Assembly: GCF_000205165.1 (NCBI RefSeq)
Contig: NZ_GL883822.1
Coordinates: 1-45,495, forward strand
Source: Paraprevotella xylaniphila YIT 11841
GTDB taxonomy: Bacteria > Bacteroidota > Bacteroidia > Bacteroidales > Bacteroidaceae
Direction of reading: 5' to 3'
DNA length: 45,495 nt
Shown: one piece after another, positions 1 through 45,495 of the stretch
Layout of the letters: each line of letters opens with the position of its first letter
Position numbering within the stretch: position 1 is the first letter of the stretch
The notes under the pieces: model-generated
The model's database searches: none
Seen by the model: the letters and a program-made list of their open reading frames with translations, nothing else
What the model was told of the DNA's origin: nothing
Translations under genes and position numbers: made by a program

Positions 1-176
1 GCATTGCCGGACACCCAAGCATTGCCGGACTGAGAAAGGTTATCTTCTTTTTCCACATACCCACCTAAATCACCCTCATTGGCATATTTGAAGGATTTGG
101 TACACTTGATTTGGAACAGTTTGATTCCAAAGGCATTTATCACGAATTTGTCTGTAAGTTCAAATTTCTTTTCCAT
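1..176 (-). CDS. Phage beta-helix-like repeat protein, 5' part only
   Basis: The start codon is at 174-176 on the minus strand and the gene runs off the left edge, so only about 58 residues are visible. They read EKKFELTDKFVINAFGIKLF and, further on, GDLGGYVEKEDNLSQSGNAW, ending in a repeated SGNA unit. Proteins with this N-terminus (a start resembling 'gdlGGyvekEdNLs', then short GNA repeats) are common in Firmicutes and Bacteroidota phages and are predicted to form a left-handed beta helix. The repeat also shows in the DNA as a near-perfect direct repeat at 1-30. It is the last visible gene of the leftward phage operon. Function is unknown. Confidence 0.6.
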   Translation of the reverse strand, partial: MEKKFELTDKFVINAFGIKLFQIKCTKSFKYANEGDLGGYVEKEDNLSQSGNAWVSGN

Positions 177-204
177 CACTATTTTTTTCCGGAAAAATAA
201 ATTG

Positions 205-486
205 TCATACTACTTTTTTCCTGCGGTTCGTCCACACGGCCGAATACGACATCCCCATCTCGCAAGCTTGTTCCTTGACCGTCATGTTGCGGTATTTGAG
301 GGCATGGTATTCTTTGGCTTCCGGATATTTCTGTGTCAGGCCGTAAGCAGATGCCTTCTGGTAGATGGAACTGAGTGAATGCCGGGACAACCAAACGGCA
401 ATGTCATGCGTGGGCATGAAGCCGTAGTTCTTTTCTAGGAAGTGGAGTTCGGCAGGCGTCCAATGGTTTATGTGTTTTGTTTTCAT
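205..486 (-). CDS. Small phage HTH (SANT/Myb-like) protein
   Basis: This 93-residue protein starts MKTKHINHWTPAELHFLEKN. The W-x-P-x-E-x-x-F-L-x-x-N-Y opening is typical of a SANT/Myb-like or homing-endonuclease-associated DNA-binding helix set, and the C-terminal MTVKEQACEMGMSYSAVWTNRRKK is a second helix-turn-helix. Its start overlaps the stop of the upstream gene (ATGA at 483-486), so translation is probably coupled. It is likely a small DNA-binding protein of the phage early operon. I do not recognise a named family with confidence. Confidence 0.75.
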   Translation of the reverse strand: MKTKHINHWTPAELHFLEKNYGFMPTHDIAVWLSRHSLSSIYQKASAYGLTQKYPEAKEYHALKYRNMTVKEQACEMGMSYSAVWTNRRKKVV

Positions 487-671
487 CGTTTTTTGAATCT
501 AATCTGAATGAATCCCCTTCGCTCTTCCTCTCGGAGCAATTCCATATCCTCATCCCTTATGTCGGCTTTCGTCTCCTTGTTGACGGTCATGCCACAAGGG
601 ATGCAGAAACGCTTCCTGATACGGGCGCGTATGGATTCGTCTTTCGTGGACCAGTAAATAGTCAGTCTCAT
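483..671 (-). CDS. Small phage protein of unknown function
   Basis: A 62-residue basic protein (start MRLTIYWSTKDESIRARIRK, many Arg/Lys and Glu). Both ends use the ATGA stop/start overlap seen throughout this operon: its ATG overlaps the stop of the upstream gene at 668-671, and its own stop overlaps the next ATG. That double coupling is the main reason to accept so short an ORF. No domain is recognised. Confidence 0.65.
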   Translation of the reverse strand: MRLTIYWSTKDESIRARIRKRFCIPCGMTVNKETKADIRDEDMELLREEERRGFIQIRFKKR

Positions 672-1276
672 GGCGGGGTGAATTGCTTTATGGCTTCCTT
701 GTCGCCCATGGAGGCACGGTGTTTGATTGCAAGGTATTCTGGATAAGTTACTCCTTCCGTTTCTTCCGCCGGATAGCGTTCCTTGAACTTATCAGCATAT
801 TTCATGCTTTCTGACTGTGCCACTGTCGCACGATGTGCATCGTATTTTTTCAGCCAATTAATAATAACCTCCCCATCCATGCGCCCGTATATCTCACCGA
901 ACTTCCCCATTTTTGCCATTTTGAAAAAAAGCTTGAAATCGTATTGCGTGTAATACGGGTATATCTCAAGTACAAGATTTATTGTATCAGCAACTTGTAT
1001 TGCATCCATAGACCCGTTTACCGAATAAAAGCGCAGGAAGCTGTTCATCCACTTGACCATGAGTGCTTGCAACTTCATCGTACCAATCTCACGGGATATT
1101 CCCGATACGGTCAGTTGTGGGGCATTAAAGACATCAAGCACATTCTTTGGGTTAATGCTGTCCCAATATAGCATCGGCGAGGTCTTCAAGAGACTGACGG
1201 CTTGCTGCGTTGTCTTTGGAAGTCCTTCCGGGGATATAAGTTCCTGGGGACTGTACTGAATAACTCTGTTTTCCAT
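668..1276 (-). CDS. Phage protein of unknown function
   Basis: About 202 residues if started at the ATG of MENRVIQYSPQEL. The frame stays open upstream to 1342, and an internal ATG (MLYWDSINPK, 1174) would give about 168 residues. The protein is mostly alpha-helical with a WMNSFLRFYSVNGS segment and the conserved-looking YDFKLFFKMAKMGKFGEIYG. This helix and the IYGR/WL pattern occur in Bacteroides phage proteins encoded beside replication genes, but I cannot name the family safely. With the 1276 start it overlaps the upstream gene by 125 nt in another frame; with the 1174 start the overlap is only 23 nt. Confidence 0.75.
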   Translation of the reverse strand: MENRVIQYSPQELISPEGLPKTTQQAVSLLKTSPMLYWDSINPKNVLDVFNAPQLTVSGISREIGTMKLQALMVKWMNSFLRFYSVNGSMDAIQVADTINLVLEIYPYYTQYDFKLFFKMAKMGKFGEIYGRMDGEVIINWLKKYDAHRATVAQSESMKYADKFKERYPAEETEGVTYPEYLAIKHRASMGDKEAIKQFTPP

Positions 1277-2027
1277 TGATTTTCTCCCGTTTTGACCACG
1301 TAGCAAGCCGTTTGGCGACTTCCCATGTGGTTTGTTGTTCAAATCTCATCTTGGTTTCTGATTTGTTCATCTCCGACCAATAGTCGAAGAAGTCACGTAC
1401 CATTTCACGACCGTATCTCTCCACATAGGGGATAAGTGAATCATAGAATGAATCCTTGCGTGAGAGCGTAGCGGCTTTAGCCGCGGCAAGTTTTTTTGCC
1501 TGTTCGGCTTTCTTTTGCTCTACGTTAGTAGAGTTTTCTTTATTTTTCTTTCTATTTACTTTTACTTTACTTTGTCCATTATCCACATGATTAATTGAAT
1601 TTTTTGTGCAATTAATAGAATTATTTGCATGATTAATTCCATTTATCATATATTCAGGAATGATTTCGGTCTCTTTCCTTTGATATGTGGCAAGCAAAAA
1701 CCGCTTCTGTATTCCGGCAGATGTCAGCACTCCATGCACAGAAAATATTTCCGCGTCAAAGAACCCAACTTGTATTGCTTTGGTTAATACTTCCTTTACT
1801 GCGCCCTCGGAAACCCCAACAATGTCAGCGATAACAAAAGGCAAATCTTCGTCCCACAAAATGTAATACCCGTTATCTTTGTATATATTACACAGCAGGC
1901 AAATAAGTATGGAAGTGGATTGTGGCCCGCAAGCCCTTGCGATTTTTCTCACTTTCACATCTGAGAAGAAACCTACATCTAAAGGAAAGTAATCTATCCC
2001 TTGTTTTGTCGGTCTTCCTGCCATTTC
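1152..2027 (-). CDS. Phage replication-initiator-like protein (DUF4373 N-terminus)
   Basis: About 291 residues starting MAGRPTKQGIDYFPLDVGFF. The opening (RPxKxGxDYFPLDxxFF), the YKDNGYYILWDED segment and GVLTSAGIQKRF match the Lin1244/Lin1753-like domain (DUF4373) found in phage replication proteins related to DnaD-type initiators. A polar linker with repeated INHxxNSIN units and a Lys/Ala-rich helix follow, then a C-terminal helical part with DSFYDSLIPYVERYG. The ORF is open to 2090, but residue 22 is the conserved Met and sits 14 nt after the helicase stop, so I chose it. It probably works with the adjacent helicase in phage DNA replication. Confidence 0.8.
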   Translation of the reverse strand, partial: EMAGRPTKQGIDYFPLDVGFFSDVKVRKIARACGPQSTSILICLLCNIYKDNGYYILWDEDLPFVIADIVGVSEGAVKEVLTKAIQVGFFDAEIFSVHGVLTSAGIQKRFLLATYQRKETEIIPEYMINGINHANNSINCTKNSINHVDNGQSKVKVNRKKNKENSTNVEQKKAEQAKKLAAAKAATLSRKDSFYDSLIPYVERYGREMVRDFFDYWSEMNKSETKMRFEQQTTWEVAKRLATWSKREKINGKQSYSVQSPGTYIPGRTSKDNAASRQSLEDLADAILGQH

Positions 2028-2041
2028 ATTAATATTTTGAT

Positions 2042-3220
2042 TTAAAATCTCACATTGGTTAATTGCCTGTAACCGGAATACACTGCCCACTTTCCGTTAC
2101 CACCGTCCACGAGGCGCAAATCCTTGACTTCTCCGAAACGCTTGATGTTCCCGCAAAGGTCAACAATCCAACCGCATTCCTTTGAGGGATGGGGACGGAT
2201 GGCACGGCCTACTATCTGATACCACAGGGCTAAAGACATGGTTGGACGAGCCATGACGATTGTGTCAAGTTCCGGATAATCAAATCCGGTAGTGAGTACA
2301 CCCACATTGGCCACTACCTTTATTTCCCCTGCCTTGAACGCTTCCAATATCCTTTCGCGCTCTTTCTTGGGCGTGTCACCTGAAACGATTGCAGTACCGG
2401 GAATGCTCCACGTAAGCCGTTCGGCTTCTTTCAAGAACCGTGTGAACACTAATATGCCTTTACGCTTGCTGCCTGTAACGGTGTTGTTCACCAACCTTTG
2501 CACGATGTGCACGAGGTAGCCGTAAAAGTCGATGCGTTCGTATTCCATGGTGACAGACCTGTCCGTGAAGTCGGCACCGGTGGTATTCACCTTCAGGTTT
2601 AGTTCGTTCCAACCGACAGGATTCATCGCGTAATAGTTCAGCTTGGCCAAATACCCCATATCCAAAAGAGTAGAAATCTGTACCTGATATATTACCTCAG
2701 AGAACACGCACGGTCGGGTGCGCGTGATAAACTTTAGCATACTTCCGAAATCACGGCTTGAACTCAATCTATATGGAGTTGCACTAAGACCTATAATCTT
2801 ACAGTTTAATGTCTGAAAGAACTCCTTATACATACCCTCTTTGGGATTACATAAATGAGCTTCATCTACAAGCACATACTTGAAGTGGCTGAATTGTTCC
2901 TTGTGGTTAATTGCAGAGCATATTGTTGCAAATGTTATCTTTGCTATCTGTTTTTGTCCGACAGATGCGGAATATACAGCGCAATCAAATGGACAGATTT
3001 TAATCATCTTTTCATAGTTTTGTACAAGTATTTCCTTGCTTGGGCAAAATATAAGGACGTTATTATTAAGCCTGTTCGCTATATCTGCAATAACCCATGA
3101 TTTCCCACCGCCCGTTGGAATGACTATCAGTCCGTTATGTTTTATTTTATGGTTGAGGAAAAAGGCTACCGCCTTGTCGGAGGCAGCCTTTTGATAATCT
3201 CTAAGTTGGATTTCCATCAT
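2042..3220 (-). CDS. Phage SF2 DEAH-box helicase
   Basis: A 392-residue superfamily 2 DNA helicase. The Q-like N-terminus LRDYQ is at residues 6-10, the Walker A motif PTGGGKS at 35-41, DEAH at 119-122, SATP at 146-149 and the arginine-finger motif QIVGRAIRPH at about 335-344, so both RecA-like domains are complete and every catalytic motif is present. ATP-dependent unwinding during phage replication or recombination is the expected role. Its ATG overlaps the stop of the Rha gene (ATGA at 3217-3220). A truncated, divergent relative of the same N-terminus lies at 4504-4614, which suggests this copy replaced an older one. Confidence 0.92.
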   Translation of the reverse strand: MMEIQLRDYQKAASDKAVAFFLNHKIKHNGLIVIPTGGGKSWVIADIANRLNNNVLIFCPSKEILVQNYEKMIKICPFDCAVYSASVGQKQIAKITFATICSAINHKEQFSHFKYVLVDEAHLCNPKEGMYKEFFQTLNCKIIGLSATPYRLSSSRDFGSMLKFITRTRPCVFSEVIYQVQISTLLDMGYLAKLNYYAMNPVGWNELNLKVNTTGADFTDRSVTMEYERIDFYGYLVHIVQRLVNNTVTGSKRKGILVFTRFLKEAERLTWSIPGTAIVSGDTPKKERERILEAFKAGEIKVVANVGVLTTGFDYPELDTIVMARPTMSLALWYQIVGRAIRPHPSKECGWIVDLCGNIKRFGEVKDLRLVDGGNGKWAVYSGYRQLTNVRF

Positions 3221-4014
3221 GATGCCCTTTCTATCAGCGGAAGTATGTCCTTCCGTTTCAGCGTCTCATAAATGAACAGCCGACCTCTTTGCGTCCATTC
3301 CGTGTTCATTATCACGTCAGGGCGACCGTCACGGTGTGTGATGTTGACCGATTTGCTGTGGACATAACCTTTCGACATGTAGGGCGCATAAAGAATCCAT
3401 TGCCCGTTCACCTTCCGCTGTATCCCGTTTTCGGCCAAAATCTTGTTGAATGCTTTGGCACTCATCCCGTAGTCTTGTGCTATCTGCGTTGTTACCACCG
3501 TGCCTTTGCTTGAAAGGATGATTTCGAGATAGTCGGTCTTTTTCTTCATCTCTACGATTTCCGTGCTCATGGCCGATATTTGCTTCTGCTGTTCCTCTAT
3601 CTGCTTTTGTTGATTGGCGGCGAGAATGAGGGCTTCGCTGAACGAATGGGGCACAAGGTAACCGCCGGACTTTATCGTCTCTTCCATCTTGTTGAAGGCG
3701 GAGATGTAGTCAAGTTTGAACTGCAAGGCCTTGTCTCCCGTGAATCCCATGGCAAGGAGGGTGAAGCCGTCGCGGTTCATTGCGTATCTGCGTGCTGGTT
3801 TCACTCCTCCGTTAGGCTGTGGAACATCTTCTGAATATTCAAAGAACATTGTATGTGTGCGCAATTTTGCATCACATTGAATAACAGTGTCTTTCGCAAT
3901 GATATTATCAATAGCTCTTACTACGTCGCTATGATTCTTCCCGAACTTTTCGGCCACCAACAAGCTGCTTGTCAGTGCCTGGTCGTTCGCACCTTTAAAT
4001 ACGAGTTCATTCAT
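3217..4014 (-). CDS. Rha-family phage regulator with C-terminal antirepressor domain
   Basis: 265 residues. The N-terminal part (TSSLLVAEKFGKNHSDVVRA and, later, YAMNRDGFTLLAMGFTGDKA) is the Rha (pRha) domain. A coiled-coil linker rich in QKQIEEQ follows at about 130-165. The C-terminal part (IAQDYGMSAKAFNKILAENG, WILYAPY, and W-T-x-x-G-R-x-F-I-Y) is the KilAC/ANT antirepressor DNA-binding domain. Rha proteins regulate phage development and can interfere with phage growth in certain host backgrounds. The gene follows a 78-residue ORF and a long structured leader with its own promoter (4457-4487), so it looks like an independently transcribed cassette inside the operon. Confidence 0.92.
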   Translation of the reverse strand: MNELVFKGANDQALTSSLLVAEKFGKNHSDVVRAIDNIIAKDTVIQCDAKLRTHTMFFEYSEDVPQPNGGVKPARRYAMNRDGFTLLAMGFTGDKALQFKLDYISAFNKMEETIKSGGYLVPHSFSEALILAANQQKQIEEQQKQISAMSTEIVEMKKKTDYLEIILSSKGTVVTTQIAQDYGMSAKAFNKILAENGIQRKVNGQWILYAPYMSKGYVHSKSVNITHRDGRPDVIMNTEWTQRGRLFIYETLKRKDILPLIERAS

Positions 4015-4027
4015 AAGTTATATTGCT

Positions 4028-4264
4028 TTAAATGTTGGACAATAGGGCTTTCAAGCAATCCTTATGAGGGTCGCTCGAATGATAGTTTTTGCAGAACTCT
4101 GAAAATGCTTCTAAAAGTCCGTTGGATAGGATGAAATAGTACGCCTCGTTTTTGGCGTTCTTCTCTATTTCAAACTTACGATAAGACACAGTTTTCGCAC
4201 TGTTGGGCGCAAAGTTGCGGGTACTATTATTCGCCTTAACTCTGATTTCGTTGGTCTTTGGCAT
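4028..4264 (-). CDS. Small phage protein upstream of Rha
   Basis: 78 residues, starting MPKTNEIRVKANNSTRNFAP, with the C-terminal helix LLEAFSEFCKNYHSSDPHKD. It is the first gene after the cassette promoter and is followed 13 nt later by the Rha gene. The start codon lies beside a duplicated 9-mer ATTGAACGA (4263-4271 and 4282-4290). I do not recognise the family. Codon content and position suggest it is real, possibly a partner or regulator of Rha. Confidence 0.55.
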   Translation of the reverse strand: MPKTNEIRVKANNSTRNFAPNSAKTVSYRKFEIEKNAKNEAYYFILSNGLLEAFSEFCKNYHSSDPHKDCLKALLSNI

Positions 4265-4293
4265 TGAACGAAATTTAAGTTATTGAACGAAGA

Positions 4294-4447
4294 AAGGCTA
4301 TCGCCTCCCGTCTCGCCAAAGACCGATACACATAGTGAATATGAGCATCCAATGGGATTTGATAGCCTTATATCCTTGCAGATATGTACGCTTACAAACG
4401 AACATAAAAATATGCCCACTATTCAACTATTTATGTAGTCTTTGGCG
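4294..4447 (-). promoter_or_regulatory. Structured leader with interlocking inverted repeats
   Basis: Two inverted-repeat pairs interlock in the leader of the Rha cassette. AAGGCTATC (4294-4302) pairs with GATAGCCTT (4361-4369), and CGCCAAAGAC (4314-4323) pairs with GTCTTTGGCG (4438-4447). In order they are a, b, a', b', so if both helices form at once the RNA is a pseudoknot; otherwise they could be alternatives. Both b-arms can also form their own small hairpins (GTCTT...AAGAC; GTCT...AGAC). It may be a cis-acting RNA switch or a site of cassette recombination; the sequence alone does not decide. Confidence 0.45.
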
Positions 4448-4456
4448 AAGACATTG

Positions 4457-4487
4457 CAAAGATAGCTCAAATTTCTGAAATGCCAAG
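4457..4487 (-). promoter_or_regulatory. Bacteroidota-type promoter for the Rha cassette
   Basis: On the minus strand a perfect -7 box TATCTTTG (4457-4464) follows a CTTG -33 element (4484-4487) with a 19-nt spacer, fitting the TTTG-N19-TAnnTTTG pattern of the Bacteroidota primary sigma factor. Transcription would start a few bases further left and run through the structured leader into the 78-residue ORF, Rha and the helicase. Confidence 0.55.
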
Positions 4488-4503
4488 CAATAGCCTTATT
4501 TTT

Positions 4504-4614
4504 TTATCCGGTGGGCAATATCATGATGGCATTGTTCTTCTTCGCTTTGTTGTTGAAGAAAGAAACGGCGGCATCAGAGGCTTTTTGTTGGTAATCGCGT
4601 AGCTTGTATGTCAT
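4504..4614 (-). pseudogene. Truncated SF2 helicase N-terminus (36 codons)
   Basis: The frame starts with an ATG that overlaps the yopX stop (ATGA at 4611-4614) and reads MTYKLRDYQQKASDAAVSFF, then a short Lys/Asn stretch and IMILPTG, where it meets TAA. This aligns with the start of the intact helicase at 3220 (MMEIQLRDYQKAASDKAVAF ... IVIPTGGGKS) and stops inside Walker A. About half the residues are identical, so it is a remnant of a divergent helicase rather than a recent copy. It cannot be an active enzyme. It marks the left border of the material that brought in the Rha cassette. Confidence 0.85.
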
Positions 4615-4958
4615 TTTGTATCTCTTTTTAGTAGTTCGGGATTGTCGTGGATGTTTCCGAGAACGTAAGAATCAAAATAAATCCTTCTTAATGGATAAGG
4701 TCTGTTTGGGATACCAATCTGACGGTATTCAAACACGCCATTCTTAAAAAAGACTTCAAACTTGGGTTCATATGCTTTGACTTGAAATATATCCCCTTCG
4801 TAGATTTCCTTCCCGTTGGCATCGTGAAGCCCTGTGAACTGGCCTATAGTATCTTCATCTACACTTTCATCAAACCAGTCCATACCAAATCCATACAATA
4901 TAGCATAGACCCATTTACCACTATTAATACTTTTACCTCTGAATTTAATTGTTCTCAT
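4611..4958 (-). CDS. YopX family phage protein
   Basis: 115 residues with the YopX signature: an opening R-x-I-K-F-R-G-K, KWVYAILYG, the central DTIGQFTGLHDANGKEIYEG followed by D-I-F, and a C-terminal LGNIHDNPELL. YopX proteins are widespread in phages and prophages of Gram-positives and Bacteroidota, form a beta-rich fold, and have no established function. The start overlaps the stop of the NinG-like gene (4955-4958) and its stop overlaps the helicase remnant, both by ATGA, so it belongs to the original operon. Confidence 0.93.
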   Translation of the reverse strand: MRTIKFRGKSINSGKWVYAILYGFGMDWFDESVDEDTIGQFTGLHDANGKEIYEGDIFQVKAYEPKFEVFFKNGVFEYRQIGIPNRPYPLRRIYFDSYVLGNIHDNPELLKRDTK

Positions 4959-5431
4959 AATCCTTTCTCCTTGCTTAGTTTATCTCCCAAAGCTTTGTAA
5001 TACTTCGTGAGTTCGATTAATTCAAAATCATCATACTTGCACGTTTTGCCCTTCATGGATTCCAACATAAGCACTTTTTGTTCACCGTATTTGGTGACAA
5101 GTCCCTGCCGATAGCCTTGCATGTTGCCTTCCATGAAGCGGTTGCACTTGCGGCACTGGGCATTGCAGTTCATTTCATGATACCGCGTAATCATGTGCTG
5201 CCGATTTATGTAATGCCCGCAATCAGCCTGCTCGTATGGCTTTATCTGACCGCAGCTTATGCAGCGGAAATACCCGTTCGGCATACAATCACGAAGCCGG
5301 ATATAGCGGCTGAAAACTTTATCGAGCTTGGCTACTAAATCCGGCTTCTTCTTGATTTTGATACCTGCCTTGTCGAATAACGGCAATGGATTTTCTTTCT
5401 TCTTCTTAAGTTTCCTAATGTAGTATGGCAT
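4955..5431 (-). CDS. ninG: NinG-like recombination endonuclease
   Basis: 158 residues. The core is a treble-clef zinc site with CISCGQIKPYEQADCGHYI, then HEMNCNAQCRKCNRFMEGN, which is the NinG/Rap pattern of lambdoid phages (C-x2-C ... D-C-G-H-Y-I ... C-x3-C-x2-C-N). Rap/NinG cleaves branched recombination intermediates near the fork. The N-terminus is Lys-rich (MPYYIRKLKKKK), as in the family. It is placed in the recombination block with an ERF annealase, a nuclease and an SSB-like gene, which supports the role. Confidence 0.9.
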   Translation of the reverse strand: MPYYIRKLKKKKENPLPLFDKAGIKIKKKPDLVAKLDKVFSRYIRLRDCMPNGYFRCISCGQIKPYEQADCGHYINRQHMITRYHEMNCNAQCRKCNRFMEGNMQGYRQGLVTKYGEQKVLMLESMKGKTCKYDDFELIELTKYYKALGDKLSKEKGL

Positions 5432-5462
5432 TTTTATTATTGGTTTACATTGTTTTATAACA

Positions 5463-5891
5463 TTATATACTCATTGCCAATTTCACTTCCACTAATGGTT
5501 TACACAATTCAACAACCCGTTTGCAATCTTCCACATCGAACATTCCTATATGGCATAATTCACGTGGTATGCCTAACTGGTTGGATAGCCATAGGTAAGC
5601 CTTGTTTCTGTTCGATGTGTTGGGGATATGCTTCTTCCAAATCTTGTTTATAAGATTGGTCTTGGCTATTTGGTCGAAATAGAAATGGGCTTCTTTCTTG
5701 GCTTCCCTTAGTTCCGCATTAGCCAAACGCCCTAATGCTTGGTCTGTACCTTTATGTACACCTACATAAGCTCTACAATCTCGGCAGAGATAAATCATGC
5801 CGTATGAGCGTCCGTAGATAACGGAACTGTCTACATATTCGATGGGCTTGCCACAATAGGGGCAAATCTTACCAATCAGTATTTCATTCAT
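5463..5891 (-). CDS. Zinc-finger phage protein (DUF3268-like)
   Basis: 142 residues. The N-terminal half has two zinc-binding pairs, ICPYCGKPIEYVDSS and YLCRDCRAYVGVHKGT, followed by GRLANAELREAKKEAHFYFD and a helix with NKAYLWLSNQLGIP. That arrangement is the DUF3268 (zinc-ribbon, phage) family. These proteins occur in phage early regions of Bacteroidota and Firmicutes; their job is not established, but the C-terminal half resembles a nucleic-acid-associated helical domain. It lies between the tRNA-like cluster and ninG. Confidence 0.85.
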   Translation of the reverse strand: MNEILIGKICPYCGKPIEYVDSSVIYGRSYGMIYLCRDCRAYVGVHKGTDQALGRLANAELREAKKEAHFYFDQIAKTNLINKIWKKHIPNTSNRNKAYLWLSNQLGIPRELCHIGMFDVEDCKRVVELCKPLVEVKLAMSI

Positions 5892-5910
5892 TGATTATTT
5901 ATTTAAGTCG

Positions 5911-5977
5911 CAGGACATACGAGAGTCGAACTCGCATAGATGCGTCCATCTGTTTTACCTACTTAAACTAATGTCCT
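5911..5977 (-). tRNA. Degenerate tRNA-like gene, anticodon not assignable
   Basis: On the minus strand a 7-bp acceptor (AGGACAT with ATGTCCT), a D arm (GTTT/AAAC) and a T arm with loop TTCGACT are clear. The anticodon arm is too short: AGATG-GACG-CATCT gives a 4-nt loop, or AGAT-GGACGC-ATCT a 6-nt loop, and no U33-anticodon arrangement fits. Total length is 67 nt without an encoded CCA. It is either a decayed tRNA or a tRNA-like RNA with another role. It is the third of three such genes in a row. Confidence 0.5.
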
Positions 5978-6015
5978 CCAGTTGTCTTTCCAACTTGTCT
6001 TATCTGCGCAGATAG

Positions 6016-6090
6016 TGGTAATCGGCAGGACTCGAACCTGCAATCTACCCGTTAACCAACAGGCGCGTTAACCAATTCCGCCACGATACC
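6016..6090 (-). tRNA. Phage tRNA, Asn(GTT) or Thr(GGT), with unusual anticodon arm
   Basis: 75 nt on the minus strand with an acceptor (GGTA-TCG pairing with CGA-T-TACC, one bulged T), D loop AATTGGTTAA, and a T arm GCAGG-TTCGAGT-CCTGC. The anticodon arm CCTGT-TGGTTA-ACGGG has a 6-nt loop, or 8 nt if the last pair is opened, so the anticodon could be GTT or GGT. No CCA is encoded after the discriminator A. It sits 38 nt downstream (leftward) of nothing coding and 125 nt after the Zn-finger gene start. Confidence 0.6.
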
Positions 6091-6172
6091 ATGTACCCCC
6101 GCATATCCTCACGGACAGCAAGGGCGTTGTCTTAATCTTAACCTATAATCTTAATCAGTATAAAAAATGGCA

Positions 6173-6243
6173 GGAGGCCGTCCCGGAATCGAACCGGGTT
6201 CTTTGCCGTACAGCAATGTCCTTCCGTGTGGACGAACGGCCTC
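6173..6243 (-). tRNA. Phage tRNA, probably Tyr(GTA), with 6-nt anticodon loop
   Basis: 71 nt on the minus strand. Perfect 7-bp acceptor GAGGCCG/CGGCCTC, D arm GTCC/GGAC, T arm CCCGG-TTCGATT-CCGGG. The anticodon arm TTGC-TGTACG-GCAA has only four pairs and a 6-nt loop carrying T-GTA, so Tyr is the likely identity. One extra A sits between the T stem and the acceptor. A run of T follows within ten bases (6162-6167 on the other strand), which may end transcription. A separate 8-bp hairpin (GGATACCC/GGGTATCC) lies just upstream, at about 6247-6271. Confidence 0.6.
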
Positions 6244-6310
6244 GGGGGGATACCCGTACTATTGGGGTATCCACCAATCCGGGATGAAATCATTCTCCAT
6301 GCACAGCCTC

Positions 6311-7048
6311 CTATACTTCAATGATTACGATGTCAGGCGCAACACCTTTGATTGCTTCTATCTGTCCGTCAATCACATTGTTCTTGTATTCTTCAATGGC
6401 CTCATTTGCACCGGCAGAAACAAGGGATAATGAAACATCACGGCCATCCACATCTGCATAAATCTCGACCTCTATTTCTTCACATGCAAAGCCTTTGAAA
6501 AGAGGAATGTTCAGCTTGAAGGACTTCGGAAGATTGGAATCTACCACTTGCGAATAGTTGTCAACCTTGCTTCCATTTTCCTCTTTGCTGCGCTCGATGT
6601 CCTGATTTACTTTAGCCTTGAAATTTTTCAAAGTAGAAACCAGTGTCATGTTCTCAGCCTTGTCCTTGAAGAAAGCCCGGTGCATCTTGAAGAACTGGGA
6701 CAGCTTGATAGGCTCCCATTCTTTTCCTGTGTTTACTCCGAACTCCAACATTTCTTTTGAAAAACACAATACGCCATTGATTTGTGTACGGTAATAATTG
6801 GTCTCGTCTATCGTGAGAAGCAAACTCATGTTATTACGGCTTACAGTAATATTTGAGGACTTCTGATTGATAAATTCCACACGTTTTTCCAACCACCGGA
6901 GAGGTGCATCGATAGTACCTTCAAAGACAACTCTTTCTGGCTCTCTGGGGTCGAGTGCTGCGGGTGCTTTTCCTTCTCTCAATACTACTTCGATAGGTCT
7001 GCCGTTGTAATCTTTCGGCACAACCAAGTTGATTTTGTTCTCGCTCAT
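6311..7048 (-). CDS. Phage protein, DUF2303/YfdQ-like (tentative)
   Basis: 245 residues starting MSENKINLVVPKDYNGRPIE. Features are an N-terminal arm with APLRWLEKR, a central NWK-rich helical part (KEWEPIKLSQFFKMHRAFFK), and a C-terminal beta-rich half with LPKSFKLNIPLFKGFACEEI, where the pattern 'P..F.L.IP.F.G' resembles the YfdQ/DUF2303 family of prophage proteins. I cannot confirm the family by eye. It overlaps its downstream partner's neighbour by four bases (start 7048, upstream gene stop 7045), so it belongs to the recombination operon. Confidence 0.8.
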   Translation of the reverse strand: MSENKINLVVPKDYNGRPIEVVLREGKAPAALDPREPERVVFEGTIDAPLRWLEKRVEFINQKSSNITVSRNNMSLLLTIDETNYYRTQINGVLCFSKEMLEFGVNTGKEWEPIKLSQFFKMHRAFFKDKAENMTLVSTLKNFKAKVNQDIERSKEENGSKVDNYSQVVDSNLPKSFKLNIPLFKGFACEEIEVEIYADVDGRDVSLSLVSAGANEAIEEYKNNVIDGQIEAIKGVAPDIVIIEV

Positions 7049-7476
7049 GATTCTGTTCCTGTTTTACGGTTAATACTGAATACTGTCTTTTGCATCTCTT
7101 GTGGCATGATTGGACGACTGTAGACCAATTCGCCAAGTCGGTTATAGAATCCGGCCATCTTTTCCTCATGGTAGAGGATTTTGGCACATTCTTCATTGTC
7201 CACGAACTCCGAACCTTTCTTTATATGCTCCAAGAGTTCTTGTTTCTCCTCGTTCAAAGGTTTCAACCGCTCTTTGAACTCTTCCATTGCCTCTTTCTTC
7301 TCAATCTCAATGTCGTTGATGGTGATTGAAACCTCGGCCAATGATTCTTTCTTTTGTGCCAACTCGTCAGGATTAAACCTGTGGGTGTAACCAATTCTCT
7401 CTACTGCATCGGCATTGTCCTTTAAGAATTGCCAACGCTCTTTCTCAGGAATGTCCTGACCTAAAAATTTGTCCAT
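7045..7476 (-). CDS. Phage coiled-coil protein of unknown function
   Basis: About 143 residues from the ATG of MDKFLGQDIPEKERW. An upstream in-frame TTG (7482) is possible but the ATG sits just after the upstream stop. Residues from about 45 to 100 form a charged coiled coil (EKKEAMEEFKERLKPLNEEK). The C-terminal part has QKTVFSINRKTG. The size and heptad content resemble small phage proteins that accompany recombinases (for example Gp157-like), but no motif proves a family. Confidence 0.75.
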   Translation of the reverse strand: MDKFLGQDIPEKERWQFLKDNADAVERIGYTHRFNPDELAQKKESLAEVSITINDIEIEKKEAMEEFKERLKPLNEEKQELLEHIKKGSEFVDNEECAKILYHEEKMAGFYNRLGELVYSRPIMPQEMQKTVFSINRKTGTES

Positions 7477-7478
7477 AA

Positions 7479-7916
7479 TCAAATAAATTCTTTATTACGT
7501 TCTACTTCCAATTCCATTAATTGTATCAGCCTTTCTTCATCTGGGCTTGGGATATATATTCCGGCATTTGACGCACACCAGTTTCTGAAACGGTCTACCG
7601 TAAGGGCAAATTCCGCGCTGTCCAGTTCGGAAGAGCTTCTAAGATACTTCACACGGCCAAGGTACTTGTCTTCCCTTTCCCGAATAAAAGTGTCAGGGTT
7701 GCAAAGAATCTTGTAATAGTTACGCTTCACATATTCCATGGTTTCGCCGATTTGGCATCCGAAGTATGAAAGGCAGACGTGAAGGTATTTGTTGGCCTGA
7801 ATGCTCCTCTGTGGTTTCTTCTCGGTCAAATCAAATATCTTCTTGTCCTTGATGAGCTTTTCCAATTTTGCCCTTGCCTGCCCGGCGTGGAGTTCGTTGG
7901 AACCGTCGTACCTCAT
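7479..7916 (-). CDS. NinB-like recombination protein (tentative)
   Basis: 145 residues. The stretch KKPQRSIQANKYLHVCLSYF followed by GCQIGETMEYVKRNYYKIL is like the NinB (Orf/YbcN) pattern of a basic strand, 'QxxxYLHxxL' and a following helix pair; NinB-type proteins bind single-stranded DNA and help load recombinases. The C-terminus has VDRFRNWCASNAGIYIPSPD. Position between an SSB-like gene and a coiled-coil gene supports a recombination role, but the similarity is weak. Confidence 0.7.
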   Translation of the reverse strand: MRYDGSNELHAGQARAKLEKLIKDKKIFDLTEKKPQRSIQANKYLHVCLSYFGCQIGETMEYVKRNYYKILCNPDTFIREREDKYLGRVKYLRSSSELDSAEFALTVDRFRNWCASNAGIYIPSPDEERLIQLMELEVERNKEFI

Positions 7917-7922
7917 AAATTA

Positions 7923-8234
7923 TCAGAAAGGCAAGTCGTCAAGAGGTGACACGCTTGGGGCTGCGGCCACTTGTTCGGGGGTTGGTGCGTTCGGTTGCGA
8001 CTGGTAGGTCTGCAAGTCACCGATGAAGTAGTTTTCCCCCTCCTTCCGTTCTTCTTTCTTGGGGGAACAAGAAACGAAGTGGGTATATGTCCTGTCGCCA
8101 AAGGTTGCAGGTTCTTTCCTTTCCCCCACAAAGATGTTCAGGAATATACGTTCCTTTCCGTCCTTGCACATGATTTTCTTCATCTGTGAGCGTGGTATGT
8201 CGCTCAGGCAGATACTTCCATATAAACTGCTCAT
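7923..8234 (-). CDS. Phage single-stranded DNA-binding-like protein
   Basis: 103 residues starting MSSLYGSICLSDIPRSQMKK. A small beta-rich body (ERIFLNIFVGERKEP, YTHFVSCSPKKEERKEG, YFIGDLQTY) is followed by a disordered Pro/Ala/Gln tail that ends in DDLPF. The acidic tip ending in Pro-Phe is the partner-binding tail of SSB proteins (DDxPF). Binding ssDNA and recruiting replication or recombination partners is therefore likely. It lies directly beside the nuclease and ERF annealase genes, the usual phage recombination set. Confidence 0.82.
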   Translation of the reverse strand: MSSLYGSICLSDIPRSQMKKIMCKDGKERIFLNIFVGERKEPATFGDRTYTHFVSCSPKKEERKEGENYFIGDLQTYQSQPNAPTPEQVAAAPSVSPLDDLPF

Positions 8235-8255
8235 TTTCTAATGTTTTTTATGTTA

Positions 8256-9164
8256 CTATTTCACTTTTAAAATCACGCTTCCGGAAACCTTGGTTTTGAT
8301 GAGATAAGCCTTGTAAAGGTCGGGATGGTCGGAGGCGAAACGCTTCTTGTCGAAGTCTTCCCTTTCGCTGTCTTCCTTGCGTGTAAAAGACACTCTGTCC
8401 CCGACCCACTTGCTTACACCGGCATTCTGCATCTCGAATTTTACGCCATCGGACAGTTCCTTTTTCTTTTCTGACCAATATTTATATTGCCGGTCGATTT
8501 CGGCTATGGCATCTTCCATGGCGGCATATTTTTCCGGAAGGCTCGTATCCGTGAAGGAAAGGGCATAGGGGTTGGCGAATTGCTCACCGTTCACCTCGTG
8601 CTCCATCAATGACACCACCACACCATCCGGGATGCGTTCAACTTCCACGAGTTCATGGCGTTCTCCGCGTAGCCAGATGGCATAAAGGTGGAGGACTTTT
8701 GCGCCGGGGTTCTGACGTTCAAAAAGGTAGGCGTAGACGGAAAGCTGCCACCTGACATATTCCTTGTCAAGCTTATAAGTAGTCTTTATGTCAGCCAATG
8801 TAAATGTTGATTCGCCATCCCTGTAAACCTTGTCGATGCAGCTTGCAAAGTGTTCGTTGTCTGATACAAGGTATTCGCTTTCCTCATGCTTCAGGGCGTA
8901 TGTCTCTTTCAGTTCCTTGTAGCCTATTGCTTCGGGGCTTTCATGCTCCACTCCAAGACTGTCCACCAACTCACAAACCGAATGGATGAATGAGCCGCGT
9001 TCTGCGGCGTTGCGCATCGTTTCTTCATCAATCCCGTCATACTTTCCGGGAAAGAGTTGCCGTGAAAGCATGCCGGTTATCCCGTCAAGCATCCTGCCGG
9101 CCGGCGTTATGTAGGTGTGAGTGGCCGGATAAAACACGACATCCGATTTTTTAAGCTTGTACAT
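8256..9164 (-). CDS. PD-(D/E)XK nuclease (RecB/Cas4-like exonuclease)
   Basis: About 302 residues. The visible motif set is HTYITPAGRMLDGITGMLSR at the N-terminus, the catalytic strand TLADIKTTYKLD (the D ... x-x-K arrangement), and RWQLSVYAYLFERQNPGAKV, where the Q and Y of the 'QLxxYAYL' helix are the typical RecB-family motif III. It would degrade or trim DNA ends for annealing by the ERF protein encoded next. The start at 9164 is chosen because a perfect AGGAGG Shine-Dalgarno lies about eight bases upstream (9171-9176), which is unusual for Bacteroidota. It overlaps the ERF gene end by 14 nt. Confidence 0.87.
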   Translation of the reverse strand: MYKLKKSDVVFYPATHTYITPAGRMLDGITGMLSRQLFPGKYDGIDEETMRNAAERGSFIHSVCELVDSLGVEHESPEAIGYKELKETYALKHEESEYLVSDNEHFASCIDKVYRDGESTFTLADIKTTYKLDKEYVRWQLSVYAYLFERQNPGAKVLHLYAIWLRGERHELVEVERIPDGVVVSLMEHEVNGEQFANPYALSFTDTSLPEKYAAMEDAIAEIDRQYKYWSEKKKELSDGVKFEMQNAGVSKWVGDRVSFTRKEDSEREDFDKKRFASDHPDLYKAYLIKTKVSGSVILKVK

Positions 9165-9708
9165 AAGGCACCTCCTTTTTCCTTTCACCCAAACGCTTCA
9201 TGAAAGCCTTGTCATCATGAAGCATGGTATATTTGTTGAATATTTTGGATAGTTCGGCCGTGTCCTTGGCAGCATCTATCTCTTGGAAAGCCATGTCCCG
9301 GTTGTCGGAAAGCCCGTCGTCCTTACCGCCGGTGTTCGTGTCGTCGCTGTCTTTCGTGTCGTCGATACAAAACATTCCGTTCAGGGCGTACTTCCGGGCA
9401 TAGGAAGAAGCCGCTCCCGTCACCTGTGAGCCATCCATGCCTTTCTTGCTTTCTTCTTCACGAGCATAAGCGGTAGTCGATACGGTTTCGCCGTTCTCAT
9501 TCTTTAATGTAACGGTGGCCTTTACATATATGCGCGTACCAACAAGAACCATTTCGTCGGCAATCGTAAGTTCGCACTTATGTTCATACAATAAGGGCTT
9601 CAATGCCTCCAGTATGTCTTCGCAACTCCGGTACTTGTACTTCCCGAAGTTGTTCCATTGCCCTTTGGGAGCTTTCAGGCTGTGTTGGATTTCTATTAGT
9701 TCTTTCAT
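9151..9708 (-). CDS. erf: ERF-family ssDNA annealing protein
   Basis: 185 residues. The ERF core is evident: LIEIQHSLKAPKGQWNNFGK, YKYRSCEDILEALKPLL, IYVKATVTLKN and GSQVTGAASSYARKYALNGM followed by acidic D/T residues. The GAASSYARKYAL helix is the diagnostic segment of the ERF superfamily (phage P22 Erf and relatives), which anneals complementary single strands and promotes recombination-dependent circularisation or repair. The acidic spacer DDTKDSDDTNTGGKDDG and a short C-terminal helical part follow. The start overlaps a small upstream frame by ATGA (9705-9708). Confidence 0.93.
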   Translation of the reverse strand: MKELIEIQHSLKAPKGQWNNFGKYKYRSCEDILEALKPLLYEHKCELTIADEMVLVGTRIYVKATVTLKNENGETVSTTAYAREEESKKGMDGSQVTGAASSYARKYALNGMFCIDDTKDSDDTNTGGKDDGLSDNRDMAFQEIDAAKDTAELSKIFNKYTMLHDDKAFMKRLGERKKEVPYVQA

Positions 9709-9794
9709 TTTACTTCCAATTCTGATTTGAGGAATTGCTTCAGGTCACGACCGTAATAAAACGGACGGCCATCCGAACCTGTGATAATTATTTC
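9705..9794 (-). pseudogene. Start-less frame, probably shifted end of the upstream HTH gene
   Basis: A clean reading frame (IIITGSDGRPFYYGRDLKQF and LKSELEVK) ends in a TGA that overlaps the erf ATG by ATGA, the coupling used by genuine genes here. It has no ATG, GTG or well-placed TTG start. The upstream gene at 9788-10087 ends ...GTMK-stop, and adding a single G after its last ATG would fuse the two into one ORF ending exactly at this coupled stop. So either a one-base deletion split one gene or ribosomal frameshifting joins them. Confidence 0.55.
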
Positions 9795-10087
9795 ATTGTC
9801 CCCCTCGCTACAATCCCGGCTATATTCGCCATGGATAAGGCTTGTTTGACTTCTGCCTTGGAGTAGTAAAGCGGAGAATTACGACCAACGCCTTTCCTTG
9901 TCGCCCGAATGACACCTTCCGAAACCAAACGGTTAAAACGCTTGATGTCTATCCGCATCATTTTTAACCAACGTTTTATTTCAGATGCCCGGACTAAATC
10001 TTGCGGTGGCTCGTATGCTTTGACGGCCTGCATATAGCCCACTTGAACAAAGTCGGCTATGACAGAATTTAGTTCTTGAATGTCCAT
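9788..10087 (-). CDS. Phage HTH protein, possibly frameshifted at its end
   Basis: 99 residues with LVRASEIKRWLKMMRIDIKR (first helices), VSEGVIRATRKG (recognition helix and hinge) and NSPLYYSKAEVKQALSMANI, a winged or MerR/excisionase-like DNA-binding module as in the HTH gene at 11751-12032. It likely binds DNA as a regulator of the early operon. It ends at a TAA just after GTMK, where a single-base change would extend it by about 30 residues to the erf-coupled stop (see the 9705-9794 entry). Confidence 0.75.
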   Translation of the reverse strand: MDIQELNSVIADFVQVGYMQAVKAYEPPQDLVRASEIKRWLKMMRIDIKRFNRLVSEGVIRATRKGVGRNSPLYYSKAEVKQALSMANIAGIVARGTMK

Positions 10088-10093
10088 GATAAT

Positions 10094-10336
10094 TTACTTT
10101 ATACATATAATAGAGATATAACCGGGATATTCTGTTGCAGAAACCCTAAACTTCACATCCATTGCTGTTTTCAGTTCACCCAAAAGCCGTCCCGTGCTAT
10201 TTCTTCGGCTTGCTTCTGCCCTGATTCCATTATATCTTTTTTTCTCGAACGGGACTTTGTACACATCCCCTTTTTTCATGCTGTCAAATAAGCCAACATG
10301 AGTATAATTTTCATCTATCATTATTTCCTTTATCAT
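10094..10336 (-). CDS. Small phage protein of unknown function
   Basis: 80 residues (MIKEIMIDENYTHVGLFDSM). A middle part with KGDVYKVPFEKKRYNGIRAE and RRNSTGRLLGELK suggests a small DNA- or protein-binding fold with a basic face. The start is supported by a good AGGAGG Shine-Dalgarno eight bases upstream (10341-10346), one of two strong ones in this operon. No family is recognised. Confidence 0.75.
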   Translation of the reverse strand: MIKEIMIDENYTHVGLFDSMKKGDVYKVPFEKKRYNGIRAEASRRNSTGRLLGELKTAMDVKFRVSATEYPGYISIICIK

Positions 10337-10353
10337 ATTTTACCTCCTTTCCG

Positions 10354-10572
10354 TTACCATAAATTTTTATCCGACAATGTGTCATAATACTCTTTGTTAG
10401 CCATGTATTCTTCGGCTATCTCACTGTCCGTGTCATGCCCCAATCCTTTGATAAGTTCATAAACATGCGGATTCAGGTTGTTCACAATCTCGTTTGTCCG
10501 GTCTGCGTGTCCGGCTAACCCTAATGCCACTATAAACAATGTGGCGATTCCAATGTTTCTTAATGTTTTCAT
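10354..10572 (-). CDS. Small secreted or membrane-anchored phage protein
   Basis: 72 residues. A hydrophobic N-terminal helix (TLRNIGIATLFIVALGLAGH) could be a signal peptide or membrane anchor, followed by a soluble acidic part with TDSEIAEEYMANKEYYDTLS. No domain is recognised. It is followed on the minus strand by the Shine-Dalgarno-led 80-residue gene. Confidence 0.65.
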   Translation of the reverse strand: MKTLRNIGIATLFIVALGLAGHADRTNEIVNNLNPHVYELIKGLGHDTDSEIAEEYMANKEYYDTLSDKNLW

Positions 10573-10593
10573 ATTGTTTGTTTTAGTTTGCTA

Positions 10594-10641
10594 CCCCTCA
10601 ACGGCTTAAACCGGTTGTTACCCCGAATCTTACGGGAGGGG
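10594..10641 (-). other. Compact three-helix RNA element A
   Basis: CCCCTC (10594-10599) pairs with GAGGGG (10636-10641) and encloses two hairpins: CGG-CTTAAA-CCG (10602-10613) and CCCG-AATCTTA-CGGG (10622-10636, sharing one base with the outer stem). It lies in the 126-nt gap between two phage genes. The shape is like a tRNA lacking one arm. It has no recognised motif; it may be a regulatory or processing element. Confidence 0.45.
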
Positions 10642-10698
10642 ATTGGTTTGAAAGGCGCACTTCCAATGGAGTAAAAGAAAAATCGTCACACTTAAAAC

Positions 10699-11079
10699 TT
10701 ACTTTGATATTGGAAGTACGCCGGGATTATCTTTCGGCGATCGCCCATTTAAAAAGGCTAATTGTTCTTTGCGATGTTCTTCGGACAGATAGCCTTCTTT
10801 CGTATAAAGATTATGTAATCCTCTGTCTTCATGCGAACCTTGGTTCTGCTCAAAAAAACTGTCGGGAATATCTAAGGTCAAATATGGCGACACTCGAACA
10901 ACCCGTGTACCAACGGGAAATTTACTCAAATCTATCCGCGACAATTCTTCCGCTTTTTGAAGAGAACAATCATCTTTGGAAGATAATCCTCCATTTTGGG
11001 GACATGCGCAAGTGGGATTCCCTTGAAGAATTGTTTGACCATCTTCTTCATACTTCTGATGATAGCTATTCCGTTTCAT
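10699..11079 (-). CDS. Phage protein of unknown function
   Basis: 126 residues. The N-terminal 45 residues are low-complexity and polar with two Cys; the second half (LSKFPVGTRVVRVSPYLTLD, then HNLYTKEGYLSEEHRKEQLA) looks conserved and coding. It runs in the operon direction and has an upstream 300-nt gap, so it may be the first gene of a sub-transcript. An antisense frame on the plus strand over the same interval is weaker in composition. Confidence 0.6.
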   Translation of the reverse strand: MKRNSYHQKYEEDGQTILQGNPTCACPQNGGLSSKDDCSLQKAEELSRIDLSKFPVGTRVVRVSPYLTLDIPDSFFEQNQGSHEDRGLHNLYTKEGYLSEEHRKEQLAFLNGRSPKDNPGVLPISK

Positions 11080-11125
11080 TACGCAAACTTTATAATCTGT
11101 TATTATGAACTTAATTTGCTGTGTT

Positions 11126-11169
11126 CCACCGCGCCAATTCGATTGGCGGCATCACGCCTTTTGCGGTGG
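11126..11169. other. Compact three-helix RNA element B
   Basis: In a 314-nt gene-free gap (11080-11393), CCACCGC (11126-11132) pairs with GCGGTGG (11163-11169) and encloses GCCAA-TTCGA-TTGGC (11133-11147) and GGC-ATCAC-GCC (11148-11158). The first inner arm carries TTCGATT, like a tRNA T loop. Orientation is unknown. A hairpin TGGCG-TTTCCGCT-CGCCA lies further right at about 11288-11305. I see no ORF in the gap. Confidence 0.5.
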
Positions 11170-11357
11170 ATTATATGTATCATGAGTTTCGGCGGTAGCG
11201 TGTTCGCGCCCCAATGCGATATACTTGATGGGATAAGGTGAAATCCCGCTGTCCGCTTACTCTTTCAGCCTTCCGCATGGTTGGTGTCGTGGCGTTTCCG
11301 CTCGCCAACATTCCGGCATGGCTGATGTTCACAATATGTCAAAGAACTATCCTCTTG

Positions 11358-11400
11358 TTGGTGGCCGGGGAATCGAACCCCGGCTTCATCCTATCACCAA
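11358..11400 (-). other. tRNA-like minihelix (T arm plus acceptor) C
   Basis: On the minus strand TTGGTG and CACCAA (11395-11400 with 11358-11363) close an acceptor-like stem over a strong 7-bp hairpin GCCGGGG-TTCGATT-CCCCGGC (11364-11384), which is a textbook T arm. Only ten bases replace the D and anticodon arms. The stop codon of the gene at 11394-11738 lies in its 5' strand. It cannot decode; it resembles a tRNA acceptor/T-arm minihelix and could be a processing signal, a decay product, or an integrase-related relic. Confidence 0.5.
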
Positions 11401-11738
11401 TATGCCCCGTAACCTTGGGCGCGGTCTAAGGCCATACGGTTGTCCATTGCGGCCTCATATTCTTCATCGTCCCGCATCTCTTCGAGATATACTTCGTTGT
11501 CTATCTTTTCGGTGCTTACCGAATCCTCTATCAGCTTTTGGATGTTGGGGTAAGTCCTGTTCGCATCATCACCGTATATCATGGCTTCTACTTTACCCGT
11601 TAAAGCATCGTATGACACTTCAAGGTCGCATGTCTTACCGCTCATGCAAATGAAGGATGAGCGTTTATTATGGTCGAAATTGCCAATTAAGGCATCTTCT
11701 ATCATGGCCAAAAGGCTTCTTAATTCCACGTCTTTCAT
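11394..11738 (-). CDS. Phage protein of unknown function
   Basis: 114 residues starting MKDVELRSLLAMIEDALIGN. The region FICMSGKTCDLEVSYDALTG may be a small beta sheet, and the acidic C-terminus (DDEEYEAAMDNRMALDRAQG) is helical. The size and position beside an excisionase-like gene are typical of phage early proteins. No domain is recognised. Confidence 0.7.
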   Translation of the reverse strand: MKDVELRSLLAMIEDALIGNFDHNKRSSFICMSGKTCDLEVSYDALTGKVEAMIYGDDANRTYPNIQKLIEDSVSTEKIDNEVYLEEMRDDEEYEAAMDNRMALDRAQGYGAYW

Positions 11739-11750
11739 AACCGTATCTTT

Positions 11751-12032
11751 TTATTTGATTGCATCAATCTGGCTTTGCAAGTAATATGGTTTCTTCCCGA
11801 TTCGTCCGGCAGGAGACAGGTAACTTACCTTGTTCCATCTCCACAGGGTAGACAACGTTACGCCTAATTGCTGTGCCGCATCCTTGGCCGTGAGCCTCTT
11901 GTCCGGCTTGTCCTCTTTGGCCAACAAGGCTTTTACCTCTTCGGCCACCGTCAGGGCGAACTCCTTCAGGTCGGCAGGAGTGACGGATATTGTCACGTTT
12001 TGGCCACTGGCTATCAATTCTTGTATGTTCAT
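11751..12032 (-). CDS. Excisionase-like HTH protein
   Basis: 93 residues. After a helical N-terminus (TPADLKEFALTVAEEVKALL) the C-terminal half is a helix-turn-helix with RLTAKDAAQQLGVTLSTLWR and then RIGKKPYYLQSQID, the arrangement of Bacteroidota excisionase/MerR-like small proteins (DNA-binding helix plus 'R.GKK.YY' wing). It likely bends or marks DNA during excision or regulates the operon. It is the second gene after the early promoter, where a Cro- or Xis-like protein is expected. Confidence 0.85.
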   Translation of the reverse strand: MNIQELIASGQNVTISVTPADLKEFALTVAEEVKALLAKEDKPDKRLTAKDAAQQLGVTLSTLWRWNKVSYLSPAGRIGKKPYYLQSQIDAIK

Positions 12033-12043
12033 GATTATTTCCT

Positions 12044-12217
12044 TTAGAACCTTTTATTGAGGTTGTTCGCGAAAATGTAATCGCGCACCTCGTTTTCCTT
12101 TTCTGTGTCGGCGTTCCAATGCACAGCCCTCCATACAGTCATCTGTGAACACTGGCATGCACTGATTATCTGCGGTGTCACTCCTTTTTTCAATTTTATG
12201 GGTTTTCTTTTTGCCAT
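12044..12217 (-). CDS. Small phage Cro-like HTH protein
   Basis: 57 residues, in a frame other than the longest open frame here. It reads MAKRKPIKLKKGVTPQIISA and then CSQMTVWRAVHWNADTEKEN with the C-terminal VRDYIFANN. The pattern of a basic start, 'GVTPQIIS..CS.MTVWRAV' (helices 2-3) is a typical helix-turn-helix. It is the first gene after the leftward promoter and faces the repressor gene, so it fills the place of a Cro-type regulator. The ORF that covers 12054-12296 in another frame is Arg/Lys-rich and lacks such a pattern. Confidence 0.75.
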   Translation of the reverse strand: MAKRKPIKLKKGVTPQIISACQCSQMTVWRAVHWNADTEKENEVRDYIFANNLNKRF

Positions 12218-12293
12218 ATTGTTTTAAATTCTTATATTTGCCGCAAACGTTTAACAAGCGTACAACGTTGGGCATTGGTTTAACTTCACAATG

Positions 12294-12349
12294 CAAAGAT
12301 ATGGGTAATAAATGGTAATACCAATAATTACCATTTAAAAATAATGGTA
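12294..12349. promoter_or_regulatory. Lysogeny switch: leftward promoter and repressor operators
   Basis: The minus-strand promoter has -7 box TATCTTTG (12294-12301) and a TTG at 12322-12324 as -33 element. Overlapping it are half-sites of one motif: AATGGTAAT (12311-12319) and ATTACCATT (12327-12335) form a 25-bp perfect inverted repeat with a 7-nt spacer, and TACCATT (12329-12335) with AATGGTA (12343-12349) form a second with the same spacer. The sharing of a half-site gives an array typical of repressor operators that block the leftward promoter. Confidence 0.7.
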
Positions 12350-12367
12350 TTTAAAAGTATTTAACTT

Positions 12368-12826
12368 ATGAAGGGCGATGTCATAGATAGATTGAATAGA
12401 GTTATTGAATATATGTGTATAACACCTGCAGAGCTTGCAAAGAAGTCTGATGTTGACCCATCAAACTTCAATAAGATGCTGAAAGGTCAACTGAATATAA
12501 CTCCAAAAACAATAAAAAAAATAGTTAATGCAACTGGAGTATCGAATGACTGGTTATCGAACGGAGATGGTGAGATGTTGAGTCCCCAAAGTAATAATGT
12601 CACGATAAACGGAAACGAGAATCAAAACAACATTGGTGAGCAGAACATAAAAATATCATTGCCGGAAACCGGAACACAAAAAATTATTAAACCGGACGGG
12701 ACTGTGGAAGTGCATTCTATGGGTAAAAATATAGATAATTCCAACAATACCGATAAATTTATCGAACTTCTTAAAAAAAAGGACGAGCAAATAGATCGAT
12801 TAATAACTTTGTTGGAAAAGAAATAA
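12368..12826 (+). CDS. XRE-family phage repressor without protease domain
   Basis: 152 residues. The N-terminal helix-turn-helix is DRLNRVIEYMCITPAELAKK, followed by SDVDPSNFNKMLKGQLNITP and a dimerisation-like helix with KIVNATGVSNDWLSNGDG (the 'NPDWLLTGEG'-like end of XRE repressors). The C-terminal half is polar, Asn/Gln-rich, and ends in a heptad coiled coil KFIELLKKKDEQIDRLITLL. There is no S24 LexA-like protease domain, so induction would not be by RecA-driven self-cleavage. It faces the leftward operon and is followed by two accessory genes. Confidence 0.88.
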   Translation: MKGDVIDRLNRVIEYMCITPAELAKKSDVDPSNFNKMLKGQLNITPKTIKKIVNATGVSNDWLSNGDGEMLSPQSNNVTINGNENQNNIGEQNIKISLPETGTQKIIKPDGTVEVHSMGKNIDNSNNTDKFIELLKKKDEQIDRLITLLEKK

Positions 12827-12854
12827 ATCAGAATGTTTAATCAATTAATATATT

Positions 12855-13880
12855 ATGGAAAATAAACTTTATATAACAACCACAAATAAATTCGAGAATG
12901 GCGAAATACAAAAATATATGGGATTGGTATGTACAAACGTAGTTGTTGGTACAAATGTATTTTCTGATTTCGCAGCTTCTTTCACTGATTTCTTTGGAGG
13001 AAAATCGAATTCATATAGAAATAAATTGGAATACATATATAAAGAGGCTTTGAAAGATTTAGAGAACAGAACAAGAAAGCTTGGTGCAAACGCAATTGTT
13101 GGAGCAAGGATAGATTTTGATGAAATATCCGGAAAGGATAAGTCTATGTTTATGGTTTCCATATCAGGAACAGCTTGCCGTGTAAACATAAACGAATCAG
13201 AAATAAAGGAAGAAATCCAATCAGGAATTATAGAACAAGAAGTGTTAGAAAAAGAAATTAAAAAAAGAGAAATCATTAAATCAATAAAAGAGAACCAAAA
13301 AGTAGAAGAAGAATGGATTGAATTCATGCAAGAAAATCCTATAAAAGAAATCATTCCTGATTTAATTGGATTATACATAGCAGAGAAAAAAAATTATAGG
13401 GCTGTAGATGGAATCTTTAATGTAATTAAATCTTACAATAGAGGTGATTTAATACCAATATTATATGATAAGATTTTGGATTATAAAGATTTCCAATACA
13501 GTATTGATATAATTAAGAGACTTAAATTATTTGATGCGAATAGGGTGTTAAATATTTGCAAGAATGACCTAAAGAAAGGAATTTTACTTTTGAATATAGA
13601 ACCCAATTACTACAAAAAAGAAGAATTAGAGTACATGAAGGGAATATGCCAATATTATGAAAATATGCCCAATACTGGTAAAATAGAAAAATTAAAAACT
13701 GGAGTATTTAATAAAAAAGAAGAAGATAAATTTATATGTGAAAATGGTCATACAAACAATATTGACTCTATTTTTTGCGCAAAATGTGGTGTAAATATAA
13801 ATGGACTGAATGAAAAAGAATTTGAAGAAGTAAATGAATTTAAAAATAGAGTTCAAGTCTTGATTGATATTTTAAAGTAA
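12855..13880 (+). CDS. YbjQ-domain protein with C-terminal zinc ribbon (lysogenic accessory)
   Basis: 341 residues. Residues about 5-110 are a YbjQ/UPF0145 domain: GLVCTNVVVGTNVFSDFAAS, FFGGKSNSYRNKLEYIYKEA, LGANAIVGARIDFDE and MFMVSISGTACRV are all diagnostic. A Glu/Lys-rich linker (about 110-165) leads to a helical middle and a zinc ribbon at the end, with C295, H299, C308 and C311 (CENGH ... CAKCG). YbjQ family members are usually stand-alone pentameric proteins of about 105 residues; a large C-terminal extension in a phage is unusual. Codon use is AT-rich. It is expressed with the repressor and is not a phage structural gene, so lysogenic conversion or superinfection exclusion is a possibility. 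Confidence 0.85.
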   Translation: MENKLYITTTNKFENGEIQKYMGLVCTNVVVGTNVFSDFAASFTDFFGGKSNSYRNKLEYIYKEALKDLENRTRKLGANAIVGARIDFDEISGKDKSMFMVSISGTACRVNINESEIKEEIQSGIIEQEVLEKEIKKREIIKSIKENQKVEEEWIEFMQENPIKEIIPDLIGLYIAEKKNYRAVDGIFNVIKSYNRGDLIPILYDKILDYKDFQYSIDIIKRLKLFDANRVLNICKNDLKKGILLLNIEPNYYKKEELEYMKGICQYYENMPNTGKIEKLKTGVFNKKEEDKFICENGHTNNIDSIFCAKCGVNINGLNEKEFEEVNEFKNRVQVLIDILK

Positions 13881-14011
13881 AGTGCAACTAAACTAACACA
13901 AGATTCCTGTTAATCACCCAAACTTTAAATATTCGGACTTCAAATTGAAGATTTCCGATGTTTTTGGAGTTTATAAAGTAATTTTATATTTATCAATTAA
14001 ATAGTCATATT

Positions 14012-14752
14012 ATGAAGAAAGTATTATTAATACTGCCCATGTTGGTGGCTTTGTTTTTTATTGGGTGCAGCAGTGACGATTATAAAGACAATAAGGAAAT
14101 CAATTTGTTAAATGGGACAAAATGGTCATATACAACCTCTACTTTTAATCATATTCAAAAAGAATTTGAAGATAAGGAGAATAAAAGTAATGTGGAATAT
14201 CTTTTAAGAATATGTCCAAGTATAAATTATACAATAGAAGATTATAATATAGGAGAAGAAAAGTTTAAAATCAATCTTTGTGAACATTATGGTCATTCAC
14301 GTCACGAAAAAGATTCTTTGAGCTTCTATGACCAAAAATGTTATTATGAGTATAGAAGTATTGAATACATTCAGGATGTGACAAAAACAACAGAAACTGC
14401 AACATATAAATTTAAAGAGGGGAATTATATTGGGTCTTTTGGAGGTAGCAGCTATTTTGGTGTAACTGTAAAAAGTTACGGCGTTTATAGGAGTACGATT
14501 GGAGGAGATGTTGTCGTTATACCACTCGACGGGAATTATTGTTACAACATGTCTTCAGTAAAATACTGTTCAGAAGTATTGGAACAAGAGATTGATTCTG
14601 ACACCAAAATACTTTATTATGATTTTGATAAAGATAATATATCTATATTCGACGGAAGTTATGATATAAAAGGAAGCTATTCAGACTATTATATGAATCT
14701 AAACTTTAATCTACCATACGAAAGAAGCGTTATGTTGCCGAAAAAGCAATAA
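14012..14752 (+). CDS. Prophage-encoded lipoprotein
   Basis: 246 residues with a classical lipoprotein signal: MKKVLLILPMLVALFFIGCS, the lipobox ending at Cys19, followed by SSDD. The rest is a beta-rich body with LLNGTKWSYTT near the start and six further Cys (CPS, LCEH, KCYY, YCYN, KYCSE), possibly disulphide-bonded, which fits an outer-membrane or surface-exposed place. The L-x-G-T-x-W-x-Y-T opening resembles small secreted lipoproteins of Bacteroidota (lipocalin-like). As a lysogeny-module gene it could alter the surface or block superinfecting phage. I recognise no named family. Confidence 0.8.
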   Translation: MKKVLLILPMLVALFFIGCSSDDYKDNKEINLLNGTKWSYTTSTFNHIQKEFEDKENKSNVEYLLRICPSINYTIEDYNIGEEKFKINLCEHYGHSRHEKDSLSFYDQKCYYEYRSIEYIQDVTKTTETATYKFKEGNYIGSFGGSSYFGVTVKSYGVYRSTIGGDVVVIPLDGNYCYNMSSVKYCSEVLEQEIDSDTKILYYDFDKDNISIFDGSYDIKGSYSDYYMNLNFNLPYERSVMLPKKQ

Positions 14753-14793
14753 ACTCCCTTAAAAGTTCATCGCATTCAAAACAGAGCACAGCC

Positions 14794-14853
14794 ATGGAAC
14801 TGAAAGACTTCGTAAAAGAAACATTGGTACAGATAACAAAAGGAGTGAAATAA
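14794..14853 (+). CDS. Very small ORF, 19 residues, possible gene remnant
   Basis: The frame reads MELKDFVKETLVQITKGVK and then stops. Its start resembles the N-terminus of a family of longer Bacteroidota proteins that begin 'MELKDFVxxTLxxI', so it may be the stump of such a gene cut off at the phage end. It may equally be a real micropeptide. It lies 41 nt after the lipoprotein gene and 157 nt before the attachment junction. Confidence 0.35.
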   Translation: MELKDFVKETLVQITKGVK

Positions 14854-14929
14854 GAACGGATGCAGAATCAACCATGGATGAGTTATTGGTGACAGGATAG
14901 GCAGGGCATTTAAAGAATAGTTTTGCAAA

Positions 14930-14957
14930 TTGTTTACTCTTTGTTTTCCCTTGTTGG
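14930..14957 (+). other. Candidate integrase arm-type sites
   Basis: TTGTT recurs three times at 14930, 14941 and 14951 with spacings of 11 and 10 bp, one helical turn apart, and AACAAAC (its inverse) occurs at about 14996. They sit 55-80 bp from the tRNA-derived core at 15,010. Arm-type integrase sites have this arrangement, but the motif is short and the region is AT-rich, so chance is possible. Confidence 0.2.
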
Positions 14958-15009
14958 AATAAAATAGATGTAAATGAATTAAAAACAAGTAGTTAACAAA
15001 CAACTCCTC

Positions 15010-15056
15010 TCAGATTGTGGTTCTGAATGTCGTGGGTTCGAATCCCACTAGTCACC
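15010..15056 (+). tRNA. 3' half of tRNA-His(GTG), prophage attachment junction
   Basis: Anticodon stem TCAGA/TCTGA (15010-15014, 15022-15026) with loop TTGTGGT and anticodon GTG, variable ATGTC, T arm GTGGG-TTCGAAT-CCCAC and acceptor strand TAGTCAC, discriminator C. The 5' half (acceptor strand, D arm) is absent; the sequence upstream is phage. Phages that integrate into a tRNA gene leave the original 3' half at one end and rebuild the gene with their own copy at the other, so the complete tRNA-His should be left of the window. It is not functional alone. Confidence 0.88.
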
Positions 15057-15063
15057 CAAAGAA

Positions 15064-15093
15064 AAAGGATTTCCCTTCGGGAAATCCTTTTTT
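15064..15093 (+). terminator. Rho-independent terminator of the original tRNA-His
   Basis: AAAGGATTTCCC (15064-15075) pairs with GGGAAATCCTTT (15079-15090) around a TTC loop, followed by a run of T (15088-15093). It directly follows the tRNA 3' half, as expected for the host tRNA terminator left behind by the integration. Confidence 0.85.
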
Positions 15094-15131
15094 AATGGCC
15101 TTTATATCGTACTCCCCGATATAAAAGAACA

Positions 15132-15161
15132 GACAGATGCTCCCTTGCGAAAACATCCGTC
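15132..15161 (-). terminator. Terminator-like hairpin after the porin operon
   Basis: Minus-strand stem GACGGATG (15154-15161) with CATCTGTC (15132-15139), one G-U pair, then TGTTCTTTT. It lies 35-65 nt after the porin stop at 15196. A second hairpin TTTATATCG/CGATATAAA sits just beyond at about 15101-15125. Both together probably end the operon. Confidence 0.5.
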
Positions 15162-15195
15162 TATTACGAATCCGAGAAATCAGATGAGGGCTGCC

Positions 15196-16317
15196 TCAAA
15201 AAATATATTGGACACGTAATTGCCCTAAGAATAGGTTTTTCTTGTAAAATTCATTGCAATGTTCTCCTACAAGGACATAACTTCCGTTCAGTTTTACGGC
15301 CAAATATTCATTCAAATAGAAATTGGCTCCCAACGAAACGTCGCTTTCCCGCCCGCCCATGATGCCGGCCCTGCCATCGTTCAAGTTCGTATAATTGAAA
15401 CGTGCCGTGAGTTCTATTGCCTGTTTACTGCCCGGCCTGCCGGGAATACCGTACAGGTCGTCATACGCAAACCCTCTTCCCCGAACCAGAAAGCCTGCCT
15501 GCACATATCCTCCCTGCGGACGATAAGCCTCCCTTTCCGTACGATTGAGACGGTTCAGAAAGTATTCTCCCTGTACCATGAAACGCGGAGCGGTATAAAG
15601 TATCTCAAAAACGCCTTTGAGTTCTGTCCCTAAACGGTCCACGGTGGCTTCCATCAATGGAAACGGGAACATGGATGTCACGCCATCGTTCGATACAGTT
15701 TTTGTCGGCGGTTCCACTGTATTCACCGGTTTGGTACGGAAAGAAAAAGCACCACCCACATGCAAAAGATTCCCTTTCCACCGCTTGCGCCAAACACCCC
15801 GCGAAGTGGAAACCAAAGCGTTAACCTGCCCGTCACCGATTTTATTGATGTCGTTATGCGTATACAATCCCGTAGCCCAATATCCAAATGGCAGACTGGA
15901 ATGATAGGTCACGCCGAGCTTGCGTCCGTCCGTAAAAGCCAATACGGACCCTGCCGACTGATGGAAGCGCATGTCTGCCGTACTGATAAGCATGTCCATG
16001 GAATAAGGTTCATAAGCATTTCCTAACGAAAGGACACCATGTTTAAAGTGATAGTTCAACAACAAATCCTTGATGGCTACTTTGTTTCCTCCCAAACCAA
16101 TGTCGGCTTTCATTTCATATTGCCGGTAAGTGGCTTTAAAGCCCACACGGAAATCTTCCAAGCGATAATACCCCTGCACATTTTCCTTGCCATAACCGGA
16201 CACAGCGGCATCCAGCAATGCCCTCGAACGAAACTTCACGGTCAGAGGTTCATCCGCCTGTGCCGTCATAAAGCAACTTCCCATGCCCAACCACACGCAT
16301 GCCATCCATTTTCTCAT
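15196..16317 (-). CDS. Outer-membrane porin (phosphate-selective porin O/P-like)
   Basis: 373 residues from the ATG of MRKWMACVWLGMGS, which overlaps the EtfA stop by ATGA (16314-16317). The signal peptide ends near TAQADEP, then alternating amphipathic beta strands run to an aromatic C-terminal strand ending VQYIF. The N-terminal barrel opening VKFRSRALLDAAVSGYGKEN and GVLSLGNAYEPYSMDMLIST (the 'G.f.epfs.e' segment) are like OprO/P-family porins. The longer open frame upstream of the ATG has no signal peptide and overlaps the EtfA gene antisense-free in another frame, so I reject it. Being in this operon it likely lets the substrate cross the outer membrane. Confidence 0.85.
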   Translation of the reverse strand: MRKWMACVWLGMGSCFMTAQADEPLTVKFRSRALLDAAVSGYGKENVQGYYRLEDFRVGFKATYRQYEMKADIGLGGNKVAIKDLLLNYHFKHGVLSLGNAYEPYSMDMLISTADMRFHQSAGSVLAFTDGRKLGVTYHSSLPFGYWATGLYTHNDINKIGDGQVNALVSTSRGVWRKRWKGNLLHVGGAFSFRTKPVNTVEPPTKTVSNDGVTSMFPFPLMEATVDRLGTELKGVFEILYTAPRFMVQGEYFLNRLNRTEREAYRPQGGYVQAGFLVRGRGFAYDDLYGIPGRPGSKQAIELTARFNYTNLNDGRAGIMGGRESDVSLGANFYLNEYLAVKLNGSYVLVGEHCNEFYKKNLFLGQLRVQYIF

Positions 16318-17528
16318 ACGCACCGGTTCAAAATGTTCATGAATTGCGGAAGTGCCTCTTCCACAGGTATTGCCCAACCATAATCCGCCACATTGAAGAT
16401 AGGGGCCGTACGGTCCGGGTTGACGGCTATCACGCAACGCGCTCCGGTGATGGCCGCCGTATGCTGTATCTGTCCGCTGATACCGATGGCGATATACAAA
16501 TCCGGAGCTATCGTATGCCCGGTCTGCCCCACTTGCACGGAAGCGTCCACCAACCCGGCTTCCACTGCCGCACGAGACCCGGCTACCGTCGCACCGATAC
16601 GTTCGGCCCACTTCCGGATTTCATCGGCACATCTCCGCGTTTTCACTCCTCGTCCTATACCTATTATAATAGCACTGTCGTTCAGAGAAGTTCCGCCCAC
16701 TTCTTCCGCCACGGTCTCCAACACGCGAACACGGCTGTCGGCTCTTCCGGCCTCATAAGCATGATAGACGATTTCCCTCTTCCTCGAAGTATCCTTCTGC
16801 CGGGCTTTCATCACCCCCGGACGTACGGAAGCCATTTGCGGCCTACAAACGGGGTTGACAATCGTAGCCATCAGGTTTCCTCCGAAAGCCGGACGTATTT
16901 GGCGCAACAGTCCGCTGTCCGCATCCATTTCCAACTCCGTACAATCTGCCGTCAATCCGGTGTGCAATACGGCTGCCAATCGTGCGGACAAACCACGACC
17001 GCATGGCGTAGCCCCGATAAGCAAGACCGAAGGATGCTGTTTGCGCACCAAGCCGGCTAACACTTCCGTATAGTTTTCCTCCACAAAATCCGACAGAAGC
17101 GGAGACTCCACCACGTGCACACGGTCTGCACCGGCGGCTATCAACTCATCCGCCCATACGGACACCTCACCGCCTATCAGCACAGCCTCGACCGGTTGGG
17201 GTCGGCAAGCCGCAAGTTCTGCAGCCTTTCCCAAAAGTTCCAAGCTTACCGGTGCCAAAGCTCCGTCCACGACTTCCGCCCACACCCAAATGCCATGGGA
17301 ATCATCCACAGGCTGTTCCTGCCTTTCGTCTTGACGCTGCATCACCCAAGCTCCAACCGGACAAGCCTGCACACAACCGCCGCACAACCGGCAATTCTCT
17401 TCATCCACCTCCGGAAAGTCGCCCATACGGATAGCCCCATAGGCACAACTTTCGGCACATATTCCGCAGGATATACATTGCCCGGCCTGTAATTGAAGTA
17501 TAAAATCCTTATCTTTATTCATTTTCAT
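16314..17528 (-). CDS. etfA: Electron-transfer flavoprotein alpha with N-terminal ferredoxin
   Basis: 404 residues. Residues 18-28 (CISCGICAESC) and 46-56 (CRLCGGCVQAC) bind two [4Fe-4S] clusters. The rest is EtfA: a helical domain with VLIGGEVSVWADELIAAGAD, then the FAD-binding domain with GIGRGVKTR, AAVEAGLVDASVQVGQTGHT, LYIAIGISGQIQHTAAITGA and AVNPDRTAPIFNVADYGWAI. ETFs with this ferredoxin fusion are known from anaerobes such as the caffeyl-CoA reductase system (CarE) and belong to the bifurcating kind. The gene follows etfB by eight bases and overlaps the porin. Confidence 0.93.
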   Translation of the reverse strand: MKMNKDKDFILQLQAGQCISCGICAESCAYGAIRMGDFPEVDEENCRLCGGCVQACPVGAWVMQRQDERQEQPVDDSHGIWVWAEVVDGALAPVSLELLGKAAELAACRPQPVEAVLIGGEVSVWADELIAAGADRVHVVESPLLSDFVEENYTEVLAGLVRKQHPSVLLIGATPCGRGLSARLAAVLHTGLTADCTELEMDADSGLLRQIRPAFGGNLMATIVNPVCRPQMASVRPGVMKARQKDTSRKREIVYHAYEAGRADSRVRVLETVAEEVGGTSLNDSAIIIGIGRGVKTRRCADEIRKWAERIGATVAGSRAAVEAGLVDASVQVGQTGHTIAPDLYIAIGISGQIQHTAAITGARCVIAVNPDRTAPIFNVADYGWAIPVEEALPQFMNILNRCV

Positions 17529-17536
17529 CTTGCTTT

Positions 17537-18322
17537 TTAAAAATTAGTTCCGCGCCTCATGCTTTCGCGGACGACTGCAAAAAACTGTTCCCCGTCGGGA
17601 AGCCATTCCACGTCTTTCTTCCGTCGAGGCACCATGGTAGACACTACTTGGGTTGGAGATGCCTGCAATCCGACCTGAGAAGGTTCCAGTCCCAAGTCGC
17701 ATTCATCCCAATGAAGGATGGCCTGTCGCTGAGCCCACCGCCAACCGGCCAGTGTGGGACAATCCAGTTCCCCCGTCTCCCGACCAACCGTCACGACACA
17801 AGGCAAATCCACCTCCATACGTTGGAGTAAACGACCGGCCTTCTTCCTCACACATATACAAGTATCCGATATGTCCGAAACCTCCATCAAATGCGTCACT
17901 TGGGGAATATCCAACTGTCCGGCTACCTCAGGCCCCACTTGTGCCGTATCGCCATCCACCGCCATTTTCCCGAAAAGCAACAAGTCGTATTCACCCAACT
18001 TGCGCACGGCTGCCGCCAGTACCAGGCTCGTACACCACGTATCGCTTCCGGCAAATGCCTTGGAGGACAACAAAACCGCCTTATCCGCCCCTCTTTGCAA
18101 AGCCTCCCGGAGCACTTCTTCCGCCGAAGCGGGTCCCATGCTTACCGCCACTATCTCAGCCCCCGTCTGCCTTTTCAATTTTACTGCCGACTGCAAGGCA
18201 TACAAGTCATCAGGATTTGTCCGGGTCATGGCCGACGAACGCTTCAGCGTCCGGGTTACAGGATCCATCTCTACCTTTGTAGACAAAGGCACTTGCTTTA
18301 AGAATACAATATACCGCTTCAT
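17537..18322 (-). CDS. etfB: Electron-transfer flavoprotein beta, bifurcating-type sequence
   Basis: 261 residues, starting MKRYIVFLKQVPLSTKVEMD. The NPDDLYALQSAVKLKRQTGA and AVSMGPASAEEVLREALQRG segments and the loop GKMAVDGDTAQVGPEVAGQL (residues about 118-137) are hallmarks of the EtfB subgroup that binds NAD(H)/FAD and takes part in bifurcation (CarD-like 'DGDTAQVGP'). The C-terminus LPDGEQFFAVVRESMRRG is also normal. It forms the heterodimer with the ferredoxin-EtfA next to it. It lies 34 nt after the flavoprotein gene. Confidence 0.92.
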   Translation of the reverse strand: MKRYIVFLKQVPLSTKVEMDPVTRTLKRSSAMTRTNPDDLYALQSAVKLKRQTGAEIVAVSMGPASAEEVLREALQRGADKAVLLSSKAFAGSDTWCTSLVLAAAVRKLGEYDLLLFGKMAVDGDTAQVGPEVAGQLDIPQVTHLMEVSDISDTCICVRKKAGRLLQRMEVDLPCVVTVGRETGELDCPTLAGWRWAQRQAILHWDECDLGLEPSQVGLQASPTQVVSTMVPRRKKDVEWLPDGEQFFAVVRESMRRGTNF

Positions 18323-18356
18323 ATCTTTTGTTTTTTATCTTCCATATATCCGAACC

Positions 18357-19586
18357 CTATCCACCTTTCTTATTGGAACGGGCATCCGCACACCTTTTTT
18401 GAAACTCAGCCGAAAACGGGTCCACCGTCCCGAAACGGTCCGGTGCAAACCCGGACGGATCCACAAACGGCTCTTCCCGCAAAATCAATTCTGCGGCCAA
18501 GCGTCCCATACCTCCACCGGCGGCCACACCTCCTCCACAGCATCCGGCTACGGCATACAACCCTTCGTATGGACGCACCTGCCCGATAATGAACTTGGCA
18601 TCCGGCACGTAACATGAAGGCCCGGCCACATAATGCGCGATACCCAATGTTTCTATGTCCGGAAGATAACGCTGTAGCAACGGGGCACACTCGTCGAGCA
18701 CTTCCCATTCGGCGGCCTTATTGAAATCGAAATCCTCCAACTTATCCGTCAATGCGTCGGGATTGAAGGCTTGGCATTCACTTTCGCGCAAGCCGATAAT
18801 CAACGCCCCCACATCCGAACGGGTGAAAGCACGGGCATCGGGAATCACCGTAAAAGGATGGTTTGCCGGAAAACGCCCGGGGTTTGTTCCCGTAATCCAA
18901 AAATGACTCCGCACCGGAGTAAAAGGAAGCCCTATCCCTAAAGGACGCATCAACAGGTTGGCCCACGAACCTGCGGCATTCACCACAACCGGTGCCAGTA
19001 TTTTTTCCCCGTCCGCCAACTCCACTCCCGTCGCCTTGCCTCCAACAGCCACAATGGCTTTTACTTTCGTATTCGGACGCAATTCCGCCCCGAGAACTCG
19101 TGCAGCACGTGCATAACCGGAACACAACAACGCACAATCTATAAACGCATCCGTTAGCATGTAAAGTGCCTCTTCTACCGCCGAGACCTCCATCCAAGGA
19201 AGAAGTTCCTTCAAACGCCTCCGGTCGATACGTTCATTCGGTATTCCGAAACGTACGGCCGCTTCTTCCAATGCTTCGAGTTCTTTCAGCGATGCGTCGG
19301 ACGAAGAAATGGTCACACTGCCGCACTGCTGCAGTTCGAGCGATTCCCCCAAAAGGTGCTCTATTTCATCGATGCAATCATACGTTTCCTGCACCATTTC
19401 CATCAAGGCCGGTTTAGTACGCGCCCGTGTCAACAGGCAGGCTGCACGGGACGAAGCCTGCGATGCTATCTCGTTGGCATCCAACAACAGCACCTTCCCC
19501 ACCTTACGTTTGGCCAACTGATAAGCCGTGGCGCATCCCAACAAACCGCCACCGATAATTATCACATCATAATCCTGTTCCATCAT
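18357..19586 (-). CDS. DAO-family FAD-dependent oxidoreductase
   Basis: About 409 residues. The ATG at 19586 overlaps the MFS stop (TGATG), which fixes the start. The Rossmann FAD site is VIIIGGGLLGCATAYQLAKR with E/D end LLLDANEIASQASSRAA, followed by VNAAGSWANLLMRPLGIGLP and near the end GLYAVAGCCGGGVAAGGGMG, the DAO family pattern. The C-terminal FAPDRFGTVDPFSAEF resembles sarcosine/dimethylglycine dehydrogenase-like enzymes. The next genes encode an ETF, which in other organisms takes electrons from amine dehydrogenases of this fold. Likely substrate class is an amino acid or N-methyl amine; the exact one cannot be read. Confidence 0.85.
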   Translation of the reverse strand: MMEQDYDVIIIGGGLLGCATAYQLAKRKVGKVLLLDANEIASQASSRAACLLTRARTKPALMEMVQETYDCIDEIEHLLGESLELQQCGSVTISSSDASLKELEALEEAAVRFGIPNERIDRRRLKELLPWMEVSAVEEALYMLTDAFIDCALLCSGYARAARVLGAELRPNTKVKAIVAVGGKATGVELADGEKILAPVVVNAAGSWANLLMRPLGIGLPFTPVRSHFWITGTNPGRFPANHPFTVIPDARAFTRSDVGALIIGLRESECQAFNPDALTDKLEDFDFNKAAEWEVLDECAPLLQRYLPDIETLGIAHYVAGPSCYVPDAKFIIGQVRPYEGLYAVAGCCGGGVAAGGGMGRLAAELILREEPFVDPSGFAPDRFGTVDPFSAEFQKRCADARSNKKGG

Positions 19587-20908
19587 CAAATAACATTATA
19601 TTGAGGATTCATATACAAAGTCGTACGCTCCGTCTGTTCTTTTCTACGCCCTTGGGCGGAATACCGTTTATAAATCAATACGGCAGCCACCGTGAACAAG
19701 ACCGCACAAACCGCGCCGACCGCGCATGCCATGTGGTTGTAAAGCGCAAACCACTCCATGTCGAAATTCAGAAACTCCTTGGTGGAAAGCAGGGTCACCG
19801 TACCCATGTAGCCGATGAAGTCGATAATGGCAATGAAGAACCCCACGTTTCCCCTGATACGGAAACAAGCGATGAAGCGATCGAAGAAAACCGTCTGGAA
19901 AGTCAGATAGGCAATGTAGAGGCACAAGCTCTGCACAAACAACCACACCACAGGCTGCCAATCCAATGCCTCATAATTCAGTGACACGTATGTCATGACC
20001 AAACAACCGGCAATGACCAGTCCCATCAGGCACATCAAAGCCCGGATGTTGCTGCGGAAGAAGATGAAAGCGGCAAATATCCCGAGGATGACCAACGTAA
20101 CAATCGTATCCACCTGGGCGAAAAGCCAAGAAGACTGATTGCTCATATCCAGGATATTGACCAGAAAATCTTCCTTGATATCGCGCAGCACCAGCAACAT
20201 GAAGTTGCCCACGAACAACAAGGTAAGAATCGGAGCGTAACTTCGGAACAAGAGCTTACGTCCGTTTCCGTCCAATGTCACACGTTCGTTACGCAACGCA
20301 ATATCCTCTTCCGTAGGCTGTGGCAGACGCTTCAGCATATACCCCATAAAAACGAGAAGAGGCAAAGCAAAAGCTCCAATCACGGCAGGCATCCAAAACT
20401 GTCCCACGTGCATCTCGTTCATGGCAAACAAGCCGAAACTCTTAGCCACACCGGAACTGAACACCATGCTTACGCCCAACAGGCTGGCCAACATATCCGT
20501 CACCTTGCGTCCCTCGATAAAGCTGAATATCACGCCCCACATGCAACCGAGCGACAAGCCGTTCAAAAACATGGCCGCCACATTGAACGGAGGAGCCAAC
20601 AGGCCGAAGCCGACCAAAGCCGCCTCGGCTGCTACCGCCGAACAGACGAAAAACTTGAAACGACGCTCCTTCTTCAACTCCGAAATCAACTTGATGCCAA
20701 AGAACTTGGCTATCACATAACCTAAAATCTGAATCGTCGTCACCACGACCTTGTAATCCGTGCCGAAAAAATCAAACCCCTCGAACGAAGCCGCCGTATA
20801 AGGTTTGCGCAAGGCATACACCAAAGAGTAGGAAAGCAAGGCCGCACCGCCCGCCCACAGGATGAGCAACGCATCCGAAAATCTTTTGTTCTTTACGATT
20901 TGTTCCAT
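19586..20908 (-). CDS. MFS transporter of the DUF5690 family
   Basis: About 440 residues from MEQIVKNKRFSDALLILWAG with about 12 membrane helices. The N-terminal YSLVYALRKPYTAASFEGFD (R-K-P pair in the first loop) and GYVIAKFFGIKLISELKKER resemble the organophosphate/phosphate antiporter branch of the MFS. Long helices continue, for example NGLSLGCMWGVIFSFIEG. The tail after the last helix is basic (KRYSAQGRRKEQTERTT). It is the first gene of the operon (promoter-like TAGTTTTG at 20932-20939) and probably imports the substrate. An ATG 16 codons upstream also exists but is outside the conserved start. Confidence 0.88.
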   Translation of the reverse strand: MEQIVKNKRFSDALLILWAGGAALLSYSLVYALRKPYTAASFEGFDFFGTDYKVVVTTIQILGYVIAKFFGIKLISELKKERRFKFFVCSAVAAEAALVGFGLLAPPFNVAAMFLNGLSLGCMWGVIFSFIEGRKVTDMLASLLGVSMVFSSGVAKSFGLFAMNEMHVGQFWMPAVIGAFALPLLVFMGYMLKRLPQPTEEDIALRNERVTLDGNGRKLLFRSYAPILTLLFVGNFMLLVLRDIKEDFLVNILDMSNQSSWLFAQVDTIVTLVILGIFAAFIFFRSNIRALMCLMGLVIAGCLVMTYVSLNYEALDWQPVVWLFVQSLCLYIAYLTFQTVFFDRFIACFRIRGNVGFFIAIIDFIGYMGTVTLLSTKEFLNFDMEWFALYNHMACAVGAVCAVLFTVAAVLIYKRYSAQGRRKEQTERTTLYMNPQYNVI

Positions 20909-20931
20909 AACCATAGTTTTGTTTTCGGCTG

Positions 20932-20939
20932 CAAAACTA
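20932..20939 (-). promoter_or_regulatory. Promoter -7 box of the ETF operon
   Basis: TAGTTTTG fits TAnnTTTG and lies 23 nt upstream of the MFS start; I found no clear -33 element at the usual spacing, so an activator may be needed. TGTAACAT occurs twice between the divergent genes (21008-21015 and 21052-21059) and could be a regulator site. Confidence 0.4.
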
Positions 20940-21067
20940 TCCCAAACCGCCATCTGAAAAAATTAATTCATTATATATCATACGTCCGTCCAAACCCGTA
21001 TTTATTATGTAACATTCATCTCACGGTAATGAAGCACGAAAGCAACAGGTTTGTAACATGGAAAACG

Positions 21068-21075
21068 TACCTTTG
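21068..21075 (+). promoter_or_regulatory. Promoter -7 box of the divergent regulator
   Basis: TACCTTTG fits TAnnTTTG 17 nt before the ATG at 21093, giving a leader of only about ten bases. The -33 element is not obvious. Confidence 0.4.
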
Positions 21076-21092
21076 CCCCAAAGAACATACGT

Positions 21093-22001
21093 ATGGACAA
21101 ATTGGTATCACTCTACGAACGAATGAAGAAACTGCGCGAAGCCGGTGTACGGATGAAGGACATCTCCGAGGAGACGGGCATCGCGTCCAGCGTACTCTCC
21201 TCGCTCTATTCTTCCGTGCTCCCCACCTACATCAATCTGCTCTCCGGAGGATGCGGTACGGAAAGTGCGTTAGACCAAGGGCTGCAACAAGTCAACAACG
21301 TGTCGAAACGCAAACTGCAAGGTTGCCTCGACGAATTGTACGACAAAGTGAGCCACATCGAGCCACGTTTCGTTTCCAACAAAAACGGCAGACGACCTTT
21401 CCTGGACGACATCGAGAAAGAAGCCATCAAATACCTGCCCAATGCCGGCATCTATACCGGGCTTTACCAGTCTTACAGTTCTTCATCCTACTCCGACGGA
21501 CTGAAAGTGGAGCCTTATATGATATCCTCTATCGTAGATGGCGACACCATGCCCAAAGTCTATTGCCAGAACCTGTCGGGTGACTACTATATCGGCGTGG
21601 GGCTGTTCTCACCGTTTCAAATCGGTTATCTGATGTTCAACGAACAAAAACGCCTGCAACTTGCCCTGAAGGTGGTCTACCTGCAACTGCCCATCATCGA
21701 GTATCCCCAAATCATGAAAGGAATCTATCTGACACACGACTATAACCGCAATCCGATCGCCCGGCGCATCCTCTTTGTCCGGCAAGGCGACGAAATCCCA
21801 CTGGAAGAGTTTGCCGACTTACGCACAGAAGTAATCCCCAAAGCACAACTGACCGGAGAACTGTTGGAATACTATAATTACACTTGCTGCAACGAGGATA
21901 TCATACGGAGCATGATGCTGATATCACCGGACAAGGATACCAAAGAACTCCAACGCGAAAAGCAACTCCTGAAAATCCTCAGTACACAAGAGGGTCCCTG
22001 A
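21093..22001 (+). CDS. Divergent HTH regulator of the ETF operon (probable)
   Basis: 302 residues. The N-terminal 60 residues are a helix-turn-helix: ERMKKLREAGVRMKDISEET, then GIASSVLSSLYSSVLPTYIN. The remainder is a large sensory-like region with LSGDYYIGVGLFSPFQIGYL, FVRQGDEIPLEEFADLRTE and a C-terminal helix KELQREKQLLKILSTQ. I do not recognise this family by name; it is not AraC, LysR or GntR. It is transcribed divergently from the MFS/DAO/ETF/porin operon with 184 bp between start codons, so control of that operon by its substrate is the natural guess. Confidence 0.75.
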   Translation: MDKLVSLYERMKKLREAGVRMKDISEETGIASSVLSSLYSSVLPTYINLLSGGCGTESALDQGLQQVNNVSKRKLQGCLDELYDKVSHIEPRFVSNKNGRRPFLDDIEKEAIKYLPNAGIYTGLYQSYSSSSYSDGLKVEPYMISSIVDGDTMPKVYCQNLSGDYYIGVGLFSPFQIGYLMFNEQKRLQLALKVVYLQLPIIEYPQIMKGIYLTHDYNRNPIARRILFVRQGDEIPLEEFADLRTEVIPKAQLTGELLEYYNYTCCNEDIIRSMMLISPDKDTKELQREKQLLKILSTQEGP

Positions 22002-22017
22002 AGATACGGCACCCGCC

Positions 22018-22063
22018 ATGCGAAAGGCCGCAGAAGGATATCTCCTTTTGCGGCCTTTCGCAT
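22018..22063. terminator. Bidirectional hairpin between convergent genes
   Basis: ATGCGAAAGGCCGCA (22018-22032) is perfectly inverted at TGCGGCCTTTCGCAT (22049-22063), and the inner AAGGA/TCCTT extends it. It lies between the stops of the regulator (plus strand) and GH97 gene (minus strand). There is no T run, so it may act as a transcription block in both directions or as an mRNA end. Confidence 0.75.
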
Positions 22064-22075
22064 AAAACCTTACTT

Positions 22076-24091
22076 TCATTCTTCCGTCAGACGAATCGCA
22101 AAGCCGCCTCCGCGAGCCATATCCAACGTCAGTTTCGTATTCCGGTCCACATTCATCGTCTCGCAGGCATACGTTGTCGGATGGTCGCCCGACTCCGGTT
22201 TATCCTTGAAAACCACGGCGCGGTAGGTCTTCCCGCGTTTCAGGAAACCGAAGTCCACCGTCACGCTGCGCGGTGTCCAGTTCGTCATGCCGCCCACGTA
22301 CCAATCCTTACCGGTTTGTTTGGCCATCACGATGTACTCGCCCAGACGGGCATCGAGCGGAAGGGTCTTGTCCCACACCGAAGGAACTTTCGACAAGTAA
22401 TCCAAGATGTCGGGATATTTGTTATATTCTGAAGGCGCGTCGCACAGGTAACCGATCCAATGGTCGAATATGACATACATGGACAAGACATGCGAACGCG
22501 TCCCCATATTCATCGGAGGGATGCTGTCCCGGTCACGCGGTTGGAACTCTTCGGGCGTCACGTTGCGCATGCCGCCCGGCGTGTAATCTTCCGGTCCGGC
22601 CAATGAACGGATGAAGGGGAAACGTGTATGGTATTCGGGCGTGATGGTCTTTTCCCAGAAATTGCATTCAGCCCCTCTCACGGCCTCATAATTCATCACG
22701 TTGGGGTAAGTACGGTTCAAGCCCACCGGTACGGGACAACCGTGGAAGATGGCCACCATCCGGTACTGCGCCAACCGTTCGGCAAATTCGCGCCCCCAGC
22801 GCATGGCAATCTGGTCGTTGCGTTCGAAGAAATCAATCTTGGCACCCGCCACCCCGCACTCGTGCATCTGCTTGATCCAATCGTCCGGATTCTCCAAGGG
22901 GCAACTGGCCCAAGTCCAAACCAATATCTTCACGTTCTTTCCCCGGGCATAGTCGCACAATTCCTTGATGTACTCCATTTTCCATCCGGCATCGAGCGTC
23001 ATGTACTCTATACCGTTCTCCGAAGCCCAGTCTACATAGTATTTATAAAGTTGCAACGAAAGATGTTTGTTCCCCACCGGGAAGTCCACGCCTTCCACCA
23101 CGGCTTTGTGCCACCATTCCCAAGCACTCTTTCCGGGTTGTATCCACGAGGTATCCTCAATCTTGCAAGGTTCGGCCAACATGTAGACCAACTCATTGTT
23201 CAACAACGTCTTGTCGTCGTCGGACACGATCATGACGCGCCACGGGAACGTACGGTCGCCTCCCGTCCTTGCAATGTAATCCTCACGTGAAATCACCAAA
23301 TGGTTGGAATACCAACGGTAAGGGTTCGACGGGTCTCCGTCCATCACTTCTTTGGGGTAGGCCGCCCACTTTCCGCGCATGGCATTCTGCCCGGCGGCTT
23401 CCATATACAAGCCGGGATAATCGTAAGTGTCCGATTCCGTCACCACCACCTTGTAGGGCTTGCCGGGATACTCGAAGAGCACCGGAGAAACGGAAAAACG
23501 ACCGGCCGGAATCTCACCCGGCGAACGATACACCTTGTAAAGCCGCTCGAAATTACGGTAGCCCTGATGAATCTGGTGCACCTTGCCCGACTGTTCACGC
23601 TCGGGTGCGGTATTGCTGTCGCACTCCGGGAAATACACCGTAGGGGTAAAAGCAAAATTGAACACGGCATCTTCGCTGTTGATAATGATTTCCTTGTCCC
23701 AGTGCGTCACGAAACGGTAAGCCCACCCTTCGTTGTAGGCTCTCACGACCAGGTCGTAGTCCGTGCCGTAAGACAACACTATTTCATTGTACGCCTCTTC
23801 CAGGGTCTTGTTTTTCCCCGCCACGACGTCTATCTTGCGGTTCACACGGTCTTTCTTCACAGAGGTCACGGGGTCGCCTCCCACGTTACGCCCGTCGGAC
23901 AGGTTCATCCCTACCACCGAAGGTTCCACCAACTTCACCTTATCGTACCACACTTCAAATTCCGTACACCCATCCACACGGAGCTTCACCTCCAGTTTCT
24001 TGTCGGGCGAAGCCAATTTGTACTCTTCCGCTCTCAGGGCAAACGTCCAACAGAAGAATACTACCAAAGATAACATGATTTTTTGAGCCAT
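22076..24091 (-). CDS. GH97 glycoside hydrolase, retaining alpha-galactosidase type
   Basis: 671 residues with signal peptide MAQKIMLSLVVFFCWTFALRA. The N-terminal beta-sandwich and (beta/alpha)8 barrel have GH97 segments (IEYMTLDAGWKMEYIKELCD, GVAGAKIDFFERNDQIAMRW, YPNVMNYEAVRGAECNFWEK, TPGGMRNVTPEEFQPRDRDS). The Asp in KIDFFERND (residue 420) and the Glu in NYEAVRGAE (469) match the nucleophile and acid/base of the retaining members (BT1871-like D415 and E470), unlike SusB, which is inverting. It is secreted, probably periplasmic. Transcription is leftward, and it may be co-transcribed with the GH92 gene. Confidence 0.9.
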   Translation of the reverse strand: MAQKIMLSLVVFFCWTFALRAEEYKLASPDKKLEVKLRVDGCTEFEVWYDKVKLVEPSVVGMNLSDGRNVGGDPVTSVKKDRVNRKIDVVAGKNKTLEEAYNEIVLSYGTDYDLVVRAYNEGWAYRFVTHWDKEIIINSEDAVFNFAFTPTVYFPECDSNTAPEREQSGKVHQIHQGYRNFERLYKVYRSPGEIPAGRFSVSPVLFEYPGKPYKVVVTESDTYDYPGLYMEAAGQNAMRGKWAAYPKEVMDGDPSNPYRWYSNHLVISREDYIARTGGDRTFPWRVMIVSDDDKTLLNNELVYMLAEPCKIEDTSWIQPGKSAWEWWHKAVVEGVDFPVGNKHLSLQLYKYYVDWASENGIEYMTLDAGWKMEYIKELCDYARGKNVKILVWTWASCPLENPDDWIKQMHECGVAGAKIDFFERNDQIAMRWGREFAERLAQYRMVAIFHGCPVPVGLNRTYPNVMNYEAVRGAECNFWEKTITPEYHTRFPFIRSLAGPEDYTPGGMRNVTPEEFQPRDRDSIPPMNMGTRSHVLSMYVIFDHWIGYLCDAPSEYNKYPDILDYLSKVPSVWDKTLPLDARLGEYIVMAKQTGKDWYVGGMTNWTPRSVTVDFGFLKRGKTYRAVVFKDKPESGDHPTTYACETMNVDRNTKLTLDMARGGGFAIRLTEE

Positions 24092-24153
24092 ATCGCTATA
24101 TAGATTTAAGAATGATTATTCGTCTGCAAAGTAAGCCTGTTTCACTAAAAGCC

Positions 24154-24206
24154 GGAATGGAGAGAATCACTTATCACATGGACAATTTTGCGATTCTCTC
24201 CATTCC
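24154..24206. other. 15-bp perfect inverted repeat between GH92 and GH97 genes
   Basis: GGAATGGAGAGAATC (24154-24168) and its inverse (24192-24206) flank a 23-nt loop. It lies between the GH92 stop (24230) and GH97 start (24091). No T run follows it on the minus strand. It could be an mRNA stability or processing element, or a partial terminator that sets the ratio of the two enzymes. Confidence 0.7.
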
Positions 24207-24229
24207 TATATGACTTGCCGTACAGCCGC

Positions 24230-26566
24230 TCATTCCACACCCCACTGCTTGTTCGGCGTACGCCCCAACACGAAATGCAACTCACCGCCACGGACGATAT
24301 CCTCGTGGTCGATGTAACAACGGTTGTAAGGCTTGCCGTTCAGCGTGGCGGACTGGATGTAACAGGCATCGGGCGCATTCCCCTCCGTAGTGACTACAAA
24401 CTTACGGCCTTTGGCATAACGGCGGTCGAGCGCAATCTCCACACGGTCGAACACCGGTGCTGTCAATTCATAACGCGTCTCGCCCGGACAAAGCGGATGG
24501 AATCCCGCTGAAGCCAGTATATACCAAGCCGACATCTGCCCCACATCTTCATTGCCGCATAGACCGGCCAGATTGTTCTTGTAAGCGTCGGCGCAAATCA
24601 CACGCGTCCAGTACTGCGTGAGCCACGGTGCCCCCAAGCGGTTGAAGAGGAAAGGCACGTGGTGCACAGGTTCATTGGCATGGTTGTAATAGGGATTCCA
24701 ATAAAATTCGTGCGGCGTGTTTTCAAAAAAGGATTCCAAATCGGCTAGCACTTTGTCGCGACCGCCCATGATTTCCACCATGCCGGGCACGTCGTGCGGC
24801 ACGAACCAACCCTGTTGATAGGGATTGCACTCCATGCAACCGTACCACTCCTGCAAGCGTCCCTTTTCCGGCCAGTCCGCCCATGAGCCGTCGGCATTGC
24901 GCACGCGGAACCATCCCTTTTCCTTATCGAAGATTTTACGGTATGCCTGCCCACGCCGGTGATAGATGCCGGCATCCTCCGTCTTGCCCAGAGCCTCGGC
25001 CCATTCGCCTACACACCAGTCGAAGTATCCGTATTCCAACGTTTCCGATATGCCGCTGCCGCCGGGCGAGTATCCCAGTTCCGGATGATGGCCGATGCGG
25101 TCGGCTGTCTGACGGGCAAAGCGGTAAGCTTTCTCCACGTCGTATCCGCGTATGCCTTTCATATAGGCATCGACGATGACGGCTATGGCCGGATTACCCA
25201 ACATACAGCCGCTGTAAGCGTTCAGGAACTCCCAACGTTCGTACACGCCCGTACCGTTTTCCTCGGCCAGAGTGACAAACGAGTTGATCATGTCGTTCAC
25301 CACCTCCGGATTGATAAGGTTTTGCAGGGGGAACTGGCTGCGGAACACATCCCAACCGCTGAATACCGTACGCTTCTTGAATGCGTCGGTCTTGTACACC
25401 TTCCGGTCTCCTCCTACGTATTCACCCGTCACGTCGCGATAGTCACGCGGGTCTATCATAGTGTGGTACAGCGAAGTATAAAAAATCGTGCGCTCATCCT
25501 CCGTCCCCCCGAAGATTTTGATTTTCGACAAGGCCTCGTCCCACAGCGCAGCCGCCTTTTCGCAATACCGCTCGAAGTCCTTTCCCTTCAATTCGGCTTT
25601 GAAGTTCGCCTCCGCCCCCTCCAGACTGACAAAGGAAATGGCCGTGCGCATCAGCACCTGTTCACCCTCGCACGTGGGAAACTCCGTATAAAATCCCAGG
25701 TGGTCTCCCTCCATGCGGTCGGGACGTTCCGTCACCTTCGCCCGACGCACCGCCTCGGCAAATTCCGGCGAAGTCACGTTTTCCAACTTGCGCCCCATGC
25801 CTTCGGGAAATTCGGCCGACCATACGCCGTAACGTTCCAACGGCTTGCTGAAACGGGTGTAAAAGTAGACCGTATAATCGGCCTTCCCTCCCCCGTTGCC
25901 CCAACCGCCTCCGTCGGGCGTGCAACGCATCCATCCGCAGATTGTGTAGTCGTCCACACGCTCCACGTACTGCCGGACAGACGTACCGCCCACACGGCGG
26001 GCCAAGTCGATTTGAATGCGCGAACATTCGTTTTCCGGATAAGTGAAACGCATGACCCCGCCGTGAGGCGTGGCCGTCAGCTCCGCCCGGATGTCATAAT
26101 CGGTCAGGCGGACAGCGTAATATCCTGCACGTGCCGTCTCGCTCTCCTTGTCGTAACGCGAACGGTAGCCCTCTTCCGGACGTTCCGCCTCGCCGCGATA
26201 CGTATGCAAAGGTCCTGTGGTGGGCATCACCAGATAATTCCCCAAATCGCCATACCATCCGACACCGCTCATCTGGGTCAAGGCAAAGCCTTCGATGGTC
26301 GTATGTTCATAACTGTACCCCGAACCGTTGTCGCCTCCGGTAATGGTATTGGGGCTGACCTGCGTCATGCCCCACGGCGTAGCCACACCAGGAAAGGTCT
26401 TTCCCAACCCATGTTCGGCCTTGGCCATTTGCGTGTTCGTCGTGGCTCCAATAAACGGATTTACATACTCCGACAAGCGTTTCCCGCCACGAGCCTGCAC
26501 GCCCAAAGACCACACGACCGCTATGGTCAGCACTCCGGCCTGCTTCAAATTCATCTTTATTTCCAT
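24230..26566 (-). CDS. GH92 family alpha-mannosidase
   Basis: About 778 residues from the ATG of MEIKMNLKQAGVLTIAVVWS (signal peptide, cleavage near VQARG). GH92 signatures are dense: SEYVNPFIGATTNTQ, NGSGYSYEHTTIEGFALTQM, SGWDVFRSQFPLQNLINPEV, NPYYNHANEPVHHVPFLFNR and GLCGNEDVGQMSAWYILASA. GH92 enzymes are Ca-dependent exo-alpha-mannosidases in Bacteroidales. Further upstream ATGs (26608, 26554) are possible; the chosen one gives a normal signal peptide length. Together with GH97 it suggests cleavage of alpha-linked sugar from host or fungal glycans in the periplasm. Confidence 0.93.
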   Translation of the reverse strand: MEIKMNLKQAGVLTIAVVWSLGVQARGGKRLSEYVNPFIGATTNTQMAKAEHGLGKTFPGVATPWGMTQVSPNTITGGDNGSGYSYEHTTIEGFALTQMSGVGWYGDLGNYLVMPTTGPLHTYRGEAERPEEGYRSRYDKESETARAGYYAVRLTDYDIRAELTATPHGGVMRFTYPENECSRIQIDLARRVGGTSVRQYVERVDDYTICGWMRCTPDGGGWGNGGGKADYTVYFYTRFSKPLERYGVWSAEFPEGMGRKLENVTSPEFAEAVRRAKVTERPDRMEGDHLGFYTEFPTCEGEQVLMRTAISFVSLEGAEANFKAELKGKDFERYCEKAAALWDEALSKIKIFGGTEDERTIFYTSLYHTMIDPRDYRDVTGEYVGGDRKVYKTDAFKKRTVFSGWDVFRSQFPLQNLINPEVVNDMINSFVTLAEENGTGVYERWEFLNAYSGCMLGNPAIAVIVDAYMKGIRGYDVEKAYRFARQTADRIGHHPELGYSPGGSGISETLEYGYFDWCVGEWAEALGKTEDAGIYHRRGQAYRKIFDKEKGWFRVRNADGSWADWPEKGRLQEWYGCMECNPYQQGWFVPHDVPGMVEIMGGRDKVLADLESFFENTPHEFYWNPYYNHANEPVHHVPFLFNRLGAPWLTQYWTRVICADAYKNNLAGLCGNEDVGQMSAWYILASAGFHPLCPGETRYELTAPVFDRVEIALDRRYAKGRKFVVTTEGNAPDACYIQSATLNGKPYNRCYIDHEDIVRGGELHFVLGRTPNKQWGVE

Positions 26567-26758
26567 GATATTCCGTATGATGTTCAAGTAGTATAACTCA
26601 GCGTACAAAAGTACGAAAAGAAAGCCTTACCCTTGTTCCAAATTCTCGTCAAAAACAAACAAATTCGCTCCAAAGTCAATATTTTTTAGAGTAGGGCAAA
26701 AAACAGAAACCCCGCACATAGTACATTAATATCCAATCACTTACAACTCCTCAAAAAC

Positions 26759-26842
26759 TCTCAGGAGATTGATTTTTCATTCTGCGCCAAATGATTTTTC
26801 GTTCTCAGGAGACTGATTTTTCGTTCTGCGCCAAACGATTTC
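26759..26842. repeat. Tandem 44-bp intergenic repeat, two copies
   Basis: Two units, starting at 26759 and 26803 with TCTCAGGAGA, each contain TGATTTTTC then TTCTGCGCCAAA and a following GATTT. They differ by only a few bases. The gene-free stretch 26609-27045 (437 bp) contains these units plus a weak promoter-like TTACTTTG (27001-27008) for the MFS gene. The core TTCTGCGCCAAA reappears at 40,403-40,481 in reverse orientation, so it is an interspersed repeat family. Confidence 0.8.
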
Positions 26843-27045
26843 ACAAACTCCGCCCAACAAGCCACCGTCCCCTGTTTGTCAAAATAAACCACCACGCCTC
26901 CGGCATTCCGAACGGCCTCCTGTCGCCCCAAAAACGCCCCACCGTAAAATCGTCCATATCATAAGTGATTCTATCCATTTTCCGAACCGTAAAAAGCATG
27001 TTACTTTGCATCCGGAAACAAACAAACTTAAATCAACTCATTCAC

Positions 27046-28431
27046 ATGAAGACGAAAACGAATCTTTACCTGTTTTTGATTGCGCTGATTTCCGCCATGG
27101 GCGGATTCCTCTTCGGTTACGACTGGGTCGTCATCGGTGGCGCGAAACCTTTCTATGAACAATATTTCCAGATTGCAGACAGCCCTACGATGCAGGGTTG
27201 GGCCATGAGCAGCGCGTTGATAGGCTGCCTCATCGGTGCGTTGAGCGCAGGCAAGCTGAGCGACCGGCTGGGACGTAAACCGATTCTGATTGTGGCCGCC
27301 GGACTGTTTATCTGCACAGCCATAGGTACCGGTGCCGTAAACTCTTTCGGATGGTTCAACGTGTTCCGCCTCATCGGCGGATTCGCCATCGGTATCGCCT
27401 CGAGCCTTTCTCCCATGTATATAGCGGAAATCGCTCCGGCCCACCTGCGCGGACGTTTCGTGTCCATCAACCAGCTGACGGTGGTACTGGGTATCCTCAG
27501 CGCACAAATCGTCAACTGGCAGATTGCCGAACCGGTGGCCGACCATGCCACAGCCGAAATGATCCGTCTGTCATGGAACGGGCAAACGGGATGGCGGTGG
27601 ATGTTCTGGGCCATGGCCGTACCCGCTGCGCTGTTCTTCTTCTTCAGTTTCGTGTTGCCCGAAAGCCCGCGTTGGTTAGCTTCGTCGGGATATAAGGAGA
27701 AAGCATTCAGAATCTTCACGAAGATAGGCGGCGAGGCACATGCCCGTGAAGAACTGGCCGCCATCGAAGCCGCCTCGTGCGAAAAGACCGTGGAGGGCGG
27801 ATTCCGGCAGTTGCTCCATCCCTCGATGCGCAAAATCCTGCTCATCGGAGTGGTAATGGCCGTGTTGCAGCAATGGTGTGGCATCAACGTCATCTTCAAC
27901 TATGCCCAGGAAATCTTCATGGCTGCCGGTTACGGCGTGTCCGACGTGTTGATGAACATCGTGGTGACGGGAGTAACCAACGTGATTTTCACCATTCTGG
28001 CCATGTGCGTGGTAGACCGTTGGGGACGCAAGGCACTGACACTCTTCGGCGCGTTCGGCCTGACGTTGATCTACGCTTTCATGGGCGCAGCCTACTGGTT
28101 CCACATCAGCGGCGTACTGCTGCTTGTCATCGTGGTGGCCGCCATCGCCTGCTATGCCATGACATTGGCTACGACCATGTGGGTCATCATCTCCGAAATA
28201 TTCCCCAACCGCATACGGGGTGTGGCCATGTCTGTTTGCACATTTGCCTTGTGGGCAGCCTGCTTCATACTGACTTACACGTTCCCTGTACTGAACACGG
28301 GACTGGGCGCAGCCGGGACATTCTGGCTCTATGGCATCATCTGCCTCGCAGGAGGCATCTTCGTATGGCGCCGCCTGCCTGAGACGAAAGGCAAGAGCCT
28401 GGAAGAAATCGAACACGAACTTATCCAATAA
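27046..28431 (+). CDS. Sugar/H+ symporter of the MFS (XylE/GalP type)
   Basis: 461 residues from the ATG of MKTKTNLYLFLIALISAMGG; an upstream in-frame extension is not conserved. Twelve membrane helices with MFS sugar-porter motifs GGFLFGYDWVVIGGA, DRLGRKPI, LPESPRWL, QQWCGINVIFNYAQ and the C-terminal PETKGKSLEEIEHELIQ. These are the XylE/GalP signature residues for hexose or pentose uptake. It starts an operon with the DUF5107 protein 12 nt downstream and galM, so it probably imports the sugar released by the GH genes. Confidence 0.93.
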   Translation: MKTKTNLYLFLIALISAMGGFLFGYDWVVIGGAKPFYEQYFQIADSPTMQGWAMSSALIGCLIGALSAGKLSDRLGRKPILIVAAGLFICTAIGTGAVNSFGWFNVFRLIGGFAIGIASSLSPMYIAEIAPAHLRGRFVSINQLTVVLGILSAQIVNWQIAEPVADHATAEMIRLSWNGQTGWRWMFWAMAVPAALFFFFSFVLPESPRWLASSGYKEKAFRIFTKIGGEAHAREELAAIEAASCEKTVEGGFRQLLHPSMRKILLIGVVMAVLQQWCGINVIFNYAQEIFMAAGYGVSDVLMNIVVTGVTNVIFTILAMCVVDRWGRKALTLFGAFGLTLIYAFMGAAYWFHISGVLLLVIVVAAIACYAMTLATTMWVIISEIFPNRIRGVAMSVCTFALWAACFILTYTFPVLNTGLGAAGTFWLYGIICLAGGIFVWRRLPETKGKSLEEIEHELIQ

Positions 28432-28442
28432 CTTCATACATC

Positions 28443-31400
28443 ATGGAAAAAATCACATCCTATTTGATTCAAAGCACGGTGAACACCTCCGAGGTGCGTG
28501 CATGGGAAGAGGACATCCTGCTCCCCACCTACGAAATCGGCAAGGAAGAAAAGAACCCGATTTTCTTGGAAAAACGTGTATACCAAGGCAGCAGCGGCGT
28601 GGTCTATCCTTATCCCGTGGTAGAGAAAATCTCCGACGAGAAGAAAGACAAGCTTTACCATGCGCTCTTCATCGAGAACGAATATATCAAGGTGATGATA
28701 CTCCCGGAACTGGGCGGACGCATCCACATGGCCTACGACAAGGTGAAGCAACGCCACTTCGTGTACTACAACCAAGTGGTGAAGCCCGCGCTCGTCGGGT
28801 TGACCGGCCCGTGGATTTCGGGCGGCATCGAGTTCAACTGGCCGCAGCACCACCGCCCGTCCACCTTCCTGCCCACGGACTTCTCCATCGAGGAGCATGC
28901 CGACGGCAGCAAGACGGTATGGTGCAACGAAGTGGAACGCATGTTCCGCACCAAAGGCATGCAGGGCTTTACGCTCTATCCGGGCAAGTCGTACATCGAA
29001 ATCAACGTGAAGATTTACAACCGTACGTCTTTCCCGCAGACGTTCCTGTGGTGGGCCAACCCGGCCGTGGTGGTCAACGACCACTACCACTCGGTGTTCC
29101 CGCCCGACGTGAATGCCGTGTTCGACCATGGCAAGCGCGACGTGTCGTCGTTCCCCATCGCCACGGGCACTTACTATAAACAAGACTATTCCGCCGGTGT
29201 GGACATCTCGAAATACAAGAATATCCCCGTGCCGACATCTTACATGGCCATCCAGTCGAAATTCGACTTCGTGGGCGGATATGAAGAAGACGTGAAAGGC
29301 GGATTGCTCCACGTGGCCGACCATCACGTGTCACCGGGAAAGAAACAATGGACATGGGGCAACGGTGACTTCGGACGCGCTTGGGACCGCAACCTGACGG
29401 ACGAGGACGGCCCGTACATCGAACTGATGACGGGCATGTACACCGACAACCAGCCGGACTTCACGTGGTTGCAACCCTACGAGGAAAAGTCGTGGAAACA
29501 GTACTTCATGCCCTACGCCGAAGTGGGCTACGTGAAGAACGCCACCAAGGACGCATTGCTGAACATGGAAGTCAAGGAGGGAAAAGGCAAAGTCATCCTG
29601 TACACCACCGGAGTGAACAAGGACGTGCATGTGTTCGTCAAGGACAACGTGGGCGGTGCCACCCTTTTCGACAAAGTCATCTCCATCTCTCCGGCAGAAC
29701 CGTTCCAAGCAGAATTTGCAGCCGAGGGCTTGAAAGACGAAGACATATTGGTTGAAATCCGCAACCACGAGGGCCGCATTTTGGTAAGCTATCAGGCTGA
29801 CAAACCGGAAATCAAGCCCGTACCGGATCCGGCCAAGGCTGCCAAAGACCCGAAGGACATCGCGTCCATCGAACAGCTCTACCTCACGGGACTCCATTTG
29901 GAGCAATACCGCCACGCGACTTACAACCCGATGGACTACTATGAAGAAGCACTGCGCCGCGAACCGGGCGACGTGCGTTGCAACAACGCCATGGGGTTGC
30001 TCCTGATGCGCAAGGGACAATTCGCCAAGGCCGAAGGCTATTTCCGTAAAGCCGTCGAAACCCTGACGGAACGCAACCCGAACCCATACGACGGTGAACC
30101 GTATTACAATCTGGGTTGGAGCTGTCTGATGCAGGACAAAACGGACGAGGCATACGACGCGTTCTTCAAATCGGCCTGGAATGCCGCTTGGCAGGATGCC
30201 GCCTATTACAACTTGGCCGCCATCGACTGCCGCCGGGGCAACTTCGAGAAAGCACTCGACCTGATAGACCGCTCGCTCGTGCGCAACTGGCACCACCACA
30301 AGGCACGCCAACTGAAAGCTTCCATCCTGCGCCACTTGGGACGTAAGGAAGAAGCCCTCGACCTGATAGCGGAATCGCTCAAGATAGACCGCTTCAACAT
30401 GGGATGCCGCTTCGAGCAATATCTTCTCACGGACGACGACAACGTACTGAAGGAAATGCAGCGACTGATGCGCGGCGCAGCCCACGTCTACATCGAATAC
30501 GCACTCGATTTCGCACAGGCCGGACTTTACGACGAGGCCATCAACTTGTTGGAGGGTTACGCCGCCACACAAGGCGAAGTCTACCCGATGGTACATTACG
30601 CGTTGGGCTACTGCCACTCACGTAAAGGCGACACAGTCAAGGCACTCGAATATTACAAAAAGGCCGAACAGGACGACCATTCTTACTGCTTCCCCAACCG
30701 CATCGAAGAAGTATTGGTGTTGCAGGATGCGATGAAAGAGAACCACGAAGCCTGTGCCAAAGCGGCCTACGCCCTCGGCAACTTCTGGTATGCCGCACGG
30801 CAATACGACAATGCCATCACATGTTGGGAGGCATCAGCCGCCATCGACCCGGCGTTCCCCACCGTATGGCGCAACCTCTCGCTGGCTTACTACAACAAAC
30901 GCAACAATCCGCAGAAGGCGGTGGAAACACTGGAGAAAGCATACCGCCTCGATGAAAGCGATGCCCGCATCCTGATGGAACTGGACCAGCTCTACAAACG
31001 GCTCGGACATCCGCAAGCGGAACGTCTCGCATTCCTCGAAGCCCATCCGGCCGAAACGGAAAGCCGCGACGACTTGGCCATCGAGCGCATCACGCTCTAC
31101 AACCAATTGGGACGCTATGAAGAGGCCAAGGCACTGATTGCCGCCCGCAAGTTCCATCCGTGGGAAGGCGGTGAAGGAAAAATCACGGGACAGTACACCA
31201 CCTGCCATGTGGAACTGGCCAAAATCGCCCTGCGCGAACACCGTTATGCCGATGCTTTGACTTTATTGCAGGCCACAGACCAATACCCGTACAACTTGGG
31301 CGAGGGCAAACTCATCAATGCCGAAGAGAACGACATCTGGTATTACAAAGGACTGGCTTACCGCGGACTGGGAGACGAAGAAAACGCCAAGCTTTGGTTG

Positions 31401-31787
31401 CACAAGGCCACCCAAGGCTCTGCCGAACCGCAACAGGCGTTTTTCTACAACGACGCACAACCGGACAAGATTTTCTATCAGGGACTGGCTTGGCGCGCAT
31501 TGGGCGAGGAAGGTAAGGCACGCGGACGCTTCAACAAGCTCATCAAGCATGGTGAGAAACACTTGTTCGACCATTGCCGCATAGACTACTTTGCCGTATC
31601 GTTGCCCGACCTGGCCATCTGGGAGGACAATCTGGACAAGCGCAACGCCATACACTGCAATTATGTGATGGGGTTGGGTTACCTCGGATTGGGCGACAAG
31701 GCACATGCCATGGAATATTTGGACAAGGCACGCACATTGGACATCAACCACCAAGGCGCACAAATCCATCGTGAATTATGCGAATAA
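28443..31787 (+). CDS. Large DUF5107 protein with TPR repeats
   Basis: 1114 residues, cytoplasmic (no signal peptide). Residues about 1-400 form a DUF5107/galactose-mutarotase-like domain: ENEYIKVMILPELGGRIHMA, GPWISGGIEFNWPQHHRP, PQTFLWWANPAVVVNDHYHS and TGMYTDNQPDFTWLQPYEEK. From about 470 to the end there are many tetratricopeptide-like units (DPGDVRCNNAMGLLLMRKGQ, DGEPYYNLGWSCLMQDKTDE). It looks like a carbohydrate-binding or -modifying beta-sandwich fused to a scaffold. Known homologues lie beside sugar transporters and galM in Bacteroidota; the activity has not been established to my knowledge. Confidence 0.88.
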   Translation: MEKITSYLIQSTVNTSEVRAWEEDILLPTYEIGKEEKNPIFLEKRVYQGSSGVVYPYPVVEKISDEKKDKLYHALFIENEYIKVMILPELGGRIHMAYDKVKQRHFVYYNQVVKPALVGLTGPWISGGIEFNWPQHHRPSTFLPTDFSIEEHADGSKTVWCNEVERMFRTKGMQGFTLYPGKSYIEINVKIYNRTSFPQTFLWWANPAVVVNDHYHSVFPPDVNAVFDHGKRDVSSFPIATGTYYKQDYSAGVDISKYKNIPVPTSYMAIQSKFDFVGGYEEDVKGGLLHVADHHVSPGKKQWTWGNGDFGRAWDRNLTDEDGPYIELMTGMYTDNQPDFTWLQPYEEKSWKQYFMPYAEVGYVKNATKDALLNMEVKEGKGKVILYTTGVNKDVHVFVKDNVGGATLFDKVISISPAEPFQAEFAAEGLKDEDILVEIRNHEGRILVSYQADKPEIKPVPDPAKAAKDPKDIASIEQLYLTGLHLEQYRHATYNPMDYYEEALRREPGDVRCNNAMGLLLMRKGQFAKAEGYFRKAVETLTERNPNPYDGEPYYNLGWSCLMQDKTDEAYDAFFKSAWNAAWQDAAYYNLAAIDCRRGNFEKALDLIDRSLVRNWHHHKARQLKASILRHLGRKEEALDLIAESLKIDRFNMGCRFEQYLLTDDDNVLKEMQRLMRGAAHVYIEYALDFAQAGLYDEAINLLEGYAATQGEVYPMVHYALGYCHSRKGDTVKALEYYKKAEQDDHSYCFPNRIEEVLVLQDAMKENHEACAKAAYALGNFWYAARQYDNAITCWEASAAIDPAFPTVWRNLSLAYYNKRNNPQKAVETLEKAYRLDESDARILMELDQLYKRLGHPQAERLAFLEAHPAETESRDDLAIERITLYNQLGRYEEAKALIAARKFHPWEGGEGKITGQYTTCHVELAKIALREHRYADALTLLQATDQYPYNLGEGKLINAEENDIWYYKGLAYRGLGDEENAKLWLHKATQGSAEPQQAFFYNDAQPDKIFYQGLAWRALGEEGKARGRFNKLIKHGEKHLFDHCRIDYFAVSLPDLAIWEDNLDKRNAIHCNYVMGLGYLGLGDKAHAMEYLDKARTLDINHQGAQIHRELCE

Positions 31788-32782
31788 ACACACAAGTGAT
31801 CTGTAATATGCCGACGGGCACCCCGGTCTACGGCTTCCGGTTGACGAACTCAACCGGAGCCGTGGTTGAACTGACCAACTGGGGTGCCCGTTGGCTTTCT
31901 GCCATCGTGCCGGACAGGAATGGAGAGATGGCGAATGTACTCGTCAGTCCGGCCGACCCGCTGTCGGACGAGTTCTACATGGGTGCCATCGTGGGCCGCT
32001 TTGCCAACCGCATCGGAGGCGCACGCCTCTGCATCGATGGGCAAACCTACGAACTGGAAAAAAACGACGGGCAGAACACCAACCATGGCGGCTTCTCCGG
32101 CTTCGACCGCATGCTGTGGGACTGGGAAATTTTGGACGACGGTGTACGCTTCAAGCGGCTTTCTCTTGACGGAGAGGGAGGTTACCCTGGCAATGTTCAC
32201 GTAACAGTGGAATACCGTTGGACCGATGATAACGAACTGTCCATTCGTTACTATGGAACGACAGACAAGGCAACCTTTCTGAATCTGACGAACCATGCCT
32301 ACTTCAATTTGGGCGGCAAAAAAGAGCGAATCACAGGGCACATATTACACATCCCGTCACATACGATGTTGGACACCACCCCACAGTTCATCCCTACGGG
32401 AAAACGGGTAAATGTGGACGGCACGCCTTTCGATTTTACTTCAGCCAAGCCCATCGGACAGGACTTATATGACGACCACGAGCAACTGAAATGGAACAAA
32501 GGCTACAACCACTGTTACATACTGAAAACAGAAAAGTCTCCCGACATGGTGGAGGCCGCCCGGTTGTCCAACCCCACCACGGGCCGCAGCCTGACGGTAA
32601 AAACCGACCTGCCCTCCGTACTGCTCTACACAGCCGGTTATTACGTCTACCCCGATACCGCCGTCTGCCTCGAAACGCAATACTATCCCGACACGCCATC
32701 GCATCCCGATTTCCCCTCCTGCCTGTTGCGCCCCGGGGAGGAATACCGGCAAACTACGGTGTTCCGGTTCGATACGGAATAA
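31778..32782 (+). CDS. galM: Aldose 1-epimerase (galactose mutarotase)
   Basis: 334 residues. Segments GFRLTNSTGAVVELTNWGA, GRFANRIGGARLCIDGQTYE, NTNHGGFSGFDRMLWDWE, LTNHAYFNLGG and PSVLLYTAGYY with the C-terminal CLETQYYPDTPSHPDFPS are the family hallmarks, including the catalytic His and Glu in 'NHAYFNL' and 'CLETQ'. It interconverts sugar anomers so the kinase can use them. The start overlaps the DUF5107 stop by ten bases, so translation is coupled. Confidence 0.95.
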   Translation: MRINTQVICNMPTGTPVYGFRLTNSTGAVVELTNWGARWLSAIVPDRNGEMANVLVSPADPLSDEFYMGAIVGRFANRIGGARLCIDGQTYELEKNDGQNTNHGGFSGFDRMLWDWEILDDGVRFKRLSLDGEGGYPGNVHVTVEYRWTDDNELSIRYYGTTDKATFLNLTNHAYFNLGGKKERITGHILHIPSHTMLDTTPQFIPTGKRVNVDGTPFDFTSAKPIGQDLYDDHEQLKWNKGYNHCYILKTEKSPDMVEAARLSNPTTGRSLTVKTDLPSVLLYTAGYYVYPDTAVCLETQYYPDTPSHPDFPSCLLRPGEEYRQTTVFRFDTE

Positions 32783-32794
32783 GACTTTACATCA

Positions 32795-32826
32795 CCAACA
32801 CGCCCCAAAATGCGTGTTGGCTTTTT
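32795..32826 (+). terminator. Rho-independent terminator after galM
   Basis: CCAACACGC (32795-32803) pairs with GCGTGTTGG (32812-32820) around an 8-nt loop, then CTTTTT. It ends the MFS-DUF5107-galM operon. Confidence 0.88.
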
Positions 32827-32902
32827 CCAAACACTATAGAATCATCAGATATAAACAACCGACTTTCTGCCTTCATACAATATGCCCCGAACCTCATTCA
32901 AC

Positions 32903-33559
32903 CTATATTTTACAGGTGTCAATGATTTGGGTTATCCACCTATTGAATCTCGGACATTTTTCAAGCATACTCATTATCCCCACCTCCAATGCTATTAAGT
33001 TTCCCTCCAACACTTTATTGTAATCAGATTTCAAGGCCAACAATCTTTTAGAAGGTGCTCCCTCTGGAGATGAATTTATATCCTCTGGATTTTCATACGA
33101 GGAAACAATATTACCTGTTCTTTTAGCACATTCTTCTGGAAAATAGTATGCAAAGCCATTATTATTAGAAAACAAAAGAGCCTCAAATTCATGTAACTGG
33201 ATATAAGAAAAGAAACGTCTATCTCCGATATTTTCATTCATAGCGCTTTCCAGTGCTTCGACACGCTCTATTTTACTGGCTTTCGCCATACATTCTTCAT
33301 ACCTTGGCATGGTGTTAGGTATCCTGAAAAAATCAATAAATGTAGTCACAACAAAATCCTTTCTTGAAGATTTCAGAAGCAATTTTACGGTATTCCATAA
33401 ATGTTGGTAATTCACCATTCCACCTCTCCCGTTCCTACTGGTCCGGATTAAAACAGGAGTAATGCTAAATACACCAAATCCCTGTAAATAAGGAGAGATA
33501 ACAGTATTGACAAACTCCTGCTCAGTTTGTCCTTCCACAACAATATATACACGTCTCAT
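32903..33559 (-). CDS. DUF4276 protein, TOPRIM-like partner of an AAA ATPase
   Basis: 218 residues from MRRVYIVVEGQTEQEFVNTV, whose ATG overlaps the ATPase stop by ATGA (33556-33559). The E-x-Q-T-E motif opens the fold, TTFIDFFRIPNTMP is the next acidic strand, and IQLHEFEALLFSNNNGF is the diagnostic DUF4276 helix. The family has an OLD/TOPRIM-like nuclease resemblance (acidic Glu and Asp at the ends of beta strands). Homologues pair with ATPases of the AAA_21 type, which are found in phage-defence operons. Whether this pair defends is inferred. Confidence 0.85.
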   Translation of the reverse strand: MRRVYIVVEGQTEQEFVNTVISPYLQGFGVFSITPVLIRTSRNGRGGMVNYQHLWNTVKLLLKSSRKDFVVTTFIDFFRIPNTMPRYEECMAKASKIERVEALESAMNENIGDRRFFSYIQLHEFEALLFSNNNGFAYYFPEECAKRTGNIVSSYENPEDINSSPEGAPSKRLLALKSDYNKVLEGNLIALEVGIMSMLEKCPRFNRWITQIIDTCKI

Positions 33560-34650
33560 AGCTGTCCTCCTATCATATTCTTCTCCCACAAATCACTAAT
33601 AGACAAATCGTATTCATCCATCCATGTCGCCAAATCCTCTTCTGACAAATGCCTAAAAACAGATTGGCTTTCAACCCTATCCACAACTATAATATCTTTC
33701 ACATCAAAACAATTCACTAAATTTGTAGATTGTGTGGATAAAATAATCTGACTCTTATTGGATGCACGTTTAACAAGTTCGGCAAACTTATTTATAGCAG
33801 CAGGATGCAAACCAAGCTCGGGCTCATCAATCACAATAATCTCGGGGGTTTTTGATTGCAACAGTAAAGTGGCCAAAGCAATAAAACGTAAAGTTCCATC
33901 CGAAAAACTGTATCCGTTAAGATACATATCAGTCTCCTTTTCTTCCCATTCCAGACGTATTCTTTCCTTATCATTCACATCCGGACGTAACTTGAAACAC
34001 TTAAAATAAGGCGCAATGGAACTTACCACCCCTTCTATCAACCGAAAATTAGTTTCATCATTCCGCATCATAGAATAGAGAAATGCCGCCAAATTAGAAC
34101 CATTGTCACGAAGGTATTCGTTATCATTGATATTACAATCTCCACGCATAGGAGAACTTGCACTGGTATCATGAAAATGATATACCGTAAAACTACTCAA
34201 ATATTTCTTTAAATAACCGGCCCTCCATTTGAGATTTTGGATTAAAGAAGATTCTTCAACAGCGGAATCCCATAGCGTCTTATTCCATTCCGTATAATCC
34301 TTACCTTCTGTATGGAAATTATTGAAATAATCCCCCGTTTTTTCTATAAATCCCTTATTGGATTGCGCGGGTTTTATTTCAAAAAAGAAAGCATTATTAT
34401 TGTCGAAATCCAACAATCCATGGATGGAAGGAGATACCTTCCTCCCACGATACAACAAGCTGTCAATACCACCTTTTGACAAAGTATAACTTCCGAACCG
34501 TTGCTCATATATGGCTTTCGTCAATTCAAAAAATGAGATAAAATTACTTTTACCCACACCGTTTGAACCAATGAGCACATTCAATCGGTTTAAGGGTAAA
34601 GACAAATCCCTTATCGACTTATAATTCTTTATTATAACCTGCTCTATCAT
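33556..34650 (-). CDS. AAA_21/SMC-like ATPase, probable defence component
   Basis: 364 residues. Walker A is NVLIGSNGVGKSNFISFF (residues about 24-41), the signature-like segment GYSFSDGTLRFIALATLLLQ, Walker B EIIVIDEPELGLHP with catalytic Glu, and the H-loop-like STQSTNLVNCFDVKDIIVV. That is the AAA_21/AAA_15 family, ABC-type ATPases often in abortive infection pairs (the PARIS, AbiL and Septu systems use similar ones). It is followed directly by the DUF4276 gene. Base composition is AT-richer than the flanking chromosome, and it sits beside tRNA-Gly, both consistent with acquired defence. Confidence 0.88.
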   Translation of the reverse strand: MIEQVIIKNYKSIRDLSLPLNRLNVLIGSNGVGKSNFISFFELTKAIYEQRFGSYTLSKGGIDSLLYRGRKVSPSIHGLLDFDNNNAFFFEIKPAQSNKGFIEKTGDYFNNFHTEGKDYTEWNKTLWDSAVEESSLIQNLKWRAGYLKKYLSSFTVYHFHDTSASSPMRGDCNINDNEYLRDNGSNLAAFLYSMMRNDETNFRLIEGVVSSIAPYFKCFKLRPDVNDKERIRLEWEEKETDMYLNGYSFSDGTLRFIALATLLLQSKTPEIIVIDEPELGLHPAAINKFAELVKRASNKSQIILSTQSTNLVNCFDVKDIIVVDRVESQSVFRHLSEEDLATWMDEYDLSISDLWEKNMIGGQL

Positions 34651-34790
34651 ATCATACTGTTTTTATTATTCCAATCAGTCCCATAAACTCAAAACACATC
34701 TCACAAAGCCATGAAACCCCTTCATCCCATTTTGATTTATCATCCATATCAAAAGAGCATACTTTTATCTTTCATTACTTGTACTCCACA

Positions 34791-34821
34791 CAAATATACT
34801 ATATTCACACAACTCCAACAA
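34791..34821 (-). promoter_or_regulatory. Promoter of the ATPase/DUF4276 operon
   Basis: Minus-strand -7 box TATATTTG (34791-34798) with TTG (about 34819-34821) at near-standard spacing. It lies about 140 nt upstream of the ATPase ATG, leaving a long leader. The stretch 34651-34985 has no other gene I can support. Confidence 0.5.
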
Positions 34822-34951
34822 TCATATTATGGATTAAAGATAAAGTATTAACGATATTTTATGGCACATATCAAGACCTTGCACAGCCATGTTGCATTAA
34901 ACATTATAACAGGGCTATCCGAACAAATGCCCTTTACCTCACGGATACAAC

Positions 34952-34982
34952 AAAAAAGACCTGCTGAAAAACAGCAAGTCTT
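34952..34982 (-). terminator. Terminator of tRNA-Gly
   Basis: On the minus strand AAGACTTGCTG (34972-34982) pairs with CAGCAGGTCTT (34956-34966) around TTTTT, with a run of T after it. It lies directly downstream of tRNA-Gly. Confidence 0.85.
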
Positions 34983-34985
34983 ACA

Positions 34986-35061
34986 TGGAGCGGAAAACGG
35001 GACTCAAACCCGCGACCCCCAGCTTGGAAGGCTAGTGCTCTATCGACTGAGCTATTTCCGC
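34986..35061 (-). tRNA. tRNA-Gly(TCC)
   Basis: The cloverleaf is complete: acceptor GCGGAAA/TTTCCGC, D arm with AGCTCAGTCGATAGAGCA, anticodon stem CTAGC/GCTGG around CTTCCAA (anticodon TCC), T arm CGGG-TTTGAGT-CCCG region, discriminator T and an encoded CCA (34986-34988). It is independent of the phage tRNA genes. Confidence 0.95.
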
Positions 35062-35133
35062 GTGATCTCCTTGAAATCGGATGCAAAGATAATGAAAAGA
35101 GCCATTATATGCAAGCCTATCGCGAAATTACAG

Positions 35134-35597
35134 TCATTTTTTACCCAGAATAGTTTCTCCTTTCCACTGGAGCAGCCCCGGACTCATCCATTTCAAGACT
35201 TGCCCCGTCACAGTCCGGCCTGCTTCCATTCCATGTATCCACCGTCAAGTTCCACTACCTTATAATGAAGCTCACTCAGAATCCGTGCAGCTTTCTTGCT
35301 GCGTTTCCCACTCCGGCAATACAAGGCTATGGTCTTGTTCTTCGGTAAAACGGCCTTGCTCTTCTGTTCGAAATCCGGTTGTAACACGTCTATGTTCATC
35401 GCCCCGGCAATATGCCCCTCCGCATATTCTTCGTCCGTACGTACATCTAAACGCACGACCGCCGTATCGGCAATGCATTCTTTGAATTCCGCTACGGAAA
35501 GCGAACGGAAATCCCCGTCCGAAACATGGCAACCGAAAAGGCTGCTCAAAAATGCACTCATTCCCATGGCTACCCCCAATATATAGAAACGTCTCAT
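35134..35597 (-). CDS. Rhodanese-domain lipoprotein with a C-terminal frameshift
   Basis: The intact frame (35208-35597) gives a 129-residue lipoprotein (signal ending LSSLFGC) with a rhodanese domain: TAVVRLDVRTDEEYAEGHIA, GAMNIDVLQPD and IALYCRSGKRSKKAARILSE (active-site Cys in YCRSGKRS), then GGYMEWKQAGL and a TGA stop. In the -1 frame from the G of that CTG, the DNA reads VTGQVLKWMSPGLLQWKGET and ILGKK before a stop at 35134. In the family AGLP is usually followed by V-T/V-x-G. A missing CCGG between GGACTG and TGACG would restore the frame, so this looks like a four-base deletion. An alternative start is 35606. Confidence 0.75.
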
Positions 35598-35635
35598 ACT
35601 TCTCATTCTTTAATCCCCAATCAACAAAAACCGCA

Positions 35636-36283
35636 TCATTCAACCGTCCGGACCCTATTCATATCACGAGGTTTGGGAGAAGGTTCTTCGTCCGGATAAC
35701 CGAAAGCTATGGCATAAAGTAATTTATGCGTTTCGGGAAAATCCAATTCATCAAGCAATTCACGACCTTCCGGTTCATTCAGGAAACGGCAAATACCACC
35801 CAAGCAACATGAACCAATCCCTAACGATTGAGCCGCAATCATCATGTTTCCACCCAACAGCCCGCAATCTACCTGCGACAAATCATAAGTCGTATCGTAT
35901 GCGATAAATACCAACACAGGTGCACCGTATGCCGCCCGAAGAGTGGTTTCCCCCTGTCCTTTCCCCATAAAATGGCTGTAAGCCGAATCTATCGAAGCCA
36001 ACAAACGGGGATTGTCCACAACACGTACTTCCCACGATTGAAGTCCCTTCCCGTTGGGAGCATACAGCCCACATTCCACAATCTGCGCCCACTTGTCCTT
36101 CTCCACCGGTTGAGGCTTGTATCTCCGGATGCTGCGACGCTGCAGAATCGTATTCACGACTTCATTTTTCACCACCACACTGTCTGCCGCCCCCGTTTCT
36201 CCTTCACGGGAAGCAGGCTCCGTATGGCAACTGCAAAGCAGGAAAATTCCTGCTACTAAAGATAATAGAGATTTCGTATTCAT
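35636..36283 (-). CDS. Nitroreductase-family lipoprotein
   Basis: 215 residues from MNTKSLLSLVAGIFLLCSCH, a lipoprotein signal with Cys at the lipobox. The nitroreductase core follows: NTILQRRSIRRYKPQPVEKD, GLYAPNGKGLQSWEVRVVD, AAYGAPVLVFIAYDTTYDLS and GGNMMIAAQSLGIGSCCLGG (the FMN-binding segment), with FPETHKLLYAIAFGYPDEEP. An FMN enzyme anchored outside the inner membrane by a lipid tail is odd, since NAD(P)H is cytoplasmic; it may receive electrons from another carrier. The ORF is open further upstream but without a signal peptide. Confidence 0.85.
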   Translation of the reverse strand: MNTKSLLSLVAGIFLLCSCHTEPASREGETGAADSVVVKNEVVNTILQRRSIRRYKPQPVEKDKWAQIVECGLYAPNGKGLQSWEVRVVDNPRLLASIDSAYSHFMGKGQGETTLRAAYGAPVLVFIAYDTTYDLSQVDCGLLGGNMMIAAQSLGIGSCCLGGICRFLNEPEGRELLDELDFPETHKLLYAIAFGYPDEEPSPKPRDMNRVRTVE

Positions 36284-36317
36284 GTCTCGTTCCTCAATTA
36301 TATAATTATTTAAAACC

Positions 36318-37211
36318 TTATCCTTTCTTTTTTGATTTATATTCCGACGGCGACATGCCCATGTATTTCGTGAACTGCCGGGAAAAATAAAGCGAATCCT
36401 CATAACCGACCAACGGACTGATCTGACTGATTTTCAAATCTGTGAAATCCAGATAATGACAGGCTTCCTGAATACGGAGGTATCCCAAATAACGCAAAGG
36501 GGGAGAACCGGTCTTGTCCTCAAAGACATTGGAGAAGTAAGACGGGGAAAGTTTCACTTCGCGGGCAATATCCGTCAGACGGATTTTCTTATTCAGGTTT
36601 TCCTGCATGAAATGAATGGCACGCTGCACCACGTCTCGTTTTTCCTGCACACCCGCAAAACGGCACTCACGGTATTCTCCAAGAAACTTCATGGAACCCA
36701 GAAAGTGGAAAAGGCTCGTCGTGGCATACAGCATGTAGTTCTTGTTATACCCAGAACTGACCGAAGCATAAATTTCTTCAAACAGCAGCAGACGTTCTTT
36801 GATACGGGAATGTTCTGCCGGTGAAATATCATGCGGCTTACTGAACCCTACGCTGAAAAAGGCGGCTTTTGCGCCATCGAAATGAATCCAGTAAATCGTC
36901 CAAGGATTCTCGGCTTTACTGCCATAAGCATGTGCCTTATATTTGGGCAAAATGAAAAACTGGTTAGCCCCAACGTCATAACGCTTACCGTCCAGTTCGA
37001 ACCATCCCTCCCCCTCTACACAATAAATCAGCACAAACTCATTGGAATCCTCCTCTTTCCGCTCACAATAATGAAAACCTGCATGCGGATAATAACCGAT
37101 ATCCGTGATATAAAGCTCGCGGCCCAAAGGGTCGCGCTTCAACTCTTCTATCAAAAATCCCGGCAAGACGACTATCCGTTCTCCCTTGAATCCTTCCTTT
37201 ATCCGTGGCAT
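36318..37211 (-). CDS. AraC-family transcriptional regulator
   Basis: 297 residues from MPRIKEGFKGERIVVLPGFL. The N-terminal sensor is cupin-like (EFVLIYCVEGEGWFELDGKR, YDVGANQFFILPKYKAHAYG). The two C-terminal helix-turn-helices are IRLTDIAREVKLSPSYFSNV and ISQISPLVGYEDSLYFSRQF with the closing TKYMGMSPSEYKSKKK, the AraC consensus. It is transcribed in the same direction as and 34 nt upstream of the nitroreductase gene. It probably controls it in response to a carbohydrate. An earlier ATG at 37235 is possible. Confidence 0.93.
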   Translation of the reverse strand: MPRIKEGFKGERIVVLPGFLIEELKRDPLGRELYITDIGYYPHAGFHYCERKEEDSNEFVLIYCVEGEGWFELDGKRYDVGANQFFILPKYKAHAYGSKAENPWTIYWIHFDGAKAAFFSVGFSKPHDISPAEHSRIKERLLLFEEIYASVSSGYNKNYMLYATTSLFHFLGSMKFLGEYRECRFAGVQEKRDVVQRAIHFMQENLNKKIRLTDIAREVKLSPSYFSNVFEDKTGSPPLRYLGYLRIQEACHYLDFTDLKISQISPLVGYEDSLYFSRQFTKYMGMSPSEYKSKKKG

Positions 37212-37290
37212 GGCTTTTATTTTTTTAAGGTGCAAGCAAAGTTAAGAAAAACAAGGATACAAAAAGCCATACCTCCTTACTTTTCTTACA

Positions 37291-37338
37291 AAAAAAGAGC
37301 CGCATCCGGTAAAATATCTCCCGAAGCAACTCTTTTTT
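37291..37338. terminator. Bidirectional terminator between enolase and AraC genes
   Basis: AAAAAAGAG/CTCTTTTTT with inner GC-rich pairing (TTGC/GCGG and TTCGG/CCGGA on the minus strand) around an 11-nt loop. It follows the enolase stop and precedes the AraC gene's upstream end. Confidence 0.85.
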
Positions 37339-37362
37339 CATTCAATCACAATACGTAAAGTC

Positions 37363-38676
<1,314 letters not shown>

Positions 38677-38782
38677 CTATGGCAAAGTTCATCACTTTAC
38701 ACCATTCTTACAATACCTGAAAAAAGGGATTCTAACAAGACGCAAGATACTGACTTTTAAGTACGCCTGCAAACAGGAGAAG

Positions 38783-39445
38783 TTAAATATGCAGTTTTAT
38801 ACCGACAGCCAGACTTAAAATTTCTTTAAACTTGATGCTACGGTCACCAAAGAAAGTACAGAAATCGGTATCACACGCCCCTAATTCATAATACAAGGAT
38901 ATATCTTGTACCCTCCAATTGGAAACATCCGGTATGTCATACACGATACGTTGGCCCAAGGACAGATTGGCACGGATACGAGTTGAGAAACCGTAATATC
39001 CTTTAGGATAACGGTCCGGCTCGTGCGTCCAGAACTTATCGCTTAACACGGAGGACAAGAACAAACTGCATGACAAGGGCTGAATCACCCACGCACTTCC
39101 TTTCACACGTAACCGCCAGGGCAGATACGATTGTTTCAGAGTGAAAACGGCCTTATGATGTTCACTTTCAAATTTAGGCAGAAAGCCCAACATGACATCT
39201 GTCTCCCATTGCTGCTTCTTCCCGTATGTCCAACCCGTACCGATTGAGGCGGCACCGATGCTTCCCGCAAACTGTATCTTGTAATGGTCGGGAATCAAAC
39301 GTTTCCACCCCTCCATACGGCGTGCCATCATTTTCTCATAGCGTGTCGGGACAGAGTCTGCCCTCTCCGTCGCGCCCTGCCCCATTACAAAAGAAGGCAT
39401 GCCCACTGAAAACCATATACTAAAAATCGCAACGTTCAATTTCAT
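38783..39445 (-). CDS. Predicted outer-membrane/secreted protein
   Basis: 220 residues with signal peptide (MKLNVAIFSIWFSVGMPSFV, cleavage near VMGQG). The C-terminus is a run of beta strands, with YKIQFAGSIGAASIGTGWTY, FLPKFESEHHKAVFTLKQSY and YYGFSTRIRANLSLGQRIVY, ending AVGIKLHI, as expected of an eight- to ten-strand outer-membrane barrel. I do not recognise a named family. It overlaps the metallophosphoesterase gene end by 26 nt. Confidence 0.75.
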   Translation of the reverse strand: MKLNVAIFSIWFSVGMPSFVMGQGATERADSVPTRYEKMMARRMEGWKRLIPDHYKIQFAGSIGAASIGTGWTYGKKQQWETDVMLGFLPKFESEHHKAVFTLKQSYLPWRLRVKGSAWVIQPLSCSLFLSSVLSDKFWTHEPDRYPKGYYGFSTRIRANLSLGQRIVYDIPDVSNWRVQDISLYYELGACDTDFCTFFGDRSIKFKEILSLAVGIKLHI

Positions 39446-40232
39446 ATCCTTCTTCTTTTATGGTAATGACGTAATACCCTCGCTTCCCGACTGTCGTACA
39501 TCCGTAATATACGACTCCGTCATCAAAAAACTCCTCTTCTGCCCAACGGTGGATGTGGCCGAACAGACAAAACTGCACATGGGGGAAACTGGCAATGTAA
39601 TGCTCAAAGGCGCGCCCCACATTGTTGTTGAACTCCCCGTCGCCGGGCGGCACGTGCATGGCCACAATGGTTTTCTCTACGCCCACCGGCATATTCCTCA
39701 ATTCGTCCTCCATAAAATTGAAATCGGGAACCGGATGGCTGTAATCATATTCGAGCGCGTTGGTATTCAAACAAACAAAACGCACATTGCCAACCGTAAA
39801 AGCAAAATTGTCACTCCCGAAAACTTTCTGGTACACATCAAAACCCGTCCCCAGACAATCATGATTCCCCAACAGGCAAACATACGGCACCCGTAACTTG
39901 TTCAAGAAATCACGTGCCCATAAGAACTCTTTCGTCTCCCCGAAGTCTGCCATGTCGCCGCCATGCAACACAAAATCAATGTCGCCACGGTTATTGATGA
40001 TATTCACGACTTCTTTCGTTTCGTCATACCGGCGTTGGGTATCGCTGATCATGGCAAAACGGAACTCACGCCTTCCCCGCATCTTGTCTTCAATCAAACG
40101 GATGTTCTTCTCCGTCAGCCCGGTCTCTCCTTCTATACGCGTATCGTAGGGATGATATTCGATGATTTCGCAAGAAGACAATATTCCCACCCCGCAAAGT
40201 ACACCCACGACGGAATTGTATATTCTGCTCAT
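39420..40232 (-). CDS. Metallophosphoesterase lipoprotein
   Basis: 270 residues from MSRIYNSVVGVLCGVGILSS, lipobox Cys at about residue 21. The metal-binding motifs of the calcineurin-like family are all present: FAMISDTQRR, FVLHGGDMADFGETK, CLLGNHDCLG, VAMHVPPGDGEF and FCLFGHIHRWAEEEF. It is a periplasmic or surface phosphodiesterase/phosphatase of unknown substrate. The minus-strand -7 box TATCTTTG (40252-40259) is 20 nt upstream. An alternative start is 40241. Confidence 0.92.
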   Translation of the reverse strand: MSRIYNSVVGVLCGVGILSSCEIIEYHPYDTRIEGETGLTEKNIRLIEDKMRGRREFRFAMISDTQRRYDETKEVVNIINNRGDIDFVLHGGDMADFGETKEFLWARDFLNKLRVPYVCLLGNHDCLGTGFDVYQKVFGSDNFAFTVGNVRFVCLNTNALEYDYSHPVPDFNFMEDELRNMPVGVEKTIVAMHVPPGDGEFNNNVGRAFEHYIASFPHVQFCLFGHIHRWAEEEFFDDGVVYYGCTTVGKRGYYVITIKEEGYEIERCDF

Positions 40233-40402
40233 AAAAAACACTTTTGAATATCAAAGATAGAAAAAGAAGCAATACGAAACACACAAAAAGTCCATTTCGG
40301 ATGGATTAGAAGAATAATTCCTCCTTTTAGGACAACACCCCAAGCCTGCCCCACAAGAAAAAAAGCACGACAAGGGGCAAGCATACAGAAGCCCTGAAAT
40401 CA

Positions 40403-40481
40403 TTTGGCGCAGAATAAAAAATCAATCACAGCCAAACGATTTTTCATTTGGCTGTGATTGATTTCCGTTTTGGCGCAGAAT
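40403..40481. repeat. Composite intergenic repeat with an 18-bp palindrome
   Basis: Two direct copies of TTTGGCGCAGAAT (40403-40415, 40469-40481) flank an 18-bp perfect palindrome (40419-40436 with 40447-40464, loop CGATTTTTCA). On the minus strand the palindrome is followed by TTTTTT, so it can terminate the pflA/pflB transcript. The flanking module equals the core of the 26.8-kb repeat (reverse orientation). The 335-bp gap 40233-40567 holds no gene. Confidence 0.85.
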
Positions 40482-40567
40482 GATCCCCCGCCATTACCTA
40501 TATGATTTACAACATCTTACGGAAGCCCTCAAGAAATAAAGATTTCATACAATATGGCATACCGGCA

Positions 40568-41299
40568 TCAGTCAGGGAAGATGCCTTTATAGCGTGCCTT
40601 AATGGCTTCTACCCTCTCCCGAGCAAGAGGAGGCACGTCGGCTAACGGGTAGTCCAACCCGAGTTCCTCGTATTTGAACACCCCCATCGTATGATAAGGC
40701 AACCATTCTATTTTGCGCACAACCTTGTAATGTCGTACAAACTCTACCAGTTCATCCAACAGCGTGTCATCGTCCGTCAGGCCGGGTACGACCACATGGC
40801 GAATCCAAACCTCCGTACCTCTCTTTTCCAATTCATCAAGCAAAGCCCGGGCATTCCGTCCGTCACTTCCGCTGACTTTCCTGCAAAGTTCGGGGCGAAG
40901 CGCCTTAATGTCGAGAAGCACCAGGTTCGTATAATCCAACACTGCACATACGCGTTCATTGAACACGGCCCCTGAAGTATCCAATGCCGTATGAAGGCCT
41001 TCCTCGCGGCAGAGACGAAAAAACTCGCGGCAGAAATCAGCCTGCAACAAGGGTTCGCCCCCAGTCAACGTCACCCCTCCACGGGCTATGAAACTGCGTA
41101 CCTTGAGCACTTCGGCAAGCAATTCCTCCGGAGCCATTTGATAACGGGCCGGACGACCGGCATCCCAAGTGTCCGGATTATGGCAATACAGGCAACGAAG
41201 CGGACAACCTTGCAGAAAGGTCACAAAACGAATTCCGGGACCGTCAACGGTCCCGAAACTCTCCAATGAATGTATTTTACCCACCAATGGTTTTTCCAT
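40568..41299 (-). CDS. pflA: Pyruvate formate-lyase activating enzyme
   Basis: 243 residues, radical SAM. The cluster motif C-x3-C-x2-C is in FLQGCPLRCLYCHNPDTWDA, GVTLTGGEPLLQADFCREFF is the SAM-binding GGEP, and HTALDTSGAVFN, LDYTNLVLLDIKALRPELCR and WIRHVVVPGLTDD follow. It puts the glycyl radical on PflB. It lies 11 nt downstream of pflB, as in most genomes. Confidence 0.96.
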   Translation of the reverse strand: MEKPLVGKIHSLESFGTVDGPGIRFVTFLQGCPLRCLYCHNPDTWDAGRPARYQMAPEELLAEVLKVRSFIARGGVTLTGGEPLLQADFCREFFRLCREEGLHTALDTSGAVFNERVCAVLDYTNLVLLDIKALRPELCRKVSGSDGRNARALLDELEKRGTEVWIRHVVVPGLTDDDTLLDELVEFVRHYKVVRKIEWLPYHTMGVFKYEELGLDYPLADVPPLARERVEAIKARYKGIFPD

Positions 41300-41310
41300 T
41301 TCCTTTTATA

Positions 41311-43551
41311 TTATAAAGAGTGGTTGATGGTACGCGAAATGACATCCAACTGTTGTTCACGCGTCAGCTTCACAAAGTTCACGGCATAGCCGGACACGCG
41401 GATGGTCAACTGCGGATACTTCTCGGGATGTTCCATGGCATCCATCAACAATTCCTTGTCGAACACATTGACATTGAGATGTTGGCCGCCGTCCGGAGTG
41501 AAATAACCATCCAACAGGCCGACCAGATTATTTACCTGAATGTCGCGCTCCTTGCCCAACGTAGCCGGAGATATGGCAAAAGTGTAAGAGATACCGTCGT
41601 GTGCATGATGGAACGGAAGCTTGGCCACCGAAGCCAACGCCGCAACGGCTCCTTTCACGTCACGCCCGTTCATCGGGTTGGCCCCCGGTGCAAACGGAGT
41701 ACCGCCCTGGCGGCCGTCGGGAGTCGTACCGGTTTTCTTTCCATACACCACATTGCTGGTAATCGTCAGGATGGACTGCGTGGCAACCGCATTGCGGTAA
41801 GTCTCGTGCTGACGGAGGTAATCCATGAATTTCTCCGTGATTTCCACTGCGATGGCATCCGTGCGGTCGTCATTGTTGCCATAAGGCACATACTCGCCTT
41901 CACGCTCGAAGTCCACAGCCAAGCCGCGCTCGTCGCGAACCACCTTCACCTTGCAGTCGCGGATGGCAGCCAAAGAGTCGGCCACGATGGACAAACCGGC
42001 AATACCGGTAGCACGGATACGCTGTACGTCGCCATCGTGCAGAGCCATTTCGTATGCCTCATAGTCATACTTGTCGTGCATATAGTGGATAATCTTCAAG
42101 GCATTCACGTACACCTTGGCCAACCAACGCATCATCTGCTCGTATTTCTCCATCACCTCGTCATAGTCGAGATATTCGCTCGTAATCGGTTCGAATTTGG
42201 GAGCCACCTGCACACCGCTACGCTCGTCGCGCCCGCCGTTGATGGCATACAGCAAGCACTTGGCCAGATTGGCACGGGCTCCGAAGAACTGCATCTGCTT
42301 GCCGATTTTCATCGGAGACACACAGCATGCGATGCCATAGTCGTCACCGTAATCCACCCGCATCAGGTCGTCGTTCTCATACTGGATGGCCGACGTGTCG
42401 ATAGAAACTCTGGCACAGAACTTCTTCCAGTTCTCCGGCAATTTGTCCGCCCACAGCACCGTAAGGTTCGGTTCCGGAGCCGGCCCGAGGTTGTAAAGCG
42501 TATGCAGGTAACGGAAACAAGTCTTCGTCACCAACGTGCGGCCGTCCACGCCCATGCCGCCGAGGGATTCCGTCACCCATACAGGGTCACCGGAAAACAA
42601 GTCGTTATATTCGGGCGTACGCAAGAACCGTACGATACGCAACTTTATAATCATCTGGTCTACCAACTCCTGTGCTTCTTCTTCCGTCAGTTTCCCCTCG
42701 CGGATATCTTTCTCGATATAGATGTCGAGGAACGTAGAAGTACGCCCTATGGACATGGCCGCACCGTCCTGGTCCTTCACCGCAGCCAGATAAGCCAGAT
42801 ATACAAACTGCACGGCTTCGCGGGCATCCTTGGCCGGACGGGCCACGTCGAATCCGTATGCGGCACACATCTTCTCAAAATCCTGCAAGGCACGAATCTG
42901 CTCCGTAACCTCTTCACGGTTGCGGATGATTTCATCATTCAGTTCCTGGATGTCAAGGCGTTTTTGGAATTTTTTCTTGTCCTCAATCAAACGTGCAGTA
43001 CCATACAAAGCCACACGACGATAGTCACCGATGATACGGCCACGACCGTATGCATCCGGCAAACCTGTAATAATGGCCGAACGGCGACATGCCAACATTT
43101 CATCGGTATAAGCTGAAAACACTCCTTCGTTGTGCGTCTTACGGTATTTCGTGAAAATCTCTTTCGTCATCGGGTCGAGATGGTAGCCGTAAGCTTCCAA
43201 GCTGTTTTCCACCATGCGGATACCGCCTTTCGGAAAAATACCACGCTTGAGCGGGGCATCCGTTTGCAGTCCCACAACCACTTCATTATCCTTATCTATA
43301 TAACCCGGCCCGTAAGTCGTGATGCTTTGGGGGAGTTTTGTTTCGGTGTCATACACACCCTTCTCACGCTCCACCTTGAACATCTCGGTCAATTTGTTCC
43401 ACACTTTGCGGGTCTTCTCCGACGACGGCTTCAGGAAAGAATCATCCCCCGTGTAAGGAGTATAATTGTTCTGAATGAAATCACGCACGTTGATCTCCTT
43501 CTTCCACAATTCGCCTTTGAAGCCGGCCCAGCTTTCGTTGTTACGTTCCAT
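41311..43551 (-). CDS. pflB: Pyruvate formate-lyase
   Basis: 746 residues. The active-site pair of cysteines is in [20 protein letters not shown], the glycyl radical site is RVSGYAVNF near residue 721, and the C-terminal [20 protein letters not shown] is conserved. It converts pyruvate and CoA to acetyl-CoA and formate, central to anaerobic fermentation. A -7 box TATCTTTG lies upstream (43590-43597). All features are intact; start [20 protein letters not shown] is typical. Confidence 0.97.
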
Positions 43552-43682
43552 AATTTATCCGTTTTAGTTATTTATGTGCTAACCGGCTGCAAAGATACGG
43601 AGAAATAACGGATTCCCCTATACCGACTTGTAGGTATTTCAAATTTAAAACTATCCTTATACTACTTTTGTATTCATTCCAA

Positions 43683-45495
43683 TCAAAAACCGGACCAATT
43701 ATGGAACCTGATATACATCCGGTCTGGGTTCCGTGTTACTGTTCCCGGATAAGGAGGCTTAAAATCACAATAACGGTTCCCCGAGTCCAATATCAGGCGA
43801 TACACATTTTGCCCGGGCAACTTTACCAGAATCATTCCTTTGCTGAATCCAAGAAATTCATATATGAACTGTTCTTTTTTATCATTCACAATCAGATGCT
43901 TGCCAATAATAAAGACCTTTCCGGTGGCACTGACCCGCACATCTTCCTTCCGGAACGAGAAGTCTAGCCCGCGTTCCCTGAAGCGGAACATGTACGCGGC
44001 ATCCTGCTTGACCAGTTCAAACCGCCCGAGACGTCCGAGTTCCGGCATCCTTTCGTAGTGCCTCCGGGTCTTGCCGTCCCAATAAACCTGCTTTCCCGTA
44101 AAGTCACACCCCTTAAAAAAGTCCCCTTTGCATTCCACCTTTCCATAAAGTTCCGGCCTCAAATCACGCCCCTTCCCGTCCACCACCGTCACCTTCCCCC
44201 GGAAGACGGCATCGTATGGGTAAAAACACAGGGCAAAATAAGGTTCAGGTATCCGTTCTACCCGCACGAACTGAGGGGCACACACCTCTTTTCCATCCAA
44301 CGCTATGCCGTATTTTCCGCCCTGCATAAAAACTTCCATTCCCTCGCGCTTCTCCTCTTTCCGTTTGATACGGACCATCTCCAGATTCACCAACTGTTTT
44401 TCCATGGCCTCTTCTCCTATATATATAGGAAAAGTATTGCCCGTTGTGGGTCGGCCAACCTCCCTTCCATCAAACATCCGCTGCCAGTCCCATCTTTGTA
44501 TAGGCATACCGAAAGCCAAATACAGTCCCACCTGGTCCAATACCATCACGTGGCTTTTCTTGCAGGATACACGCATCCCCCGCCCCACCTGCTGCAAATA
44601 TTTGGCCAATGAAAGCGTGGGTCGGGCAAGTTGGATGACCTCTACCTCCGGCACGTCCCATCCTTCCGAGAATATGTCGACGTTGACCATCAACGTGAAA
44701 CGGCCGTTCCGATAGTCTTCCACCAAACTCCGGCGTTCCTCCGGCGGAGTCTTCGCGTCAATCATGCAACAACTTACCCCGCCATCCCGATAATACTCCA
44801 AGATATGACGCGCATGTTCCCGGTTTATGGCATACACTATGCCTTTCTTTCCTGAAGCAAACGTCCGGTAAGTGTCATACAGATGACGGATGCTTTCAGG
44901 ACAATCCATCACCGTAGCCATCTCTTTCAACTGGTAATCGCCATCCGCACCACGCTTGGACAACAGTCCCACCCGGCGTACCGCCCTACTGTTCGGGTCG
45001 GCACTTATATATTCAAAATCAGCCAACCACCCCTCGTCGATAAAGCGTTCCATACTCCACGTTTGGAGCAATACCTCGAACAAGTCCGTGAAAGGTTCGC
45101 CGCTCAACCGGCAAGGCGTAGCCGTCAGTCCCAAGAAAAGAGCCTCCGGCCACTTTTCCCACAATATGCGGTAAGTCTTCGCCAAGGCATGATGAGCCTC
45201 GTCCACAACCACAACAGAAGGGCAAAAAGAAAGACTATCTATACATCGGCTCAACGTCTGTATGCTCGCCACCCGGACGTTCTCCGCCAACAACGCCTTC
45301 CGGCCACCGGCAATCACCCCGTGGCGTACTCCGAAACGAGACAAGGTTTCCGAAATCTGCTCTACCAATTCTATACGGTGCGTCACGACCAACACCCCGT
45401 CCGCAGCATTCTCGCGGACCACGGCAGCCATCAAGTACGTCTTCCCCGTCCCTGTAGGCATCTGCACCATCACGCTCCTGATCCCGCCCCACCAT
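43683..45495 (-). CDS. SF2 DEAD/DEAH helicase, 5' end beyond window
   Basis: About 604 residues are visible. The frame remains open through 45495, with WWGGIRSVMVQMPTGTGKT at the edge, so the true start is outside. Walker A MPTGTGKTYLM, DEAH in VVVVDEAHHALAKTY, SAT-like GLTATPCRLSG, and QVGRGMRVSCKKSHVMVLDQ (motif VI) are complete. A long C-terminal extension (about residues 360-600) has beta-rich segments of unknown role, for example KGDFFKGCDFTGKQVYWDGK. It is a chromosomal relative of the phage helicase and may act in repair. Confidence 0.9.
   Translation of the reverse strand, partial: WWGGIRSVMVQMPTGTGKTYLMAAVVRENAADGVLVVTHRIELVEQISETLSRFGVRHGVIAGGRKALLAENVRVASIQTLSRCIDSLSFCPSVVVVDEAHHALAKTYRILWEKWPEALFLGLTATPCRLSGEPFTDLFEVLLQTWSMERFIDEGWLADFEYISADPNSRAVRRVGLLSKRGADGDYQLKEMATVMDCPESIRHLYDTYRTFASGKKGIVYAINREHARHILEYYRDGGVSCCMIDAKTPPEERRSLVEDYRNGRFTLMVNVDIFSEGWDVPEVEVIQLARPTLSLAKYLQQVGRGMRVSCKKSHVMVLDQVGLYLAFGMPIQRWDWQRMFDGREVGRPTTGNTFPIYIGEEAMEKQLVNLEMVRIKRKEEKREGMEVFMQGGKYGIALDGKEVCAPQFVRVERIPEPYFALCFYPYDAVFRGKVTVVDGKGRDLRPELYGKVECKGDFFKGCDFTGKQVYWDGKTRRHYERMPELGRLGRFELVKQDAAYMFRFRERGLDFSFRKEDVRVSATGKVFIIGKHLIVNDKKEQFIYEFLGFSKGMILVKLPGQNVYRLILDSGNRYCDFKPPYPGTVTRNPDRMYIRFHNWSGF

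Follow-up and report, generated by a model that had tools for sequence, protein, structure and literature searches.

The window, a stretch of 45,495 nucleotides from the Paraprevotella xylaniphila YIT 11841 genome, contains five genes on the minus strand and one divergent regulator gene on the plus strand. The first minus-strand gene encodes a DUF5690 MFS-type transporter (19586..20953; Pfam E-value 5.8e-131), and the second a DAO-family (PF01266) FAD enzyme of the PbfC type (18357..19586; 2e-66). These are followed by EtfB (17537..18322), by EtfA with an N-terminal 2[4Fe-4S] ferredoxin domain (16314..17528; Pfam ETF/ETF_alpha and Fer4 families) and by a Porin_O_P outer-membrane porin (15196..16317, starting at ATG 16317; 5.8e-17). 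The transporter and DAO genes overlap by 1 base, DAO and EtfB are 34 bases apart, EtfB and EtfA are 8 bases apart, and EtfA and the porin share a 4-base ATGA overlap. The five genes form one operon. The original prediction had described these tightly coupled genes and their divergent regulator, and all of its positions and junctions are confirmed. Comparison with orthologues suggests a later start for the transporter, near 20908; the DAO gene may start at ATG 19586 or ATG 19583.

The regulator (302 aa; 21093..22001) matches no Pfam family above cut-off. Its best hit, HTH_25, scores 13.8 bits against a cut-off of 24.6 and lies away from the N-terminus. Calling it an HTH protein relies on the N-terminal helices predicted in a low-confidence AlphaFold model (mean pLDDT 66.7, pTM 0.49), which matches no solved structure under an E-value of 0.1. 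The regulator was studied in an alignment of 29 rows, and paralogues of it sit beside phnX-phnW cassettes. Of 19 regulator-transporter intergenic regions compared, 10 contain words resembling TGTTACAA, which are at most candidate operators.

The model of the transporter (mean pLDDT 64.4) matches MFS proteins generally. GLUT1 is the best match, and SLC37A4 and GlpT are among the best ten. The predicted fold is consistent with a phosph(on)ate transporter, but it is not proof of one. Paralogues of the transporter head phnX-phnW cassettes, and the DUF5690 protein is probably an aminophosphonate importer.

Conservation of the cassette

Searching with the DAO enzyme yielded 12 related loci (L005-L016); a thirteenth match, L017, was excluded as a non-orthologue (38% over 48 residues). 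EtfB follows DAO in all 12 loci, hence the association of these genes is not due to chance. The transporter is seen in 11 of the 12, the regulator in 10 and the porin in 8; of the four loci in which no porin is seen, L009 stops about 1 kb past EtfA and L016 within EtfB.

Among the 201 genomes of the family sample 33 have a DAO match. We did not count 26 weak ones as orthologues (best identity 25-44%, with most alignments confined to roughly the first 240 residues of reading frames some 510-580 aa long), leaving seven genomes with a DAO orthologue. Orthologues of the ferredoxin-fused EtfA (>500 bits) occur in exactly the same seven. Thus the genes do not assort independently, and the neighbourhood check proposed with the original prediction comes out in its favour. 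At strict cut-offs DAO is found in 3 of 384 genomes order-wide and in 3 of 395 phylum-wide (G000, the source genome, and G013 are in both sets), so the enzyme is rare outside the family sample. The carriers are gut bacteria of the Paraprevotella/Phocaeicola kind. The cassette genes are accessory genes, spread patchily among gut genomes.

The EtfAB pair and its probable electron partner

EtfB carries the sequence VDGDTAQVGP, and the DGDTAQVGP loop is present in all 12 readable EtfB proteins, including that of the window (L016 ends before reaching it). At its N-terminus EtfA carries a pair of CxxCxxCxxxC motifs (Cys18,21,24,28 and Cys46,49,52,56), both complete, as in the ferredoxin-fused EtfA of the CarE kind. 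Loop and motifs had both been noticed earlier. The eight cysteines are complete in 12/12 readable EtfA, window included; the EtfA of L012 is split between frames, so that its N-terminal piece was read apart, and L016 does not reach EtfA. DGDTAQVGP occurs in the housekeeping EtfB of the source genome as well, so this motif is no distinguishing mark of the ferredoxin-fused pair.

For both subunits the top five solved matches are 6fah, 5ol2, 4kpu, 7qh2 and 7koe, all of them bifurcating ETFs. The best, 6fah, reaches 8e-52 (EtfB) and 8e-87 (EtfA), and the last of the five (7koe/4kpu) 1e-39 and 7e-60. Canonical ETFs match later, from 5e-18 (EtfB) and 1e-29 (EtfA). In a sequence alignment Gly124 of EtfB is the beta-FAD glycine, matching Gly123 of A. 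fermentans, which is invariant in bifurcating EtfB according to PMC12630350. By sequence, EtfB thus keeps this glycine, and the loss of the bifurcating FAD site that would have refuted the original prediction was not observed. Judged by Gly124, the two [4Fe-4S] motifs and the top matches, the claim that EtfAB is a bifurcating-type, ferredoxin-fused ETF holds.

The best solved match, the caffeyl-CoA reductase-EtfAB complex CarCDE (6fah), shares the beta-FAD loop in EtfB and the 2[4Fe-4S] N-terminus of EtfA. Its partner is an acyl-CoA dehydrogenase-type reductase, whereas the partner in the window would be a DAO amine dehydrogenase. The lactate dehydrogenase-EtfAB complex of Acetobacterium woodii (7qh2) resembles the window pair in the confurcating sense that we propose below. 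In contrast to the window, its partner is a lactate dehydrogenase flavoprotein, and the alignment with its EtfA covers the ferredoxin domain only in part. This type of complex uses its substrate together with reduced ferredoxin and 2 NAD+, as stated in PMC12630350.

Alternatively, EtfAB could be a plain carrier that moves electrons from DAO to another dehydrogenase or a quinone reductase, with no coupling to ferredoxin and NAD. Not all ETFs of anaerobes bifurcate: PMC12630350 describes the ETF from the lactate cluster of Fusobacterium nucleatum as canonical. That ETF, however, has Phe at the EtfB position where the window has Gly, and a simple carrier does not sit well with a ferredoxin domain that is intact in every readable EtfA. 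Furthermore, a search of the source genome for PF05187, the ETF:quinone oxidoreductase ferredoxin domain and the one quinone-reductase family covered, gave no match; the control matched in 3 of 14 genomes. On this count we set aside an electron exit through ETF:quinone oxidoreductase, and we consider a plain carrier unlikely. The source genome contains an RnfC gene.

By sequence, the nearest solved structures to the DAO enzyme are dimethylglycine dehydrogenases. The mitochondrial one (5l46) is likewise a DAO-fold amine dehydrogenase that delivers electrons to ETF. It differs in length (about 840 residues against 409), in its canonical, AMP-binding ETF, and in a His, the covalent FAD-binding residue, to which the alignment assigns an Arg of the window DAO. 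Transfer of electrons to ETF is attributed to the dimethylglycine dehydrogenase class in PMC12630350. The earlier suggestion that a DAO amine dehydrogenase is the likely partner of this ETF is supported.

The DAO enzyme and its phosphonate context

Among 650 plasmid records the best DAO match is a protein of Azospirillum sp. B510, with 40.8% identity over 99% (the next best has 30%). Its gene (NC_013855.1:1341588-1342799) lies about 50 bases from a PhnX gene (an equivalog). In a 16-row tree the window family, G211, G717 and B510 form a clade of 8 with support 97/97, apart from PbfD/TIGR03364; the tree does not fix the order of the clade's three lineages, represents TIGR03364 by a single long-branched row and includes no PbfB. 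Phosphonate genes adjoin each of the three outer members of the clade. Seven residues specific to the clade (R54, Y69, S227, W230, R267, H318 and Y319) are candidate phosphonate ligands. Since strain and phnX context agree, we take the B510 protein, by inference, to be the PbfC of PMC10590968. According to that paper, PbfC converts N-methyl-2-aminoethylphosphonate (M1AEP) to phosphonoacetaldehyde and methylamine, favours M1AEP over AEP 400-fold and is poor with oxygen; the acceptor is left open as "perhaps some carrier protein".

The window DAO shares with PbfC the clade, the full-length similarity, a conserved C-terminal tail and a phosphonate-gene context. What sets it apart from PbfC is its firm place in one operon alongside EtfAB, the DUF5690 transporter and the Porin_O_P porin. 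From this kinship the DAO is probably an M1AEP dehydrogenase, although at 41% identity its specificity may differ. A PbfD/TIGR03364 identity was rejected: DAO scores 41 bits against a cut-off of 285, and BLAST aligned the TIGR03364 row over only 31 residues.

PhnX (TIGR01422) exceeds its cut-off in all 12 genomes that hold L005-L016 and in none of 14 control genomes. In the family sample it does so in 17 of 201 genomes, and all seven genomes with a DAO orthologue are among these 17. The probability of this overlap by chance is 8e-9 if genomes are independent, and 0.004 if counted inside the two genera concerned, which makes the co-occurrence only moderately strong. The 12 locus genomes and the seven family-sample genomes share species.

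The source genome has a sister cassette on another contig (G000:C8), consisting of a regulator paralogue, DUF5690, PhnX and PhnW, the last two confirmed as equivalogs. In three of the 12 loci phnX and phnW lie within the fetched flank (L008, L010 and L016): two relatives have cassette and sister cassette side by side, and the third has a fused PhnX-PhnW gene divergent from the cassette. In a further locus (L112) the genes run DUF5690-PhnX-PhnW-DAO, separated by 3 to about 48 bases. A porin homologue follows phnX-phnW in L076. DAO thus lies in or co-occurs with AEP clusters of the phnX type. In contrast, tblastn detected ETF neither in 17 phnX regions from the family nor near the B510 and G717 enzymes of PbfC type (both subunits, 19 kb around the B510 gene). 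Hence, ETF does not belong to the general phosphonate pathway.

The original prediction described a sarcosine/dimethylglycine-like DAO, and this headline reading is not supported. DAO groups with the phnX-linked PbfC-type enzymes and stays below the NCBIfam cut-offs of the sarcosine, glycine and N-methyltryptophan oxidase families (SolA 113/257, soxA_mon 86/480, ThiO 83/251 bits). Such a non-phosphonate N-methyl amine would fit the nearest solved structures, and accessory genes of patchy spread might meet PhnX merely by sharing a habitat. Coincidence would then have to account for PhnX in 12/12 and 7/7 genomes, for the phnX-phnW neighbours, for the L112 operon, and for transporter, regulator and porin relatives in phnX-phnW cassettes. 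We therefore set sarcosine and dimethylglycine aside on the PhnX link and regard this alternative as very improbable. The aside in the same prediction about an aminophosphonate as a possible substrate is supported, and with fair confidence we infer a methylated aminophosphonate, most likely M1AEP.

Plain AEP or a relative (dimethyl-AEP, hydroxy-AEP) could instead be the substrate of an otherwise identical mechanism. PbfD-type enzymes do accept AEP, and PbfD1 also dimethyl-AEP, according to PMC10590968. The cassette also comes with a separate transporter and regulator, distinct from those of the phnX-phnW cassette, which fits some other phosphonate. AEP, however, is already served by PhnW of the sister cassette, and the kin enzyme PbfC discriminates strongly against it. 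We find this option improbable and prefer M1AEP. The phnWX pathway shares the phosphonoacetaldehyde intermediate and is present, in the form of the sister cassette, in the same genomes, but PhnW cannot take the N-methylated substrate (PMC10590968).

A proposed oxygen-free route to phosphorus

The kinship of DAO to an enzyme that is poor with oxygen, together with the phosphonate context, makes the cassette look like an anaerobic PbfC system with EtfAB as its own acceptor. An N-methylated 2-aminoethylphosphonate, most likely M1AEP, would be imported by the porin together with the DUF5690 protein. DAO would oxidise it to phosphonoacetaldehyde and methylamine, passing the electrons to EtfAB rather than to oxygen or quinone. 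EtfAB would probably act in the confurcating direction: an electron from reduced ferredoxin would enter at the fused 2[4Fe-4S] domain, and NAD+ would be reduced. That confurcation takes place instead of simple transfer is a guess. The likely net reaction would be M1AEP + reduced ferredoxin + 2 NAD+ -> phosphonoacetaldehyde + methylamine + 2 NADH. PhnX of the sister cassette would then split phosphonoacetaldehyde into acetaldehyde and phosphate, making the phosphorus usable.

We consider this mechanism, from import to PhnX cleavage, reasonably probable. To the broader statement, that gut Bacteroidota break down N-methylated aminophosphonates without oxygen by linking amine oxidation to a confurcating ETF that depends on ferredoxin and NAD, we lean only slightly. 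If true, the anaerobic branch of the PbfC-type dehydrogenases would gain a concrete physiological acceptor, a point left open by the discoverers of PbfC. DAO amine dehydrogenases would be a new class of partners for bifurcating ETFs, extending these to amine oxidation, and the uncharacterised DUF5690 family would gain a role as phosphonate transporters. Gut bacteria such as Paraprevotella and Phocaeicola would then be able to draw phosphorus from methylated aminophosphonates in the absence of oxygen.

The operon and its spread

Five genes lie on the minus strand of the window, from 20953 to 15196, with intergenic gaps of at most 34 bases. The first encodes a DUF5690 membrane transporter, followed by genes for a DAO-family flavoenzyme, EtfB, an EtfA that carries a 2[4Fe-4S] ferredoxin domain at its N-terminus and, last, a porin of the Porin_O_P family. 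Facing them is a regulator assignable to no known family. The original prediction described a porin-to-ETF operon with a bifurcating-type, ferredoxin-fused ETF; its checkable structural points are correct (gene coordinates, Pfam). Words resembling TGTTACAA and ACATTCAT are repeated among 19 gaps between divergent regulator and transporter genes (20954-21092 in the window and 18 others), and are possibly an operator. Directly downstream of the operon is an island of 29-32% GC (12001-15000; flanks 45-48%), with one gene for a protein with a YbjQ domain and another that is lipoprotein-like and has no Pfam match. The first 12 kb of the window (40-47% GC) resemble a prophage or another kind of mobile element and encode a KilAC/Rha phage antirepressor and a DEAD/ResIII helicase at 2042-4014.

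A DAO search of species-representative genomes yielded 13 loci, one of which held no orthologue and was excluded. The remaining 12 come from Paraprevotella, Xylanibacter, Phocaeicola, Parabacteroides, Marseilla, Bacteroides and Prevotella MAGs, and a Rikenellaceae MAG. The record nearest to the window is Paraprevotella clara (DAO identity 96%). EtfB follows the DAO in all 12 loci and EtfA in 11 (a contig end cuts off the twelfth). In 11 loci the transporter lies ahead of the DAO. The porin is found downstream in eight; the Rikenellaceae locus (L016) stops inside EtfB, and another (L009) about 1 kb past EtfA. The regulator is present in ten, in nine of them divergent upstream. The cassette genes form a unit.

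Among 201 sampled genomes of the family, a DAO orthologue occurs in seven, and exactly the same seven contain a ferredoxin-fused EtfA orthologue (>500 bits; search cut-off 1e-60). The remaining listed EtfA matches lack the ferredoxin domain, because their alignments begin at query residue 57 or later; the two exceptions (G196 and G117) start earlier only by reading through stop codons. In other genera the DAO is 66-80% identical to that of the window, and the cassette is patchy: within the window's own genus, 4 of the 12 genomes sampled carry it. Hence, these sequence comparisons suggest that the cassette spread horizontally.

Association with phosphonate genes

In Phocaeicola faecium (L008) the cassette adjoins a second one, a sister cassette that consists of a regulator paralogue, another DUF5690 transporter, PhnX and PhnW. 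P. plebeius (L010) has a second DUF5690 transporter, PhnX and PhnW next to the cassette; the stretch fetched there contains no second regulator. The Rikenellaceae MAG carries the cassette divergent from a single gene (790-2676, 629 aa), a natural fusion of PhnX and PhnW in which each half passes its equivalog cut-off. The equivalog-level NCBIfam names are phosphonoacetaldehyde hydrolase (PhnX) and 2-aminoethylphosphonate:pyruvate transaminase (PhnW). The window's own genome has a complete sister cassette on contig C8.

PhnX exceeds its cut-off in all 12 genomes that carry the loci L005-L016 and in none of 14 controls. Of the 201 genomes in the family sample, 17 have PhnX above its cut-off, including all seven with the DAO. 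The probability of this co-occurrence by chance is 8e-9 if the 201 genomes are treated as independent, and 0.004 within the two genera concerned (4/4 among 5/12; 3/3 among 9/12). The two PhnX counts are not independent tests, because the species overlap.

A genome from another family (G211) has one operon of DUF5690, PhnX, PhnW and DAO, after which the contig ends. G097 encodes, after PhnX-PhnW, a porin with 68% identity to that of the window. The 17 PhnX regions from family genomes contain no DAO or ETF match. In annotated records of Bacteroides finegoldii and Parabacteroides distasonis, DUF5690-phnX-phnW is likewise preceded by a hypothetical gene at the regulator's place.

A regulator-like gene, DUF5690, phnX and phnW also occur on three circular records labelled plasmids (L087-L089; OY725933, OY725756, OY725996) from Bacteroides, Parabacteroides and Phocaeicola hosts, which may be misassembled chromosome parts. 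Two further loci carry Zn alcohol dehydrogenases (ADH). L081 contains a regulator-like gene (7481-8392), an ADH (8954-10009) and PhnX (10047-10829). The L082 cluster (10047-14643) combines a homologue of the regulator with such a dehydrogenase, PhnX and a DUF5690 transporter; this dehydrogenase matches TIGR03366 ('phosphonate catabolism associated') with 292 of 328 bits. Both clusters possibly represent a 2-hydroxyethylphosphonate route to phosphonoacetaldehyde.

Relationship of the DAO to PbfC

The DAO was searched against all plasmid records (650 found). One match, on plasmid pAB510a of Azospirillum sp. B510, stands well above the rest (40.8% identity over 99%; next best 30%); there the gene lies about 50 bases from PhnX. 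The C-terminal tail is also conserved between the two enzymes. As described by Zangelmi and co-workers (PMC10590968), PbfC of this strain converts N-methyl-2-aminoethylphosphonate (N-methyl-AEP) to phosphonoacetaldehyde and methylamine and prefers it 400-fold over AEP. The same study reports that oxygen is a poor acceptor for PbfC and that NAD(P)+ apparently does not serve as one, leaves its natural acceptor open (a quinone 'or perhaps some carrier protein'), and places PbfC homologues in the FCB group as well. From strain and context, we infer that the pAB510a gene is the published PbfC.

In a tree of 16 DAO proteins, the window family forms one clade (support 97/97) with the B510 protein and the enzymes of G211 and of G717, a distant genome of the Bacteroidota. 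A TIGR03364 (PbfD1-type) enzyme falls far outside this PbfC-type clade, but on a long branch. The G717 enzyme is accompanied by DUF5690, PhnW, phosphonoacetaldehyde dehydrogenase and PhnA. There is no ETF match in 20 kb around the G717 gene or in 19 kb around the B510 gene. Twenty-seven residues (R54, R267 and H318 among them) are shared by all eight clade members and present in at most one of eight outgroup rows; they are no more than candidate phosphonate-binding residues.

The ETF and the proposed reaction

The first matches of EtfB and EtfA are 6fah, 5ol2, 4kpu, 7qh2 and 7koe, which we take to be bifurcating ETFs; canonical ETFs score much lower. For 6fah (CarDE), E is 8e-52 with EtfB and 8e-87 with EtfA. 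According to PMC12630350, Gly123 of A. fermentans EtfB does not vary among bifurcating ETFs, and canonical ETFs have a bulkier residue there; it aligns with Gly124 of the window EtfB. The loop around this glycine is kept in 12/12 readable EtfB, and eight ferredoxin-type cysteines are kept in 12/12 readable EtfA. A second ETF pair in the window genome (G000:C23:124123-125915) adjoins an acyl-CoA dehydrogenase-like gene and has the same DGDTAQVGP loop without the ferredoxin domain. The genome has an RnfC gene; a profile search of it did not find the ferredoxin domain of ETF:quinone oxidoreductase.

These features are most simply read as a confurcating dehydrogenase. From N-methyl-AEP, reduced ferredoxin and 2 NAD+ it would yield phosphonoacetaldehyde, methylamine and 2 NADH, a direction that we infer. 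Such a reaction would resemble the lactate system of Acetobacterium woodii.

Judged by titles and the openings of abstracts, none of the papers listed from the non-subscription literature describes this system, and none deals with a bifurcating-ETF dimethylglycine enzyme. The literature searched contained no paper on DUF5690, and none combining ETF, FAD-dependent oxidoreductase, sarcosine and bifurcation in Bacteroidota. For N-methyl-AEP, dehydrogenase and ETF, none of the matches listed contained N-methyl-AEP. PMC10590968 lacks 'bacteroid' and 'ferredoxin', and where it uses 'electron transfer' or 'flavoprotein' (12 of 21 places covered) no bacterial ETF is meant; 'electron transfer' and 'ferredoxin' are absent from PMC12366243 and PMC10574752.

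Overall, the operon looks like a variant of the PbfC route that handles methylated aminophosphonates anaerobically and is coupled to ETF. If this is true, an ordinary-looking operon would have a specific, testable new role.
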